DNA of 64,000 bases from an uncultured Lachnospiraceae bacterium (lineage in GTDB: Bacteria > Bacillota > Clostridia > Lachnospirales > Lachnospiraceae): the NCBI GenBank assembly GCA_902779395.1, contig CACZBK010000002.1, positions 1 through 64,000 on the forward strand. Reading direction: 5' to 3'. The notes beneath the pieces were generated by a model that saw only the letters and a list, made by a program, of their open reading frames with translations, searched no databases and had not been told where the DNA came from. Below are positions 1-64,000 of this stretch, in pieces (the stretch's first letter is position 1; each line of letters opens with the position of its first letter). A program made the position numbers and the translations under genes.

Positions 1-213
1 TCTCCAAAAAATCCTTATTTTTCAGTACTTTGTGGCATTTTTCACGCTTTAGTTCCACCCCCAGTTTTGTTGAGTGGAACTTTCTACAGGAAGTTCACGA
101 ATAAAACACTGGAAGAAGCGATAGCGTTTTTCGAATCAGATAAGAAAGGTACAGAAGAGATTTCAAAGCCGACAAGACGGCGTGGAGGAAGAAGAAAAAA
201 GAAGACCGGCTGA
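1..213 (+). pseudogene. C-terminal tail of an unidentified protein
   Basis: A plus-strand frame is open from the first base to a TGA at 211-213. The last 35 or so codons look coding and end in a strongly basic tail rich in Arg, Gly and Lys, as seen at the ends of some transposases and DNA-binding proteins. The first 25 codons look less like protein. I do not recognise the family; the gene runs off the window edge or is a remnant. A copy of the TTGAGTGGAACT repeat lies inside it and another directly after its stop. Confidence 0.3.
70..102 (+). repeat. TTGAGTGGAACT repeat, copy A
   Basis: This 33-base unit is repeated at 227-258 with few changes, and its first half appears again at 24254-24277. 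Just to its left, AGTTCCAC at 51-58 is the exact inverse of GTGGAACT at 74-81, so the unit can form a hairpin. It may be an insertion-sequence terminus; no matching transposase is visible. Confidence 0.5.
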
Positions 214-226
214 TCAAAAACGGACT

Positions 227-258
227 TTGAGTGGAACTATTTCAGGAAGTTAACGAAT
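227..258 (+). repeat. TTGAGTGGAACT repeat, copy B
   Basis: Second copy of the unit at 70-102, sharing the TTGAGTGGAACT start, the central AGGAAGTT and the trailing ACGAAT. It sits between the stop of the basic-tailed fragment and the 3' end of the AAA ATPase gene, the position expected for the end of an inserted element. Confidence 0.5.
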
Positions 259-286
259 TATTTTGAAAGTTCAGGATTAACACCTG

Positions 287-1873
287 TTATAGCGTTCCTT
301 CAAAAAGGATTTTAGACCCCACTTGCACCCTTTTTACGCCCTGTTCTTTTTTCTTATTGAAATTGAAACTCAGCATATAACCGGTGTCCAGGCCATAATA
401 ATCCAGATACTCACTGATCTGCTTTTCCCCTTCTTCGTTATATCTTTCTCCCCGCCAGATCTTCAGCTCAATGATATATTGCTTGCCCAAATAATCTATG
501 ATCACATCCGTTCTCGTCTGATCACGCGTCTGTGCCTCAATATAGTAATTACCGGTTCCGTTAATGATCGGTTTTATATACAGCAAAAAGAGTTCCCTGC
601 CGTCTTTTTCTTTAAAGCGCTCTTTTAACGGTCCGCATATCTCAGTGTAGGTTTCGATAAAACGTTCCAGTATCAGACGCATATTCAGCTTGCCATCTTC
701 CACGAACTGATTCTTCGCAAATTCCCCCTTTCTTGAGAACTCATTATTCTTTATCTCCTCATCCGAAAGAAACAGATTATAAAGCATGGTTTCAAAAATC
801 CTGTTTGCAATCCTCACTGTATTATGATCATTTCGGATCAATCCGTACATCTGAAGCTGTACTATTGCTTCCTGCTGCGCATTCCATGTCAGCTTTATCC
901 CTTCCATCAGAATACTTCGTATAGCTTTTCTTAATTCCGGATAGTTATTGAGTTTTCCTGTTACAGATTGGAAAAGAGTATTGTTTTCCGATAAAATATT
1001 TTTTACCGCTTCATCAACACCTCTCTCCGTCCACGCATCCGATAATGATAAGCTGTTATTAAGCCTATGATCCAGCAACTCGCAGATCCGGCTAACAAGG
1101 AATGGGTACCCTCCGGTGTAATCCCTAAGATATTTTGCAATAAGCTTTGTCTTTATACCTATATGATGATCCTGATCATATTCATCCAGCATAGCCTTTA
1201 TCCCGGCTTCAGAAAGACTCATATCCACATCAAGATCTGTCGCTATATTCCAGGGGCTGTTTAGCTTATGCTGTTTATCGTCACGGATCTTTGTCCTTAA
1301 ATGCTTAATATCCGTAACCCCTGCAAGGATTACCGAATGAAAAGCCGGAACTCCACCCGCCTCTCTGCTGATATATCCATCCCTTAAGAGTGAGAGAAAA
1401 TCCAAAAATACCTGATTATCAGATGCACTATCTACCTCATCAATGATCATAACCATTGACTTGACGGAATCCTTCATCCACCTTTTCAGAATACGGAACA
1501 AGTCATCCATCTTCCCCGCTTTTGATGAATTATTAAATTTATCCAGCTCTGTTAAAATACTGTCCGGAATGCTCAGATTCTCAAACTCATGAAGATCAAG
1601 AATGATCCTTGCCAAAGCCTTTGAAAACGTTCCTCCCGTTCGAAACGATTCCTTATCAATTCTCTGAAAATCAAGCAAAAGCACAATATAATCATCGGTC
1701 AGATTCGATCTTAAAGCCATAAGGGTTGTTGTTTTCCCGTACTGCCTGGCCCTGTTGATCGTTATATACTTCCCATCATCAACCAGTTGCCTGATCACTT
1801 TGATTCGGTCGGAAATATCTACCATATAATGCTTTGACGGAATGCATACCGCTGTTGTGTTAAACTCTTTCAT
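287..1873 (-). CDS. AAA-like ATPase with C-terminal PD-(D/E)XK-like domain
   Basis: A 528-residue protein of the widespread AAA-ATPase-like/PD-(D/E)XK type (Pfam AAA-ATPase_like plus PDDEXK_9 style). A Walker A variant, RARQYGKTTT, is at about residues 41-50 and Walker B, VMIIDEVD, at 141-148. Near residues 450-485 the acidic TDVIID and the ELK motif are the expected Asp and Glu-x-Lys of a PD-(D/E)XK nuclease fold. Such proteins are common in Firmicutes and Bacteroidetes genomes; their role is not established, though nuclease or mobile-element-related functions are proposed. It stands alone, transcribed leftward, next to a repeat. Confidence 0.8.
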   Translation of the reverse strand: MKEFNTTAVCIPSKHYMVDISDRIKVIRQLVDDGKYITINRARQYGKTTTLMALRSNLTDDYIVLLLDFQRIDKESFRTGGTFSKALARIILDLHEFENLSIPDSILTELDKFNNSSKAGKMDDLFRILKRWMKDSVKSMVMIIDEVDSASDNQVFLDFLSLLRDGYISREAGGVPAFHSVILAGVTDIKHLRTKIRDDKQHKLNSPWNIATDLDVDMSLSEAGIKAMLDEYDQDHHIGIKTKLIAKYLRDYTGGYPFLVSRICELLDHRLNNSLSLSDAWTERGVDEAVKNILSENNTLFQSVTGKLNNYPELRKAIRSILMEGIKLTWNAQQEAIVQLQMYGLIRNDHNTVRIANRIFETMLYNLFLSDEEIKNNEFSRKGEFAKNQFVEDGKLNMRLILERFIETYTEICGPLKERFKEKDGRELFLLYIKPIINGTGNYYIEAQTRDQTRTDVIIDYLGKQYIIELKIWRGERYNEEGEKQISEYLDYYGLDTGYMLSFNFNKKKEQGVKRVQVGSKILFEGTL

Positions 1874-1984
1874 ATATCGGGTTATTCCCTTTCTTTATAT
1901 ACCTTTTAGGTCTTTCATGTCTTAATTAAAACAAACAGTTCACACATCAACTCTTCTTATTTGCATATAAAACAGCTCTTAAAT

Positions 1985-2686
1985 TCAAAAACCATTTATA
2001 GTTTCCTTTCCCCATTCACATAATTCCAAATCAATAGCCCCTGAAGAATAGGGTCCTAATTCATATTCATTAAACAAAATATGTATTATTCCATCTTCAA
2101 TGTAATAAACTATCCCAGAATAATCAATGCGTGCAATATTATCAATAAAGTATTTTCCTTCTTTACTTTTAAGAACATCTCTACTTATACACTCATCTAC
2201 TTTTTTGATTAATCTTTCTTCATCCCACCCTAACATTTCCTGCAAAGTCACTATTCTACCTTTGTTCAAATCATAGGTATATGATTTAATCTCATGGTAT
2301 CCATGAGGTCCGCCAAGATACTTATAATCATATACATATATATTGATGTATCCATCCATATTATGACATACACGTACTTCTATATCACTTTCATATTCTG
2401 TAACATTTTCATCCATACACTCTTCGTCAAAATAATTACAAAAATCCAAATCATTTTGAATCAGCTGTTTAAGATGCTCATTTATCACTATAGCAATAGG
2501 CTCATTCTCGCTAAACACCGGATAACTATATTTTACTCTTATAGGCAAAAACTTTCCTTGAATCAAATTTTCAGACTCACTACTTTTATACTCCAATTTG
2601 TCTATACGTATATCTGAATTTACTAATAAAACTCTGTTTTTAATATTAGCAAATTCACTACAAACACTAAGCTTACTGTTACACAT
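1985..2686 (-). CDS. DUF3298/RsiV-like domain protein without signal peptide
   Basis: A 233-residue protein that matches the DUF3298 (RsiV/PdaC-tail) pattern: the GGPHGYH motif near the middle and a late stretch, HILFNEYELGPYSSG, typical of the domain. Family members are usually extracellular with an N-terminal signal or membrane segment, and bind lysozyme or peptidoglycan in the known cases. This copy lacks one, so its N terminus may be lost or replaced. It begins 17 bases after the stop of a shortened PIN gene and is the last gene of a minus-strand run, so it may be a by-product of a fusion event. Confidence 0.65.
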   Translation of the reverse strand: MCNSKLSVCSEFANIKNRVLLVNSDIRIDKLEYKSSESENLIQGKFLPIRVKYSYPVFSENEPIAIVINEHLKQLIQNDLDFCNYFDEECMDENVTEYESDIEVRVCHNMDGYINIYVYDYKYLGGPHGYHEIKSYTYDLNKGRIVTLQEMLGWDEERLIKKVDECISRDVLKSKEGKYFIDNIARIDYSGIVYYIEDGIIHILFNEYELGPYSSGAIDLELCEWGKETINGF

Positions 2687-2703
2687 ATTATAAAACTCAT
2701 TCT

Positions 2704-3237
2704 TTAATCTATAATTCCTATAAACTTTGTCCCTTTATTCTGCTTGGCATATTCTATCACAGAGTAATAAATCAGAGTATCTTTAAACCCTTTATCTGAT
2801 TTTTTGCTTTTCCCTTCAAATGGACTATCTTTACGTATGGCCTTATCCACTATTTCAGAGAAATATTTCTCATCACATATTGGTATGATTATCATTCCTA
2901 TATCACTATAGCCCTTGAGTATTTCACTATATGCATAGGCCTGATAATCTGTAACTGAATAAACAGAATGCTTCTCCGATTCCTGTATTACTTTTGTTCT
3001 TCCATGCTGGGTAGCAAAATTGCAATATGCCTCGAAACGCTGTTGCGCCAATTCTCGAATCACTAAATCCGGAATTATAATTTGTATATCGTCTATAGTA
3101 TTCTTGCTCTTGACAAGGTCTATAACCTCTTTTAATTTACTGTTTACTAACTCATCTCTAAAGCCAAAAAAATCTTTTATATCTATTTTACTATATGATA
3201 CATATAAACAGTTTGTATCAATAACGATATATACCAT
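2704..3237 (-). CDS. PIN-domain protein, apparently cut short
   Basis: A 177-residue protein starting with the PIN signature VIDTNCLYV (first catalytic Asp at residue 7), followed by a conserved LVIRELAQQR helix (Glu) and SDKGFKDTLIYYS with the later acidic residues. It resembles the large DUF4935-like PIN proteins, which normally continue well past the FIGIID strand; here the stop comes exactly there, so the C-terminal half is missing. PIN proteins are metal-dependent RNases, often toxins or defence effectors. It lies about 70 bases downstream of the 216-residue gene in the same direction. Confidence 0.65.
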   Translation of the reverse strand: MVYIVIDTNCLYVSYSKIDIKDFFGFRDELVNSKLKEVIDLVKSKNTIDDIQIIIPDLVIRELAQQRFEAYCNFATQHGRTKVIQESEKHSVYSVTDYQAYAYSEILKGYSDIGMIIIPICDEKYFSEIVDKAIRKDSPFEGKSKKSDKGFKDTLIYYSVIEYAKQNKGTKFIGIID

Positions 3238-3307
3238 TTCTTATTCCCTATAAGCATATGACTTACTACCATAGCAGATACTCATTCATGTTACAAATAT
3301 GCAAAAA

Positions 3308-3958
3308 CTATATCAACTGCTTTATCTCTTCCAAATAATTAAACAACTTGTAAGCAGCTTCTTTAGGTGCAACATAATCATAAAACTCTATCTTTTCGCC
3401 TTTGGCTCTTTCCCCATCTTCCCGCTTAAAAACTCTATTGGCTAACCCCCATTCAATGCAATCAGCGTACTCATCATCATTGGGCAGTTCTTCTTTATCT
3501 ACTAAACGCATCATCTTATAAAAACACTTCATATCGTTGTCCGTAGCAGCCCCTATAGCATGTATTATAATCACGTCAAACTTATCATATTTCTCACGTG
3601 AAGCAATATGGTCTGCCATAATTCTTCCCATTAGTACACATACTATCTCAGAATCAGCTAACATAGCTTTTCTTATCATATTAGCTACATAGCTTGCATG
3701 CTCATCACTTTCACGGACATATGATAGCAATTCATAAGTAAATGTTTCCTGATTCAAGCCCGATGCCAAACCTTTTAATATCCTCTGAACTTTTATTCTA
3801 TCCGCAATCGTTACTATGTCGAAAAAGGCTTGCGTGACTATCCCAACAACTGGGTTGCCAAGGGATAAACCTTCAGCCGCCAACGTCAAACCTGATTTTA
3901 TTTCATCTTTTTCCAAAACTGATATGATTTGATTGATAGTATCATCATCTTGTTTCAT
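3308..3958 (-). CDS. Unrecognised protein, paired with DUF2971 gene
   Basis: A 216-residue protein I cannot assign. Residues about 20-60 are hydrophobic and rich in Gly, Ala and Val (GNPVVGIVTQAFFDIVTIAD), possibly a membrane-associating hairpin; the rest is predicted helical and charged by eye. It follows the DUF2971 gene with a 13-base gap, so the two are almost surely co-transcribed and perhaps act as a pair. Position in a defence-rich island suggests a defence or toxin-antitoxin role, which is inference only. Confidence 0.6.
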   Translation of the reverse strand: MKQDDDTINQIISVLEKDEIKSGLTLAAEGLSLGNPVVGIVTQAFFDIVTIADRIKVQRILKGLASGLNQETFTYELLSYVRESDEHASYVANMIRKAMLADSEIVCVLMGRIMADHIASREKYDKFDVIIIHAIGAATDNDMKCFYKMMRLVDKEELPNDDEYADCIEWGLANRVFKREDGERAKGEKIEFYDYVAPKEAAYKLFNYLEEIKQLI

Positions 3959-3971
3959 AACTATGTCTTAT

Positions 3972-4739
3972 CTACCTTTTTTGTCCAGCTCTATCTCTTT
4001 TGTCTAAAGCCTTCTCAACATCGACATATTTAACCGGTTTACCGGTTCCAAATTTCTCAACGTAGTTATTCTTCAATATACCTACTCCGACTGTTCTGTA
4101 GCCTATCTTTGTTTTGAAAACTTCTAAATCATCCTGTATTGTCTCAAGCAAATAGCTTTTAATTTCTGCTGACATTTTATGTCCAATAATAATACCGCAT
4201 AGATTCTCGCGAATATCTATAAATACCTTTTGATCCGCTTTTTTTGCTTTTTTCAATAATCTCCATTCTTTCTCATATTTCCAACCATCAGCTTTTTTAT
4301 ATAAACTTGCTCTGATTACTCTATCCATCTCCGTATCTGATACACGTATTTCTTCTTTATCTTTACAATACTCAATTTCCTTAATCTTTTTCAAATCGCC
4401 ACTTTGGGTTGATAAGCATAAGCACACGCCTTTGTAATCACCTGCATAATGAGCCCACATTAGTGGATTGTTACACTTCTGTGCAAAAGAAAGTATCCTA
4501 TACCTTAATTTATGGTCAACGACATAAATATCCTCCTCATCAGCCGACGCAGACATACCACATCCGGCATATCCGTATGGAATAGGTAAAACGACCGAAC
4601 ACTCAAGCGGATCATTTAATTGCTTATAAGTCGGGCAATACATCTTCCCATTACGAATAGTATCTATCAGTCTTATAAGATCTTCTATTGTATTTATGGA
4701 TTTATACTTATATACATACCTAGGTATTTTATTTTGCAT
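3972..4739 (-). CDS. DUF2971 family protein
   Basis: A 255-residue DUF2971 protein. Typical family marks are visible: YVYKYKS near the N terminus, QLNDPLECS, the central LSFAQKCNNPLMWAHYAGD block, GVCL, and GWKYEKEWRLL near residue 185. Biochemical function of the family is unknown. It heads a minus-strand run with the 216-residue gene, the PIN gene and the DUF3298-like gene. A LexA-type box and promoter-like sequence lie about 120-170 bases upstream. A 39-codon open stretch ends at a TAA two bases before its ATG region, so translation may be coupled. Confidence 0.8.
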   Translation of the reverse strand: MQNKIPRYVYKYKSINTIEDLIRLIDTIRNGKMYCPTYKQLNDPLECSVVLPIPYGYAGCGMSASADEEDIYVVDHKLRYRILSFAQKCNNPLMWAHYAGDYKGVCLCLSTQSGDLKKIKEIEYCKDKEEIRVSDTEMDRVIRASLYKKADGWKYEKEWRLLKKAKKADQKVFIDIRENLCGIIIGHKMSAEIKSYLLETIQDDLEVFKTKIGYRTVGVGILKNNYVEKFGTGKPVKYVDVEKALDKRDRAGQKR

Positions 4740-4744
4740 TTTTA

Positions 4745-4864
4745 TTAATCACCATTCTCCCCAAGTACCACACCGCCCATCCCAATCCCTGCTTCCACAG
4801 TATTATGCAACATATCATTAAACTCTAAAACATCCCCCTGTACAGGATCAGTTTTATGAATACT
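4745..4864 (-). pseudogene. Short open stretch ahead of the DUF2971 gene
   Basis: On the minus strand an open frame of about 39 codons runs from a TAG to a TAA located just before the DUF2971 start. It has coding-like composition (for example VEAGIGMGGVVLGENGD) but no good start codon. It is either the end of a lost gene or a short leader whose translation feeds into the DUF2971 gene. Confidence 0.3.
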
Positions 4865-4912
4865 CTATCATATAACAACAGCTTCGTCAACGATTATTCG
4901 AACATCTGTTCC
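4862..4912 (-). promoter_or_regulatory. Candidate LexA (SOS) box with promoter
   Basis: On the minus strand GGAACAGATGTTCG (4899-4912) matches the Gram-positive LexA/DinR pattern GAAC-N4-GTTC. Eight bases on is TTGACG (4885-4890) as -35, then 17 bases, then TAGAGT (4862-4867) as a weak -10. The same box, spacing and -35 recur at 17667-17717. The DNA can also be read as protein, so a coding remnant is an alternative. Confidence 0.5.
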
Positions 4913-4953
4913 TATGTATGTAAGGTAAAAACATAATGTAAGCCTTATACTGG

Positions 4954-5530
4954 TTGCCTCCCGGGTGAGGCTCTTTTACTTCGCTCCGTCTTCTGCTTTA
5001 TCGTTCTCTTCCTGGTTCCTTATATATTCACGTATTGTATCTTCATTCACATTGCCCACTGTAGAAACATAGTAGCCTCTTGCCCACAGGTGACGGTCTC
5101 CATATTTGTTGTGCAATTCCGGATGTCTATCATAAAACATCAACGCACTCTTCCCCTTAAAATATGACATAAACCCCAATATGCTCAGCTTGGATGGAAT
5201 AGATACGTACATATGCACATGATCCTTGCATATCTTCCCTTCCAGTAATCCCACACCTTTCATTTCACATAATTTCGGGAAAATCTCTGAGAGATCTTTC
5301 TTGTTGGTCCCATACATTATCTTCTTCCTGAACTTTGGAATAAATACTATATGGTACGTGCAATTCCACCGAGTATGTTGTATACTCTTATCATCCATTT
5401 GGATACCTCCTTGTTATAGTCTTGTGGTTGCGAACCCACTTTATTATAACATTGGAGTTTTTTCTTTTCTTATACTCTATGCAACGCCACGGCTTCGCCT
5501 ATTCCCCCCATCTCAGATGGGGGTTGCTAA
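4954..5530 (-). mobile_element. IS200-type insertion sequence
   Basis: A single-gene IS200-like element: tnpA flanked by hairpin ends rather than inverted repeats. Downstream of tnpA is GCCTC-ccgggt-GAGGC (4956-4971). Upstream is CCCCCATC-TCA-GATGGGGG (5505-5523), a perfect 8-base stem, preceded by the GCCACGGCTTCGCC run typical of these ends. No tnpB partner is present. The upstream end lies within about 15 bases of the stop of the large NTPase gene, so insertion may have set that protein's C terminus. Confidence 0.75.
4976..5398 (-). CDS. tnpA: IS200/IS605-type transposase TnpA (Y1 HUH)
   Basis: A 140-residue Y1 transposase that cuts and rejoins single-stranded DNA at hairpin ends. The HUH metal site is HVH at residues 60-62, and the nucleophilic Tyr is Y125 in TIREYIRNQ. 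Length and motif order match full-length family members, so it may be active. A strong AAGGAGG ribosome site precedes the ATG (in the reverse complement of 5400-5412). Confidence 0.95.
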   Translation of the reverse strand: MDDKSIQHTRWNCTYHIVFIPKFRKKIMYGTNKKDLSEIFPKLCEMKGVGLLEGKICKDHVHMYVSIPSKLSILGFMSYFKGKSALMFYDRHPELHNKYGDRHLWARGYYVSTVGNVNEDTIREYIRNQEENDKAEDGAK

Positions 5531-5538
5531 TTTCTCAA

Positions 5539-8500
5539 TCAATGAATTCGAAATTCATCTAATAGTACAGCAGCCTTCTCATTTCTTATTTCTGTCAATG
5601 CTAATAGTATGTCCTCGTACGCATTAATCAGCTTCTCATCCTTTTTTATTTCATCGCTATAGAATATAAAGGATTTTAAGATAATCATATCAACTATCAC
5701 CTGTGAATCTTTTATCTCTTTTGCAAACTGTTCTTTATTATTTCTAATAGCTTTTGTAAAGCACGAACTAATAGAGATCAAAATTTCTGGTAATAGCTCA
5801 CTAATATTAAACAAATATACTGTATATAGAACATCCATCAAATGATTGAAGCCATACTTTTCAATTTGTGCATTCAAAAAACACTTATCTTTATAACTAT
5901 ATTCTGCCTGTACTTTGTTTACATCCCATCTGCTATATCTTCCTTTGCAAAGGAACAATCTCTTTTCAAGAATATTTCTTACATAGTCCTCTGGAATATT
6001 ATTTACATAATTTTCAAGAATTCGAATCTTCTTCTCAATATCATCTCTTTTACCCTTCTCCCTAGATCCATAAACATATGCTACCAAAAAGCCACTAAGA
6101 GCATCTTCATAAAAATCCACTGTATCTCTGGTAAATATCGAAAAGTCAGTTTCTTTAAACAGAATATCATAAACAGCTTCTGGATTTCGTCCTGTCATAT
6201 TCAATTCTCTTTGAAAATAAGAAGATACTTTATGTTCTTGAAATGTGTCAATTATTTCATGAGGACGCATTTCTTTACAGTTTTTATGCCATATTTCAAT
6301 CATACATTGCACAATTGAATTAATAACTATGACAAATTCCTCATCTTCTGTATCCAATCCACAACACGCAATATTACAAAGAAGATCTATATCATAATTA
6401 CTGATATCAAACTCAGAAAGATCTACTCCCTTACCATCATACAAATATTCTTGAATTATCTCGGACCTCTTATTTTGATATTCATATCCATTATTTTCTA
6501 GAATCCAATGGTCCACGCCACGTAATTTTGGAACCATATTGGGAATAAATTGATACTCAGCATCATTACGATTTTCTTTTATAAATGCAGCATTAAACTT
6601 CTGATGATTCATCTCATCTTCTGCAAGCATAATAATTGTATTAAAAATCCTACTTGCATAATTCTTATTTTTTGTCAAAAAATACTTTGTTAATTCTGCT
6701 ATCTGGCTAATTAATCCTGAATTATCGTCATTAATTATACTCTTTAATATCATTAACAATATCTGCTGTTTAAGGTCGTTATTTATATCTTTATTCAATT
6801 GTTCCCACAATGCAATTACCATATTAACTTCAGCTACATAAGATTGATTTAAAAATATTTTCTTTACACGCCTAATCCATTCATCGACTAGTTTATTTCG
6901 CTGTTCATCCGTAATATCTGGCATTATCAATGCAGACGCAATAAATGTAACAAGCACCTTCTCGAACTGTATTTCAATACGATAATCGCCTTTCATCTTT
7001 TCACAAAGAGTATCAATCACTGTAATAATTTGGTCAGCATTAGCTTTTTTCTCATTTATATCCTCTATCAGATGATTTATAGTTTCATTCAAATGCACTA
7101 TTGGTTCGTTTGCATCTTCATTATTCTTAATAATCTTTTGTGCTTCCCCCTTGATCTGCGGTTCGATCATTATTGTTTTTTCATCTATTTCTGTCACAGC
7201 AGCATCTCGAAAATCCATTTTTTGAATCCGCAAATTTTCATTAGGATAAGTTTTTTCATCATATATAGAATATAGGTAATCTAAAATAACATGACATCTA
7301 TTTTTTATTCCTTCATCTCCATAAAGATACGAATTAGCAAGGTATTGTTGCAAATTACATGCACACTTTTCGTCTTTCTCATATCGCCTAGTTATTTCTG
7401 GAACTCCCATCGATAGCATAATCTGCTTTTCCAACAATTCTTTTGTCGGATTAGAAATAAATTCGCCACTACGAAGAATATCAAAATATATTAATTCCAT
7501 ACTGGATGCTAATTCTAATGCATACCCCGGCATTTCTTTTTGATAATTCATCCCTATAGCCTCAATAATAGACAAAAGCAATATGTTGTTTGCCTTTTCA
7601 TATATAGTATTCTTAACATATTCTGCTAAGCCTTTAATACCTGCATGGTCAGAAGAATTTCTCATAGAATTAATAACAGTCTTCTTTATTACAAAAGAAA
7701 TGTCCGTCAATACCACCGGAAGGTTATGTTCCATGATATCTGCCATCCACAACCATTCATTACCCAAATACACTCTTTTCTTGTTTTCCTTTGGAAAATA
7801 AATTTCTATATTTGTTATCTCATCTGGCTTATTATCTGCAAATGTCTGTACTGCATTATTAACAAATGATATTGCCCACTCAAGGCCTTTTACGAAGTCA
7901 CATCTCATAACATACCAGAAAAAAGTGTTATTATATACGCCGTTTTCATTATTGTCGAAGTGATCTGCATTGTCAGATAGACCATATGCTCTCACATTAT
8001 TATGGTCGTATCCATCATACTTAAAATGCTTTCTTGACACTCTTTGTCTCCATAATGTTTCCGCTGATTCACATGCCAATTCGGGTAATTCCATAGCAAA
8101 TGAAAGTGGACATTTTTTCACAACCGCCTTTAGAATCTCTTCAGCAACACTGTCCCTTCTACTAGTTCCAGAGCAATATTCTACTATCATATTTTCAACA
8201 AATTCTTTCAGCCATGACTTAGATGACTTGGGCATTTTTGCAACAATAAGAAAAAGCTGCACAATCTCTTCATCATGTTGATAATATGATTTTTCCTCTT
8301 TGCCCTTTTCTATTAGCTCGTCAATATATCTAATTATTATTTTGTATGCTTTTTCTTCAGTATCCGCAGTTTTATAAAAACAATTTGCATAATCATCACA
8401 TAGCTTAATAATAGAAGCTCTATTTTTATCTAGACTTATGTGTTCTTCAAAAACCATACCAATTAAATTATCACGTGCAGCTCCTATCGGTGTTACATTC

Positions 8501-10212
8501 ATTATTAATACTGGTGAATGATTAATTTTCGCCTCAAATGCATATAAGTTTGTTATATCTAACAATTCTTCAATCACTGTTTCACCGAGCAACTCCTGAA
8601 ATTCCTTGAAAAACATTCCACAGTATTTTGATTTTACTATCCCAATTTCTGTTTGCTTTTTCCAATTTGCCTCAATACTATTATCCGTTAACAATGTATA
8701 TACAAATTTCTCGCGGGCCTCCTGTACAAACAGTTTATTAGATATCCAAATCTGGTATCTCCTATATACGCAACGTCCGATTTTCTCTATTTCATCAAAA
8801 AAAATATTATACGATCCATGACACGCATCGAACGCTTTATCTATATACCGTTCAAAACAAATATCTTCAAAAATATCATATTTCAAACGTATTTTTTTCT
8901 TGCTTTCAACAATAATCCCTTCTGACTTCAAAGCTTCTAGAATATCGCTATCTACAATATCACTATCAACACCAACAACAAAACTACTAGCACGCTCAAA
9001 AACAATACGCTCAACAGTTTTTCTAACATCACTTTGTAAGACACCATATTTTTTACACTTGTCTTTTAAACAGATGACTCTTTCCCATATGAGATTTCTA
9101 AAATTATTCTCGTCGTTAATATTTTCTTCTACAAATCCTCCCGATATAATTAAATTGAGATAAAATGGCACACATAATAAATCCGCATATTTTTTATTCT
9201 GCTGTAGTGATAAAATAATGGGATAACGTTTAGCAACCTTATCAATCTCATCTTTCGTCAAATCCGGAATCTCGTATGTTTTGATTCTATATTTTGTATT
9301 AATCTTCATAAACGCAGAACTATCAGTAGTTCTACACGAAGTAATAATATATACATTACTGTATTTATCTGCAAGCCTATATATCTCCTGCAATAACGGA
9401 AATGCATTGTCACCACAATCTGCAATAAATTCGATAGCATCAATAAAAATATACAACGATTTATTTTCTAACCACAGGATTGCGTCCTCTATATCGCAAT
9501 CCCACAATTCGTTTACTTTCTTTCCAGTGGACAAATTCTCTGCTCTCGTTACTAATACGTATTCTTTTCCCTTTAATAGTTTTTTGCATACAACTGATTT
9601 ACCCGAACCAGCATTTCCCTGTATCGATACTAATTTTTCTCGTGCTGCCTGTATCGTTTCTATAATTTCTGACCTGTCAATTTCATATTCACCGTTAATA
9701 AGCTCTTCAATATTTTCAAGTTCAATTTCTTTACTTATTTCAATCGCATGCAAAAACTTCTTAATGTTTTCCTTACGAGGCTGTTCTTCTATCACCCCCA
9801 GCTTATCCATTATCTTGGAAAAATCCGATGATAGCGTATTATGTAGTGTTCTTTCGCCGCTCGACATTAGGGACTTCGCATACTCATTATATGCGTATAG
9901 AATATCCTCAATAATCTGAGTCATTTGCTTCTTTTCCTCATTCCCTATACGCAGCTCTCTATTCTGCTCAAAAAACCCCCGAATGATATCTTGGATTTCT
10001 TCCTCCAAAAAAATATGATCCTTATATTTATCCCCCATATCAGTTTTAAATCTATCAAGGCAAACCTGAACTAAAGGATCATCTGAATCCCAATTATTGA
10101 TATCAATTTCTTTTCTTTTTATCTTGTCCTTAATAATTAATATCCAGCTTCTTCCCGCTTCTTCTAAAGTGACAAAAGAGCTAAGCAATCCAATTGCTGA
10201 TGCCAAATCCAT
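5539..10212 (-). CDS. Large STAND/NACHT-like NTPase, candidate defence protein
   Basis: A 1557-residue protein. Walker A GNAGSGKS is at residues 199-206, Walker B LYIFIDAIE at 253-261 and a TSCRT sensor-like motif at 291-295, the layout of STAND P-loop ATPases. About 200 residues precede the ATPase and could hold an effector or signalling part, but I see no nuclease, TIR or protease motif there. The remaining 1100 residues are helical and repeat-like with no clear family. Size and layout resemble Avs-type antiviral sensors, which bind phage proteins through a long C-terminal repeat region; sequence identity to them cannot be judged here. The GAGGAG ribosome site supports this start. The gene ends next to an IS200 end, so a few C-terminal residues may be altered. 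Confidence 0.7.
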   Translation of the reverse strand: MDLASAIGLLSSFVTLEEAGRSWILIIKDKIKRKEIDINNWDSDDPLVQVCLDRFKTDMGDKYKDHIFLEEEIQDIIRGFFEQNRELRIGNEEKKQMTQIIEDILYAYNEYAKSLMSSGERTLHNTLSSDFSKIMDKLGVIEEQPRKENIKKFLHAIEISKEIELENIEELINGEYEIDRSEIIETIQAAREKLVSIQGNAGSGKSVVCKKLLKGKEYVLVTRAENLSTGKKVNELWDCDIEDAILWLENKSLYIFIDAIEFIADCGDNAFPLLQEIYRLADKYSNVYIITSCRTTDSSAFMKINTKYRIKTYEIPDLTKDEIDKVAKRYPIILSLQQNKKYADLLCVPFYLNLIISGGFVEENINDENNFRNLIWERVICLKDKCKKYGVLQSDVRKTVERIVFERASSFVVGVDSDIVDSDILEALKSEGIIVESKKKIRLKYDIFEDICFERYIDKAFDACHGSYNIFFDEIEKIGRCVYRRYQIWISNKLFVQEAREKFVYTLLTDNSIEANWKKQTEIGIVKSKYCGMFFKEFQELLGETVIEELLDITNLYAFEAKINHSPVLIMNVTPIGAARDNLIGMVFEEHISLDKNRASIIKLCDDYANCFYKTADTEEKAYKIIIRYIDELIEKGKEEKSYYQHDEEIVQLFLIVAKMPKSSKSWLKEFVENMIVEYCSGTSRRDSVAEEILKAVVKKCPLSFAMELPELACESAETLWRQRVSRKHFKYDGYDHNNVRAYGLSDNADHFDNNENGVYNNTFFWYVMRCDFVKGLEWAISFVNNAVQTFADNKPDEITNIEIYFPKENKKRVYLGNEWLWMADIMEHNLPVVLTDISFVIKKTVINSMRNSSDHAGIKGLAEYVKNTIYEKANNILLLSIIEAIGMNYQKEMPGYALELASSMELIYFDILRSGEFISNPTKELLEKQIMLSMGVPEITRRYEKDEKCACNLQQYLANSYLYGDEGIKNRCHVILDYLYSIYDEKTYPNENLRIQKMDFRDAAVTEIDEKTIMIEPQIKGEAQKIIKNNEDANEPIVHLNETINHLIEDINEKKANADQIITVIDTLCEKMKGDYRIEIQFEKVLVTFIASALIMPDITDEQRNKLVDEWIRRVKKIFLNQSYVAEVNMVIALWEQLNKDINNDLKQQILLMILKSIINDDNSGLISQIAELTKYFLTKNKNYASRIFNTIIMLAEDEMNHQKFNAAFIKENRNDAEYQFIPNMVPKLRGVDHWILENNGYEYQNKRSEIIQEYLYDGKGVDLSEFDISNYDIDLLCNIACCGLDTEDEEFVIVINSIVQCMIEIWHKNCKEMRPHEIIDTFQEHKVSSYFQRELNMTGRNPEAVYDILFKETDFSIFTRDTVDFYEDALSGFLVAYVYGSREKGKRDDIEKKIRILENYVNNIPEDYVRNILEKRLFLCKGRYSRWDVNKVQAEYSYKDKCFLNAQIEKYGFNHLMDVLYTVYLFNISELLPEILISISSCFTKAIRNNKEQFAKEIKDSQVIVDMIILKSFIFYSDEIKKDEKLINAYEDILLALTEIRNEKAAVLLDEFRIH

Positions 10213-10306
10213 TTACTAATCATCTCCTCGTCTAATCTATAAATGCTGATTCAAAACTAGCTTCTGTTCAAACCCATTTTTGTATATGTATAGTAACCTA
10301 CGCCTA

Positions 10307-10705
10307 TCAAATACCGGATGCCTGCAATGCCTTTGCAAGTTCACCATTCTTGGAATATCGTATCTGCAGTGTATCCTTTTTCCTTTTTAAATTTAGGATT
10401 AAAATTCACATTTCTAATCTGAGCCTTATAAGATTTTCCATTTAGATAAAGCGTGATATCTTTAGCCTCACCTCTATTTAGGAAACGCCCCATTATCTGC
10501 CCAAATACAACCTGATTGTCAAAGGGCAAAGTGAGCCTGTAAAAAGCAACTGTCTAATATCTGACAATGAATCAAATACCCTTACATAATTAGAAAATAT
10601 TTCTATATGATCTGGTAATATGCTTGGAAATACCATTTCAACATTTTGAGAATTAGTATGCTTTCGTATATAATAACTTCTTGCCTCATCCATCCTATTA
10701 TCCAC
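10307..10705 (-). pseudogene. Unrecognised gene broken by two frameshifts
   Basis: Three minus-strand reading frames join into one plausible protein of about 130 residues. The first (10705 to about 10530) ends in RQLLFTGSL, the second (about 10529 to 10370) begins LPFDNQVVFGQIMGRF, and the third gives DTLQIRYSKNGELAK before a TGA at 10307-10309. The second shift falls in an A5-GG-A5-GG run. The first start could be GTG at 10705 or ATG at 10693. The C-terminal pattern looks like a DNA-binding or modification-type domain, but I do not recognise it. It lies directly upstream of the NTPase gene and may once have been its partner. Confidence 0.5.
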
Positions 10706-10753
10706 CTCCTTAGTTAGTATGCGAAATCTAGATCCGCATTAAAGCTGTATATA

Positions 10754-11224
10754 CTAAGTGCTCTTAGATAAACACCAAAGCACATTACTATCATAATCCC
10801 CCGGCCCGACAACAGGCTTTATCTTCGGATCACAATCCTCTCCCCTGATCTCCGCAACCTCAAAACCAAATGACCGTAGGATATCTGCAGAATCCCGGCC
10901 AAACACCCGCAGATGATCGTCCTCGCCGAAATGCTCCAAGCGCCCCTCTTTAGTGGTAACAGAGCTGTCCTCGTATACTGTCTCCAAAGAAGGATCCACC
11001 GGGAAAGATATGATAAGCTTACCACCGGGACTTAAGATGCGACGCAGCTCATGCAATGCACGCTTATATCCCGTAACATGTTCCAGCACTTGGTGGCAGA
11101 TAATCAGATCGTATGATGCGTCCTCAAGGCCGGTATCCTGAATATCGATCTGCAGATTGGCTGGGGCGAACAAGTCCGCCGTGGTGTTTGTTGCATAATA
11201 TAAATGATGAAAGGGGGGGTGCAA
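10754..11224 (-). pseudogene. Class I SAM methyltransferase lacking its N terminus
   Basis: The 156-residue frame carries the C-terminal part of a Methyltransf_11-type protein: the DIQDTGLEDASYDLIICHQ strand-helix, LEHV, and a LSPGGKLIISFP post-motif. The glycine-rich SAM-binding motif I that should come first is absent, and the frame begins abruptly at a junction near 11213-11225 with the broken DUF6431 gene. It is therefore most likely a non-functional fragment of a glycan- or lipid-cluster methyltransferase. Confidence 0.75.
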
Positions 11225-11620
11225 AAAACACCCTCCGCATTCACCATCAGCTCCTCAGCCCAATCTCTCCAGCGTTTCAGTGTTGTTTCGCAAGGATAGT
11301 CATGACCTTCTTTGATCAGGTCGTCCTCCGTGATCACACCATCGAACACATCCTCTATAAGATCAGCCTCATACTGCTTATACGGCAGCCATATATCCGG
11401 CAGCTGTCTGTTGCTTCTGCCGCAGCTATCACAGGTACATCTCCTGACCTCGATCTTGTACCAGATCTTTTCACCACCGGCTTTCCTCTTTGCCCTGTCT
11501 GTCCACCCCTTTTTTCCTGCATTCCTCCGCAGTATGGACAGGGCGGGGTCTCATTGCTCTTTATCCAAAAAAAACCTCTTCCTCGTTGTACACTTCTTCG
11601 TAATCTGTTATGATGTTCAC
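11213..11620 (-). pseudogene. DUF6431-type gene, frameshifted and truncated
   Basis: Starting at a GTG (11618-11620), the frames join in order to a zinc-ribbon protein: an acidic start (DYEEVYNEEEVFF), then CPYCGG, then CTCDSCGRSNRQLPDIWLPY, then YPCETTLKRWRDW. This is the layout of the DUF6431 proteins found in Clostridia with transposon-like spread. Frame changes occur at a T8 run (11568-11577) and an A6-G4 run (about 11513-11522). The C terminus is lost at the junction with the methyltransferase fragment. The gene is not functional as written unless the indels are sequencing errors. Confidence 0.7.
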
Positions 11621-11675
11621 GGTTATGAACCGTTAGATCCCGGAGGGGGATTCCGCCAAGAATGCCTCCGGGATC
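11619..11675. terminator. Two hairpins beside the DUF6431 remnant
   Basis: ACGGTT-atg-AACCGT (11619-11633) is followed by a perfect 11-base stem GATCCCGGAGG (11636-11646) / CCTCCGGGATC (11665-11675), then a T-rich stretch on the plus strand. It could be a terminator or part of the element end; no plus-strand gene enters it. Confidence 0.45.
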
Positions 11676-11850
11676 TTCCTTTCTCTTTTTATCCCGTGAC
11701 ATTATAATGATTAAAACCGTGACAAGCAATGTAGTCGTTATAGGGTCAGGCTACTTTGGCAGCTACACTAATAATGTTCAATGAATATGATCTTGCCGAC
11801 ACCGCTCAAAACATTATCTAATGTCATTACTAACCTCGTCTTTCATAGAA

Positions 11851-12300
11851 TCATTCCAATATTTCGTTTAAGAACCCATTTAGGTCTGTGTACTCTATTC
11901 CCATTTTCTCACATACATAAGGGATTTTATTTTCATTCTTCTTTTCATTAGTCACGATGACTCCACCCTCTACAATAGCGGTTGCTATAAGAAAAGGGTC
12001 TCCGTTAGAGTTTCCCTTGGTGGCTATTTTTATCATGTTAGGATATTGCTCTAGTATTTCTGTAGCCTTCTCCTGAATCTCTCTTGAAAGAGGTAAGAAA
12101 GCCTCTTTATGCTGCTTTCCCCATTTTTCAATATCATCATCCTTTAGTTCATCCAGTATCTCCGTACTTGAAATGAGTCGTCCATCTTCAACAAGTTTAT
12201 CCAGCGTTTCCCATATATTAGAGAAGGTCTTCTTGGACATATTATAATTCTTAGCAGCATCTATTAACGCACAGGCATCAATAACGTATTTTTTCATCAT
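11851..12300 (-). CDS. PIN-like toxin (DUF4411 family)
   Basis: A 149-residue DUF4411-type PIN protein: VIDACALIDA gives the first Asp, ILDEL the central Glu, and GDPFLIATAI plus VTNEKK the later acidic site. Expected activity is RNA cleavage as the toxin of a type II toxin-antitoxin module. The start overlaps the stop of the ImmA-like gene by four bases, so the pair is translationally coupled. The toxin lies second in the pair. Confidence 0.85.
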   Translation of the reverse strand: MMKKYVIDACALIDAAKNYNMSKKTFSNIWETLDKLVEDGRLISSTEILDELKDDDIEKWGKQHKEAFLPLSREIQEKATEILEQYPNMIKIATKGNSNGDPFLIATAIVEGGVIVTNEKKNENKIPYVCEKMGIEYTDLNGFLNEILE

Positions 12301-13469
12301 AACATCACCGCCCGTTCTATATTGTTAATATGCTTGCTTTTCATATTTAAGGTCTGGCACAATTCACCATAGGACAGGTCACCCCGGTAATACGCCGACA
12401 CAACTGTCCGAGGGAACAAATAACCTTCCTTACTCAAGTACTTTATATAGTATTTGATTCTGAAATCATCATCCTGTGACATATCTTCAGCCAATTTCTT
12501 TGCCTCAAATTCATCAGACAACTTCTTATATAATTTCTGATACTCAGAATAAGATATGATGCTAAGCTCGTATAATCTTCTAACAACAGCCGCTGAACTC
12601 ACTGCAAATCTATCCCCTATAGCCTGTAAACACTGAGTCGACCATCCGTAATACTCTTCCTTTATTTCATCTGCCGTCGATTTGAACGAAAAATCCGGCA
12701 TTAGTATTTCTGCTGCTATTCTGTCACAGAGTTTTTCTTCTTCATCGTTTCTCTCGTCAAAATCAATCATACACAACGAAGAAGAACGCCTAATAATATG
12801 AGCAAGTTCATGAAATAATGAGAAGACTTTTGCCCGTTCATAATCCTTATTATTTACCGCAATAATAGGATACTTGTCGTAGTATATTGAAAGCCCCTTC
12901 ATTTCCTCCAACGATACTTCCGTTATCTGAGCGACAATAATGCCTTTATCTTCTAGAATCCCTCTGAAATAACTAAAAGCATTCACCTTATACAAGCTTT
13001 TTGTTCGATACGGCGGCTTTATTCCGAGGTAATCCCGTATAGTTCGAGCAATATCTTTCACTAGCACAGTGGCATCAAAGGAAGGTATTTCTTCATACTC
13101 CATCTGACCATCAGAAAAATCCAACATAATCTTCCGATTCTGCGTAATTCTTTCTATTTCTTTCCATAAACCATAGCTGGTTTCCCTGTAAACAGTTTCT
13201 CCGTAAGTACGTCTGTCCGCATAATTCTTTGGTGCTTTTTCGGGAGGTGCGGATAGGAAGAAAGATGCAAAGGGAACCTTATACAGAGATGCCAGTTTCT
13301 TTGCTTCGGTTATGGATGGTAATTCTTCTCCACTTTCCCACAATTCTAATTTCTCAGCCTTAATTCCCTTCTGCTGTGCTTCCACATCAGAGGTTGTGGC
13401 AAAGGGAGTTTCACCTCTCGCCCATATCAGCATATCCTTATTTATATATGCATAATTCTTCTTTGCCAT
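12297..13469 (-). CDS. XRE-type / ImmA-IrrE metallopeptidase, antitoxin partner
   Basis: A 390-residue protein with an N-terminal helix-turn-helix-like region (about residues 10-65, including WESGEELPSITEAKKLA) and an M78 peptidase domain with the zinc motif HELAH at 220-224. COG2856 proteins of this build pair with DUF4411 PIN toxins as antitoxins; by family knowledge the HTH part should repress the operon and the protease part may process itself or the partner. The ATGATG overlap with the toxin gene fits this. Full length for the family. Confidence 0.85.
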   Translation of the reverse strand: MAKKNYAYINKDMLIWARGETPFATTSDVEAQQKGIKAEKLELWESGEELPSITEAKKLASLYKVPFASFFLSAPPEKAPKNYADRRTYGETVYRETSYGLWKEIERITQNRKIMLDFSDGQMEYEEIPSFDATVLVKDIARTIRDYLGIKPPYRTKSLYKVNAFSYFRGILEDKGIIVAQITEVSLEEMKGLSIYYDKYPIIAVNNKDYERAKVFSLFHELAHIIRRSSSLCMIDFDERNDEEEKLCDRIAAEILMPDFSFKSTADEIKEEYYGWSTQCLQAIGDRFAVSSAAVVRRLYELSIISYSEYQKLYKKLSDEFEAKKLAEDMSQDDDFRIKYYIKYLSKEGYLFPRTVVSAYYRGDLSYGELCQTLNMKSKHINNIERAVML

Positions 13470-13493
13470 AATATGCTATATCCTCCTATACAA

Positions 13494-14210
13494 CTATTCT
13501 GAAATATTTGAAAAAACTATTGCTTCATCAATTTTATACATTAACATACTGGCAAACATCAATCTTCTGGTTGCTTCATCTTTCGATATATGCACCTTAT
13601 TTGAATGTGATTTTGGATTTCTTAATGCGGATATAGCACCAGCCATCATAAAATGAACTCCTTCCTGTACATTCTTTCCACTTTCAGATTCTAACTCTCC
13701 TATAGGTAATAACGGTGGGTTTCCCGCAAATAACTTGTGCATCAAATCCACGCCATCAGGAATTTCTGTACTCGATGGCTTCACTATTCTGTAAATATTC
13801 TTTAATCTGTCATTAATTTCAATAAATGCATCTACTGTAGCATTTATATAACTTCCATCCTCAAATAGTTTTTGAGAACTCTTACAAATGCTTGGATGAA
13901 TCATCCCCCATACATTCTCTTCTCTACCATGATTTTCTTTCCTAAGTATTGATAAAGCTTCAACTATTTGTCCCAGAACACATGGATTAATATATAATCC
14001 CTTTCCATTACCACAAAAAAGAGTCTGTCTAAGTCCTTTTAACTCTTCACTGATAACAGGATACTGGTGCTTTATATCTTCAGCAATAACAAGAATGGCT
14101 TCACACATGTTGGTCATAGTTTGAACAGATGGTGGCATATTGGGAAACCCTTGTGTTTGCGACCACTTCCTTAATGTTTGTTCTATTTGTTCGATTCTTT
14201 CCAGATTCAT
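13494..14210 (-). CDS. TIGR02391 (Ymh/Abi-like) family protein
   Basis: The C-terminal half has the TIGR02391 pattern: IHPSICKSSQKLFEDGSYINAT, then AISALRNPKSH, the RNP..H block conserved in the family and reminiscent of HEPN-type sites. Family proteins are phage- and plasmid-associated and some are called abortive infection-like; activity is not established. I prefer the ATG at 14210 over an in-frame GTG nine codons upstream (14237). It ends about 25 bases before the XRE/ImmA gene on the same strand, so the three may form one operon. Confidence 0.75.
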   Translation of the reverse strand: MNLERIEQIEQTLRKWSQTQGFPNMPPSVQTMTNMCEAILVIAEDIKHQYPVISEELKGLRQTLFCGNGKGLYINPCVLGQIVEALSILRKENHGREENVWGMIHPSICKSSQKLFEDGSYINATVDAFIEINDRLKNIYRIVKPSSTEIPDGVDLMHKLFAGNPPLLPIGELESESGKNVQEGVHFMMAGAISALRNPKSHSNKVHISKDEATRRLMFASMLMYKIDEAIVFSNISE

Positions 14211-14481
14211 AACGAACCGCCTTTTCCATAATTCCACAAATCATATATACTAATGTTTTTTTTTCTTAGCAAGATAATAATAATACATGACATTATTAGA
14301 TAATTCGGTTTTATTCTTCTTTGCTTCTTTATGTGCCTGATTTAATATGATTTTATTTTTTGTAAGTACTCTATCATGAGTACCTTTTAACATTTTCTTA
14401 TCTATGAGATTATAACTCCAAATAACTTCGCTTGTCTTGTACAACTTGGGCAACTCAAGCGATTTAATCTAGGAGGTTCTC

Positions 14482-14883
14482 ATGGACGCTACCCAAACTA
14501 TCCACCAGACTACTCTTGCCAAATGGATCGCTCTGATCCAGGAACAGCAGGCCAGCGGTCTCACCATTAAAGAATGGTGTACTCAGAACGGTTTCTCCAC
14601 CAATTCTTATTACTACTGGAAACACATCGTCAAGGAAGAGTATCTAAAAAACGTTATCCCTGATATCGTCCCTCTTCCTTCTCCAGCCGACCCCATACCT
14701 GTTTTACCGGCTGCAGAAACTCCTGTTGTACAACACGACTTGTACAACTTGGGCAACTCCAAAAACTCTACTTCTAAAGATCCGATCATTTCTATTTCAA
14801 TGAACGATATCCGTATCGAGATCGGAGCATCCGCGCCAGATGCCTTGATCACTAAAATCATAGGAGCACTGCGTAATGCTTAG
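14482..14883 (+). CDS. IS66 accessory protein OrfA (TnpA-like)
   Basis: A 133-residue IS66 OrfA: residues 10-50 hold the IALIQEQQASGLTIKEWC helix-turn-helix and the YYYWK motif, followed by a Pro-rich linker and the conserved C-terminal block ISMNDIRIEIG. Strong AGGAGG ribosome site eight bases before ATG. It overlaps tnpB by eight bases. The 21-base sequence at 14739-14759 inside it repeats one at 14436-14456. Confidence 0.9.
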   Translation: MDATQTIHQTTLAKWIALIQEQQASGLTIKEWCTQNGFSTNSYYYWKHIVKEEYLKNVIPDIVPLPSPADPIPVLPAAETPVVQHDLYNLGNSKNSTSKDPIISISMNDIRIEIGASAPDALITKIIGALRNA

Positions 14884-15235
14884 GAACGCTGATCCCCGTT
14901 CTTTTTCTGCTGTTTATGTTGTATGCGGCAGCACCGACATGCGTCTCGGCATCGATTCGCTTGCTGCTATCATACAGACACGTTATAAACTTCCTATATT
15001 CAAGCCCGAATCCCTCTTTTTGTTCTGTGGCAGGCGCGCCAATAAGATCAAAGGGCTCTTATGGGAAGGCGATGGATTCCTGCTACTGACAAAGCGTGTT
15101 GAAACCGGACATTTCACGTGGCCACGCAATTCCCACAAAGCACGTCAGATAAGTTCCCAGCAATTCGACTGGCTTATGAAAGGCTTCGCCATAGATCCTG
15201 TCATCAGGATCTCCCAACCGGAAAAAACAGCTTAG
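14876..15235 (+). CDS. tnpB: IS66 accessory protein TnpB (Orf2)
   Basis: A full-length 119-residue IS66 TnpB: VVCGSTDMRLGIDSLAAI near the N terminus, FCGRRANKIKGLLWEGDGF in the middle. Needed with OrfA and TnpC for transposition in studied IS66 elements; biochemical role unclear. The 284 bases downstream (15236-15519) hold no gene I can support; a TATAAT at 15487-15492 and an AAAGAGG site lie just before tnpC. Confidence 0.92.
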   Translation: MLRNADPRSFSAVYVVCGSTDMRLGIDSLAAIIQTRYKLPIFKPESLFLFCGRRANKIKGLLWEGDGFLLLTKRVETGHFTWPRNSHKARQISSQQFDWLMKGFAIDPVIRISQPEKTA

Positions 15236-15519
15236 CTTTTGTGCAAAACATAGATTTTTTCTGCCTCTGAAAACGTCTGTCATTATTGCCTGTGCAGCAC
15301 TTTTACAGCCTTACTATCAGTTATTACAACCGGTCTGTGACACTGCACGGGCTCTTTCATTTTCAATGTCCCCTTCTTTATAACACCATTCCTCATCCAT
15401 CCTCATTACTCTGAACGCTATACAATCTGCCGAACAACAGCTGCTTTCGAACGCCCCTTTTACTGGCTTATTTACTGCATCTGCGGTATAATGACCATAT
15501 ATAAAAGAGGTATCATCGT

Positions 15520-15825
15520 ATGGCTGATAATTCAGTATTTACTCCCGAACAACTTGATAAGATGGATAAACAGGCGCTGATCGCCCTTATCATCTCTCAG
15601 CAGAGTCAGTTGAGCACGATCAGTTCCCAACTCAATCTGCTGACACAGCAGGTCGCCATCATGAACCAGCGTGCCTTCGGAAGAAAGACTGAACAGAAAG
15701 ATCAGATCCCTAACCAGCTTTCATTCCAGGATTACTTTAACGATGAAGTTTTCAATGAGCCGGAAGTTCTTTCTAACTCCTCAAAAGAACCGGAGATCAC
15801 AGAAGTCATCATATCCGGTTATTGA
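15520..15825 (+). pseudogene. IS66 transposase TnpC, N-terminal fragment
   Basis: The 101 residues match the start of IS66 TnpC: a coiled-coil/leucine-zipper stretch (LIISQQSQLSTISSQLNLL) and QRAFGRKTEQK. Normal TnpC is about 450-550 residues with a DDE domain, all missing here. The frame stops where the sequence passes into the antisense of a nucleotidyltransferase gene, so the loss came from a deletion or rearrangement. Confidence 0.85.
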
Positions 15826-15941
15826 AGTACTGGCTTTTCAATGCCGTCAGAATTCTTAATTGGAATGAGCGGTTTCGGAATGTCTGGGAATAACTCTGAA
15901 ATACGAGTTCCTTTTCCGCCGGCCATGATTACTGTTTTCAT
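15819..15941 (-). pseudogene. Sugar nucleotidyltransferase, first 40 codons only
   Basis: From an ATG at 15939-15941, five bases after the ApeA-like stop, the minus strand encodes the start of an NTP_transferase: MKTVIMAGGKGTRISELF then KPLIPI, the nucleotide-binding signature. It ends after 40 codons at the IS66 junction. The full enzyme (about 230-350 residues) would make an NDP-sugar, so the fragment suggests a glycan cluster once continued here. Confidence 0.85.
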
Positions 15942-15945
15942 AGCG

Positions 15946-17424
15946 TCACCTCTTCAATGCTTTCTCTAACAAGGTCATTACTTCTTCATCCGCATACCCA
16001 ATCGCCCGTAGTATAATTGAATAGTTTAAATGTTCCAGAAGCCTAACTGCCTTGATAGTTTTTTCATTCGGTTCATAGGATAATTTCCCATGAGCAAGAG
16101 CATTACGCCACAAATTGAATTCTTGTCCTAAATCTATTATCTCTTCTTCCTTATACCACTCCTGTGAAATACAGTTCTTCAAAGGCAACCATGTATCATA
16201 ACCTTTATACGCTTTCCATATCTTATCCTTTAATGCTGGTTCTCGTACAAGATTTTTTGATAAAGATTTTGCTAAATCTTTAAGCTTTTTTGAAGGTTTT
16301 TTCTCTATAATCTCTTTGAGAATCATATTCATGACAACATGATGTGTTTCCTCTTTTTCCATAACAGGAAGATAATGTCTGACATATAATTCAAATGTAC
16401 TAGCTATCTGTAAGCTTTGCTGTAAGTCCACAAGATTTCTACGTTTAATGGATGGATGAATACTTGCTATAGATAATGGCCTTATATCTTCATCCTCTTC
16501 ATCTATCACTTTATTAGATATATTCTCAGCCATCAGCTTAAAGAGATTATCAATATGTTTTAAGAATAATGTCACATTCCACGTTTCCGAAATAGCCTTA
16601 TTACCCTCAGGTTCTTCCCTATATCGATTGAAAAAATAAATCTCACTCTGAATAGGCTTTTCGCAATCTATTATCTTTCCATGATCCGGTCTTTTAGATG
16701 GGTATTTACCATGTAGTTTCATCGAAAGACAAGTCGTATTCCTTCTATTGCAAATAAAAGCAAATACGCAATCTACCAAGTTATACAAATCTTTAAAGAA
16801 GTCTAAGTCAGACGTTGCAGGAAATGAAATTCTAATCTCCGAAAATGCCTCCATATTAGAATGAGCAATCTTCCATTCTCCTTTGGAGGATACATTAAAC
16901 GAGACGTGGCAATTAACAGAATCAACTGTAATGTCAAAGGCTATTATTTCCTTCAAACTCCGTTCAAAAACAACATGATTTCCTTCCTCTTCTGCTTTAA
17001 CTACTTGATTAGAAGGCACAAAGTATTGAAGTTCATCAAAATCAAATATAGCTTCTGTATAATAAGACCCTATCTCATAATTCTGAATCACAAAATCAAT
17101 TTTCTGATGATATGTCTGTGGATAAAGATTTGCCCACATATCGACAGGCAGTTGAGAACAGAATAAATAAGACTTTTTATCAAAGCCATGACCAATAATA
17201 CAATTCTGTCCATTTATTTCAGGGATACTCTCAAATGCATGAACAACCAGATCTCCTGCCACAAAATCATAGGAAAAATGACGCATCAGGTTTAGAATAG
17301 GTTCTTCGATTCCTGGAATATTCTGGTCAACACTGTTGCCATCTGAAAACTCGTAAGTTTTTTTAACGCAATCATATTTTCGACGAATATCTATATATCC
17401 AGAATGATTTAACGATTCTAACAT
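15946..17424 (-). CDS. ApeA-like HEPN protein, candidate anti-phage effector
   Basis: A 492-residue protein whose length and layout fit ApeA: a beta-rich N-terminal half (I read it as the ApeA N-terminal type domain) and a helical C-terminal HEPN domain with RNALAH at residues 440-445, the R-x4-H RNase site. ApeA is a single-gene abortive anti-phage system in which the HEPN RNase is thought to stop translation of host and phage. AAGGGAG five bases before ATG supports the start. A LexA-type promoter lies about 245-290 bases upstream. The codon before ATG is an in-frame TAA closing a short open stretch. Confidence 0.65.
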   Translation of the reverse strand: MLESLNHSGYIDIRRKYDCVKKTYEFSDGNSVDQNIPGIEEPILNLMRHFSYDFVAGDLVVHAFESIPEINGQNCIIGHGFDKKSYLFCSQLPVDMWANLYPQTYHQKIDFVIQNYEIGSYYTEAIFDFDELQYFVPSNQVVKAEEEGNHVVFERSLKEIIAFDITVDSVNCHVSFNVSSKGEWKIAHSNMEAFSEIRISFPATSDLDFFKDLYNLVDCVFAFICNRRNTTCLSMKLHGKYPSKRPDHGKIIDCEKPIQSEIYFFNRYREEPEGNKAISETWNVTLFLKHIDNLFKLMAENISNKVIDEEDEDIRPLSIASIHPSIKRRNLVDLQQSLQIASTFELYVRHYLPVMEKEETHHVVMNMILKEIIEKKPSKKLKDLAKSLSKNLVREPALKDKIWKAYKGYDTWLPLKNCISQEWYKEEEIIDLGQEFNLWRNALAHGKLSYEPNEKTIKAVRLLEHLNYSIILRAIGYADEEVMTLLEKALKR

Positions 17425-17607
17425 TTATACTCCCTTCTCAATATTCTCGTTTATTTCTGATTCAATATACCTATAATCTATGTACCCACATGATTCTAAA
17501 CCGTTAACTTTCGGAATTAGTTCCACTAATCGTATTCTTCTACCACTTTTATGTGATCTTTTTCTTTCTTCTGCCACCAAAAAAGGAGAATCCCGAATCT
17601 TATATTC
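17425..17607 (-). pseudogene. Open stretch ending directly at the ApeA-like start
   Basis: About 60 codons are open on the minus strand, in the same frame as the ApeA-like gene, and close with a TAA immediately before its ATG. The stretch is basic in the middle (EERKRSHKSGRRIR) and lacks an ATG; GTG or TTG near 17580 are possible starts. It contains LESCGYIDYR, similar to LESLNHSGYIDIR at the ApeA-like N terminus. It may be a leader peptide, a gene remnant or the true N terminus interrupted by a stop. Confidence 0.35.
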
Positions 17608-17666
17608 ATACTCTTATGTAATAAACTATAATGCTACATTATCCTTTTCCAACTCTCCCTCCATAC

Positions 17667-17717
17667 ATAATAGCATCTCTCCATGTTAACGTCAATGCAA
17701 ATACGAACATCTGTTCC
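17667..17717 (-). promoter_or_regulatory. Candidate LexA (SOS) box with promoter
   Basis: On the minus strand: GGAACAGATGTTCG (17704-17717), eight bases, TTGACG (17690-17695), 17 bases, TATTAT (17667-17672). The -35/-10 pair is good and the box matches GAAC-N4-GTTC. Box, spacing and -35 equal those at 4862-4912. It points at the ApeA-like gene. Confidence 0.6.
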
Positions 17718-17811
17718 TGCATTCATCCTATTTCATTTGACCCATTCGTAATGTTGCGACGTAATGTGACCATTTCTTCAACCTTATCCCCAAAGCCCCA
17801 CTTCAAAATGA

Positions 17812-17846
17812 CACCCCCCTGCGGCTGTACAAGACGCAGGGGGGTG
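17812..17846 (-). terminator. Strong hairpin after the HAD gene
   Basis: Perfect 12-base stem CACCCCCCTGCG / CGCAGGGGGGTG with an 11-base loop, 34 bases past the stop of the minus-strand HAD gene. The T-run after it is weak (TGTCATTTTG). It would insulate the SOS promoter from HAD transcription. Confidence 0.75.
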
Positions 17847-17879
17847 AAAGAAACACATATATACTCTTCAATTTCCACC

Positions 17880-18434
17880 TCACCACTCCCTCACCTTCTC
17901 ACCCTTCACAATGAACGCCTTTTCTGCTATTTCTGCCAGGCATTGGTCGGAACGGGAGTCAGAGTAAAACTCTTCTATATGCATTCCGGGGAAAGCTTCC
18001 TTAAAGCGGCGGAGCTTTTCGCTGCCGTAGCAGTTGGGTGAGGCGAAGGTACCGGAAGCTATATCCACATCCGATGCGATCAAGTGGCGGATACCGGTAC
18101 GCTGGCATATCTCATCAAGAAGGAATACCGGAGAAGCGGAGATTATAAGATCATCATCCCGCTTTCTGTTAAGATACCACTCTTTGATCCGTTTCTGCTT
18201 CACATCCCAAAACCGGCAAACATCCGCGCGCGGATCCTTAAGCCTGCGCAAAAAAGAAAAGTAACGTTCTTTAAAGCGCAACTTATCTATCGCGCCCAAT
18301 TTATATTTTATGGCCGCAAAGATCTGGCCCGGCAGATCCAAAATGATCCCGGGATGTCTTTTCATGCAGAAAATCCAAAAATCTACGCTGCTGTCGCCAC
18401 GGTATATAGTTCCATCAAAATCATATACATTCAT
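17880..18434 (-). CDS. HAD-family phosphatase, partner of UbiA-type gene
   Basis: A 184-residue HAD-IB-like phosphatase: DFDGT at residues 5-9 provides the nucleophile Asp and the acid Asp, SASP is motif II and the late SDSRSD motif carries the final acidic pair. It is divergent from a UbiA-type prenyltransferase 90 bases away. HAD/UbiA pairs are known in decaprenyl-phosphoribose synthesis, where the HAD enzyme removes the 5-phosphate; that role is inferred from the neighbour. Confidence 0.8.
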   Translation of the reverse strand: MNVYDFDGTIYRGDSSVDFWIFCMKRHPGIILDLPGQIFAAIKYKLGAIDKLRFKERYFSFLRRLKDPRADVCRFWDVKQKRIKEWYLNRKRDDDLIISASPVFLLDEICQRTGIRHLIASDVDIASGTFASPNCYGSEKLRRFKEAFPGMHIEEFYSDSRSDQCLAEIAEKAFIVKGEKVREW

Positions 18435-18524
18435 ATTTCACAAACCCAATCCCGCATATCATCTATGTGTTCTATAACACCTATCCTCTTGCTTTTTTAT
18501 CCACGTAGCCCTATAATTCTATGC

Positions 18525-19370
18525 ATGATCAAATATATAAAACTGTTACGCGTAAAACACTATATAAAGAATCTTCTCGTATTCCTGCCGTTATTCTTCG
18601 GCGGGGCTATTTTTGATATACCGAAGCTGATAAACACCGCGATCGGCTTTGTCTGTTTTTGTCTTATCTCCTCTTCCGTATACATATGGAACGATTATAA
18701 AGACATCGAAAAAGATAAAAAACATCCCACAAAGAAGAACAGACCATTAGCAAGTGGCCAAATCTCCAAAAAAACAGCTTTGATCATCATGTTAATGTGC
18801 GTCCTGCTATGCGGGATCCTGTTAGTCCTGTATTGCAATCTGTATGCAAGCCTTTGTATTGTTATCTATTTTATTTTAAACATAGCCTACAGCATGGGGT
18901 TAAAAAACGTTCCTATCATAGATATCTCCATCCTGGCATCCGGCTTTGTGATCCGCACATTCTTCGGCGGCTTTGTGAGTGACGTAGAGATATCACAATG
19001 GCTATTCCTGGTGATCACCACCGGCAGCCTTTACATGGGCCTTGGAAAAAGAAGGAATGAGATCAAAATGCTCGGTAAAGATGACACCCGCGAAGTATTG
19101 AAACACTATTCCGTCTCCTTCCTCGATAAAAACATGTATGTGTGCGTTGCACTTGCCAATGTGTTCTACGCCCTGTGGACTCTGGAAATGCCCAATCCAA
19201 ACATGCGCTGGACCATCCCGTTCTTCATCATAATCCTGATGTGCTACAGCCTGAATACGGAAGGTGATTCCGACGGTGATCCCGTGGAGGTCATACTAAA
19301 GGATAAAGTTCTTATCATCCTCGGGTTAATATATGCAGCGCTGGTATTCTTCCTTGTTTATACCAACTGA
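18525..19370 (+). CDS. UbiA-family prenyltransferase (DPPR synthase-like)
   Basis: A 281-residue integral membrane protein from the ATG at 18525. The first Asp-rich motif NDYKDIEKD spans residues 56-64 and PTKKNRPLASGQ follows, as in decaprenyl-phosphate phosphoribosyltransferases and other UbiA enzymes; eight or so membrane helices are visible. Expected reaction: transfer of phosphoribose (or another group) to a polyprenyl phosphate, giving a lipid-linked pentose donor. An open frame extends about 147 codons upstream but is antisense to the HAD gene and unlike protein, so I place the start here despite a weak ribosome site. Confidence 0.8.
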   Translation: MIKYIKLLRVKHYIKNLLVFLPLFFGGAIFDIPKLINTAIGFVCFCLISSSVYIWNDYKDIEKDKKHPTKKNRPLASGQISKKTALIIMLMCVLLCGILLVLYCNLYASLCIVIYFILNIAYSMGLKNVPIIDISILASGFVIRTFFGGFVSDVEISQWLFLVITTGSLYMGLGKRRNEIKMLGKDDTREVLKHYSVSFLDKNMYVCVALANVFYALWTLEMPNPNMRWTIPFFIIILMCYSLNTEGDSDGDPVEVILKDKVLIILGLIYAALVFFLVYTN

Positions 19371-19390
19371 TAACAGCATCACTAAACCGG

Positions 19391-21391
19391 TTATCTCACA
19401 ATCCTCTTCATTACGATCTTCTTTATATTTATTTTCGTACCTTCAGCCTCATGTACTATAAATGACAGCTTTTCACCACCATTCAGACTGATATCTTTAA
19501 GACATATACTTCCCGCCCCCGGCTCTGCCAAAGAATCCGCTATCAACTCACCATTCGAATACAGCTTTACTTCAGCCTTGCCGCATTCTATATCTGCTAT
19601 CACATCATATTCCCAGTTTCCTTCTACTCCGGAATAATCAGCTTTTATCAACTCCCCTTCCGCTCCGCTGCTTTCCAATTCTCCATTCGGATTTAATACG
19701 CCGTTAACAATTACATATCCCGGAGTATAAGGAAAATCTATCATACTATCCTCACGGGCATTTAATCCGGCTTCAAAATCAAAGAAACTTTCATCAGCAA
19801 AATACACACTGTAAGACTCAAATGTATTTTTATAAGTCAGACGATCAGTTATATATTCCGGAAGTCTGTCAAGATACTCCTCTTTTGTTACAAATGCGAC
19901 TCTACCGGTCTGTTCTGCATTATCCAGTCCTCTCTTGGGGCCTCCCCATAAAACCAAACCCGTATCTTTCAGATCCTCTTTCATGGGTAAATATAATACA
20001 CTTTCACTATATGGACGAAGAGTTCTGCCCATTTTCTGATCATTATCACCGTTACCGCACACAATAGCTGTTCCTATATTATTATCTTCCAAAAAGCTGT
20101 TGATCTGTTTCATCTCATCAATGTTGTATTTACGGTTATACATCAGCAGTTTGGCATCTCCCATAAGAAGCATCAAACCTATTACCGTCAAGACAAGAAA
20201 TACCACAATATAATACTGACGTACTTTCAAATATTCCCTGATATCATTCAACACTCCGGCAAAAACAAAAAATGCAAGGCCCAGGGTTATGATGTGATAT
20301 CTGTATTCAAAATCATCGCTTGCATATCTGGTATCTACCAAAAAGTATACTGCCAGATTAACAAAAACCAGAAAAAGTGCATATCCGCTCAAAAAAGAAT
20401 TATCTTTTTTCTTTATCATCCTTCCCGAACAGTATATCAATGAAACCAATAACAACAGCGTAAAACAAACCCCGACGATCATATAAACAGACTGTACAGA
20501 TCCCAGGCTGATGTCTTTAGTATCCACCGTTCCGCCAAGCAATCCGAAAATACCAATGATACAGGATGAAATATTCTCCATCATCCGCGTACTGTTTATC
20601 ATATTCATCTGCGAACCATGTCCGACGAAATCAACTGCTTTAGCCGCAACAACACCTGCTGCAGATGCAGCTAACGCAATAATCTCTGTAACAAAACGCT
20701 TTGTTTTCACCCATGAATAATCGTCGGTACAAAAACATCTTACAAGCTCATAAGCAATGACAGGAGCTATACTGCATAAAAGAGTATAGGGACCACTGCT
20801 AAGACAGGTAATAAAACACACCGGGACCATATATATGAAACGTCCAATATACTTCTTCAGCTCTATATTCTTCTCCTGGTCAAGTATGATACTTATTATA
20901 AGTACCGGAATAATGAGCCTATGTGTATAAAATGCTCCCGCTAAAAATGTCATACGCATATATCCAAGCTGACCTGTTGTCCATGGAACAAAATACAAGA
21001 TCGCAGCAAGATTTTTCATTGCTCCTGCCGTTTCTGTCCTTCGAAGAACACAATACAAAAGATAGACAAAGACAAGGATGATAATATCATTAGCTATACC
21101 CTGAGCGATACGGATATTACCGATGACGCGATACAGAATGGATGTCAGGATAGTCATCCCATGCAGATCCAACGTGGTCTGATATCCATAGTCTTTGGGA
21201 AACAGGGTGCCTTGCTTTCCCATCTCCCTTGCAAGCAGCATCATACTGGAAGAATCGAAATCGATTACTTTTTGCATAAAAATCAGATTAAATATCAATA
21301 AATAAGAAATCTGTATCACAAAAACCGCAAATGTCAGATATCCTACTACCCTTTCTATATCAGCTTTTTTTGTAAATGCCTTTTGCTTCAT
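19391..21391 (-). CDS. Multi-span membrane protein, possible GT-C glycosyltransferase
   Basis: A 666-residue protein with about ten to twelve membrane helices in the first 420 residues and a soluble C-terminal part that ends in a beta-rich, lectin-like stretch. An acidic loop after helix 1 (KVIDFDSSSMMLLAREMG) is where GT-C enzymes carry catalytic acids. The specific family is not recognised. It is convergent with the UbiA gene, whose product could make the lipid-linked donor that GT-C enzymes use, and lies about 30 bases after the acyltransferase gene on the same strand. Confidence 0.6.
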   Translation of the reverse strand: MKQKAFTKKADIERVVGYLTFAVFVIQISYLLIFNLIFMQKVIDFDSSSMMLLAREMGKQGTLFPKDYGYQTTLDLHGMTILTSILYRVIGNIRIAQGIANDIIILVFVYLLYCVLRRTETAGAMKNLAAILYFVPWTTGQLGYMRMTFLAGAFYTHRLIIPVLIISIILDQEKNIELKKYIGRFIYMVPVCFITCLSSGPYTLLCSIAPVIAYELVRCFCTDDYSWVKTKRFVTEIIALAASAAGVVAAKAVDFVGHGSQMNMINSTRMMENISSCIIGIFGLLGGTVDTKDISLGSVQSVYMIVGVCFTLLLLVSLIYCSGRMIKKKDNSFLSGYALFLVFVNLAVYFLVDTRYASDDFEYRYHIITLGLAFFVFAGVLNDIREYLKVRQYYIVVFLVLTVIGLMLLMGDAKLLMYNRKYNIDEMKQINSFLEDNNIGTAIVCGNGDNDQKMGRTLRPYSESVLYLPMKEDLKDTGLVLWGGPKRGLDNAEQTGRVAFVTKEEYLDRLPEYITDRLTYKNTFESYSVYFADESFFDFEAGLNAREDSMIDFPYTPGYVIVNGVLNPNGELESSGAEGELIKADYSGVEGNWEYDVIADIECGKAEVKLYSNGELIADSLAEPGAGSICLKDISLNGGEKLSFIVHEAEGTKINIKKIVMKRIVR

Positions 21392-21423
21392 AACTGTTTA
21401 CCTTTCTATTTTTAATCAATTAA

Positions 21424-22506
21424 TCATCCTTTATTATCTTTATTCATCACACTGATCGCGACATTCAAAACTTTAACTATGATCTTATATACCATCTGCA
21501 GGGTTTCTGCGAAGATTATCGTACTGATAATATTAATGATCAAAGCCCCGATCCATTTCAAAACCCAAAGGTCCGTATCGAATGCATTTACATATAAAAA
21601 GATCAATGAGCTTCCCATTCCCTGACCAAAGAAATAAAAAATTGCATTCCTGCCTATGTGCCTAAAAAAGGCAAACAGCTTACCACAATGTATCCTGTTT
21701 TGAAAAAACTTAGCCACTTCTATGCTTAGCATAGAAACAAATGCATATTTAGGACTCGATGTAAACTTAGCAGTCTGAATGTCATATAGTTTCAACTCCT
21801 GAAGATAATTTGTTGTTATTATCCCAAGTATTATTATGGCTAAATTCTTAAGGAAACAAGAGCTTTTATACTTGTCATGTTGATCATGCCTAAACATATT
21901 AAAGCCAATCATCCAAAAAATAGCATAAAAAAGAATTTGTGTGATATCCAGTCCAAGAAATGAATTACCGAAATAAACCCATAAGAAAAGGGCTACCATA
22001 AAGATTAAATATGTGTGGGAATCAGCTTTAAATCTCTCCACCCCTATGACAGTAATAAAAATAGTAAAACAAATAACAACCACAAAATAGACCGGCATAA
22101 ACCAAATCGATCCTGCAACTACACGGAATCCTGTGAAACTCACTTTAAAGAAAGCATTATCGACAAAGTCTCTTAAATCTGCCAATCCTGCTGTAAGCGG
22201 CAACGCCCCAATAAAATATAAGAAAAGGCTTACAAGTTCAAGAAATATGATATATAAGATCCATTTACACCATATGCGGCCTAAACTTTTAATCGTCTTT
22301 TTTAACTCTATCTTACCATAGCTTGATCCCCATCCGGATAAGAAAAAAAAGAAGGGAACATCCAAAAAAAGCGTCATATTACTAAACCACTCCGGAATAT
22401 ATTTCTGCCCACTCCAAAAAGCAGTATGAATAGAAATGATACCAAAAGCAGCTATTCCCCTCAGAAAATCAATATAGTCATTCCTTGTTTTATTTTTCAC
22501 ATCCAT
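21424..22506 (-). CDS. Acyltransferase 3 family membrane protein
   Basis: An Acyl_transf_3 (OafA/WecH-like) protein with about ten membrane helices. YIDFLRGIAAFGIISIHTAFW holds the conserved Arg and the presumed catalytic His, and PFFFFLSGW follows. Such proteins O-acetylate surface sugars at the membrane. The ATG at 22506 gives the usual short N terminus; a GTG at 22539 is an alternative. Confidence 0.85.
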   Translation of the reverse strand: MDVKNKTRNDYIDFLRGIAAFGIISIHTAFWSGQKYIPEWFSNMTLFLDVPFFFFLSGWGSSYGKIELKKTIKSLGRIWCKWILYIIFLELVSLFLYFIGALPLTAGLADLRDFVDNAFFKVSFTGFRVVAGSIWFMPVYFVVVICFTIFITVIGVERFKADSHTYLIFMVALFLWVYFGNSFLGLDITQILFYAIFWMIGFNMFRHDQHDKYKSSCFLKNLAIIILGIITTNYLQELKLYDIQTAKFTSSPKYAFVSMLSIEVAKFFQNRIHCGKLFAFFRHIGRNAIFYFFGQGMGSSLIFLYVNAFDTDLWVLKWIGALIINIISTIIFAETLQMVYKIIVKVLNVAISVMNKDNKG

Positions 22507-22578
22507 ATTTTCCGTCAGCCCACGAAAATGACTAATCACCGTTTTTTGTGTAACGAATTATAATATGCAATCCATTGT

Positions 22579-22767
22579 TTACTTATGTACCTCACCCGAT
22601 ATATTCTTTAGATAATTACATACTGCTTTGCCATAACGATCCTCCCTACTATTTATGATCCTATCCAGAATGCCTTGGACATTTTCAACATTTTCACTAA
22701 TAGTAACCTTTTTAAGTAAATCCCAAGCTCTTCCTTTATCATCTTCATTACGTAGAATATCTATCAT
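22579..22767 (-). pseudogene. Short unrecognised remnant
   Basis: A 62-codon minus-strand frame with helical, charged composition and no family I recognise. The frame stays open about 11 codons further upstream to a TAG, with no second start codon. It sits in a rearranged patch next to IS66 debris and is probably the tail of a deleted gene. Confidence 0.35.
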
Positions 22768-23064
22768 CTGAGTAACAAAATCAATGTATTCATCTTGATC
22801 CTATCTCTCCTTCCATAGCACACCCCTCTTCAAACACTCGCTATCAGGATTCTTGCCATGGTTTACCTCCAAAGTTAGTTCCAAATCATCAGTACCTGTT
22901 TATTATATCATCATGAGATAATCTCACCCAACAGATTACGCGACTTGTACAACTTGTGCAGCACGATCAACTAACTAAATTATGTACTCTCATGAATACT
23001 AACCAAACTTTTCAGCAGTCCAATCACGCCAAGCGGAAGGCTACCCTTCAGAAATAGAAAAATA
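22768..23064. other. Gene-free stretch with old IS66-end-like pieces
   Basis: No gene is supported. CTTGTACAACTTGTGCA (22944-22960) and TGTACTCTCATGAATAC (22983-22999) are diverged versions of sequences in the IS66 left end (14436 onward and 14366 onward), so an older element end probably decayed here. Confidence 0.4.
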
Positions 23065-23461
23065 GTAAGTACTCTATCATGAGTACCTTCTAACATTTTC
23101 TTATCTATGAGATTATAACTCCAAATAACTTCGCTTGTCTTGTACAACTTGGGCAACTCCCAAAACACTACTTCCAATGATTCGACTATTTCCATTTCAA
23201 TGAACGATATCCGTATCGATATCGGAGCATCTGCGCCTGATGTCCTAATCACTAAGATCATAGGAGCTCTGCGTAATGCTTAGGAACGCTGATCCTCGTT
23301 CTTTTTCTGCCGTTTATGTTGTATGCGGCACCGACATGCGTCTCGGTATCGATTCGCTTGCTGCTATCATACAGACACGTTATAAACTTCCTATATTTAA
23401 GCCCGAATCCCTCTTTTTGTTCTGTGGAAGGTGCGCCAATAAGATCAAAGGGCTCTTATAA
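23065..23461 (+). mobile_element. IS66-family remnant with internal deletion
   Basis: Begins with the same GTAAGTACTC left end as the element at 14362 and stays nearly identical to 14456. It then jumps to the equivalent of 14760: the 21-base sequence CTTGTACAACTTGGGCAACTC, present twice in the first copy, occurs once here (23139-23159). The first two thirds of orfA are therefore missing. The element ends in tnpB at 23461, with three bases lost near 23327. Confidence 0.8.
23276..23461 (+). pseudogene. IS66 TnpB, N-terminal half
   Basis: 61 codons nearly identical to the tnpB at 14876, one residue shorter at VVCGTDMRLG. It breaks after NKIKGLL, where the intact gene continues with Trp-Glu-Gly; the TAA comes from the palindromic junction. 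Confidence 0.85.
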
Positions 23462-23494
23462 TTCTGATATCGGAATTACAATAGTGCTTTGATC
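23443..23494. repeat. Near-palindrome joining two tnpB fragments
   Basis: A 52-base imperfect palindrome, 21 of 26 arm positions paired. The central 20 bases, TAATTCTGATATCGGAATTA (23459-23478), are palindromic except for one pair. The outer arms are the homologous IKGLL and IKALL codons of two different tnpB genes facing each other. Confidence 0.85.
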
Positions 23495-23658
23495 CTGTCA
23501 CCGCGACGCCCGTAGAAAAGGAACAGCGTACCTTCTTCGAATGGAGAGGTATTATATGTTCCCTCCACAAGCTGTGAAAGACCATCCACGCCTTTACGGA
23601 GATCAGTATAGCCGCATACGACCACGAACTTTGATATGCCGTGAGCCTCAAATAACAT
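23476..23658 (-). pseudogene. IS66 TnpB fragment of the inverted element
   Basis: 60 codons of a TnpB distinct from the one at 14876: VVVCGYTDLRKGVDGLSQLV, then LFLFYGRRGDRIKALL. It stops at exactly the codon where the facing fragment stops; the TAA comes from the palindrome. Confidence 0.85.
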
Positions 23659-24012
23659 GGCTCACCTCCTTTACCAGCCTGACAGCCAAGTCATCTGAAA
23701 CCCCGGTGGTCTCAATAGTAGCTTTCTTTGTTTTTTTAGTGATCGTCGATACATTTGCCGTTGGATCTTCAGCTGGCAACTCAATAGAAGCCAACTGGCC
23801 GGAGGATGAACAACTGCTTTCGGTAGGCAGATCTCTTATCGAATCATTGTAGACCCGATTGCGTATCTTGCGAAACCAGTAGTATTTTTTTTTTGATGAG
23901 ATGCCATTCTCTTCAAGCCACTGCTTTACAATCTGCCCCCCGGGTGAGACTGGCACTGCTGCACAAGCGAAGTCCACTCTGCCATTCGTACATCTGTGGT
24001 GATCCGATCCAT
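23648..24012 (-). pseudogene. IS66 OrfA with frameshift at a C6 run
   Basis: From an ATG at 24012 the frame reads MDRITTDVRMAEWTSLVQQC, then after a shift in the CCCCCC run at about 23937-23942 continues QIVKQWLEENGISSKKKYYW, the IS66 OrfA HTH and YYW motif, and a C-terminal NVSTITKKT tail. Without the shift it would be full length and overlap tnpB by some bases, as usual. Confidence 0.75.
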
Positions 24013-24250
24013 TATAACTGTCCCTTTCTTGACTCTAAAAAACTCGCTAGTTTTTTCAGTTTTTTTGAGTATGACAGATTTTGTGTTATAACGGTAGGCG
24101 CAAGGTTTGACGTTTACTTTCATTCATATCCGTCACCTCTTATATACTTATTAACGTTATTATATATCTCTTTCATATGTTGGCTTTACAAAATGACAAC
24201 TCTTACAATATACACACGAAAACACAGAAAGACAACAGATATTTGTTTTT

Positions 24251-25375
24251 CTATTGAGTGGAACTTCCTGCTGGAAGCCTACCGATCAATGCCTTTACTA
24301 TTCTTTCACTTGCCTGCCCATCACCGTATGGATTAACAGCGTGAGCCATCTTATCGTATTCATTCCTGTTATCTATAAGTACAACTGCTTCTCTATATAT
24401 ATCTTCTTCTTCAACTCCAACTACTTTTACTGTTCCGGCTTCTACAGCCTCTGGTCTTTCTGTTTCCGTCCTAAGTACTAATACCGGTTTCCCAAAATGC
24501 GGTGCCTCCTCCTGAATACCACCTGAATCGGTCATCACCATAAAGCATCTCGCCATCATATTATGCATATCCAGAACATCCAAAGGATCTATAAGCATAA
24601 CATTAGAAATATCAGATAAAATATCAAATACCGTATCCCTTACTGCCGGATTTAAATGCACAGGATAAATAAACTGAACATCTTTATACTTCTTCGCCAG
24701 TCTCTTAATTGCATTACAGATATTACATAAAGGCTGTCCCAAATTCTCGCGCCTGTGTGCTGTTACAAGTATTACTCTTTTATTTTCAAAATCTACATCT
24801 CTAACAGCTTTATTATGATATTCATAATTATCTTTTACAGTAGTCGCGAAAGAGTCGATCACAGTATTACCGGTGACATATATGCCCTCTAAAATCCCTT
24901 CATGCTTCAAATTAGATTCATTCAGCTTAGTCGGTGCAAAATAATATGTACTGATCCTGTCCGTAAGCAGACGGTTCATCTCCTCCGGAAAAGGAGAATA
25001 GATATCCCCTGTACGGAGACCTGCCTCAACATGCCCTACCGGGATCTGCTGATAAAAAGCAGCAAGAGCAGCTGCATAAGATGTAGTTGTATCACCATGT
25101 ACCAATACTATATCCGGGCACTCATCCTTTAGAACAGGTTCTATCTTCTCAAGGATTGAAGTAGTAATAGTAGTCAAAGTCTGCCTGTCTTTCATTATAT
25201 CCAGATTATAATCTTCCTTCACTCCAAAGGCGTGCATAACCTGTTCCAGCATCTCACGATGCTGACCCGTTAAACATACTATTGTTTCAACCTCTTTATG
25301 CTTTTTTAATTCCAGCACCAGCGGACACATCTTTATTGCTTCCGGTCGCGTACCAAAAACAAGTAATGCTCTCAT
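24251..25375 (-). CDS. wecB: UDP-GlcNAc 2-epimerase (non-hydrolysing)
   Basis: Converts UDP-GlcNAc to UDP-ManNAc in the cytoplasm, a precursor for surface glycans. Family marks: FGTRPEAIK at the N terminus, HGDTTTSYAAA, GHVEAGLRTGD, FPEEMNR and a late MTDSGGIQEEA. The ATG at 25375 gives the canonical MRALLVFGTRPEAIK start; a GTG two codons upstream is possible. The last ten residues (GRLPAGSSTQ) go beyond the usual GDGQASERIVKAL end and come from the repeat at 24254. Last gene of a minus-strand glycosyltransferase run. Confidence 0.95.
   Translation of the reverse strand: MRALLVFGTRPEAIKMCPLVLELKKHKEVETIVCLTGQHREMLEQVMHAFGVKEDYNLDIMKDRQTLTTITTSILEKIEPVLKDECPDIVLVHGDTTTSYAAALAAFYQQIPVGHVEAGLRTGDIYSPFPEEMNRLLTDRISTYYFAPTKLNESNLKHEGILEGIYVTGNTVIDSFATTVKDNYEYHNKAVRDVDFENKRVILVTAHRRENLGQPLCNICNAIKRLAKKYKDVQFIYPVHLNPAVRDTVFDILSDISNVMLIDPLDVLDMHNMMARCFMVMTDSGGIQEEAPHFGKPVLVLRTETERPEAVEAGTVKVVGVEEEDIYREAVVLIDNRNEYDKMAHAVNPYGDGQASERIVKALIGRLPAGSSTQ
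24254..24277 (+). repeat. TTGAGTGGAACT repeat, copy C
   Basis: Shares TTGAGTGGAACTT and the GGAAG end with copies at 70 and 227. It covers the last codons of wecB, read in antisense, so this sequence supplies the stop and final residues of that protein. Confidence 0.45.
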
Positions 25376-25533
25376 AATCACTTAGCCCCTATTCTCAATC
25401 ATATTAATTCTTGTTCTGACTATACAAATATACGGAAAACATAAAATCTACACTCCCACGTTGATCCAAGCACCTTAAAATGGTATCTACCAAAAGGTAC
25501 ATATGGGATACATCTTAAAATATATAAGGGTAC

Positions 25534-27018
25534 TCACTGATTTATTAGTCCTATAAGCGAACGTGGTAATTTCAACAACGCATGTCCTACTCGATAATCG
25601 CGGCTCCCATAAAACGTATTATCATAACCTCTTATAAGCTTTTCAAATAGAATAGGGAGGATGCTTCGTTCCGCATCAGACAACTTATCTGCTGCATAAT
25701 AACAAGGATCTTCTACTGGCACACTACCCTCACAGCTTATACTTATTATCTGTTCCCAAGTCTTTTTTAAATCATACTCACAAAGATTTCTGAAACTTCT
25801 CAATGCCTCTTCCCCTAAACGATTGCTTAATTCTTCATCCTTCAAAATACTACAAAGGTTATTTGCCATAATAGTAATATTCCCAATCGGAGCAGTCATT
25901 ACCCCTAACTTATCACTGGTCAATGACAAAAACGGCATCTCATACATAACCAAAGGCAGTCCATAAGCCTTGGACTCCAACACAATCATGGGATACCCCT
26001 CCATTTTTGATGTAAACAAAACACATGTTGCACTTCGATAAAAGCTTTCCACCTCAGAAACACGTTGTATCCCATGAAAAAAAACAGAATCCTTTAACCC
26101 ATTATTATTTATATAGTTCTTCATCTCTTCAATTATGGCGGTGTTTCCTGTTCCTACTATATCCAACACCGCTTCATGACATTTTCCATGTACTAATCTA
26201 AAAATTTTCAATGCGTCCATAGGATACTTTTCTTCAGATATCCTTCCGATCCATAATACGTGAAAAGACCTATTGCTTGTCCTTATAACATTCTTTTTCA
26301 AGCTCTCGGGGACAGGATTTTCCACCAGATAGGAGTCACACCCACTCAATTGATAAAATCTGGCATTTGTCTCCGAAAGTGCCAGAACAAGATCACATAG
26401 CTTAAATGCTTCGCTCTGAAACAATGCTGCTTTACCTGTATCATAATTCCAAGAAAAATGCCCATGACAGTATAGAACATAAGGAATCTTCAATTTCTTC
26501 ATTAACATACATTCCCATATAAAACCACGGTTTATCCAGTCATTGTTAACAAATAAGCCTACATCTTCCTCTATGCATACCTTTTCCAGCATTTCCAGAC
26601 GCGACACACCATAATCACCGGGAACAACAATCCTTTTTACTGATTTGGGATATGGATAATCCCATTCATTTTCTCCTTCTACAGAAAAAAAGACTACTTT
26701 GTATCCCATTCCTACCCATAATTTCAGCAATTCCGCATTAACACGTTCTACGCCTCCATCATAGGCTTTACGCGAATAACAAGCAATTGTCAATGGTTCC
26801 CTTCTCTCTTTTTCATTTAAGGAATACCTCTTAAAAAATGAAACCGCCTTTTCATAAGACCACACTTCGGATAAAACTCCAAAAATCTTCGCAAATCCAT
26901 ATTTTTTCCAAAGTGTGTTCATCCCAACCAATGTATCATCAAACACTTCATCTGTCATGATATCAGTCTTGGAAAAAGGTAACTCCGCACACAGTTGTTT
27001 TATATGCTTTTCTGTCAT
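25534..27018 (-). CDS. GT4-type glycosyltransferase
   Basis: A 494-residue GT-B enzyme. Rossmann-type acceptor domain in the first half (YDGGVERVNAELLKLW) and a Glycos_transf_1 domain with LWIGRISEEKYPMDALKIF and the EX7E-like stretch SKMEGYPMIVLESKAYGLPLV. Adds a sugar from a nucleotide donor to a lipid-linked glycan, retaining mechanism. About 80 residues precede the usual start of the fold. It lies 12 bases after the upstream GT2 gene. Confidence 0.9.
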   Translation of the reverse strand: MTEKHIKQLCAELPFSKTDIMTDEVFDDTLVGMNTLWKKYGFAKIFGVLSEVWSYEKAVSFFKRYSLNEKERREPLTIACYSRKAYDGGVERVNAELLKLWVGMGYKVVFFSVEGENEWDYPYPKSVKRIVVPGDYGVSRLEMLEKVCIEEDVGLFVNNDWINRGFIWECMLMKKLKIPYVLYCHGHFSWNYDTGKAALFQSEAFKLCDLVLALSETNARFYQLSGCDSYLVENPVPESLKKNVIRTSNRSFHVLWIGRISEEKYPMDALKIFRLVHGKCHEAVLDIVGTGNTAIIEEMKNYINNNGLKDSVFFHGIQRVSEVESFYRSATCVLFTSKMEGYPMIVLESKAYGLPLVMYEMPFLSLTSDKLGVMTAPIGNITIMANNLCSILKDEELSNRLGEEALRSFRNLCEYDLKKTWEQIISISCEGSVPVEDPCYYAADKLSDAERSILPILFEKLIRGYDNTFYGSRDYRVGHALLKLPRSLIGLINQ

Positions 27019-27030
27019 CGCTATATCAAA

Positions 27031-28104
27031 TTATTCCTTCCGAATAGTATTCTTTATCGCTCTCTTAATCACATGAAGCCTCCACTTTAGTTCAAATACA
27101 AACCATTTCTGAGTTGCTACCAATTCAATCTGTTCCTTCAATCTTTTCGGTATTTTCAAATTTCCAATATAATCCTCTACTCCATCAAATGCTTCCGACT
27201 CTTCCACGAGTTGTTTGATCATTCTGCATCTTTTATGAATTTCAGAAAACATAACACTATCTGTTAATTTACATATTGCATTTTCCAAAAGACTGATTCT
27301 ATATAATTCTAATTGTTCCATTACTTCTCTTTTATTAGTAGCAGAATAAAACGGTTTGAGATACTTATATAGCATTCCGGCATCCGAAAACAACCCCATG
27401 TCGGGTTTTCTGGACATGGACCCTAACACCTCGCGATAATAATACCCTGTAATACTATTATCAACAATAACCTTTTCAGACGACAGAATGTAAGGAAATG
27501 AAAATGCAGAATCCTCACCGACACGTATCTTCTCAGGAACCGTCATCGCATTTCTTATTAAATTCTTTCGTTTATAAACTTTAGACCATGTTGATGGGAA
27601 AATAGAATAATCATAATAACATGCATCTTTACAATTTGTATTGTTTTTTAAATAATCTAATCTTTCCCCTTCATAGATTCCCGAATCCATAGATTGAACA
27701 TAAACACTACTATCTTCTTCTGATCTATAACGTGTAAATCCTACCGCAACTAAATCCGGTCTCTCTTTTATAACCCAATTCATTATTTCTTTGTAATAAT
27801 CTTTAGCAACAAAATCATCTCCATCCACAAATGTAACGTAGTCTGCAGTAGCCGCCTTTATTCCAGACTTACGCGCAGCTACCAGTCCAGCATTTTCTTT
27901 ATGTATCACTTTTATTCTGGAATCTTTTTGTGCAAATAAATCACAGATTTCTCCTTCCTTCCCCTTTGATCCATCATCAACAAGTATAATTTCCAAATTA
28001 CTATATGTTTGTATCAAGAGACTCGTGATACACTGTTCTATATATTGTTCAACTCCATAAACGGGAACTATTACCGACAAAATGGGAGTGTTATTATCAT
28101 TCAT
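27031..28104 (-). CDS. GT2 glycosyltransferase
   Basis: A 357-residue GT-A inverting enzyme: SVIVPVYGVEQYIEQCITSL at the N terminus, ILVDDGSKG for the nucleotide, and VDGDDF as the metal-binding DxD. The C-terminal 150 residues are helical and typical of EpsJ/CpsI-like enzymes. One of three consecutive GT2 genes. Confidence 0.92.
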   Translation of the reverse strand: MNDNNTPILSVIVPVYGVEQYIEQCITSLLIQTYSNLEIILVDDGSKGKEGEICDLFAQKDSRIKVIHKENAGLVAARKSGIKAATADYVTFVDGDDFVAKDYYKEIMNWVIKERPDLVAVGFTRYRSEEDSSVYVQSMDSGIYEGERLDYLKNNTNCKDACYYDYSIFPSTWSKVYKRKNLIRNAMTVPEKIRVGEDSAFSFPYILSSEKVIVDNSITGYYYREVLGSMSRKPDMGLFSDAGMLYKYLKPFYSATNKREVMEQLELYRISLLENAICKLTDSVMFSEIHKRCRMIKQLVEESEAFDGVEDYIGNLKIPKRLKEQIELVATQKWFVFELKWRLHVIKRAIKNTIRKE

Positions 28105-28191
28105 ATCATATCTTTCTTGCGATTTACGCCAGTAAATTCATAATAATCCAATAAATCCTTATTGTAATAATTTATTCTTAACATCACTTTT

Positions 28192-29154
28192 TTATTTCTG
28201 TATAAATTCATATAGTTTAGGCGAAATAGCCAGTAAAATGGCGGCTATTTTCTTTAATGGAGCTCTTAATACTAAGGCTATTCTTATACATCCTTTTCTA
28301 TACTCTTTATATAGCTTTTCTATTCTAATAGCATATGGTCTATATTGTTCGATTTTTATATTTTGCAACACATTAGACAATGCAAAAGCATACCTATCAA
28401 ATGTTCGATCTACATATTCATTTTCGCATTTGCTAACATATTTCAAGCGCCCATATAAAGCTTCTATAGCATCCGGATGTATAATGCCATTATTTTTTCG
28501 CATAATACTATCTTTTCTCACTCGATAAAAATATAACGGTTTAGAAAGCATCACTACCTTTCTTACTTCTGACCATAAATGGTGTGCAACATATTCATCT
28601 TCATGTATTTTGCCTACAGGATAATGTAAAACCCCTCTAAGTTTTGATAAACGATATAGCTTATTCCAGGCTGTAATCATCTGAATTCTGTTACTATAAC
28701 TATTATAGAAGTATTCCTTTATTCTTTTCCCTTCTATAATACCTTCAACCATACCATCTTCTATTTCTAATAGTTTTCCCTCTTCATCAATCTTGCAAAC
28801 ACCGCCGACCACCATGTCTGCATCATATTTATCCGCATAATAAAGCATACCCTCTATAGTTCTTTTTTCAATAAAATCATCACTATCCAGTAAATATATG
28901 TATTCACCGTTACAACGTTCTATCCCATAATTACGAGCATCGGATAATCCACCGTTTTTTTTATGATATACAGTTATCCTTTTATCTTTTAGTGCATATT
29001 CATCACATATCTCCCCACTTCTGTCAGTTGATCCATCATCAACAAGGATTATCTCCAAATTACCATATCCCTGATTTAATACAGAATCAATACATTCATG
29101 AATATAATTCTCGACATTGTATACTGGTATTATTATGGAAACCAAAACCATATT
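28192..29154 (-). CDS. GT2 glycosyltransferase
   Basis: A 320-residue GT2 enzyme with VSIIIPVYNVENYIHECIDS, ILVDDGSTDRSG and the DxD motif LLDSDDF. The second or third of three methionines at the start is likely used. About 60-90 bases of AT-rich spacer separate it from each neighbouring gene, with no hairpin seen. Confidence 0.92.
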   Translation of the reverse strand, partial: NMVLVSIIIPVYNVENYIHECIDSVLNQGYGNLEIILVDDGSTDRSGEICDEYALKDKRITVYHKKNGGLSDARNYGIERCNGEYIYLLDSDDFIEKRTIEGMLYYADKYDADMVVGGVCKIDEEGKLLEIEDGMVEGIIEGKRIKEYFYNSYSNRIQMITAWNKLYRLSKLRGVLHYPVGKIHEDEYVAHHLWSEVRKVVMLSKPLYFYRVRKDSIMRKNNGIIHPDAIEALYGRLKYVSKCENEYVDRTFDRYAFALSNVLQNIKIEQYRPYAIRIEKLYKEYRKGCIRIALVLRAPLKKIAAILLAISPKLYEFIQK

Positions 29155-29220
29155 CATCACTCTATTTATTCCCCATTACTAATACTTTTCGGATTAACGA
29201 TCTATGCGCTATTATTATAA

Positions 29221-30183
29221 TCAGTGAGCTTTAATGATCATACGTATTTTTCTACGCATATACCATAATATCATTTTTAAGATATTTTTATAACTATCCG
29301 AATTATAATATTTTGGAAATATAACCAGATAATACAACAAACATCTATCTATTACCTTTATTAAACTGCGTTCCCTAATCCCGGTCGGTCTGAAACCTTC
29401 AAGGTTTTCCAAGGCGAGCCTTGCACATGAATACATAACTTCTCTTTTTGTTCTATTTGTTATAGCGCACTCTTTCAGGATCTTATTTAATGCAAATAAA
29501 TACTTTAATCTGCCACGATCATCAAACAAAGCATCTATATCATTCGTCGCTCCATTTTTGTTTATTATATAATTATATAAACATTCATTATTATAATAAT
29601 ACTTTCCATATTTATCAGCATCTAGGACCTGCATATTGAAAAAAGTATCCTCACAATGCGTTAAGTCTTTACAAAATCGTATATTTTCAATTTCTTTTCT
29701 TTTATATAATCTATTCCATACACTCCCCATTATCCTTTGATCATTCAAAGTTCTTCTCTGCAATTCATCTTTATCAATGAATCCTTTCTTCATCAACCTA
29801 CGTTCATTTCTTTTCTCTCCATCTATAACGTAAAATCCATTAATTACTATATCCGGTTCAAATTCTTTGATTATATCCACCATTCGTGATACTAAATTAT
29901 TTTCCATAATATCATCAGCATCACAAAAACCTATATAATCGCCTTTGCATTTATCCAAGCCTATATTTCGTGCGTTAGATACCCCTTTTTCCGTAGTACG
30001 AAACAAATGTACACAATTATAACGCTGAGCTAAACAAACACATTTATCATATGAATCATCTATCGAACCATTTTCAATAAGCAATATCTCTAAATTACCA
30101 TTACTCTGTGCTGCTATACTACCTACACACCTATCAATGGTCTCAGATGCATTATGTACCGGTATAATAATACTAAAAAGCAT
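29221..30183 (-). CDS. GT2 glycosyltransferase
   Basis: A 320-residue GT2 enzyme: FSIIIPVHNASETIDRCVGS, ILLIENGSIDDS (Glu replaces the first Asp of the usual VDDGS) and DxD as FCDADD. First gene of the run that ends with wecB. On the minus strand TTGCTT, 17 bases, GATAAT lie near 30235-30275 as a possible promoter, and AAGGAG lies before the ATG. Confidence 0.9.
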   Translation of the reverse strand: MLFSIIIPVHNASETIDRCVGSIAAQSNGNLEILLIENGSIDDSYDKCVCLAQRYNCVHLFRTTEKGVSNARNIGLDKCKGDYIGFCDADDIMENNLVSRMVDIIKEFEPDIVINGFYVIDGEKRNERRLMKKGFIDKDELQRRTLNDQRIMGSVWNRLYKRKEIENIRFCKDLTHCEDTFFNMQVLDADKYGKYYYNNECLYNYIINKNGATNDIDALFDDRGRLKYLFALNKILKECAITNRTKREVMYSCARLALENLEGFRPTGIRERSLIKVIDRCLLYYLVIFPKYYNSDSYKNILKMILWYMRRKIRMIIKAH

Positions 30184-30405
30184 TTTCCCTATGCTCCTTA
30201 TGATAATCTATAGTACCAAAGCGATTATTAAAACATCATTATCCTATAATAGACCATGAAAAGCAAGAATATGTTCAAGAACCCCTCCCACTACCTCAGC
30301 CTCCCAAAAATCCATTCGAATTTTAGCTATAATGATTGCATTCTGACAGAATATTTGTTAAAATAATTTGTTATATATGTAAAACGACACTAATTGGGAG
30401 TTATC
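30184..30405. promoter_or_regulatory. Divergent promoter region of two glycan operons
   Basis: A 220-base AT-rich gap between oppositely directed operons. On the plus strand TGTTAAAAT near 30355-30363 is an extended -10, with no good -35. On the minus strand TTGCTT-N17-GATAAT is visible. No operator or riboswitch recognised. Confidence 0.45.
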
Positions 30406-31275
30406 ATGTCTCAACCTCAAAACTTTAAGACAATTATTACATCAGACCATAAACTATTTGATCTACATCTGAAAGAAACCTTTCAGTATCGCGATCTGAT
30501 CTTTTTGTTTGTTAAGAGAGATTTTGTCGCTTTATACAAACAAACAATACTCGGTCCTGCCTGGGCAGTCATACAGCCATTACTGACTACAGTAGTCTTT
30601 ACCATCATTTTCGGTAATCTGGCAAACTTAACCACAGCAGATATAGAAGGCAATTTATTTTTGCCAAGTTTCCTGTTTTATATGTCAGGTAATATCTGTT
30701 GGGCGTATTTCTCGACAACACTTCAGGGAACATCCAATACATTCCTTGCAAACAGCGCCACTATGGGTAAGGTATACTACCCCAGATTAGTATCCCCGAT
30801 TGCCACCGCTTTATCGAAATTGATCGCTTTTTTTATCCAATTCGTCATGTTTCTATGTTTCTGGCTGTATTATATTCTTCGTGGTGATACAGGCATCAGT
30901 ATAACACCGATGCTTCTTCTGGTTCCGCTATGCATCCTTCAGATGATAATCCTGTCCGTTGGATGCGGAATCATTATATCGTCAGTAACGACCAAATACC
31001 GTGATCTAGCTATGTTAGTTGGTTTCGGCTTGCAGCTCTGGCAATATGGATCTCCGATCGCTTACGGATTACAACTTGTCCCGGATAAATGGATGAGTTT
31101 CTATATGCTCAATCCAATCTCTCCTATTATTACAACTTTCCGTTATGCCATGTTCGGATTCGGCTACTTTGATCTTAGTTATTATATATATGGATGGGGC
31201 GTTAGCCTTGCACTTTTTTTAATCGGTCTGATTATATTCAGCCGCATTGAACGTACGTTCATGGATACTATATAA
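30406..31275 (+). CDS. wzm: ABC-2 polysaccharide exporter permease (Wzm-like)
   Basis: A 289-residue membrane protein with six membrane helices. Hallmarks of Wzm/TagG permeases: YRDLIFLFVKRDFVALYKQTILGP WAVIQPL region and the late LNPISPIITTFRYAMFG block. It exports a lipid-linked polysaccharide with the ATPase encoded next. The GGGAG site five bases before the ATG at 30406 decides the start over a TTG at 30394. First gene of a plus-strand operon. Confidence 0.92.
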   Translation: MSQPQNFKTIITSDHKLFDLHLKETFQYRDLIFLFVKRDFVALYKQTILGPAWAVIQPLLTTVVFTIIFGNLANLTTADIEGNLFLPSFLFYMSGNICWAYFSTTLQGTSNTFLANSATMGKVYYPRLVSPIATALSKLIAFFIQFVMFLCFWLYYILRGDTGISITPMLLLVPLCILQMIILSVGCGIIISSVTTKYRDLAMLVGFGLQLWQYGSPIAYGLQLVPDKWMSFYMLNPISPIITTFRYAMFGFGYFDLSYYIYGWGVSLALFLIGLIIFSRIERTFMDTI

Positions 31276-31285
31276 AGGCTAGTTA

Positions 31286-32578
31286 ATGCGTATGGAAGAA
31301 ATAATGCTTAAAATTGACAATGTATCAAAAAAGTATGTACTGGGTCAACTCGGCGGAACTACTCTGAGAGATGAACTTCAACGTTTCAGCGCCAAAATTC
31401 ATGGACGCGAAGATCCTACAAAAACGATCGGAACACGTGATTATAACAAAGGCGAAACATTTATGGCCTTAAACGGTATATCTTTTGAAGTAAAAAAAGG
31501 AGAACGTATCGGTATCATCGGCCATAATGGTGCAGGAAAATCCACTCTATTGAAGCTTATTTCCCGCGTAACTGCACCCACAGGTGGAACCATTTGTCTT
31601 AATGGTCGTGTTGCATCCATGCTTGAGGTAGGTACCGGCTTCCATGGAGAATTGACGGGACGCGAAAACATTTATATGAATGGCGCTATTCTCGGTATGA
31701 CAAAAAAAGAGATTGATGCTAAAATAGAGGACATTATTGAGTTTTCTGAGTGCCGACAATTTATTGACACTCCTGTTAAACGTTATTCAAGCGGAATGTA
31801 TGTAAAGTTAGCTTTTTCTGTTGCTGCACATTTAGACTCCGAAATTATGATAATGGATGAGGTGCTTGCAGTTGGTGATATGGCATTCCAAAAAAAATGT
31901 CTTGAAAAGATGAGTGATGTATCCAAAAAAGAAGGTCGTACTATTCTTTACGTCTCTCATAACATGAACACTATTCGACAACTGTGCGATCGCGTTATCG
32001 TATTAGACCACGGCATTGTTGCATTTGACGGCAATATTGAAGAAGGTATAGATATATATATGGGTATTCAAGCTGGTGAAGCACTATCTGTCGAATATAA
32101 TTTACAAACAATTCCAAGACTCTATCAGTTTGGAGAGCATCTTTTGATTACACGGTTTCGCTTTCTAAATAAACAGGAACCAGTTTATTATTCTGAAGAA
32201 CCAATTATTATCGCCCTAAACCTCACCTCAAAAATCAATCTAGAAAAGGTCAACGTTGTTATAACTATAAAAGATTCCAGTTATAATAAAATTGGAATGA
32301 CCCTTTCAGATGACTTTTCAATCTACCAGGGCAAAAACCAAATGCTCACATTAAAGCTTATTCTTGACACTTTATCACCCGGGATGTATTGCTTGGGAAT
32401 ATCTATTATTAGCATATATGATAACAAAGAACATTACGCATATGATGACCCAGGAACCAAAATCTTGTTTGAAATCAAAGATAAGAATTATCCAGATATT
32501 ATTTGGCATAAAGAATATTGGGGAAATGTACGGTTTCCTAATATGCAATTTGTAAATTCGGAGCTTCTTTATCCATGA
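31286..32578 (+). CDS. wzt: ABC polysaccharide exporter ATPase with Wzt C-terminal domain
   Basis: A 430-residue protein. Nucleotide-binding domain: Walker A GHNGAGKST near residue 80, signature YSSGMYVKL, Walker B IMIMDEVLAVGD. Residues about 265-430 form an extra beta-rich domain (Wzt_C), which in known systems binds the modified non-reducing end of the polymer and couples it to export. The stop overlaps the next start (ATGA). Pyruvyl transferase next door could supply such an end group. Confidence 0.92.
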   Translation: MRMEEIMLKIDNVSKKYVLGQLGGTTLRDELQRFSAKIHGREDPTKTIGTRDYNKGETFMALNGISFEVKKGERIGIIGHNGAGKSTLLKLISRVTAPTGGTICLNGRVASMLEVGTGFHGELTGRENIYMNGAILGMTKKEIDAKIEDIIEFSECRQFIDTPVKRYSSGMYVKLAFSVAAHLDSEIMIMDEVLAVGDMAFQKKCLEKMSDVSKKEGRTILYVSHNMNTIRQLCDRVIVLDHGIVAFDGNIEEGIDIYMGIQAGEALSVEYNLQTIPRLYQFGEHLLITRFRFLNKQEPVYYSEEPIIIALNLTSKINLEKVNVVITIKDSSYNKIGMTLSDDFSIYQGKNQMLTLKLILDTLSPGMYCLGISIISIYDNKEHYAYDDPGTKILFEIKDKNYPDIIWHKEYWGNVRFPNMQFVNSELLYP

Positions 32579-33678
32579 AAATAGGTTTATTAACATTTCA
32601 CTATGCCCACAATTATGGTGCTGTCTTACAGGCATATGCACTTAAAACCTTTCTATCCAACAACGGACATGAAGTTGTATTCATTAATTACAGAAATAAA
32701 AAAATCGCCTCCGTTTATAATAAAAAGCTACCCTGTAAGTACTCCTTTTTGGATTTTATTCATATTCGTAAAATTCCTAAAATGATTCGTGAAAATCTTG
32801 ATACTATATATAGTCGATCTGATTGGTATAAACAATGGACAGCTTTTGAATCCTTTATCAGTCGTTACTTGATCAATGAAGTAGAATTACATGATATTAG
32901 TCAACTTTCAAATTTATATGATGTAATCATCGCAGGTAGCGATCAAATCTGGAATTCCGATTTAACAGGAGGATTAGACCCTATTTATTTTTTGGATTTT
33001 GATACAAATGCAAAAAAAATCTTTTATGGAGCCAGCAATGGAAGCAGTATAATCCCACCACAGCATAAAGAGTATTATAAAAAAGTTCTGACAAATGCAT
33101 TTAAAGTTTCTACAAGGGAAAGCTCCTTGGCTAATAACATAATAAACTCTCTGGATATTAATGCAATTGGAGTAGTTGATCCTACAATCCTTTTACAAAG
33201 AAGTGATTATAAAAGGCTCATCTCTAATACAGAGTGTTCGGAAAGCTATATTTTTACATACTTTATTACAGAAGACCCTGTTTTGATGGATGTTTCAGAA
33301 TTCCTATCCAGAGTATTAAAAATAGAAGTGATAGAATTGCATTTTTATAAGAGACGTGATTTAAAAAAACACAATCAGTTTGCAGATATGGGGCCTGAGG
33401 AGTTTTTGTGGTATATCAAACATGCTAGACTTGTACTAACAAATTCTTTTCATGGTACAGTTTTTTCATTGCTATTTCACAAAAATTTTTACAGCGTATA
33501 TAAAACAGACGCACGTAAAGACGAATTATTAAAAGCAACCGGCTGTATGCGTAGACATATTACCAAGATTTCCGATATTGATTTGAATGATTATATAGAC
33601 TATTCTCAGGTAGATTCTATGTTAGATGCTTTAAGAACACCTTCCAAAATGTTTTTATATCAATCGCTTGAGACATAA
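32575..33678 (+). CDS. Polysaccharide pyruvyl transferase family protein
   Basis: A 367-residue PS_pyruv_trans (PF04230) protein: GLLTFHYAHNYGAVLQAYAL at the start, IAGSDQIWN, and the late NSFHGTVFSLLF motif. The family makes pyruvate ketals on sugars using phosphoenolpyruvate, though many members in FrhB-linked operons are untested. Stop and next start share a base (TAATG), so it is coupled to the FrhB-like gene. Confidence 0.9.
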   Translation: MKIGLLTFHYAHNYGAVLQAYALKTFLSNNGHEVVFINYRNKKIASVYNKKLPCKYSFLDFIHIRKIPKMIRENLDTIYSRSDWYKQWTAFESFISRYLINEVELHDISQLSNLYDVIIAGSDQIWNSDLTGGLDPIYFLDFDTNAKKIFYGASNGSSIIPPQHKEYYKKVLTNAFKVSTRESSLANNIINSLDINAIGVVDPTILLQRSDYKRLISNTECSESYIFTYFITEDPVLMDVSEFLSRVLKIEVIELHFYKRRDLKKHNQFADMGPEEFLWYIKHARLVLTNSFHGTVFSLLFHKNFYSVYKTDARKDELLKATGCMRRHITKISDIDLNDYIDYSQVDSMLDALRTPSKMFLYQSLET

Positions 33679-34865
33679 TGGGGGATAGAATCATGATTCA
33701 TGGAGTTGATAATACATGTTGCGGATGTACTGCATGTCTATCTATATGCAACAAACAAGCAATTTATATGGTAGAAAACGAAAAAGGGTTTGTAGAACCT
33801 ATTGTTGATAAAACCAAATGTATTGATTGTGGTCTTTGCGATAGAGTTTGCCCTTTACACTTAATCCCCAAATCAGATAAAGAACATTTATTTTTTGCCG
33901 CAAAACGCATAGATCCAATTAAACGTGCCGCTAGTCAATCTGGCGGTGCTTTTGCTACCTTAGCTGAATACGTCCTCCAACTTGGCGGGGTGGTCTATGG
34001 TGTTTCACAAAACATAAATTTTGAAGCAGTTTACTCAAGGATAGCCAGAATATCTGAAATAAAACAATTATTAGGTAGCAAATATATTCAGGCAAGAATG
34101 GAAAACTGCTATGTTAAATGCGGTGAAGATCTGACAAATGGAAAATATGTACTTTTTTCTGGCACACCTTGTCACGTACATGGGCTAATTCTTTATCTGA
34201 ACATGAAGAGGATCGATACAACACAACTTATCACAGTTGATATAATTTGCCATGGTGTACCAAGTCCCAGGATATTCCGTGAATATATTAAACTGTTAGA
34301 AACAAGACACAAAAAGAAAATATCTTCTTTTAATCATCGTGATAAACATTTCGGATGGCATGGTCATGTTTCTATTATTTCAGTTGGACACCGTAAATTT
34401 CAGAACAATGATTTTGTAAAAAGCTTTTATTCACATTATATATTACGTGATTGTTGCTATTCATGTCAATACACTAGCCTTAATCGTGTAGGTGATATTA
34501 CTATTGGTGATTGTTGGGGAATTGAAAAATCTCATTCCGAATTTGATGATAATCTCGGTATCTCCCTTGTAATTATCAATTCAACCAAAGGAAAATCATT
34601 ATGGGAAAAAACGGCGCATGAATTTGATCTGTTATCAATGAAACAAGATGAGATCATGCAACATAATTTACAATTTCCAACTGTAGCCCCAGACAATATA
34701 CTCCAATTCTGGAGCGATTATAAAACATATGGTTGTGAATACGTTCTTTATCGCTATTGCAATTACGATCCTAGGCAAGAAACAGAAGTAATAGAAAAAA
34801 ATCAATACGCTCGGCGGATGATATTAAAACTATCAAGATTATATCATCGTTTTTTCACAACATAA
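33678..34865 (+). CDS. FrhB-like iron-sulfur protein of glycan clusters
   Basis: A 395-residue protein with two 4Fe-4S clusters at the N terminus (CCGCTACLSIC and CIDCGLCDRVCP) followed by FrhB N- and C-type domains (SQSGGAFATLAEY, GTPCHVHGL, GDITIGDCWG). Such proteins nearly always sit beside pyruvyl transferases in gut Firmicutes and Bacteroidetes; reaction unknown, possibly redox chemistry on a sugar. A second in-frame ATG at 33693 is possible. Confidence 0.9.
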   Translation: MGDRIMIHGVDNTCCGCTACLSICNKQAIYMVENEKGFVEPIVDKTKCIDCGLCDRVCPLHLIPKSDKEHLFFAAKRIDPIKRAASQSGGAFATLAEYVLQLGGVVYGVSQNINFEAVYSRIARISEIKQLLGSKYIQARMENCYVKCGEDLTNGKYVLFSGTPCHVHGLILYLNMKRIDTTQLITVDIICHGVPSPRIFREYIKLLETRHKKKISSFNHRDKHFGWHGHVSIISVGHRKFQNNDFVKSFYSHYILRDCCYSCQYTSLNRVGDITIGDCWGIEKSHSEFDDNLGISLVIINSTKGKSLWEKTAHEFDLLSMKQDEIMQHNLQFPTVAPDNILQFWSDYKTYGCEYVLYRYCNYDPRQETEVIEKNQYARRMILKLSRLYHRFFTT

Positions 34866-34928
34866 TTATGTAAACAAATCATACCACACTATGTGTAACT
34901 ATACTGCAAAAAAGGATAAGAAATTATT

Positions 34929-36158
34929 ATGATAAAAATAATGTTAATCCCACCCGAAACGCTACCTATCCCCGCTGTTGGAGGTGGCGCAATCGAAACT
35001 CTTATTACAAATCTTATAGAAATAAATGAAACAGAAAAAAAATGCGAATTAGTAGTTATATCAAAGGATGATGCTGAAGCACGAAAGACTACCTATCAAC
35101 ATACTAAGATTTTTTACTATAACGATAATATTCATTATGGTAAAGAAACGGTATTAGTTAATCTTACTTATTTATTTCAACGTGTTTGTAAAAAAATACT
35201 CCAAAATCGTTATACAATTAAGCTATTTGGATCACTTCAGCTTCTTTATCCCAAACGCTATATCTTTGCAAAAATGATTGCAAAAAAATGTAAGGTTGAT
35301 GTAATTATTAATGAAGGAAATTGGGATGAAAAGTATTGGACTACATTTAAAAAACTAGTTGGTAAGAAAAATCTATACAATCATATCCATTGTCATAGAT
35401 CTGAAGATACTTTTGTGAGAGAGATAATACCTAATTCAATCTCCATCAGTCGTTTTGTTCAAAACGCCTGGGCTAAATCAAAAGATATTCCCGGGCAAAA
35501 CCTTGTTCTATACAACGGTATAGATGTAAAACGATTTTCTAATCAGCCAAATCCTTTTGACAGGCAAAAAAACAGAGAAAGATTCGGTGCAAATGATCAA
35601 ACAATTTTGGTTTTGTTTTGTGGCCGCTTAATAAGAGAAAAAGGTGTTTCCGAATTGTTGGATGCTTTTGACATGTTATATGCAGATTATGCAGAAACTA
35701 TTAAGCTTCTCCTTGTTGGAAATGTCGACTTTTCCACAAACACCACTACGACTTATTCTCAAAATATTATTGATCGCGCATCGAAAATGAAAAATGTGAT
35801 TTCTTTAGGATATATTCCTAATGATAATATATCTGAGATTTATTCATGTGCAGATATAATGGTTATACCCTCTATATGGCAGGAAGGTGCCGGACTTGTA
35901 GCAATTGAAGGAATGGCATCTGGTTTACCATTGATTACAACTGTATCAGGCGGGCTAACAGAATATGTAAATGACAATGTTGCTATTCAATTACCGATTA
36001 ATGAACTGCTTGCGGAAAACTTAAAAAAACACATTATCCTTCTTGCAACAGATGAGACGAAACGAAAGGAAATGGGAGAGGCCGGCAGAAAACGAGCAAC
36101 CATATTCAGCAAAGAAAAATACTATTACGATTTCATTAATATATTTATGGATAAATAA
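34929..36158 (+). CDS. GT4-type glycosyltransferase
   Basis: A 409-residue GT-B enzyme: PAVGGGAIETLI near the start, VLFCGRLIREKGVSELLDAF in the donor domain, and the EX7E-like PSIWQEGAGLVAIEGMASGLPLI. Last gene of the plus-strand export operon, separated from the FrhB-like gene by 63 bases with no terminator. Confidence 0.92.
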   Translation: MIKIMLIPPETLPIPAVGGGAIETLITNLIEINETEKKCELVVISKDDAEARKTTYQHTKIFYYNDNIHYGKETVLVNLTYLFQRVCKKILQNRYTIKLFGSLQLLYPKRYIFAKMIAKKCKVDVIINEGNWDEKYWTTFKKLVGKKNLYNHIHCHRSEDTFVREIIPNSISISRFVQNAWAKSKDIPGQNLVLYNGIDVKRFSNQPNPFDRQKNRERFGANDQTILVLFCGRLIREKGVSELLDAFDMLYADYAETIKLLLVGNVDFSTNTTTTYSQNIIDRASKMKNVISLGYIPNDNISEIYSCADIMVIPSIWQEGAGLVAIEGMASGLPLITTVSGGLTEYVNDNVAIQLPINELLAENLKKHIILLATDETKRKEMGEAGRKRATIFSKEKYYYDFINIFMDK

Positions 36159-36181
36159 ATATACGGTATCCTAAATAATTG

Positions 36182-36199
36182 ATATGATTATAATCATAT
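36182..36199. terminator. Palindrome between convergent genes
   Basis: ATATGATTATAATCATAT is a perfect 18-base palindrome between a plus-strand and a minus-strand glycosyltransferase gene. AT-rich and without loop, so only a weak bidirectional terminator or a binding site. Confidence 0.35.
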
Positions 36200-36206
36200 T
36201 AATCCG

Positions 36207-36989
36207 TTATTTCTTCTTTTTCCTAATCTTCTCTTTTAAACGGCTCATCAATTTTCTAGGATGAAGTATATATTTATTTATTGCATAAATATAATCCCCA
36301 AGTTTTCCATATTTTGAATTGAGTTTTTTCCACTTTTTCCACTCTATTAATGCAATCTGTTTTTCTTCAACCCACGAACCATCAAAATGATGGATACAAA
36401 CCGTATTGTTTGTTCTATTTATTATCCCTGATGCCGAATCCTTTGGGCAAAAATAATCATGTGGATAAAAAGTCATATCACAAATTGTCTGCTTTGTGTC
36501 GTTTGGAATAAATCCATATTCAAGTGCAATCTTTGTAATTGTTTTAACATTTGTTGTCTGATCATATGTCCCATCCGACATACGAAAATGCTTTCCGTCA
36601 TAGTAATTCAGGAGTCTCTTAAAAAAATAATGATCCTTTTCACATGCCATTATTCCCGTTGGAATCAATGTAGCATTCTCAAATCCTGAAAAAGCTTGTT
36701 CATTTAAAAATACATCTAATGATCCACATACTTCGACATCTGTATCCATATATATACCACCATACTCATACAAAGCCTTAAGTCTAATATAATCTGTAAC
36801 AAAAGCCCATTTCTTTGCTTCATATGCCTCACGGATATAATCATTCTCGTCAAGATTGGTATTTGTCTCATCCCATCTTATTATCTTATAATCAGGACAA
36901 TACTTCTTCCAGCTCTCTATACATTTAACTGCCAGATCCGGCAACTCTTTCCCTCCGTACCAACAGTAATGAATCACTTTAGGGATCAA
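36207..36989 (-). CDS. GT32-like glycosyltransferase (Gly_transf_sug)
   Basis: A 260-residue enzyme with the DXD-sugar family start PKVIHYCWYGGKELP, then WAFVTDYIRLKALYEYGG and YMDTDVEV, the metal-binding DxD. OCH1/capsular-type hexosyl transfer. Last gene of the LoaP-led minus-strand operon. C terminus is a basic tail. Confidence 0.92.
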   Translation of the reverse strand: MIPKVIHYCWYGGKELPDLAVKCIESWKKYCPDYKIIRWDETNTNLDENDYIREAYEAKKWAFVTDYIRLKALYEYGGIYMDTDVEVCGSLDVFLNEQAFSGFENATLIPTGIMACEKDHYFFKRLLNYYDGKHFRMSDGTYDQTTNVKTITKIALEYGFIPNDTKQTICDMTFYPHDYFCPKDSASGIINRTNNTVCIHHFDGSWVEEKQIALIEWKKWKKLNSKYGKLGDYIYAINKYILHPRKLMSRLKEKIRKKKK

Positions 36990-37016
36990 TTACTTCTTAT
37001 CCTCCTTATTCGTCTG

Positions 37017-38000
37017 TCAAATCCTTGACAATACAGGAATTCTAGCCATTAAACAATACCGCACTTGCTTCTTAATTGGAATTTTAATCAATTGCGAGTA
37101 TCGCTTCATATCCTTTTTCATATCGTTACACAGTTGCCTTATCGCATTATCATGATCTTTTTCATCATCTATCATTTCCTTTAACAAATTCTTCATTTTA
37201 TGCAGATGATCATAAAACGAAAGAATCATTAAATCCTTTTCATTATGCTCCATAAAAAACTCACACTCTCCTCTGGTAGCCTCTATGGATGAAAGTCTTC
37301 TCTCATCAAAAGAACTCTTTGTGATACTGCCTTTTCTCTGGCGATAATAGTATAAAGGAGCATCTATCAATGTGATCTTATCGGAATAATACATCAATTT
37401 ATATGTTGTAAAAGTATCTTCATGTAATTTCCCCAGAGGAAATCTAATACTATTCTTTTTAAATATATCAATTAAATACAACTTGGAACATGCTATAAAA
37501 TCCATTCCATGAAACTTATCACTGTAAACTTCTTTTATCGCATCAACATTTGACATCTTAACAATAGCCAGATCACCGGTTATTTCAACTTCTTTGTCTG
37601 ATAGACAATAATCCTCATCAACCGCAGCAAAATCGCAAACCGAAATACTGCATCCCTTTATTCCTTTATATAGATACTCAATAAAAAAAGGCGAGATCAC
37701 ATCGTCCGAATCAACAAAAGTGATATAACTACCTTTCGCTTCATCTATACCTCTGTTTCTGGCTCCGGATAGTCCGCTATTAGCCTGATGAATAACTCTT
37801 ATCCTTGCATCCTTTTCCGCATATTCATCACAGATATTTCCCGAATTATCCGTAGCCCCATCATCAACAACAAGGATCTCAAGATTTTTATATGTTTGCT
37901 CAATGATTGATTCCAGACATGCACCAACATATTTTTCCACATTATATACAGGAACAACAACTGTTATTAATGCTATATTATGATTTTCATCTGTGATCAC
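37017..38000 (-). CDS. GT2 glycosyltransferase
   Basis: A 327-residue GT2: TVVVPVYNVEKYVGACLES, LVVDDGATDNSG and DxD in TFVDSDD. Helical tail as in CpsI/EpsJ-like enzymes. It overlaps the upstream GT4 gene by four bases. Confidence 0.92.
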   Translation of the reverse strand: MITDENHNIALITVVVPVYNVEKYVGACLESIIEQTYKNLEILVVDDGATDNSGNICDEYAEKDARIRVIHQANSGLSGARNRGIDEAKGSYITFVDSDDVISPFFIEYLYKGIKGCSISVCDFAAVDEDYCLSDKEVEITGDLAIVKMSNVDAIKEVYSDKFHGMDFIACSKLYLIDIFKKNSIRFPLGKLHEDTFTTYKLMYYSDKITLIDAPLYYYRQRKGSITKSSFDERRLSSIEATRGECEFFMEHNEKDLMILSFYDHLHKMKNLLKEMIDDEKDHDNAIRQLCNDMKKDMKRYSQLIKIPIKKQVRYCLMARIPVLSRI

Positions 38001-39064
38001 GATACAATAACCATTCTTTCAAAACTATCTACTGCCTTTTCAATAGAAAACTCTTCCGCTTTTTTTATCCCGCTCTTTGCTATACGGATCCTCTCTTCCC
38101 TATTATCTATCAGTCTTGATATATTCCCTGCAAGACTCTCACTGTCCCTTATCGGTGAAAGCAAAGCATTATCCTCATTTACGGCATATTCCTTAACACC
38201 TTTATACTCTGTAGATACCAATGCTGCACCACAGCTCATAGCTTCCAGTCCGGTAAGCCCAAAGCCTTCTTCCACAGATGCACAAACCCAAATCGCCACT
38301 TTATTGTATATAGCAGCGGTTTCATCTTGAGATGCATCACGCGTATATATAAACCAATCCGGTAAATCTGCCGGTCTTTCTGTGGTACCGAAACAATCTA
38401 CCAAAACATCCGGATAATTTTTTTTCACTTTTTTCAATGCTTCTACAGCATATTTACATCCCTTATGATCACCTTCATGATAAAGCATACCAATCGAAAA
38501 CGGTGATCTTTCCTCTATGTTATTTTTAACACAGTATATATTACGGTCAATAGGATTACGGATCAAAACACTTGGCTTAAGAGAATACTTATCAACTATC
38601 TCCTTTAGCCATTCCGATATCACTATCTTTTTCATATTCATACGATAGGTAGCATACACCTCTTCATCAGAACAATCCCAATTTTCAAAATCCTGGATAA
38701 AGTATAGCTTCTTGGCATCATCAAAATGACTGTCAACAAAAGCCGCCGTTTTTAATTCAGTCGCTATTACGCAATCAAAATCATCTTTATATCCGTCTTC
38801 CCATCTTTTAGTATCAGCTGAATAAGATATTCTTCTTATACGTTTATTCAACTTAAACCATCTTGGACGAAGATGTATTGACAGTTTAAGCGCAATACTC
38901 CTTATCGCCCCCGGTAGTTTTTTTAGCGATTCCATATTCATAAACATTATCGATACACCATGCCCGCGTTCCGATAACCAGTTTGCATATGAATACACCA
39001 TTTTATATCCACCACTTGGTCTGGGACTGGTACTGCACAATACAAAACAGATCCTCTTATTTAT
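37997..39064 (-). CDS. GT4-type glycosyltransferase, unusual start
   Basis: A GT-B enzyme; the annotatable TTG start at 39040 would cut the first strand, whereas the frame is open eight codons further to an ATA at 39062-39064, giving INKRICFVLCSTSPRPSGGY, the normal family N terminus. This ATA overlaps the TAA of the upstream gene (ATAA), just where an ATGA overlap is expected, and AAGGAG lies about 12 bases before. C-terminal domain has CASVEEGFGLTGLEAMSCG. Either ATA or TTG initiation is possible. Confidence 0.85.
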   Translation of the reverse strand: MNKRICFVLCSTSPRPSGGYKMVYSYANWLSERGHGVSIMFMNMESLKKLPGAIRSIALKLSIHLRPRWFKLNKRIRRISYSADTKRWEDGYKDDFDCVIATELKTAAFVDSHFDDAKKLYFIQDFENWDCSDEEVYATYRMNMKKIVISEWLKEIVDKYSLKPSVLIRNPIDRNIYCVKNNIEERSPFSIGMLYHEGDHKGCKYAVEALKKVKKNYPDVLVDCFGTTERPADLPDWFIYTRDASQDETAAIYNKVAIWVCASVEEGFGLTGLEAMSCGAALVSTEYKGVKEYAVNEDNALLSPIRDSESLAGNISRLIDNREERIRIAKSGIKKAEEFSIEKAVDSFERMVIVS

Positions 39065-39915
39065 CGTTTTATTACGCTCCTTGCTATATATCTTATCAAT
39101 CCAAGGTATTCAAATAAACATACATACAACATATGGAAAAGATCTGCATGCTTGTATCTTCTAAAATAATACCTCTCACTTACAAATAATCTTTTATGGT
39201 TACGGATAATAGTTTTAATACTTTCAGCTTTATAATTATGGTCATGGCGATAATATCTGTTATTATCTACTCCCATTATATATCCGCTTCTTTTCATTCT
39301 TTCGGCCAGTATCTCTTCTTCGCGATAAAGGAACACATTGGGATCAAATAATCTGCACTTTATAAGCGCTTCTGTCCTGCAAATAAAAAAACTTCCCGGA
39401 AGGAGAGTTTGCTCAACAATGCCATTTTTATCTTCCTTCAGTTCATTTTGCCTTTTCTGATCAAATCTGCTTACAAAAAACTGAAGGAATAATCTTTTAT
39501 ATCCTAAAGGGACGACACGCAGATCAGCAATCGAACCGTCTGCATTGATCATCCTTGGAGCTACTGCGCCATATTGTGGCAGTTGTTCCATTTTTGTAAC
39601 GATGTCACTGATCACATTTTCATCTACTTCTATATCGCTGTTTGAAATAATAATATATTCAGGCTTATTCTTTTCTTTTAAAAGATATCGTATTCCTTTG
39701 TTATTTCCTCTGGAATAACCGATATTATCCCTTTCAAATATTACTTTTATCTTACTATCGCATATGGACTTTAGTTCTTTTTTCTCGTCGTCTCGTGTTT
39801 CATTATTAACTACCACAACATAATCTACGCAATCATATGAAGCATATGTATTGGCTATATTGATCACTTCTCTTGTTGTATGATAATTAACTAAAACTAC
39901 TCCGATCCTGCTCAT
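39061..39915 (-). CDS. GT2 glycosyltransferase (rhamnosyltransferase-like)
   Basis: A 284-residue GT2 of the WbbL/RfbF-like type: VVLVNYHTTREVINIAN, IISNSDIEVDENVI with the Asp motif, and LPGSFFICRTEAL with FLYREEEILAERM near residue 190. Likely adds a deoxyhexose, judged from family flavour only. Four-base overlap with the upstream gene. Confidence 0.88.
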   Translation of the reverse strand: MSRIGVVLVNYHTTREVINIANTYASYDCVDYVVVVNNETRDDEKKELKSICDSKIKVIFERDNIGYSRGNNKGIRYLLKEKNKPEYIIISNSDIEVDENVISDIVTKMEQLPQYGAVAPRMINADGSIADLRVVPLGYKRLFLQFFVSRFDQKRQNELKEDKNGIVEQTLLPGSFFICRTEALIKCRLFDPNVFLYREEEILAERMKRSGYIMGVDNNRYYRHDHNYKAESIKTIIRNHKRLFVSERYYFRRYKHADLFHMLYVCLFEYLGLIRYIARSVIKR

Positions 39916-40988
39916 AAACTTATATTATTGATAATATCACATAATGCTTTCGCCGCATTAGCCCAGGTATACTTATTCAGCACCTCATCAGGCCCTGCTG
40001 TTTTCTGCTTCATCAGTTCATCAAGATCTGCGCCTTCCGAATATGGATCCAGGTAGTAAACGCTGTCACCGTATATCTCAGGGAGGCTGCTTTTATTTGA
40101 TACTATGGCTTTTCCGCCCACGCTCAATGCCTCAAGAGGAGGGATACCGAAACCTTCATATAATGAAGGCTGTATCAATGCCTTGCATCTCTGATAAAGA
40201 GCTTTGATCTCTTCATCTGAGATATAGCCCGTATATATAAGATTTTCAGGTTTCTTTTCTTTAAGATTATCGATCTCCGATGAATAAGCATCTGTTCCGG
40301 TCACAACAAAAAAATACGCCGGATTCTTTCCGGCTGCTTTTATTACCCACTCATAATTCTTATGCTTATATCGGGATCCCAGGGAGAAAAAGAACTCTTT
40401 ACCTTTTAATTCAGGAAGCTTATCAAATATGCCGTTATCTGCTTCCACTTCTTTCATATGCTCCCAGCCGCAACTGACTAATGAGATGCGATCATCGTTT
40501 ACATGATAGTATTTCTGTATCTCACTTTTAGAGTCATTGGTAAGAGTAACTATCTTACGTCTCTTATTTCGTACTGCAGCTCTCACTTTAATAAGATAAA
40601 GATTGCGGTATAAGCTATGATCTTTGAAATTCTCAGGATACGCCTCGTGTATGCAGTCATGTATAGCACAAATATCACACCCCCATACAGGCAGTGCCTG
40701 TGCCAGGTCTATACCTATGGCTCTGTTGAGCCTCACATAAGCCGGAAATACCAGCTGCTGCCACAGGTGTTTTTCGGCTTTATTGCCGATCTTCCCTCTT
40801 TTGACTACATGGATATGCTTATAGGGGCTCTTCCATTCCGTATTGCGCGGAACAAGAATTTCCACTATGCCCTTATATTCGCCCCTGCCTATCATCTTAT
40901 CCAGCTCCAGCAGGATGCTGCTTGTATATCTTTGTACGCCTACGACCTTCTCCATCGTCCAGTCGCCGGCGAAGATCACTTTTTTCAT
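39912..40988 (-). CDS. GT4-type glycosyltransferase
   Basis: A 358-residue GT-B enzyme: FSLGSRYKHKNYEWVIKAA in the donor domain and QPSLYEGFGIPPLEALSVGG as the EX7E segment. Related in layout to the GT4 gene at 42392. It overlaps the fic stop by four bases, so it is coupled to it. Confidence 0.92.
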   Translation of the reverse strand: MKKVIFAGDWTMEKVVGVQRYTSSILLELDKMIGRGEYKGIVEILVPRNTEWKSPYKHIHVVKRGKIGNKAEKHLWQQLVFPAYVRLNRAIGIDLAQALPVWGCDICAIHDCIHEAYPENFKDHSLYRNLYLIKVRAAVRNKRRKIVTLTNDSKSEIQKYYHVNDDRISLVSCGWEHMKEVEADNGIFDKLPELKGKEFFFSLGSRYKHKNYEWVIKAAGKNPAYFFVVTGTDAYSSEIDNLKEKKPENLIYTGYISDEEIKALYQRCKALIQPSLYEGFGIPPLEALSVGGKAIVSNKSSLPEIYGDSVYYLDPYSEGADLDELMKQKTAGPDEVLNKYTWANAAKALCDIINNISL

Positions 40989-41734
40989 TTACTCCTTTTC
41001 TCCACCCTTCCGGACCAGGTTTTTATGGTCTGGGATTTTAGGAAGGTTATCAAAGGATCAAGCTCCTGTCTTTCGTCCCAGGCTTCCATCGCTTCCATAT
41101 AGGCTTTGCGATCTTCCTCATGGATGGTTATCACGGGATGGTTATGGCATGCCAGAAAGTAATTCATCAGCAGTCGGCCGCAACGGCCATTTCCGTCTGC
41201 AAAAGGGTGTATATTCTCAAACTTGGCATGGAAGAATGCTGCTGCCTTCAGCGCTTTTTCCTCCGGGATATCCTTCATATCCTCTAAAAGCTCGTCCATT
41301 TCATCCTTAACATCTTCAGGCAGAGCTCCCACCTCATGAAGCCCTGTTACATAATCGCCCTTTTTATACTCACCGGGGCGTTCACCGTGCAGGAATCGTC
41401 TTTCATCATAGGTTCCCGTGGTTAGTATATAATGGAATTTCTTTACCAGTTCCTCATCTATCCGAAGTTTGTTCTCGAACGAATCCAGAAATATCTCCCA
41501 GGCTCTTTTCGCATTCTGAAGGGCAAAGAGGGATTTGATATCCCCGCTGTAGGATATTACCCTGCCATGCTCAAATATCTCTCTGGTATCGTTAAATGTT
41601 ACCTGAGGCTCTTCTATCTTTGTGGAATGGTAGGCAAGAGTTATCGCCTGCCCATTCACCGTGGCATCAAGGTCAGCGGAGTTTTTAATATTTTTATTTT
41701 TCCAGAATTGTATTATATCTTCGTAGGTGGTCAT
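40985..41734 (-). CDS. Fic domain protein
   Basis: A 249-residue Fic protein with the intact motif HPFADGNGRCGR (His at 176) for transfer of AMP or a similar group to a protein hydroxyl. An N-terminal STKIEE (37-42) resembles the inhibitory (S/T)xxxE(G/N) helix but with Glu in the last place, so it may be self-inhibited. It sits between loaP and glycosyltransferases with four-base overlaps on both sides, an unusual place for a Fic enzyme. Confidence 0.92.
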   Translation of the reverse strand: MTTYEDIIQFWKNKNIKNSADLDATVNGQAITLAYHSTKIEEPQVTFNDTREIFEHGRVISYSGDIKSLFALQNAKRAWEIFLDSFENKLRIDEELVKKFHYILTTGTYDERRFLHGERPGEYKKGDYVTGLHEVGALPEDVKDEMDELLEDMKDIPEEKALKAAAFFHAKFENIHPFADGNGRCGRLLMNYFLACHNHPVITIHEEDRKAYMEAMEAWDERQELDPLITFLKSQTIKTWSGRVEKRSK

Positions 41735-42243
41735 AATATCTCCACTGCTGCCCAGAAACTGTGTTTTTGCTCGAATAATTCCATCTCCACCAGCACTTTT
41801 CGTTTATGAAGATTGGTCTTAGTTATATACTGCTCCATATTCTTAAGCGGACCGTCGACTACTGTCAACTTACCGTCAATTATCTTAATGAGGGAAATAT
41901 TAAGCTTTCCGCTCTTATCCGTCAGCCTGCGGATCAGCTTTTCGTCCTGTTCGCTGATGGGCATGTATATATCATCGCTCTTTAACATGATACGGAAGCG
42001 CTCCAGCTTGCGCATATGCGGGCTCACTTCCTTAGGATCGTCGCAGTCTACAAAAAAATAGCCGGGAAAAAGAGCCTTCTCCACATCCAGCATCTTCCCC
42101 TGCCGTTTATGTCTTTCCACTCTCACGGGCACCCAGCAGTCATTGATAAGCCCCGCCGGAGTCCTTTCCTTTAATTCCTGCGCTGCTTCCTTTTCCTTGC
42201 CTGTTTCCGTCCAGATAACATACCACATGCTGCCCATCCTCAT
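41731..42243 (-). CDS. loaP: NusG paralogue LoaP, processive antiterminator
   Basis: A 170-residue protein with an NGN domain (MWYVIWTETGKEKEAAQ, LFPGYFFVD) and a C-terminal KOW motif (GKLTVVDGPLKNMEQYITK). LoaP proteins bind RNA polymerase and a hairpin-rich leader to let it read through terminators in long polysaccharide or antibiotic operons. First gene of the operon 42243 to 36207. AGGGG nine bases before the ATG at 42243 supports it; ATG at 42228 is the conserved alternative. Confidence 0.92.
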   Translation of the reverse strand: MRMGSMWYVIWTETGKEKEAAQELKERTPAGLINDCWVPVRVERHKRQGKMLDVEKALFPGYFFVDCDDPKEVSPHMRKLERFRIMLKSDDIYMPISEQDEKLIRRLTDKSGKLNISLIKIIDGKLTVVDGPLKNMEQYITKTNLHKRKVLVEMELFEQKHSFWAAVEIL

Positions 42244-42391
42244 TTAATGCTGCCCCTGTTACCGGGGTATGCTTCGCCATCACGGCCTTCTGCCCGCTTT
42301 TTAACAAACTTTGTGACCTCCTCCCCGGTCCGTGTGCACATGGCTTCACTCCCTGCGGGCGGATTATTGACATTATATTATAGCACAGCTG
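42244..42391 (-). promoter_or_regulatory. loaP leader with promoter and interleaved stems
   Basis: On the minus strand TGCTATAAT (extended -10, near 42377-42385) starts a leader of about 130 bases. Complementary pairs interleave: CCCCGGT/ACCGGGG (42323-42329 with 42261-42267) and GCGGGC/GCCCGC (42355-42360 with 42292-42297). A local CCCC-GGTAACA-GGGG hairpin competes with the first. LoaP leaders are known to carry paired hairpins; no typical U-run terminator is seen. Confidence 0.55.
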
Positions 42392-43576
42392 TCAAACTTT
42401 GGCTATCAGCTCTTCCCACAATACAGCGGCGCTCTTCTGCCAGGTAAAGCGGGACAGATTAGCCTCTATGGCTTCTCCGGAGGCGCCCTCGTATTCGTTT
42501 AAGCGGCTCAGTGCATTCTTTAACGACTGCTTGTCGTTATTTTTGAAATACATGGCAGTATCACCCAGCACCTCCTTTAATGCGGGTGCATCGGAGGAGA
42601 GGACTTTCCTCACGCCGCAGGCCTGTGCCTCCAAAGGCGGCATGCCAAAGCCCTCGTATAATGAAGGGAACACAAAAGCCTCTGCGCCGGCATACAGGCC
42701 CGGCAGATCCTCATCATCCACAAAACCTGTAAAGATGATGCGTCCGCTCTCCACAGCCATGGCTATATCGTCCTCCATAAGCCAGCCGCGGCGGCCTGCA
42801 AGGACAAGAGGAGGTAGTGCAGGTGAGCCGGATGTCATGGTCTGCGGTTCCTCATCCCCGGCTTCCTCATCAAAGAAAACTTCCTCTTCCATCTCCATCT
42901 CAGCCTTGCGGCTGTTAAGCTCCATATATGCCTGTATCAGCAGCCTTAAATTCTTCCTGGGCTCTATTGTGGAGAGGCTTAAAAGGTATTTATCAGGCAG
43001 ATCATATTTACTCTTCACCTGCGCTATGCGCTCTTTTGTATAGCTTTCCGGCGCAGGGTGGTTGATGCCGTCATATACCAGCATGACTTTATCCTTAGCT
43101 GCCGGCAGGAGCTCTTCTATGCGACCCTTTGAAAAGTTTGAAACAGTGATGACTTTTTCGCATACCTTTGCCGTATGCTTATTCCCTTCCCTGAAGAAAA
43201 CAACCTGCTTCTTCTTCATAGTCTGGGGTACGTCTACGCAGCCAAGATCCGCTATCATCCCGTAAGTGTTCTTTTTGTTGAACAGGATGGGCACCGGAAA
43301 TGCCGGGAAGATATATTTATCCGCCTCTATCCTGCGCATGGTGAGCGGCAGTGTGAACTGATTGGCTATAAGTTTATTCCTGCCCTTTATGCGCACAAAG
43401 CGAATGTTCTCCCTTTTTTTAAGCGGTTTTAACACTTCAGGGAGTTCGTTCTTTATAACCAGTATAAACTCTGCCCCCTCCGCACACTCCGTAAGTGCCT
43501 TTGTAAGCTCCAGGGCAACACGCTCCAGCCCGGAAAAATTATCACTTAAGCTCGTCAGGTCTATTGCTATTTTCAT
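42392..43576 (-). CDS. GT4-type glycosyltransferase with acidic insert
   Basis: A 394-residue GT-B enzyme: SLSTIEPRKNLRLLIQAYMEL and FPSLYEGFGMPPLEAQACG. Between the two parts of the donor domain lies an acidic, low-complexity insert of about 35 residues (EEEVFFDEEAGDEE) not seen in close relatives. Last gene of the long GC-richer operon; its TGA overlaps the loaP promoter region. Confidence 0.92.
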   Translation of the reverse strand: MKIAIDLTSLSDNFSGLERVALELTKALTECAEGAEFILVIKNELPEVLKPLKKRENIRFVRIKGRNKLIANQFTLPLTMRRIEADKYIFPAFPVPILFNKKNTYGMIADLGCVDVPQTMKKKQVVFFREGNKHTAKVCEKVITVSNFSKGRIEELLPAAKDKVMLVYDGINHPAPESYTKERIAQVKSKYDLPDKYLLSLSTIEPRKNLRLLIQAYMELNSRKAEMEMEEEVFFDEEAGDEEPQTMTSGSPALPPLVLAGRRGWLMEDDIAMAVESGRIIFTGFVDDEDLPGLYAGAEAFVFPSLYEGFGMPPLEAQACGVRKVLSSDAPALKEVLGDTAMYFKNNDKQSLKNALSRLNEYEGASGEAIEANLSRFTWQKSAAVLWEELIAKV

Positions 43577-44844
43577 TGCTCATCCTCTTCTCCCGCACCT
43601 GTATAGCCGGCTATCGTCCTGTCCCTGTATTTAAGTGCCATAAAAAATATCTTTATATCATCGATAAAATAACGTTTAAAAAGACGGCCCGGTTCCTGAA
43701 GGAAACGATAGAACCATTCCAGCCCCATATTGCTCATCCACTCCGGCGCACGCTTCTGCATCCCTGCTGAAAAGGCTATGGCAGCACCTATGCACAGTGT
43801 GACTTTTGCTTTTAAACGGTAGCGGTTCTTTGCAACGAACTTTTCGGATTTAGGCGCTCCCAGTCCCACCACCAGTATATCGGCTCCCACCTTGTTTATC
43901 TGCTTTACCGCACGTTCCACATCGCCCTGCTTTTTACCAAAGCCCATGGGCGGTGCGTAGCCGCCTGCTATATTAAGCCCGGGGTATTTTTCACACAGCT
44001 TTTCCTTTGCTGTGTTGATAACTTCGTCTGAAGTCCCAAAAAAGAAAAGGCTCCTGCCTTCTTTTGCTGCCCTTTCACATACGGGCTCCAGTATATCGGC
44101 ACCGCTTATCTTTTCTCTTAAGGGGCAGCTGAAGGATTCGCCTATCCACATGAGCGGCTTGCCGTCGGGCGTGATCAGGTCTGCCTGCTCATACACCTCC
44201 CTGAATTCCTTATCTGTCTCCAGCTTTATCACATGATCCACATTGGGGGTCACCAGCATATGGCAGTTATATTCATCCTCCGCTGCATATTCCATAATAC
44301 GGTCCACTGCCTCATCAAAGCTCACATCATCCAGCTGTATGTTGAGATAATCCCTTCTGCCGCCCTTAAGGCTCTCCGGCCGCGGCAGGCTGCGGGTCTT
44401 CCTGAACTTAAAGACTATGAGCGATATGCCCACCACGCCTATCATATCCACGCACAGATCCCTGGGATCGCCGTAACGGCCCGGCACGAATATCTGTACG
44501 AACTCATCGGCTAACGCGATCCAGAAGCATATAAGGCACATATATCCCGCGCGCAGCTGCCTGCGTATGCCGTTGCGTGTACAGGCATAGCCTATGGCCA
44601 CTGCCAGCACGGCGTACTCCGCTGCATGTGCCAGTATACGTACTATATTGCCATAGGTTATGAACTGCTGCGGGGTAAGGGTGATACGCCCTCCGAATAA
44701 CTGTATCAGGCCCATGCTCACGTTATCGCTGCTGGCCTGGGACACATCACCGGGCTGGAATGAATAATAGAATATAACCCCCACCACAGCTATGGCGGGG
44801 ATCAGGCTTAAGATATTCCATTTTTGCCGGTGGACTGGTTTCAT
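43573..44844 (-). CDS. VanZ-domain / GT26 (WecG-TagA) fusion
   Basis: A 423-residue fusion. Residues 1 to about 150 form a VanZ-like membrane domain with four helices (YYSFQPGDVS, ALADEFVQIFVPGR). Residues about 165-423 form a WecG/TagA/CpsF transferase (LVTPNVDHV, DLITPDGKPLMW, VGLGAPKSEKF) that adds ManNAc or a related sugar to a polyprenyl-PP-sugar. The VanZ part may anchor it. Four-base overlap with the GT4 gene. Confidence 0.9.
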   Translation of the reverse strand: MKPVHRQKWNILSLIPAIAVVGVIFYYSFQPGDVSQASSDNVSMGLIQLFGGRITLTPQQFITYGNIVRILAHAAEYAVLAVAIGYACTRNGIRRQLRAGYMCLICFWIALADEFVQIFVPGRYGDPRDLCVDMIGVVGISLIVFKFRKTRSLPRPESLKGGRRDYLNIQLDDVSFDEAVDRIMEYAAEDEYNCHMLVTPNVDHVIKLETDKEFREVYEQADLITPDGKPLMWIGESFSCPLREKISGADILEPVCERAAKEGRSLFFFGTSDEVINTAKEKLCEKYPGLNIAGGYAPPMGFGKKQGDVERAVKQINKVGADILVVGLGAPKSEKFVAKNRYRLKAKVTLCIGAAIAFSAGMQKRAPEWMSNMGLEWFYRFLQEPGRLFKRYFIDDIKIFFMALKYRDRTIAGYTGAGEEDEQ

Positions 44845-44847
44845 GTG

Positions 44848-45783
44848 TTACACTATGGTTTTAAAGTATTCTATGGTCTTCTTAAGGCCTTCTTCAAGAG
44901 GGATAGTGGGTTCCCAGTCAAGCTCCTTCTTTGCCAGGTCGATGACAGGCTTGCGCTGCATGGGGTCATCCGAGGGAAGGGGCTCGTAGATTATCTTCGA
45001 CTTAGTGCCGGTGAGCTCGATCACCAGCTCGGCCAGCTGCTTTATGGTGAACTCGCCGGGATTACCTATGTTCACAGGGCCGGTAAAGCCGTCACGGCTG
45101 TTCATCAGGCGCACCATGCCTTCGATCAGGTCATCCACATAGCAGAAGCTTCTGGTCTGGGATCCGTCACCGTATACGGTGATGTCCTGTCCCTTAAGAG
45201 CCTGCACTATAAAGTTACTCACCACGCGGCCGTCTGCAGGGTGCATGTTGGGCCCGTAGGTGTTGAATATGCGCATCACCTTTATATCCACATTATTCTG
45301 GCGGTGATAATCAAAGAAGAGCGTCTCTGCCACACGCTTGCCCTCATCGTAGCAGGAACGGATGCCGATGGTATTCACGCAGCCGCGGTAGCTCTCCGGC
45401 TGGGGATGCACCTCGGGATCGCCGTATACCTCCGATGTAGAGGCCTGCAGTATGCGGGCTTTCACGCGCTTTGCCAGGCCCAGCATGTTGATGGCCCCCA
45501 GCACGCTGGTCTTGGTTGTCTTGATAGGATTATACTGGTAGTGCACGGGCGATGCCGGGCATGCCAGATTATATATCTGATCTACCTCCAGCTGTATGGG
45601 CTGTGTCACATCATGACGGATGAATTCAAAATACGGATTGCCCAGCAGATGGCGGATGTTATTTTTATTACCCGTGAACAGGTTGTCCAGGCAGATGACA
45701 TCGTTGCCTTCTTTTATCAGACGGTCGCACAGATGCGATCCCAGAAAGCCGGCTCCGCCGGTCACTAATACTCGTTTGGGCAT
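44848..45783 (-). CDS. uxs: UDP-glucuronate decarboxylase (UDP-xylose synthase)
   Basis: A 311-residue extended [17 protein letters not shown] for [33 protein letters not shown] and catalytic Tyr/Lys in CYDEGKR; these UXS blocks distinguish it from GalE or RmlB. It converts UDP-glucuronate to UDP-xylose. The usual WGNVNPIG block reads RGCVNTIG here. Strong AAGGAGGAG site. It implies a pentose in the glycan. Confidence 0.93.
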
Positions 45784-45826
45784 TGGTAATCTCCTCCTTG
45801 TGATCAGGACCTTCGCGGTCTCATGC

Positions 45827-46660
45827 TTATTTCTTTAACAGTATCCTTAAATACGGCGTTATGCTGTGCCAGACGGCGGCAGCCGGGCCGTAGTTCTTCC
45901 TTACATAATGATACCAGTCCTTTGCGGGCAGGCCCTTGGGGCCCTCCTTCTTCTTAAGGCGCTCGCTGCGGCTTAGGCTGCTGTCACGCCAGCTGCCCGC
46001 TATATCGTTATCGTCGCATTCGCCGGTGTAATCAGCTGTGTTGATCACATAACGGCCGGCGCGTTGAAGGCGCATGCCGTAATCGTAATCGCCCATGCTG
46101 TGCACATAGGCACCGTCCAGATTACCGGTGGAGAGGAAGCATTCCTTCGTGAGCAGCAGCGCATTGCAGTTAAAGGTATCGCATTCCTGCGGCTCCTTCG
46201 AAGGTGCTATCAGTCCGTACCTGGCCAGGTGCTTACTGAGCATCCTTACGCCGCCGTAGCTCTGCTCTCCGCTCTTTGACCTCGTGGCTCCCACCACAGC
46301 ATCGGCATCGTATTTCTCAAGACGCTCTGTCATGGCCTTTAATGCCCCGGGATAAAAGTGCACGTCGTCGTTCACCAACATTATATAATCCGTATCGCCG
46401 CAATTGGCGGCTGCGTAGTTCATCGCCACTCTCATGCCGCCGTTCCAGAAAAGCTCTGCCCCGCGGCGTATCAGTTTAAGACTGCCGTTTTTTACGGGAT
46501 ATGCGTTAAGCATTTCCACCGTGCCGTCTTTGCTCCCGGCGTCCACAGCCACGATGTGACACTCCGTATCAGTGCCGGTGCCTGCCAGCAGGGAGTCCAG
46601 GCAATCCTTCGTATGCTCCCTGCGCTCATGGCAGGTGAGCAGGATGGTTACTTTTTTCAT
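45827..46660 (-). CDS. GT2 glycosyltransferase
   Basis: A GT2 enzyme of 277 residues from the ATG at 46660 (CGGAG site before it); an upstream ATG at 46693 adds 11 residues. Motifs: [33 protein letters not shown] and LVNDDVHF in place of DxD. The WNGGM segment suggests the rhamnosyl/galactofuranosyl-like subgroup. Confidence 0.88.
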
Positions 46661-46699
46661 TGTTTCTCCGTTGTAGTTCTTTGGCAAAACCATGGTTTT

Positions 46700-47527
46700 T
46701 TAAAACGACACGATATGTTTAAGACTCAGGTGAAACATCAGCTTCGTCAGAAAGTCGACTCTTTTCTTGGCCTTTTCGTCGCCCTTCTCCTCGGCCCTCA
46801 TATACTGCTTATACACCCATCTGCACCATGCTGCGTTCAGCCTGCTGTCGCCCAGCTCTGTCTGCAGCTTCCATATCTCCTTCTTACGCTTTGCATTGTT
46901 CTGACCGGTCTTGTTATCCTCATACATGCGGTAAAGTGCATAGGGCGTGTGGCTGTAATACACTTTATTGCGGCTGTACGCCTCTATAAAGAACTTCCAG
47001 TCGAATACGTAAGTATACTTCTCATCCAGCAGGGCGTGCTCATTCTTCCAGAATACCGCCGGCTGCACTATATAATACCAGCGGCGTATAACCCAGTCCG
47101 CCACCTTACGGTCGGAAGGGTTGTACTCCGTAAGCTTCTTATTCTTATCGCAGTACCAGGCGTCGCCCACTACCAGGCCTGCCTCACTGTGTCTGTAAAA
47201 CGCCTTGTCCACACGTGCCAGCACGTGATCATCCATATATATATCGTCGGAATTAAGCCAGGCTACGATCTCTCCCTTTGCCCGCCTTAAACCTTTGTTT
47301 ATAGCCTCTGCCTGACCGTGGTCCGGCTCCCGTACATATATGATACGGGGGTCCTTCTTCATATACTCCTCCACGATCTGCTGCGTGCCGTCGTCGGAGC
47401 AGTTGTCCACGATGATATATTCCAGATCCTTACGGGTCTGATTAAGGACGGACTCGATGGTATCCCTTATGTACTCCGCCTGGTTCCAGGTGGGGGTTAT
47501 TATCGTAAAGCGCGGGGTGTCTGACAT
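46700..47527 (-). CDS. GT2 glycosyltransferase
   Basis: A 275-residue GT2 from the ATG at 47527 (CAGGAGC before it): FTIITPTWNQAEYIRDTIES, IIVDNCSDDGTQQIV, and WLNSDDIYMDDH as the DxD. PGA/WbdM-like. A longer frame to 47581 lacks family sequence. Confidence 0.9.
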   Translation of the reverse strand: MSDTPRFTIITPTWNQAEYIRDTIESVLNQTRKDLEYIIVDNCSDDGTQQIVEEYMKKDPRIIYVREPDHGQAEAINKGLRRAKGEIVAWLNSDDIYMDDHVLARVDKAFYRHSEAGLVVGDAWYCDKNKKLTEYNPSDRKVADWVIRRWYYIVQPAVFWKNEHALLDEKYTYVFDWKFFIEAYSRNKVYYSHTPYALYRMYEDNKTGQNNAKRKKEIWKLQTELGDSRLNAAWCRWVYKQYMRAEEKGDEKAKKRVDFLTKLMFHLSLKHIVSF

Positions 47528-47567
47528 TTTGCTGCTCCTGTAGTTCTTTGTAATATTTTCTTCTATC

Positions 47568-47596
47568 AAGATCTTTCGCATCGCTCAGGATGACCA
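47568..47596. repeat. Intergenic AAGATC..CGCTCAGGATGAC repeat
   Basis: Palindrome-like unit between genes, related to those at 49060-49086 and 57982-58009. Similar TCCTTCGCTTCGCTCAGGATGAC units are widespread between genes in bacteria of this kind; role unknown. Confidence 0.6.
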
Positions 47597-47618
47597 AGTC
47601 GCAAGAAGGGGCCCGCCG

Positions 47619-48098
47619 TTATTCCCTGCCCTCACTGATAACCCTGGCCAGCTCGCGTATCACGCCGCAGCCGCCGTTCTTTGTGGAGACCCACTCGGCT
47701 ATGGCAAGGATCTCCGGCTCCGCATCCTTCGGGGCACCCTTTGTGCCTGCAAGCTTCATAGCCTCCAGATCATTGGTATCGTTTCCTATGTACATTACGT
47801 TTTCCAGTGCTGTGCCCTTCTCTGCACAATAGTCTTTAAGGGCTTGCGCTTTATCCTTCACCTTGTGCACCACGGGCAGCTTAAGCTTCTCCGCTCTCTT
47901 CGCCACAATGGGGTTTACTTCGGTGGAGATGATCACCTGATCGATGCCCAGGTCCCTGATGATACCCACGCCCAGGCCGTCTCCGCGGTGGCACATAGCC
48001 ATCTCCGCACCGTCCTGAGTTACATATACATGGTTATCCGTCATAACGCCGTCGAAGTCGTAGACGATGAGTTTGATCTTACTGTAGTTTATTGACAT
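47619..48098 (-). CDS. KdsC-type HAD phosphatase
   Basis: A 159-residue HAD-IIIA protein: YDFDGVMTDN (nucleophile Asp), GDGLGV, IISTE (motif II), and YIGNDTNDLEAM (motif IV). KdsC-like enzymes dephosphorylate Kdo- or nonulosonate-type 8- or 9-phosphates; in Firmicutes glycan clusters the substrate is usually a neuraminate-like sugar phosphate. No synthase or CMP-transferase is in the window, so substrate is open. Confidence 0.88.
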   Translation of the reverse strand: MSINYSKIKLIVYDFDGVMTDNHVYVTQDGAEMAMCHRGDGLGVGIIRDLGIDQVIISTEVNPIVAKRAEKLKLPVVHKVKDKAQALKDYCAEKGTALENVMYIGNDTNDLEAMKLAGTKGAPKDAEPEILAIAEWVSTKNGGCGVIRELARVISEGRE

Positions 48099-48110
48099 AA
48101 TTCACTCTTT

Positions 48111-48144
48111 CAAGATCCTTCCGGCTTTAGCCCGAAGGATCTTT
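48111..48144. repeat. Intergenic hairpin AAGATCCTTC/GAAGGATCTT
   Basis: A perfect 10-base stem with a loop of about 12 bases between two operon genes, followed by TTTT on the plus strand. Likely a variant of the AAGATC intergenic repeat; on the coding (minus) strand it could stall or process the mRNA. Confidence 0.55.
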
Positions 48145-49040
48145 TACTTCTTTATTTTCTTCTCTATAAACCCTATTATCTTGCTGAGCCCGAAGTATTT
48201 GTTCAGGTACGCCCTGTCGTACTCGCGGCAGCGGCGTACAGGCAGGCGCAGGTTGAGCGGCAGCTTCATCTCCCCATAGGAGAAATCCTCCTTCGTGCTG
48301 CTCTTTGTGTGGGTTGCGTCCTCACGGTCGAAGCCTATGTTACGTACCATGTTCGCGCGGGGCACTATGCCAAGCCCCCTGTGCACATGGCGGCAGTAAT
48401 CCCACTGTATGTCCCAGGTATCCTTTTCCCTGTTATATACACGCTCGATATCGAGCTTTAAGTAGTTATAGGTAAGCGGCCCGTATATCCCCTTAAGCGA
48501 GCCGTCCTCTTTCCTCTGCGGCCAGTCGGAAACATCCACGTCGTAATATCTCCAGGCTCTTGCCCAGGTCCCCCAGCCCCATATGCTGGGAAAGCACGAA
48601 AAGCAGTAAGGTTCCTGCATCCTGTAACTGCGCAGCAGGTTCGTGCCGGAAACCATCATCACCTTGGGCTCATGCTCATACATGTTGAGCATCTCTTCCA
48701 TAAATTCAAAAAAGCCCGGCCCGGGGACCACATCATCCTCGATAATGACGGCCTTTTCCTCATGTTCAAAAACTTCCGTGATGCCGGTGTATACCCTGTC
48801 GCGGCAGCCCATGTTCTTATCCGCATATATCTTGGTCAGGTGGCAGGGCCAGTCGATGCGGCTCTCCACATATGCGCGGCACTCACGCACCTTTACCTTG
48901 TCATCCTCATTGCCCTCCCTGGGGGCATCGGAAATAAGGTAGAGCCTGCGGGGCTTTACCTCAGCTATCTTTTCGAACACCTCTTTCGTGGTGTCCGGAC
49001 GGTTGAATATTATGAATGCTATGGCTATATTGTAGTTCAT
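48144..49040 (-). CDS. GT2-like glycosyltransferase (HlpA-like)
   Basis: A 298-residue protein: AIAFIIFNRPDTTKEVFEKI, LYLISDAPREG, then AVIIEDDVVPGPGFFEFM with the acidic metal site, and SIWGWGTWARAW. This matches the sugar transferases once mislabelled hemolysin HlpA-like, common in capsule clusters. Start ATG at 49040 lies in a TACAAT-rich leader with a weak ribosome site. Confidence 0.85.
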   Translation of the reverse strand: MNYNIAIAFIIFNRPDTTKEVFEKIAEVKPRRLYLISDAPREGNEDDKVKVRECRAYVESRIDWPCHLTKIYADKNMGCRDRVYTGITEVFEHEEKAVIIEDDVVPGPGFFEFMEEMLNMYEHEPKVMMVSGTNLLRSYRMQEPYCFSCFPSIWGWGTWARAWRYYDVDVSDWPQRKEDGSLKGIYGPLTYNYLKLDIERVYNREKDTWDIQWDYCRHVHRGLGIVPRANMVRNIGFDREDATHTKSSTKEDFSYGEMKLPLNLRLPVRRCREYDRAYLNKYFGLSKIIGFIEKKIKK

Positions 49041-49059
49041 TGGTATAATTTACCTCATC

Positions 49060-49086
49060 AAGATTCTACGCTCAGAATGACAGCAG
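49060..49086. repeat. Intergenic AAGATTC..CTCAGAATGACA repeat
   Basis: Shortened, diverged copy of the unit at 57982-58009, lying between two glycosyltransferase genes. Confidence 0.5.
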
Positions 49087-49100
49087 CCGGAATCCTACGT

Positions 49101-50108
49101 TCAATACTTTCCCAGCAATTTGCTTATGGCCCGGCGGGCCTTTGCCAGGAAGTATCCGCGTTTTGCCTTATCCAGGCGTTTCTTCATTTCCTTTTCAAGC
49201 TCCGGCGAGGGCTTACCCAGGCTGTATGCCTTAAGCGCCTCCGCAAGGCCTTCTTTTTCCGCATTATCGTAAAATGGCTCCAGGTCCTCCGGGCCGTAGG
49301 TTCCCCGCTTATCATAGAGGGTCTTAAGGTCCTTATAATGCCTTATATCCGAAAGCTCCTTATGCTGCGGTGCTGTGAGGAGCTCCACATTATAGCCCGT
49401 CATGTTGAGGGCCGCATGCTGCAGTGCGCTCATCTTATTCCAGGACGAGTCTTCGCTCTGCCTGTAGGCGCCCATGCACTCCGGCAGGTAGTACATCTTT
49501 CCGTACTGAAACAGCCAGAAAGTAATATTATTATCGTCAAAGTTCCGCGCCAGGGCCCCCTCCGGGGTATGCTGCGCATATATATTTCGAAACATCAGGG
49601 CGTTTGCCTGTAGAAACATCAGCTTCCAGTACTGCGAAAGGCTGTATTTATGCTCCTTCTTTGCGCGCATAAGCTTATGCTTTTCGCCGTTTTCATATAC
49701 CATCCACAGGTTGTGGGAGCACATGATGCAGCCGGGATCCGCATCCAGCACATCTGCCATCCTTTGCAGGCGGTGCTTCGAAGTATAATAATCATCGCCG
49801 TCCAGAAAGCAGCAGTACTCACCCTTTGCCTCCTTAAGGATGTTGAGACGGTTGGCGGCCGCCCGGTGCACGGGATTATACTTTACACCCTCTTCGCGGG
49901 GCATTTTAAACAGCCTTATCTTACCCGGATGCTTTTCCATCCACTGCTTTAATATATCGACGGTTTTATCCGTCGAGCCGTCATCCCCGACTATCACTTC
50001 AAAATCAAAGCCGCATTCCTGTCCGAGCACGCTTTTAAGGGCATCATTTATCATGCCCTCAAGATTATAGCTTGTGATCAGTACACTGACCTTGATCTGC
50101 TCTGTCAT
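49101..50108 (-). CDS. GT2 glycosyltransferase
   Basis: A 335-residue GT2: VSVLITSYNLEGMINDALKS, VIVGDDGSTDKT, CFLDGDDYY as the DxD. No ribosome site precedes the ATG; a TATAAT lies eight bases before it, so the transcript from that promoter could be leaderless. Confidence 0.9.
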   Translation of the reverse strand: MTEQIKVSVLITSYNLEGMINDALKSVLGQECGFDFEVIVGDDGSTDKTVDILKQWMEKHPGKIRLFKMPREEGVKYNPVHRAAANRLNILKEAKGEYCCFLDGDDYYTSKHRLQRMADVLDADPGCIMCSHNLWMVYENGEKHKLMRAKKEHKYSLSQYWKLMFLQANALMFRNIYAQHTPEGALARNFDDNNITFWLFQYGKMYYLPECMGAYRQSEDSSWNKMSALQHAALNMTGYNVELLTAPQHKELSDIRHYKDLKTLYDKRGTYGPEDLEPFYDNAEKEGLAEALKAYSLGKPSPELEKEMKKRLDKAKRGYFLAKARRAISKLLGKY

Positions 50109-50125
50109 GAGAAAATATTATAACA
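50109..50125 (-). promoter_or_regulatory. Extended -10 directly before a GT2 start
   Basis: On the minus strand TGTTATAAT (with TATAAT at 50117-50122) is only eight bases from the ATG. Start of transcription would fall at or next to the ATG. No clear -35. The gap 50109-50200 is one of few real gaps in the operon. Confidence 0.45.
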
Positions 50126-50200
50126 TATCTGCCCGGAGAATACCATACAGGATTAACACCCGAAAAAAGAATGAAAACAGGGTACTTAACAGGCTTTTGT

Positions 50201-51193
50201 TCACTTGCTCTTCTGCTTGCGGAGCTTTCCCAGCATATGCGCGGGACGTTTGACCACATCAAGCGCATTTTTAACCTTGATAGCGGCCCCAAGGCGGTCC
50301 TGGTATATCTTGCCGACGTATACCATGTTGCGGCGCTTAGCCGCCGGAAGCTCCTGATCGAATATATTGCGCAGAAAGGCATCGGCATAGTCTTCCTTAA
50401 GGCACTTGTCCCCAATGCTTCCGGGCAGTACCATAGGCGCCTTCATCATGGCAAGGTATCTTTCATCATCCTCCCAGACAGCCTTTACCGCATCAACAGC
50501 CTCTGCAACGCTTGCATACCTCATGCAGTTGATGAATGCCGCAGGATTAAACTCCTCTTCGATCCCGGGATCCCCCCAGTAGATAGGAACGGTATCCCCG
50601 GCAAATGCCTGGAGTATCTTCTCCGTAACATAGCCCGGAGTGGAGGAATTCTCATATGCCAGGGTAAAACGGTAGTGCCGCTCGAACTTTATCTTATCCT
50701 TAACGGGACGGCCTATATTATTTCCGTACCTCCCGCCTGAGTCCACCTTCATAAAAGCACAAAGGGCATCAAACATCTCCTCCCTCTCCCCGGAGGCATC
50801 GGGGTTCGATACCACACGATTGCAGAAATGCTTTTTTGAAAGATAATATTCATCGCTGTGCGTATGCTTCCTGAGTGCCGGTCCTATCTCCTTTTCCTTA
50901 TCGTACAGGGCATAATGGGGCAGGCGCAGGTAGCGGTCCTCAAATGTGATGTGATGAAAACCCAGGGCGTAATCATACAGATTAAAATCGGGTATCACAT
51001 TCTCTCCCATATAGAGGATCTTCACACAGTTCCGGTATTTAAAATGCTTCTGCGAAAAATACGAGCAGAAGACATAGTCGGGATGATCGGAGATCTCCAC
51101 TTTGTAATACTTCTTTAAGATATTATAAAAATAATTGTCGGTCTTATTCAGATCGGACCAGAAGTCGATGAAGTCGATCTTTACAGTTTTCAT
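50201..51193 (-). CDS. GT10 family fucosyltransferase
   Basis: A 330-residue GT10 enzyme. The family block FTLAYENSSTPGYVTEKILQ, then AGDTVPIYWGDPGIEEEFNP, is clear; it holds the GDP-fucose site of alpha-1,3/1,4-fucosyltransferases. Makes Lewis-type fucose linkages. The ATG at 51193 is preferred over the one at 51205, which overlaps the polymerase gene. GDP-fucose synthesis genes are not in the window. Confidence 0.92.
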   Translation of the reverse strand: MKTVKIDFIDFWSDLNKTDNYFYNILKKYYKVEISDHPDYVFCSYFSQKHFKYRNCVKILYMGENVIPDFNLYDYALGFHHITFEDRYLRLPHYALYDKEKEIGPALRKHTHSDEYYLSKKHFCNRVVSNPDASGEREEMFDALCAFMKVDSGGRYGNNIGRPVKDKIKFERHYRFTLAYENSSTPGYVTEKILQAFAGDTVPIYWGDPGIEEEFNPAAFINCMRYASVAEAVDAVKAVWEDDERYLAMMKAPMVLPGSIGDKCLKEDYADAFLRNIFDQELPAAKRRNMVYVGKIYQDRLGAAIKVKNALDVVKRPAHMLGKLRKQKSK

Positions 51194-51197
51194 ATTT

Positions 51198-52289
51198 TCA
51201 CCCAAGCATCAGCAGCCATACTGCATTTTTGTTAGCCAGCGGAAGATAGCTCTCGGCTATCACATAAAAAGTAAAGCATAAAAGCATAAACATCGCCCTT
51301 GTATCATTTTCTTTATTAAACCTGTATAAAAGCACAAACAAAAGCACACAGTAGGCGGCCACGAACACTATCCCCTGGCGGTAGAGCGCATCCACAAAGC
51401 CTATCTCATTTACCGCATCGATGCCTTTGCTCCCGAACAGAGCGGGAGTGTTCTGCGTGAGCACATCGCGGGCTTTCTGCAGCCTGCCGGTGGTAAGCTC
51501 GTTCGCAGCATCCCAGGCATTATGTATCTCTCCGACATGCTCCTGCGGATATGGTACTATGCCCAGCGTGAAGATAAACAGCATAAGCGCTATCATCGTC
51601 CCTCCGCCGCCGTAGTATAAAAGCTTCCGGCTCCTGTCCTTATCCTTATCCGCATTAAGGTAAAGGCATATCAGGGCAAAAAACATATACGCCGCTATCC
51701 CTGCCTTTGTCATCGCCATTATAAGCGGTATCAGCCCGGCTGCATATACCGTACAGGCGATCCACGGTTTCATCCGCCCGCCGTACAGATACATCCCCAT
51801 TACTGCCAGCTTTATCCAGAAGAACGCAAAGCCGTTGGGATGCATAAAGCCGAAGGTAAAACGCAGCTCATCCGCAGAATGACGGAATGCTCCTTCTGTA
51901 AAGACCGACCCTTTCACGCCGAGCAGCGCCAGGAGAAAGATCACGGCGATCCACGCAGCCGTTCCGAAGAAGAAGCTCTTTATCACCTTATCCCTTTCCT
52001 GCGTACGCCCTGCAAGTATGATGAGCGCAAGCCGGAGCATCAGTGCCGATCCCTGGAAATAATAACACACCAGACCAAAGCCGAATACGGGGATAAAGAT
52101 CTTTATATCACGCTTAAGGTCCATGGAAAGTAAAAGGGACAGAGCAAAGCACACCATACCGAGCAGCGTGACGTATTTATAGCCTAAATACAGAAGCGTG
52201 TAGCCGGACGGCATAACGAATATCTCGCATATAAGCCCCGCTATGAAAGCATAATTGCTTATCTTTTTAAAAAGGTCTTTTCGCTCCAT
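51198..52289 (-). CDS. Wzy-like O-antigen polymerase
   Basis: A 363-residue membrane protein with about ten helices and a large outer loop (about residues 235-300) that carries GRLQKARDVLTQNTPALFGSKG, the kind of loop seen in Wzy/EpsG-type polymerases. It would join repeat units outside the membrane. Low sequence conservation makes the family call moderate. It shares one base with the next gene upstream. Confidence 0.7.
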   Translation of the reverse strand: MERKDLFKKISNYAFIAGLICEIFVMPSGYTLLYLGYKYVTLLGMVCFALSLLLSMDLKRDIKIFIPVFGFGLVCYYFQGSALMLRLALIILAGRTQERDKVIKSFFFGTAAWIAVIFLLALLGVKGSVFTEGAFRHSADELRFTFGFMHPNGFAFFWIKLAVMGMYLYGGRMKPWIACTVYAAGLIPLIMAMTKAGIAAYMFFALICLYLNADKDKDRSRKLLYYGGGGTMIALMLFIFTLGIVPYPQEHVGEIHNAWDAANELTTGRLQKARDVLTQNTPALFGSKGIDAVNEIGFVDALYRQGIVFVAAYCVLLFVLLYRFNKENDTRAMFMLLCFTFYVIAESYLPLANKNAVWLLMLG

Positions 52290-53437
52290 CAGCTTTCCTT
52301 TTCCATCTCATCAAAGAGTGCCTGCACCGCTTTTGCATTAGCCGAAGCCGTAAAACAGCTCAGTGCCCTTTTATATCCGGCCTCTCCCATACTTTCCCTT
52401 AAGGCGGTATCCTTCATCAGCCGTTTCATGGCCTCCTTAAGCCCTTCCACACTCTCATACAGCATGCCTGTCTCACCGTCCTTAACTATTTCCGGAGTGG
52501 CACCGCTTTTATATCCGATCACCGGCATTCTGTTAAGCATATATTCCACAGTCACCAGGCCGAAGCCCTCGTATTCGGATGCTATCATGCCCACATCACA
52601 ACTTTTCAGCAATGCAGGCACATCTTCAACAAAGCCTTTTAATTCAGCCTCTGTAAGCTTATTGGAAACGATAAACTGCTCCAGTTTTTTCTTATACTTC
52701 TCATCGCCGCTGCCGGCGAGTATCAGTTTAAAGCCACTGACTCCCTCGTTCTTAAGCATCAGCGCTGCCTTAAGTACATCCATCTGCCGCTTCTTCGGGA
52801 AAAGGTATCCTGTATAAATAAATGTACATGGATGAATATCGGATCCGCCTGTTTCTTCTTCCATGTTATAATTATTTGAAGCATCCACCCCGTCATATAT
52901 CCTTACGGTATCTGCTGATGGATACAGCTTATCATAATGCTCCTTTAGCGCATCCGATATGAGGATCAGCTTATCCGCGGCATTATAGTATCTGTCCACT
53001 GTTTCCTGCGGATAAAAATATCTCATCCCGTAATGCTCACGGGCAAATTCCCTTATATGCCACACATGCCTGCAGCCAAGCTTTTCCGCAAGCATGGCTC
53101 CGGTCCCGATAACACTGGAATTGGAATGAATGAGGTCGATATTTTTCCCTTTAAAATGATCATACAGGATCGAAAGCTCCGCATCGATCTGTTTTACTCT
53201 TTTATTCTTTTTGACCGCAAAACTGAGCGGCTCACGATAAATAGCCTGCCACTGGGTTATGCCGCAGATAAAGTATTCAACCCCGGCCTCGGATAACTGT
53301 GCGGTCATTTCCCCTTCTGCCGGGATCACCAGCAGAGGTTCATGCTTTCCTGAACTTTTGAGTCCCAGAATAAGAGACAGAAGCGCCCTGTTGGCACCGT
53401 AAAGATTATCATAATGACTGATAAAGAGTATGCGCAT
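52289..53437 (-). CDS. GT4-type glycosyltransferase
   Basis: A 382-residue GT-B enzyme: FISHYDNLYGANRALLSLI, FIYTGYLFPKKRQMDVLKAA and ASEYEGFGLVTVEYMLNRMP. Start and stop codons touch both neighbours by one base, showing tight coupling. Confidence 0.92.
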   Translation of the reverse strand: MRILFISHYDNLYGANRALLSLILGLKSSGKHEPLLVIPAEGEMTAQLSEAGVEYFICGITQWQAIYREPLSFAVKKNKRVKQIDAELSILYDHFKGKNIDLIHSNSSVIGTGAMLAEKLGCRHVWHIREFAREHYGMRYFYPQETVDRYYNAADKLILISDALKEHYDKLYPSADTVRIYDGVDASNNYNMEEETGGSDIHPCTFIYTGYLFPKKRQMDVLKAALMLKNEGVSGFKLILAGSGDEKYKKKLEQFIVSNKLTEAELKGFVEDVPALLKSCDVGMIASEYEGFGLVTVEYMLNRMPVIGYKSGATPEIVKDGETGMLYESVEGLKEAMKRLMKDTALRESMGEAGYKRALSCFTASANAKAVQALFDEMEKES

Positions 53438-55209
53438 CAGCTCTCCTTAAGGACCTCAGCCTTATCACGAAGGGTGGCTTTACCACCTTTTATCTCATAT
53501 ATCTTATTACAATTACGTATAGTGCTGAGACGATGTGCCACGATTATCATGGTCTTGGAACCCTGCAGCGAATCAATGGCTTCCATTACAGCCGTTTCCG
53601 TTTCTGTATCCAGAGCACTGGTTGCTTCATCAAGAACAAGTATCTGAGGATCATCGTACAGAGCACGGGCTATTGCTATACGCTGTCTCTGTCCGCCGGA
53701 TAAACGCACGCCGCGCTCACCGACCATGGTATCAAGACCTTCAGGCTGCTTTTTAACATATTCAGCAAGCTGGGCCTCTTCAAGAGCTTCCCACACACGT
53801 TTCTCATCTATATCTTTTTCATCTATGCCGAAAGCTACATTTTCCCGTATCGTATCATCGGTAAGATATACCGCCTGAGGTACATAACCTATCAGCTTAG
53901 ACCAGGCATACGGATGCTCATATACATCTATACCGTCCAGAAGGATCTGTCCCTTTTTCGGCTTTAAAAGCCCCAGTATCACATCCGCCATGGTCGTCTT
54001 TCCTGCGCCGGACGGACCTATGAGAGCTATGGATTCACCTTTGTTGATCACAAAATCCGTACCCTTAAGTATTTCATCCTGTCCGGAAGGGTATTTCCAT
54101 ACAACATTCTTTATCTCTATATTTTTTTCAAACGGTATTGTCTCTTCCATGTTCCCGGCCATACGGGTCTTGTACTCGGTTTCATTCTCGATCTCTTTAA
54201 GATTGGTATATACATAATCAAGACGCACACGGTTGTAGATCATCCCATTTGTATTAGTGGTAAGTCTTCCCATCGAAGGGAAAAGTCTGAATGCTGCCAC
54301 CGCAACGGCACTCAGTTTAGCTACAAAAGAGCTCACATCATCCGTAGTGCGAAGCCTTATTATCACTATAGCCAGAAAGCCGCAAATACATACAACCTCA
54401 TATACATTGGTCGTGATACTGTTTAAAAAATAATCGATCTTTGTAGCTCTTGCATACTTCCTGCTTGCATCTTCAAATGAATCAACAAAATATCTCTGCC
54501 TGTTCTTTACCATTATCTCCTTAATACCATTAAAGGCCTGGGAGAGATACTGCAGCATCCGCCCCTCACAGTTCTGCCCCTGACGGCTGAAGTATTTCAT
54601 CAGTTTCTTAAGACCGAACACCAGAACAAGCATACAGCTTCCAAGTATAGCGATAAGAGATATCGCAAGAACAAAATCCAGAGCCACTATATAGATACTG
54701 ATAGCCGCAACAGTGAAAACTTCGGATATCGCGCGCAGCAGATAAAAATACATTCCGAATACTCCGTTCACATCCTGATTGACGCTTCGGATAAGCACGG
54801 ACGAATTATGCTCCAGATGAAAAAGATAGGAACTGCCCAGATATGTCTTCGTCATTCTTACAGATAGTTCCTTCTGTATACCCGTAGAAAATGAAATCTG
54901 TATATACGACGACAGCATCAGATAAGCATTTTTGAGGATAAAGATCAGTATCATTATAATACCTATCACCGTCATGCACCCGATAAAATCATCCACACCG
55001 AATACTTTCATCACAAGCCCGGTATACCACTTTTTATCCAGTTCCTCAGGTTTCATTAATATATCGATAAACGGATAGATGATCGCAACGCTTAAGAGTT
55101 CCCACATAGAACCTATGAGAACAACTACCCATACTATCACCAGTTTTGCCTTCTGCTTTGCATTGGTAATATAATTCAGTTTTTTTAAGATATCTATTAT
55201 TGCTTTCAT
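53437..55209 (-). CDS. ABC transporter, fused membrane and ATPase domains
   Basis: A 590-residue half transporter. Six helices in residues 1-310, then the ATPase: GPSGAGKTT (Walker A), RLSGGQRQRIAIARAL (signature) and ILVLDEATSALD (Walker B), with the switch His in AHRLST. PglK/MsbA-like: flips a lipid-linked oligosaccharide or exports a peptide. In this operon it is the likely flippase. Confidence 0.92.
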   Translation of the reverse strand: MKAIIDILKKLNYITNAKQKAKLVIVWVVVLIGSMWELLSVAIIYPFIDILMKPEELDKKWYTGLVMKVFGVDDFIGCMTVIGIIMILIFILKNAYLMLSSYIQISFSTGIQKELSVRMTKTYLGSSYLFHLEHNSSVLIRSVNQDVNGVFGMYFYLLRAISEVFTVAAISIYIVALDFVLAISLIAILGSCMLVLVFGLKKLMKYFSRQGQNCEGRMLQYLSQAFNGIKEIMVKNRQRYFVDSFEDASRKYARATKIDYFLNSITTNVYEVVCICGFLAIVIIRLRTTDDVSSFVAKLSAVAVAAFRLFPSMGRLTTNTNGMIYNRVRLDYVYTNLKEIENETEYKTRMAGNMEETIPFEKNIEIKNVVWKYPSGQDEILKGTDFVINKGESIALIGPSGAGKTTMADVILGLLKPKKGQILLDGIDVYEHPYAWSKLIGYVPQAVYLTDDTIRENVAFGIDEKDIDEKRVWEALEEAQLAEYVKKQPEGLDTMVGERGVRLSGGQRQRIAIARALYDDPQILVLDEATSALDTETETAVMEAIDSLQGSKTMIIVAHRLSTIRNCNKIYEIKGGKATLRDKAEVLKES

Positions 55210-55213
55210 ATTT

Positions 55214-56611
55214 TTATACTTTTTGCTTTGCTAATGAGTTTATCACATTTTCCATAAGCCATATGCCCGCCATGTAAAAGAGGGGCATATTGTAGATCAT
55301 ATAACGGCTCTGACAGAAGATGAGTGCCGCAGCCACGCCTGTGTTCACAGCCATCGCGATTAGTACATAAAGCCCTGCTCTTCCTGCTTCATGCATCTGC
55401 TTCTCCCCGGGCACATCCCGTAAAAACAGAACATATAAGGACATGAGCAGAACGGCAAAGATCGCCGCGAAAGCGTATTTATCAAAGAATGAACTTCTTT
55501 TTGCAACCGTATTTATCATCCCGTTTAAGAAGGATGCCAGATAGACCCTTGCATAATTCTTAAGATTATCGGAGAAGATGCTCTTTACTATCACACCGCT
55601 CATGCGGTCCGCCTCCTGTTCCGCATCAAGACCTCTTTCAAAGCCCTGCTCCACGGCATAGTCCACAAAAAGCGGTCCGGTGGTATCCACGGTTATGATA
55701 TCAAAGTGGTCTTCGTAATGCTGCTCAAGTGCGCTCCAGCCTTCAGGCGCATAGCTGTGATTGCTTTCGCTCTCGTTAAGTATATACATGGTGCGGATAA
55801 AAAGCCTGCGCACCGCTTCCTCTTCTATAAGAGAGGCATCCTCACGGTCGGCCACATAAAGGCTGGTGGTGAGTACCAGGTTCATATCCCTGGTATTCTG
55901 TGTGAATTCCCCGCGCAGCACATAGTTATAAAGCCTCGTGCCTCCAAGTGCCAGGATCACGCTCACAAGAGACGCAAGCACCGTGATGCCCAGCCTTGCA
56001 AAATACTTTCCCACGCTGTCCTTACGTATCCGCCCTATTACCATGGCGCCACCGAGGGTTAAATATGACACAGCCATCTGCTTGCGCATGTCAGTCATAA
56101 GCGCGGCAAGAACAAGCGCGATGATCAGCTTTTTATATTCGCCGTCTTCGACTGCATCCACCGTAAGCGTCATGAATATGAGCCAGCAGCTCATCGTAAG
56201 GCCTTCGGTCATGATATTGTTTGAATATATGCTGCCACGTTCCGCAAGGAACTGGCATAATACCGCAACACCGGCATGTACGGCATACATCGCAGCAAGG
56301 CTGAATGCACTCCTGCAAAAACGCTTCCACAGCTTCTCCGTACAGTACCATACCGCAAAACCCATAAGGAGGTTCTGGAATATCACAACCACCCAAAGGT
56401 ATGCCGCTTCTCCGAAGAGCTTTCTGTTGATCCATAAAAAAACGGGATATACCGGCTCCCTGGCGGATATCATCTCTATATAGCCCCGGGAATCTGCCCC
56501 CAGCACAGGGCCGTAAACAAATGCGAACAAAAGATAGAATGCCATACATCCTGCAAGACGCAGATACCGGCTCTCAGGCCGGTTCTTTCGTATCCTTCCC
56601 GGTTCTTTCAT
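55214..56611 (-). CDS. Multi-span membrane protein, GT-C-like
   Basis: A 465-residue protein with about ten helices. The first outer loop, GADSRGYIEM, and AREPVYPVFLWI resemble the acidic first loop and YP-F segment of PMT/ArnT-like GT-C enzymes, which use polyprenyl-P-sugars. Such donors are made by DPM1-like enzymes encoded next to it. The catalytic role is inferred. Confidence 0.65.
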   Translation of the reverse strand: MKEPGRIRKNRPESRYLRLAGCMAFYLLFAFVYGPVLGADSRGYIEMISAREPVYPVFLWINRKLFGEAAYLWVVVIFQNLLMGFAVWYCTEKLWKRFCRSAFSLAAMYAVHAGVAVLCQFLAERGSIYSNNIMTEGLTMSCWLIFMTLTVDAVEDGEYKKLIIALVLAALMTDMRKQMAVSYLTLGGAMVIGRIRKDSVGKYFARLGITVLASLVSVILALGGTRLYNYVLRGEFTQNTRDMNLVLTTSLYVADREDASLIEEEAVRRLFIRTMYILNESESNHSYAPEGWSALEQHYEDHFDIITVDTTGPLFVDYAVEQGFERGLDAEQEADRMSGVIVKSIFSDNLKNYARVYLASFLNGMINTVAKRSSFFDKYAFAAIFAVLLMSLYVLFLRDVPGEKQMHEAGRAGLYVLIAMAVNTGVAAALIFCQSRYMIYNMPLFYMAGIWLMENVINSLAKQKV

Positions 56612-57567
56612 CCCTGCTCCTTAAGAAGCCTTTTCTTTTCGGCATGGATCCCGTTTAATCGGAGCTCAAATTCACGGCGGTTACGTGTGACCATATCCGA
56701 AAGGATCAGACCCACAAAGAAAGCCAGTACCGCAGCCAGCGCGATGAATCCGCTGACTATCAGCGTGGGCATATTCTCCACAAGATGAGTATTTAAGAAT
56801 CGCGCGAATACCCAGCCGAACATGACTGCCGCCACTAAAAGCATGAGCGCGGCTATCATAGAAAAGAAGCCAAGAGGCTTGTAATTCTTATACAGCTTGA
56901 CTATGGTAGTAAGGACCCTTGCGCCGTCGGTATAGGTGTTCAGCTTCGATTCGCTGCCCTCGGGACGGTTACGGAATTCCACAGGCACATTGGCTATGAC
57001 CATCTCGTTAAACACGGCATGTATGGTCATCTCTGTTTCTATCTCAAAGCCGCGGCTTAAGACCGGATAGCTTTTTACAAAATCATACGAAAAGGCACGA
57101 TAGCCCGTCATTATATCCTTTATCTCGCAATGGAAAAGATTATTGATGGTGGAACGTACCATGCTGTTTCCCAGATTGTGGAAGGGACGCTTGTTCTCCT
57201 TAAAATATGTTGAAGAGAGCCTGTCGCCCACGACCATATCCGCCTGCTCCTCAAGAACAAGTTCCGCCATCCGGGCGGCATATTCCATCGGATAGGTATC
57301 ATCGCCGTCCACACAGATATAGCACTGCGCATCTATCTCACGGAACATCCTGCGCATAACATAGCCCTTGCCCTGCCTGGGCTCCTTTCGCACAATGGCA
57401 CCGGCCTGTTCAGCCGTTTCTATGGTCTTATCCGTGGAATTATTGTCATAAACATAAACCGTCGCATCGGGCAGGGCTTTTTTCGCATCAGCCACTACCT
57501 TGCCTACGGTCTTCTCTTCATTATAGCAGGGTATCAGTACCGCTATCTTATCCACTTGCTTCCTCAC
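56608..57567 (-). CDS. DPM1-like GT2 with membrane tail
   Basis: A 319-residue enzyme: IAVLIPCYNEEKTVGKVVAD, VYDNNSTDKT, CVDGDDTYP, then MTGYRAFSYDFVKSYP and two membrane helices (about 230-295). It makes a polyprenyl-phosphate-hexose or similar. Four-base overlaps with both neighbours. Confidence 0.92.
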   Translation of the reverse strand: MRKQVDKIAVLIPCYNEEKTVGKVVADAKKALPDATVYVYDNNSTDKTIETAEQAGAIVRKEPRQGKGYVMRRMFREIDAQCYICVDGDDTYPMEYAARMAELVLEEQADMVVGDRLSSTYFKENKRPFHNLGNSMVRSTINNLFHCEIKDIMTGYRAFSYDFVKSYPVLSRGFEIETEMTIHAVFNEMVIANVPVEFRNRPEGSESKLNTYTDGARVLTTIVKLYKNYKPLGFFSMIAALMLLVAAVMFGWVFARFLNTHLVENMPTLIVSGFIALAAVLAFFVGLILSDMVTRNRREFELRLNGIHAEKKRLLKEQG

Positions 57568-57965
57568 TTCTTCCCGACAAACCTAAGGAATTCGTCGTAA
57601 TCACGGATATAATCATTCTCGTCATAATACTTGGAGGCAAAAACCATGAGCACCGCCCCATCGGAGAACTCGCTCATCTCCCTCCACATATTGTTTGCTA
57701 CATAAAGCCCTTCATAGGGATTATCCAAGATGATCGTTTTCTTCTCTGAGCCATCATCCAGAAGGACTTTCACGGAGCCGTGAACGCATACCAGAAGCTG
57801 TTCCAGAGACTTATGTGCATGCTTGCCCCTGGTGACTCCGGGCTTTGTATCGAACATATAATAAACCCTCTTTATCTCAAAGGGCACATCTATCTTTTCC
57901 TCAAAGGAGACTAAGTGTCCGCGTTCGTCTCCGTGCTGCTGCAGTTTGTAGGTTATTATTTCCAT
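57564..57965 (-). CDS. FdtA/QdtA-like cupin, sugar ketoisomerase
   Basis: A 133-residue WxcM/FdtA cupin: GDERGHLVSFEE, RVYYMFDTKPGVTRGKHAHK (metal-type His residues), and ANNMWREM. Family enzymes convert dTDP-4-keto-6-deoxyglucose to a 3-keto isomer on the way to amino-deoxy sugars. The needed RmlA/RmlB and aminotransferase are not in the window. Confidence 0.88.
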   Translation of the reverse strand: MEIITYKLQQHGDERGHLVSFEEKIDVPFEIKRVYYMFDTKPGVTRGKHAHKSLEQLLVCVHGSVKVLLDDGSEKKTIILDNPYEGLYVANNMWREMSEFSDGAVLMVFASKYYDENDYIRDYDEFLRFVGKK

Positions 57966-57981
57966 TTCTTCACTCTCTTAT

Positions 57982-58009
57982 AAGATCCTTCGCTTCGCTC
58001 AGGATGACA
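57982..58009. repeat. Intergenic AAGATCCTTCGCTTCGCTCAGGATGACA repeat
   Basis: The best copy of the intergenic unit, in the 72-base gap between two operon genes. ATCCT..AGGAT pair to a small hairpin. Related copies at 47568 and 49060. Confidence 0.7.
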
Positions 58010-58037
58010 ACCACCGGTTTATACTATGACATGCAGT

Positions 58038-59018
58038 CTACTCTTTCTTTTCTTTCTTTTCCTTCTTCAGATTCATCTCTTCATCATAATATAATTTGCG
58101 CACATGGTACTGCACGTCTTCCATTATCTTTCTGTTGGCAGAGATGACATCCGCCAGCATTCCTATGACAAAGGTCATGAAACCTATGATCATCAGGGTA
58201 CAGGCCAGGATAAGGGACTGTATATGTCCTGAAGTGGCACCGCTGAAATAGAAAACCAGAAAGCGTATGCCTATGCCCAGACCTATAAGGAAGGGGATAA
58301 GCCCCACTGCCGTAAGCACCGCAAGGGAACGGTACATGAGCAGAGCTCTCAATATGGTCAGCATGGATTTTTTTACATAAGAGCCCATGCTGTGGAAAAG
58401 CCTGGATTCACGAAGCTGCGGGTTCGTATGTATAGGGACCGAAGTGATGGCCATCTTATTTCTGCCGGCCTGCACTATGGTCTCAAGCGTGTAGGTATAT
58501 TCATTCACCACATTTATATGCATCGCAGCATCACGGGAAAAGGCCCTGAAGCCCGAAGGTGCATCGGGAATGCCTGTCTTTGATGCAAGACGCACCACCC
58601 AGCTTCCGAAATGCTGGAGTTTCTTTTTAGCGAAGGAAAAGTGCGGTGTATCATCTATGGGACGCTCTCCTATGACTATATCCGCTTTTCCGTCGAGTAT
58701 GGGCTTTATCAGCGCTGCGATATCCGAACCGCAGTACTGGTTATCCGCATCCGTATTTACGATTATATCTGCACCATAGGAAAGACATGCATCCAGCCCG
58801 GCCATGAAGCCTTTTGCCAGACCTTTATTGCGTGCAAAATGGACCACATGATGAACACCCCAGTTTACGGCCACTTCCACGGTCTTATCCGTGCTTCCAT
58901 CATCGATTATCAGGTATTCTATCTCATCGATCCCGTCTATATGTCTGGGCAGATCGTTCAATGCGATCTCTAATGTATCAGCCTCGTTATAGCATGGTAT
59001 TTGTATTATAAGTTTCAT
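58038..59018 (-). CDS. DPM1-like GT2 with membrane tail
   Basis: A 326-residue enzyme: IIQIPCYNEADTLEIALNDL, LIIDDGSTDKTVEVA, VNTDADNQYCG (DxD), then SGFRAFSRDAA, two helices (about 230-300) and a Lys/Glu-rich tail. The LPRHIDGIDEIE segment is typical of polyprenyl-P-GlcNAc/mannose synthases. The second such enzyme within 2 kb. Confidence 0.92.
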   Translation of the reverse strand: MKLIIQIPCYNEADTLEIALNDLPRHIDGIDEIEYLIIDDGSTDKTVEVAVNWGVHHVVHFARNKGLAKGFMAGLDACLSYGADIIVNTDADNQYCGSDIAALIKPILDGKADIVIGERPIDDTPHFSFAKKKLQHFGSWVVRLASKTGIPDAPSGFRAFSRDAAMHINVVNEYTYTLETIVQAGRNKMAITSVPIHTNPQLRESRLFHSMGSYVKKSMLTILRALLMYRSLAVLTAVGLIPFLIGLGIGIRFLVFYFSGATSGHIQSLILACTLMIIGFMTFVIGMLADVISANRKIMEDVQYHVRKLYYDEEMNLKKEKKEKKE

Positions 59019-59043
59019 TTCTGCTCCGTTTATAAGATTGGGC

Positions 59044-61089
59044 TTATTCCTTTATCATCATTACTATGGGAGAGATGATAGTTTCCCGGTCCTTCGGATA
59101 GGGCGGAAAGGTTTCGTTTATGTCCTGCAGCGTGCCGCCTTCTCCTTTTATCCGCATTATAGGCTTCCAGCCTTCGTGCTTGCCCACCAGCCCTCCTGTA
59201 TCAAGGCTTAAGAGAAATACCTTATCGTAATCCTCATCCAGCAGGTCCATCTGTTTTTTTATCTCCGCTCCCCTTACAAAGAACACATCCGCATCCGTAA
59301 GTGCCTTGATGGGGAAGGTAAATATCCTCTGGCAGTGATATCCCTGCTCGTTTATCAGTACTGCATCATCATCCCCTATGCAGGAAGTGATATCCATCAG
59401 AGTGCGGTAGCTGCAGTATGTGAGGTCCGAACCTGTATAAAGTGTCCTGCTCTGAAAGATCACCAGAGTGCTAATGAGTATGGCCGAAACTATCTGCGCT
59501 GCCTTTGGCAGCCTGAACGCATAATAGCCGGCAAGCACTATAGGCAGGAACATAAAGGGTGCCAGATAACGTATGTAATAATAATAATGCCAGACCTGAG
59601 GCATCACCAGCAGACAATACAGCCATATCGCGTAGATAAAGCACAGGCTCATGGCAAAGAACCGCCGGTCGATCAGAATCTCTTTTCCCTTTTTGACCAT
59701 CGTGGCTATTGCCGCAGGAAAGATCACAAAACCTGTCATATATACAAAGCCAAAGAGGGTCATCTTCGGATATTCCACTGCAATGTCCCTGCGTTTTACC
59801 AGTAGCACGATAAAGGCAATAAGGATAAGGACCAGCATAGCCATAAATAACGCGCGGCATACACCCTGAGCCTTTTCGCTTCCGGCGATGAGCTTTACCC
59901 TGCTGTGGATAAGCTCCCTGCTGCCTCTTATCATAAACACAAAGTTTATTGCGATGCAGATTACCGACGCCGTCCATGCGACAGCCATTATATTGTCAGC
60001 ATTTAATATATCACCGGTCATTCTGAAGATCCTTACATAATTGCCGTCCGTATAGCGCGTAAAACGGATCTTCATCATCGTAAAGCCCAGGGCATACTGA
60101 AGGAGTGCGATCATAAGGGTGATAAGGTAGTGCTTTTTTCCTCTTATGAAGAATATTCCCCAGTATATGATAACCACCAAAGGTATCAGCGCTGTAGAGA
60201 GTATGTGCACCACACAGATCCCGCCAAGAGGCAAGAGCGCCAGCAGCTGTACACCTTCCTCACCTGCTGCCGTCAGTATCACAAACCAGCCGGTGATGAA
60301 CATGGTAAGGACTATCTCTGTCAATGTGTTAAGGCCGCACCAGAGCACTATGGGTGATACAGCCATCAAAAGCGCCGCTATATGTGCGTATAACTTTTTT
60401 TCTTCTTTAATGTTGCGGCATATGAGCCAGACATTTGCTATCGAGATAAGATAGCAGGTGAACAACACATGGTTCATATACTCTACACCAAAGAGCTTGC
60501 CCCATAAAGCCATCAGCGCCGGAAGGACTCCCAGTCCGTGAAGGGTACCGCTTATCGTGCCTTTATCCATAAGCTCATCATCGGTATAATACCCGATAAG
60601 GTCATAGATCCTTTCACGGTACGCCTGCTGAAGATACTTATGCTCTGCTATGCTCTCGTACTCCGGAAAGCCTATATTCTCATCCGTCTTATCCATGCAG
60701 TAAAACATGGCGCGGATCTGATAAAGCCCTTCGTCCTGACCGGTGCCGTAAAAACCGGCAATACTGCCACGACATACAAATGTCGCAGCGATCATTATTA
60801 TTGCAAGAGGTATGTAATCCTTCCAGTTATAGCGTATGCGTGGCATCTTAAAATGCTTAAGCGCAAGCTGTATCAGCAGGATCACCAGAAGCAGCGCATC
60901 CGTGATCACCACTGCCGTCATCACTTTAAACAGTTCAAGCAAAAACAGCATGCCGCACACAAAGCTGTATGCCGCGAAATATCCACCGCAGCCTAAGATG
61001 AACACCTTGGCGGCATCCACCTTTTTGTGGGCAAAAGCCGCTACGCCCATACTGAGCAGGACTCCCAGAAGGAACAAAAACATCAGCAT
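59044..61089 (-). CDS. Large multi-span membrane protein, GT-C-like
   Basis: A 681-residue protein with about 13 helices and a soluble C-terminal part of about 110 residues. The first large outer loop, FYGTGQDEGLYQIRAMFYC, has the acidic site expected of a GT-C enzyme. No specific family recognised. It likely uses one of the polyprenyl-P-sugars made by the DPM1-like enzymes. Overlaps the upstream GT4 gene by seven bases. Confidence 0.65.
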   Translation of the reverse strand: MLMFLFLLGVLLSMGVAAFAHKKVDAAKVFILGCGGYFAAYSFVCGMLFLLELFKVMTAVVITDALLLVILLIQLALKHFKMPRIRYNWKDYIPLAIIMIAATFVCRGSIAGFYGTGQDEGLYQIRAMFYCMDKTDENIGFPEYESIAEHKYLQQAYRERIYDLIGYYTDDELMDKGTISGTLHGLGVLPALMALWGKLFGVEYMNHVLFTCYLISIANVWLICRNIKEEKKLYAHIAALLMAVSPIVLWCGLNTLTEIVLTMFITGWFVILTAAGEEGVQLLALLPLGGICVVHILSTALIPLVVIIYWGIFFIRGKKHYLITLMIALLQYALGFTMMKIRFTRYTDGNYVRIFRMTGDILNADNIMAVAWTASVICIAINFVFMIRGSRELIHSRVKLIAGSEKAQGVCRALFMAMLVLILIAFIVLLVKRRDIAVEYPKMTLFGFVYMTGFVIFPAAIATMVKKGKEILIDRRFFAMSLCFIYAIWLYCLLVMPQVWHYYYYIRYLAPFMFLPIVLAGYYAFRLPKAAQIVSAILISTLVIFQSRTLYTGSDLTYCSYRTLMDITSCIGDDDAVLINEQGYHCQRIFTFPIKALTDADVFFVRGAEIKKQMDLLDEDYDKVFLLSLDTGGLVGKHEGWKPIMRIKGEGGTLQDINETFPPYPKDRETIISPIVMMIKE

Positions 61090-62213
61090 GTCTTCACCAT
61101 CTCGTTATATATCTCCTCGATCCCGCCAAGCATGTCTTCCATGGGGAAGGTCTTCTCCGGCACTATCTCAAATGCGTCCGGATCCCCCTCTATCACGGCC
61201 TGAAGCTTATCCGCCAGGTCATTGGCATCCCTGTTTTTAAATGAACGGCATCTTCCGTATGCCACCTCCGGCAGCGAACCGCCGTCACTGTATATAAGTG
61301 CCGTGCCGCTCTGGCAGGTTTCAAGTGCCGAGAAGCCGAAGCCCTCGGTAAGCGAAGGCACCACCACGCAATCTGCCTGTTTTATGCAGGCTCCCAGATC
61401 CTCCCTGGAAAGCGAAGGACGTACCCTCACCTGACCCCTTAAATGGTCGTTACGCATGCGCTCCAGAAATTCCCTGCGGGGCTTTACCGGCTCTTTTCCA
61501 AGAAGGAAACAGAAACGCACGTTACTCAAGTCGACGCCCCTCTGTTTCAGAATGCAGATGGCCTTCTCATATACGTATATGCCCTTTGTCCTTCCGGGCC
61601 GGCCGTAGTATAAAAAGATAAATTCATCTTTTACTTTAAAATACTCCCGTATCTTAAAACTGCTGCTGACGGGATCCTTTCCCATCTCATTTGCCAGATA
61701 GACCCTGCGCACATCCTTCTTTTTGCAGATGTACTTCTGAAAGTCATTCTTCGTGGCATCCGAAATAGCGTGGTAAACGTCAAATTTCCGGCGGCAGCTG
61801 TACTGCTCAACCAGATCGTATATAAGGGCACGGTGGAACACATCCGACCAGTACCACTTCCTGCCCCTCACTTCATACACCGTAAGAAGCGAAGGCTTTT
61901 TATACTTTCCCGCCAGTTTGCTTACTACAGGTGCTGTGGTGAAAATGGAAGTATGTACCACATCACACCATTCTATCTGGGGCTCGATATCCTTTTTCTT
62001 AGGCAGGGGATGTCCGAAGGCACTTTTCCATTTGCAGTACCATACATCTATCCCGTCAACGTTCATCGGTCCGTTATGCTCATCATCTACCTTTTCCGCA
62101 ACCACATGCACTTCGTGCCCGCGTGCGACCATGCCCTTTGCAAGCTCGTAAAACATGGTCTCACCGCCACCCACATATGGATAAAAATGCGGCAGTATCA
62201 TCGCTATCTTCAC
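61083..62213 (-). CDS. GT4-type glycosyltransferase
   Basis: A 376-residue GT-B enzyme: ILPHFYPYVGGGETMFYELA at the start, FLYYGRPGRTKGIYVYEKA and VPSLTEGFGFSALETCQSG. PIG-A/PimA-like layout. Four-base overlap with asnB. Confidence 0.92.
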   Translation of the reverse strand: MKIAMILPHFYPYVGGGETMFYELAKGMVARGHEVHVVAEKVDDEHNGPMNVDGIDVWYCKWKSAFGHPLPKKKDIEPQIEWCDVVHTSIFTTAPVVSKLAGKYKKPSLLTVYEVRGRKWYWSDVFHRALIYDLVEQYSCRRKFDVYHAISDATKNDFQKYICKKKDVRRVYLANEMGKDPVSSSFKIREYFKVKDEFIFLYYGRPGRTKGIYVYEKAICILKQRGVDLSNVRFCFLLGKEPVKPRREFLERMRNDHLRGQVRVRPSLSREDLGACIKQADCVVVPSLTEGFGFSALETCQSGTALIYSDGGSLPEVAYGRCRSFKNRDANDLADKLQAVIEGDPDAFEIVPEKTFPMEDMLGGIEEIYNEMVKTC

Positions 62214-64000
62214 TTATTGTTCCCCCCAAGATGTATATCCCTGTACCACTGTTCAAGCATAAGAACATTCCATATGAGTCTGGGCGAACGTCCCTGTTTT
62301 ACAAAATCCGCCCACATCTTCTGTACTGTTTTTTTATTTATGAGCCCGTCGGAAGCAGCCTTGCAGTTATCCATCATCTCAGCGGCCCATTCTTTTGTAT
62401 CGCCTTCTTTAAGCCAGCGCTCCAGAGGGACCGCAAAGCCCTTTTTAGGCCTGTCCGTAAGCTCCTTCGGCACGTATCGATACAGCACTTCCTTAAGCAC
62501 CTTCTTGGTAATGCTGCCGTCATACTTATATTTTGAAGGCAGGCTTAATGCAAACTCCACCACATCCTTATCAAGCATGGGTATCCTGTTCTCCAGCGAA
62601 ACCGCCATGCCGGCACGGTCCACCTTTACCAGTATATCCTCCGGATGATAGCGCATCAGATCGTCAAGCATCATCTGCTGCAGCTCATCACCGGGGAGAT
62701 CGGCTCTGTATACGGATGCAGGCCCGTCCGTAAGCTGATCTATATATGGATCGTAATGATCGACGGCTTCTTTAAATTCCAGGATGTTTCCGGCCTTAAG
62801 GCACATGCCGGCACGGTAAACTTTAGGTATGCCACCGGTTATACCCACAGCCATATCTCCGGCTGTTCTCCTTAGCTGCTTCGGAAGATCCTTTATCTTA
62901 TCCCACAGTCCCAGTATCTGCGGATACGTCCTGTAACCGCAGAAAAGCTCATCACCCGCATCTCCGCTTAAGCACACTGTCACCTTACTCTTTGCCAGCG
63001 CACTTACAAGATATGTCGGGATCTGGGATGAATCCGCATAAGGCTCTCCGTATATCGAAGAGATGCGCGGTATCACATCTTTAAGATCCTTCTCCGTAAC
63101 ATACTGCTGTGTGTGATCCGTTCCCAGATGCTTAGCTATAGCCTCCGCTTCCGGAGCTTCATCATACTTCTTATCATCAAAGCCGATGGAAAATGTCTTT
63201 ACATCCCCGGGCCTTAACCTGCTCATTATGCCCACTACCGTGGCAGAATCTATCCCGCCGGACAGATATGCTCCCAGCGGCACATCGCTGGCAAGCTGCC
63301 CTTTTACAGCTTCCGTCAAAAGACGCTGCAGCTCATCCGCCGCTTCCTCAAAGCTTCCCGTAAAAGGCTGTTCCAGCACGCGCTGGGCCACCTTCTTGAT
63401 ATTATAATACCTGCCTATCTTAACATCCTGCACGGCAAAGGGCTCTTTTACCCTGAATATCCCGCCGGGTTTAAGCTTATATATTTCCTCATAAATTGTC
63501 TGCGGCGCGGGGATATAGCCGTAAAGCATATAGGCCGAAAGTGCTGCTCTGTTGATCCTGCCCTCAAAGCCGGGAAACCGTGTGATGGCGGATAATTCCG
63601 ATGCAAAGACACAGCTTCCGTTCACCCTGCCGAAATACAGCGGCTTCTCGCCAATGCGGTCGCGCATCAGCATAAGGCTGCGCTCCCAGCGGTCATACAA
63701 AGCTATGGCGAACATGCCCTTTACCGCCTCCAGGGTCTTCTCTACACCAAGGCGCTCAAAAGCCTCCAGAAGCACCTCCGTATCGGAGCTGCCCTTAAGC
63801 TTAAGACCCGGCATCTTTGCCTTCAGATCCTCAACATTATAGACCTCGCCGTTATACGCGATCACAAAACGGCCCGATGCGCTGATCATGGGCTGTGCGC
63901 CGCTCTCACTCAGATCCCTGATTGAAAGACGTCTGTGCCCCAGGCTCACGCCGCTCTTATCGTCAAGCCAGAAGCCCTCGGCATCCGGCCCCCTGTGTGC
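62210..64000 (-). CDS. asnB: Glutamine-hydrolysing asparagine synthase-like, 5' end outside window
   Basis: The frame stays open to the window edge and begins with HRGPDAEGFWLDD, so the MCGI start with the catalytic Cys lies beyond 64000. Visible: glutaminase loop VIAYNGEVYN, then the ATP-pyrophosphatase motif LSGGIDSATVVGI and SGDAGDELFCGY. In glycan clusters such enzymes often amidate uronic acids, which fits the UDP-glucuronate chemistry of UXS; true asparagine synthesis is the alternative. Confidence 0.9.
   Translation of the reverse strand, partial: AHRGPDAEGFWLDDKSGVSLGHRRLSIRDLSESGAQPMISASGRFVIAYNGEVYNVEDLKAKMPGLKLKGSSDTEVLLEAFERLGVEKTLEAVKGMFAIALYDRWERSLMLMRDRIGEKPLYFGRVNGSCVFASELSAITRFPGFEGRINRAALSAYMLYGYIPAPQTIYEEIYKLKPGGIFRVKEPFAVQDVKIGRYYNIKKVAQRVLEQPFTGSFEEAADELQRLLTEAVKGQLASDVPLGAYLSGGIDSATVVGIMSRLRPGDVKTFSIGFDDKKYDEAPEAEAIAKHLGTDHTQQYVTEKDLKDVIPRISSIYGEPYADSSQIPTYLVSALAKSKVTVCLSGDAGDELFCGYRTYPQILGLWDKIKDLPKQLRRTAGDMAVGITGGIPKVYRAGMCLKAGNILEFKEAVDHYDPYIDQLTDGPASVYRADLPGDELQQMMLDDLMRYHPEDILVKVDRAGMAVSLENRIPMLDKDVVEFALSLPSKYKYDGSITKKVLKEVLYRYVPKELTDRPKKGFAVPLERWLKEGDTKEWAAEMMDNCKAASDGLINKKTVQKMWADFVKQGRSPRLIWNVLMLEQWYRDIHLGGNNK

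Follow-up and report, generated by a model that had tools for sequence, protein, structure and literature searches.

Gene content of the two loci

The window analysed here is a stretch of 64,000 nucleotides (contig CACZBK010000002.1, positions 1 to 64,000) from the 3.58-Mb draft genome, in 56 contigs, of an uncultured Lachnospiraceae bacterium. Two segments on its minus strand (4912-4862 and 17717-17667) have the same layout, in which the 14-mer GGAACAGATGTTCG is followed by 8 bases, the hexamer TTGACG, 17 bases and a -10 element. The exact 14-mers form the LexA-type operators 1 (4899..4912) and 2 (17704..17717). In promoter 1 (core 4862..4890) the -35 lies at 4890-4885 and the -10, TAGAGT, at 4867-4862; in promoter 2 (core 17667..17695) the -35 lies at 17695-17690 and the -10, TATTAT, at 17672-17667. 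A TGn precedes the -10 in both (TGA and TGC, respectively). A sequence-only reading of this DNA had described two identical LexA-type promoters in front of defence-like genes, and our reading of both sites agreed with it exactly on position, strand and spacing. Identity holds for the box and the -35, but not beyond them: only 3/8 bases of the 8-bp gap are common to the two promoters, and their flanks show no clear alignment, so that the likeness is limited to the box, the -35 and the spacings. The -10 of promoter 1 fits the consensus at only 4/6 positions, and this promoter was absent from the best 60 of the 89 sites in a consensus promoter scan, in which promoter 2 was listed (10/12 with TG). 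Both leaders are long, at about 120 bases for promoter 1 and about 240 for promoter 2, and a search of Rfam gave 0 matches at gathering score.

Promoter 1 faces a same-strand run of five genes. The first (3972..4739) encodes a DUF2971 protein (Pfam E 3.1e-7) that matches the phage-defence candidate PDC-S31 in PADLOC, and it is followed by genes for a 216-aa protein with no family (3308..3958), a PIN_12 domain protein (2704..3237, E 4.8e-16), a PdaC/DUF3298 protein (1985..2686, profile match), which may be co-transcribed with them, and a protein with AAA_35 and PDDEXK_3 profile matches (287..1873). The 216-aa protein has, besides itself, one distant relative in 392 genomes of the order (in genome G198), and a scan of genome contigs for DUF2971 found one distant relative. 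The description of these genes as defence-like is borne out by profile for the DUF2971 and PIN genes.

Promoter 2 faces a minus-strand gene for a 492-aa protein (15946..17424), and its leader contains an open frame (17425..17613, minus strand) whose stop overlaps the ATG of this gene (TAAATG). HEPN proteins carry the motif R-x4-6-H, and RNALAHG, with the R440..H445 spacing of that motif, is found close to the C-terminus of the 492-aa protein (R440-N441-x2-A444-H445-G446). The best Pfam match was HEPN_MAE_28990 at E 0.019, below the cut-off, together with a weaker Myb-like match; no ApeA or HEPN profile was above the cut-off in Pfam, and none matched in PADLOC or NCBIfam. When compared with it alone, a 465-aa protein of genome G752 aligns with residues 139-490 (20% identity, E 4e-11), and it too has the RNxxAHG motif. 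It is the only relative that we accepted (E 1.3e-5, two collinear matches within a single open frame) from a search of 391 genomes of the class, in which the genome itself and 22 others gave matches at E ≤1. In 250 genomes of the family the protein found only itself (E 0.001); there were no relatives in plasmids or phages, and none was confirmed in scans of genome contigs or viral contigs. A PDB sequence search was empty at E 5, and a single-sequence structure model was unusable (mean pLDDT 34). The label “ApeA-like” given by the sequence-only reading is therefore a guess from architecture, and for this gene the description as defence-like is weakly supported, by the RNxxAHG motif only. The neighbours of the two loci include Avs4-like (PADLOC E 9.1e-44) and PD-Lambda-like genes, and the island also contains a run of HTH-M78, DUF4411 PIN and Hypoth_Ymh genes. 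The LexA matrix scan described below found no strong box before the Avs4-like gene or this run.

LexA boxes in the genome

The genome has a single match to LexA_DNA_bind, in a full lexA gene (TIGR00498, E 6e-69) that lies next to a YneA-like gene (PRK14125, E 1.2e-14; its 54 bits fall short of the 60-bit cut-off). The region between lexA and yneA holds several boxes, including the third exact copy of GGAACAGATGTTCG in the genome (L007, 2000-2013). Both window operators match GAAC-N4-GTTC. Allowing up to 1 mismatch, CGAAC-N4-GTTCG was found at 29 places in the genome. From these we examined the 13 in which both GAAC and GTTC are intact, including the two window operators, and C23, in which an arm is altered, leaving out the other 15. 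The examined boxes include those of recA, gyrB and lexA/yneA (two boxes), and the Y-family polymerase gene has a near-match, CAAACATATGTTCG, overlapping its first possible start. Two further boxes accompany an IS1595-type transposase and a similar sequence that lies at the end of a contig, others occur at two genes with weak transposase matches and at an XRE regulator, and one box (L003) is unassigned. The boxed genes L001 and L005, which we had presumed to be Rpn-like, have no profile support for this, show only weak PHROG transposase matches and are mutually dissimilar. The arrangement box-8-TTGAC-17-(-10) is common to four promoters of the genome, namely those of yneA and gyrB and promoters 1 and 2, and the yneA box in this geometry has one arm mismatch. 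Unlike in promoters 1 and 2, the box lies between or after the promoter hexamers at recA and at two transposase-like genes.

When up to 2 mismatches to the 14-mer were allowed, the window contained two matches, both exact. This loose setting is statistically unimpressive, with 0.41 matches expected and at least two in 8/100 shuffled windows. A scan with a LexA matrix, which the sequence-only reading had proposed as a check, was run using 9 other boxes of the genome to build the matrix, with the lexA/yneA copy of GGAACAGATGTTCG excluded. Operators 1 and 2 came out on top of the window at 18.4 bits each, and the next-best site scored 11.9. In 60 simulated first-order sequences of 64 kb, the mean number of sites of at least 18.4 bits was 0.017, and 0/60 had two. 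The bare motif carries no such signal: GAAC-N4-GTTC with 1 mismatch was not enriched in the window (16 observed vs 15.1 expected), and neither was exact GAACRNRYGTTC genome-wide against its reversed control (14 vs 14 strand matches). A good matrix score alone also proves little, because L003 (20.1 bits) and L006 (17.8 bits, from the scan for exact GAACRNRYGTTC) score high without an assigned SOS gene. The support for the two sites rests on exactness, promoter geometry and neighbours.

Conservation in the genus and family

Comparison of the segments with related genomes, also proposed beforehand, revealed a homologue of promoter 1 in the congener G1015. Window positions 4937-4666 align with a stretch of that genome at 96% identity over 274 bases, and within the 51-bp promoter one base is changed, in the central N4 of the operator, so that neither the GAAC nor the GTTC arm is affected. 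The match continues through the first 70-odd bases of DUF2971 before it jumps to window position 1949. Most of DUF2971 and the 216-aa, PIN and DUF3298 genes are missing at this place, and the AAA_35/PDDEXK_3 gene stands directly behind the promoter (98% identity over the 402 residues compared). The beginning of DUF2971 is still present in G1015, which makes a deletion there the simpler explanation. We also considered whether promoter 1 belongs to the IS200-type element upstream, which does not seem to be the case since the DNA upstream of 4937, where the homology starts, is different in G1015 and the transposase gene (4976-5398) falls outside the conserved stretch; the segment with this transposase is single-copy in the genome. 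An indel in G1015 falls inside a small ORF of the leader before DUF2971 and makes it improbable that this ORF encodes a protein. The genomes searched contained no relative of promoter 2.

In a search of 35 genomes of the genus, box-7..9-TTGAC was present at 13 sites, spread over 7 genomes, and the reversed control at 3 sites. These comprise five at gyrB (the genome's own included), four at yneA, two at promoter 1 (its own and that of G1015), one at promoter 2 and one artefact, an overlapping reverse reading of a gyrB site. In 250 genomes of the family, the looser pattern box-3..13-TTGAC had 26 sites, which were distributed over 22 genomes and included 3 of the source genome itself. It is not enriched, because its reversed control gave 51 sites by hand count. 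Among the 23 sites from other genomes, all nine with a gap of 8 or 9 had a -10 matching at least 4/6 positions at 15-19 bp, compared to 7/14 with other gaps (Fisher p 0.019, for gap classes picked after seeing the data). The 14 such sites with gaps of 6-9 include four that front recA (gap 8), gyrB (gap 6), a Y-polymerase gene (gap 9) and a gene that we take to be uvrB (gap 9), and one that fronts a HEPN-type gene in genome G087; the remainder front other or unassigned sequence.

The G087 gene belongs to the Hypoth_Ymh family and is preceded by GGAACCAATGTTCG-8-TTGACG-17-TATAAT. Over 194 residues, its product shares 41% identity with the Hypoth_Ymh protein encoded in the window, whose own gene has no box. 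Hypoth_Ymh matches occurred in 10/299 genomes, the source genome included; a box was found at one of the ten loci scanned (of 11 in total), that of G087, at 13.9 bits, with a next-best score of 8.9. The operator of promoter 1 is retained in one congener, and none of the loci of six distant DUF2971 relatives has an intact box, the best matrix score there being 11.6, inside a gene (L027). With an intact box at 0/6 DUF2971 loci and a box at 1/10 Hypoth_Ymh loci, SOS wiring seems to belong to single loci, which have gained or lost it, and not to gene families.

Proposed SOS control and alternative explanations

Taken together, LexA/SOS control of both promoters is well supported by the sequence, and the claim that they are of the LexA type has held up: the third exact 14-mer lies at lexA/yneA, gyrB and yneA share the promoter geometry, and promoter 1 is conserved in a congener. 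We believe that promoters 1 and 2 are SOS promoters that the cell's LexA would repress and that would drive the defence-like run and the HEPN-motif gene after damage, a reading to which we give a probability of roughly 85%. Points that weigh against it are the excess of reversed-control sites for the loose pattern in the family, the high scores of boxes that have no assigned SOS gene, the scarcity of boxes at the DUF2971 and Hypoth_Ymh loci of other genomes, the different box placement at several SOS genes, the imperfect -10 of promoter 1 and its absence from the best 60 sites of the promoter scan, the length of the leaders and the missing relative of promoter 2. LexA on an operator 8 bp upstream of the -35, the placement that the sequence also suggests at yneA and gyrB, would hinder RNA polymerase. 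DNA damage, phage replication arrest or prophage induction would lead to RecA-ssDNA filaments and to self-cleavage of LexA, and this cleavage would permit transcription of the HEPN-motif gene and of the run from DUF2971 through the 216-aa gene to PIN, possibly extending to the DUF3298 and AAA/PDDEXK genes. The PIN and HEPN products, which are probably RNA-targeting, may then arm an abortive or growth-stopping defence. The arrangement thereby suggests that DNA damage switches on two defence-like loci.

It is possible, though we think it rather unlikely, that the operators are LexA sites and that the genes behind them serve stress, toxin or mobile-element roles, such as growth arrest or mobility, instead of defence. 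The IS1595-type transposase and the two genes with weak transposase matches among the other boxed genes would fit such roles, as would the lack of a defence profile in the HEPN-motif protein, but the DUF2971 protein matches PDC-S31 (E 4.1e-45), and Avs4-like and PD-Lambda-like genes are neighbours. We consider it very improbable that another repressor binds the boxes as a local DNA-damage controller. The candidate would be the HTH-M78 protein, which has capP (E 2.6e-16) and RmrA matches and whose gene (12297-13469) lies between the two loci, adjoining neither promoter. Such controllers are described for immune operons in the excerpt of PMC13373217, but here the same 14-mer occurs between lexA and yneA, and gyrB has the same geometry. 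A chance resemblance, at least at promoter 2, has just as little to recommend it: this promoter has no known relative and the bare motif is common, but the matrix score and the exact geometry argue against coincidence. The sequence-only reading had also pointed out, correctly as our frame reading showed, that both segments read GTDVRI in one frame, and it offered a shared coding ancestor as an alternative; this we regard as scarcely credible, since both frames reach stops within 30 codons, there is no clear likeness outside the box and -35, three of the four codon differences between the window and G1015 in the GTDVRI frame alter the residue, the exception being the synonymous one in the operator, the arrangement of promoter 1 in G1015 speaks against it, no similar DNA was found in plasmids, and our searches met no conserved gene of relatives with a flank in frame.

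Returning to LexA control, it is intriguing to consider that in this lineage box-8-TTGACG-17-(-10) may be an arming switch tuned to the host and acquired independently by unrelated defence loci, namely those of promoter 1, promoter 2 and the G087 HEPN-type gene. Their abortive-infection effectors would stay silent until the SOS response and need no regulator of their own. We propose this only tentatively. If SOS control is correct, direct wiring of HEPN- and PIN-type loci would be a simpler route to damage-induced immunity than dedicated adjacent regulators, and it would connect defence against phages with antibiotics and with prophage induction. The signature (box, 8-9 bp, -35, 17 bp, -10) could also be used to seek SOS-armed loci in the bacterial family.

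Comparison with known systems

Among the matches listed in our literature search, the opening parts of the abstracts did not mention any LexA operator in front of DUF2971, ApeA-like or Hypoth_Ymh genes. A close parallel is the clostridial LexA regulon, which in C. difficile was searched with GAACnnnnGTTC-type motifs and includes a transposase as a predicted member in some strains, according to the excerpt of PMC4234289. It shares the GAAC-N4-GTTC operator, one of the motifs used in that search, and the lexA and recA members with the present genome, but here a PDC-S31/PIN operon and a HEPN-motif gene would be added, with the box 8 bp upstream of the -35. The N-terminal domain of ApeA is mostly beta and about 300 aa long (PMC3710099, in the part available). 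The 492-aa protein resembles it in its HEPN-type RNxxAH motif near the C-terminus, but differs in lacking a Pfam match above the cut-off and any match to PADLOC or NCBIfam models. The AbpAB system is likewise a defence activated by DNA damage, but in the text seen of PMC10732053 its activation reportedly needs neither RecA nor LexA. CapW/BrxR, CapH+CapP and CapK+CapS are adjacent DNA-damage controllers of immune operons, as outlined in the portion of PMC13373217 cited above, and damage would raise the expression of a defence operon in these systems as in the loci described here. The difference is that the putative switch in this genome is an operator of the host's LexA, with no dedicated adjacent regulator needed. 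Damage-induced immune operons are already known through other regulators, so the LexA operator before such genes would be a variant of this theme.

LexA-type boxes at transposase-type and other genes

Several LexA boxes lie ahead of a transposase gene or of transposase-like sequences. In the genome to which the window belongs, one box (L015 2001-2014, contig C21) precedes an IS1595-type transposase gene, and two (L016 116-158, contig C54) precede a sequence that resembles that of L015 and runs off the contig end. A TTGACA -35 element stands immediately upstream of the boxes at both loci, and this placement suggests that transposition may be SOS-induced. At two further loci, L001 and L005, the box (2000-2013 in each, in local coordinates) falls between the -35 and the -10; the genes behind them encode proteins of 286 and 322 aa that are not similar to each other, and both have weak PHROG transposase matches.

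An exact pattern match with a gap of 7-9 placed gyrB behind a LexA-type promoter in five of the 35 genomes of the genus, including the window's own (L018 2815-2828; congeners at L081, L085, L086, and L087). Two boxes without an assigned SOS gene scored high, at 20.1 bits (L003 2000-2013) and 17.8 bits (L006 2001-2012).

A recurrent protein type of 149/131 aa, its likeness judged by eye, is encoded at L005 2138-2587, L089 602-1051, and L028 855-1250. At two of these loci a LexA-boxed gene lies downstream of it, and at the third it adjoins the distant relative of the window's 216-aa protein; the loci possibly share an island context. The one member scanned had no Pfam match.

Downstream of promoter 2 of the window, an open frame of ~50-60 codons with an ambiguous start (17425-17613) closes with TAAATG where the HEPN-motif gene begins; the frame had no match in Pfam and could encode a small partner protein. 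GC-rich hairpins that look alike by eye occur at about 17800-17840 in the window and at about 2080-2110 in L005, both upstream of LexA-boxed promoters, and are probably terminators of the preceding genes.

At promoter 1, an IS200-type Y1 transposase gene (4976-5398) sits immediately upstream of the conserved stretch starting at 4937, and other sequence occupies its place in the congener G1015. Between the two promoters, 5539-14237 contains no strong LexA boxes; it holds an Avs4-like gene and an HTH-M78 / DUF4411 PIN / Hypoth_Ymh run, the latter matched by PADLOC as PD-Lambda-like.
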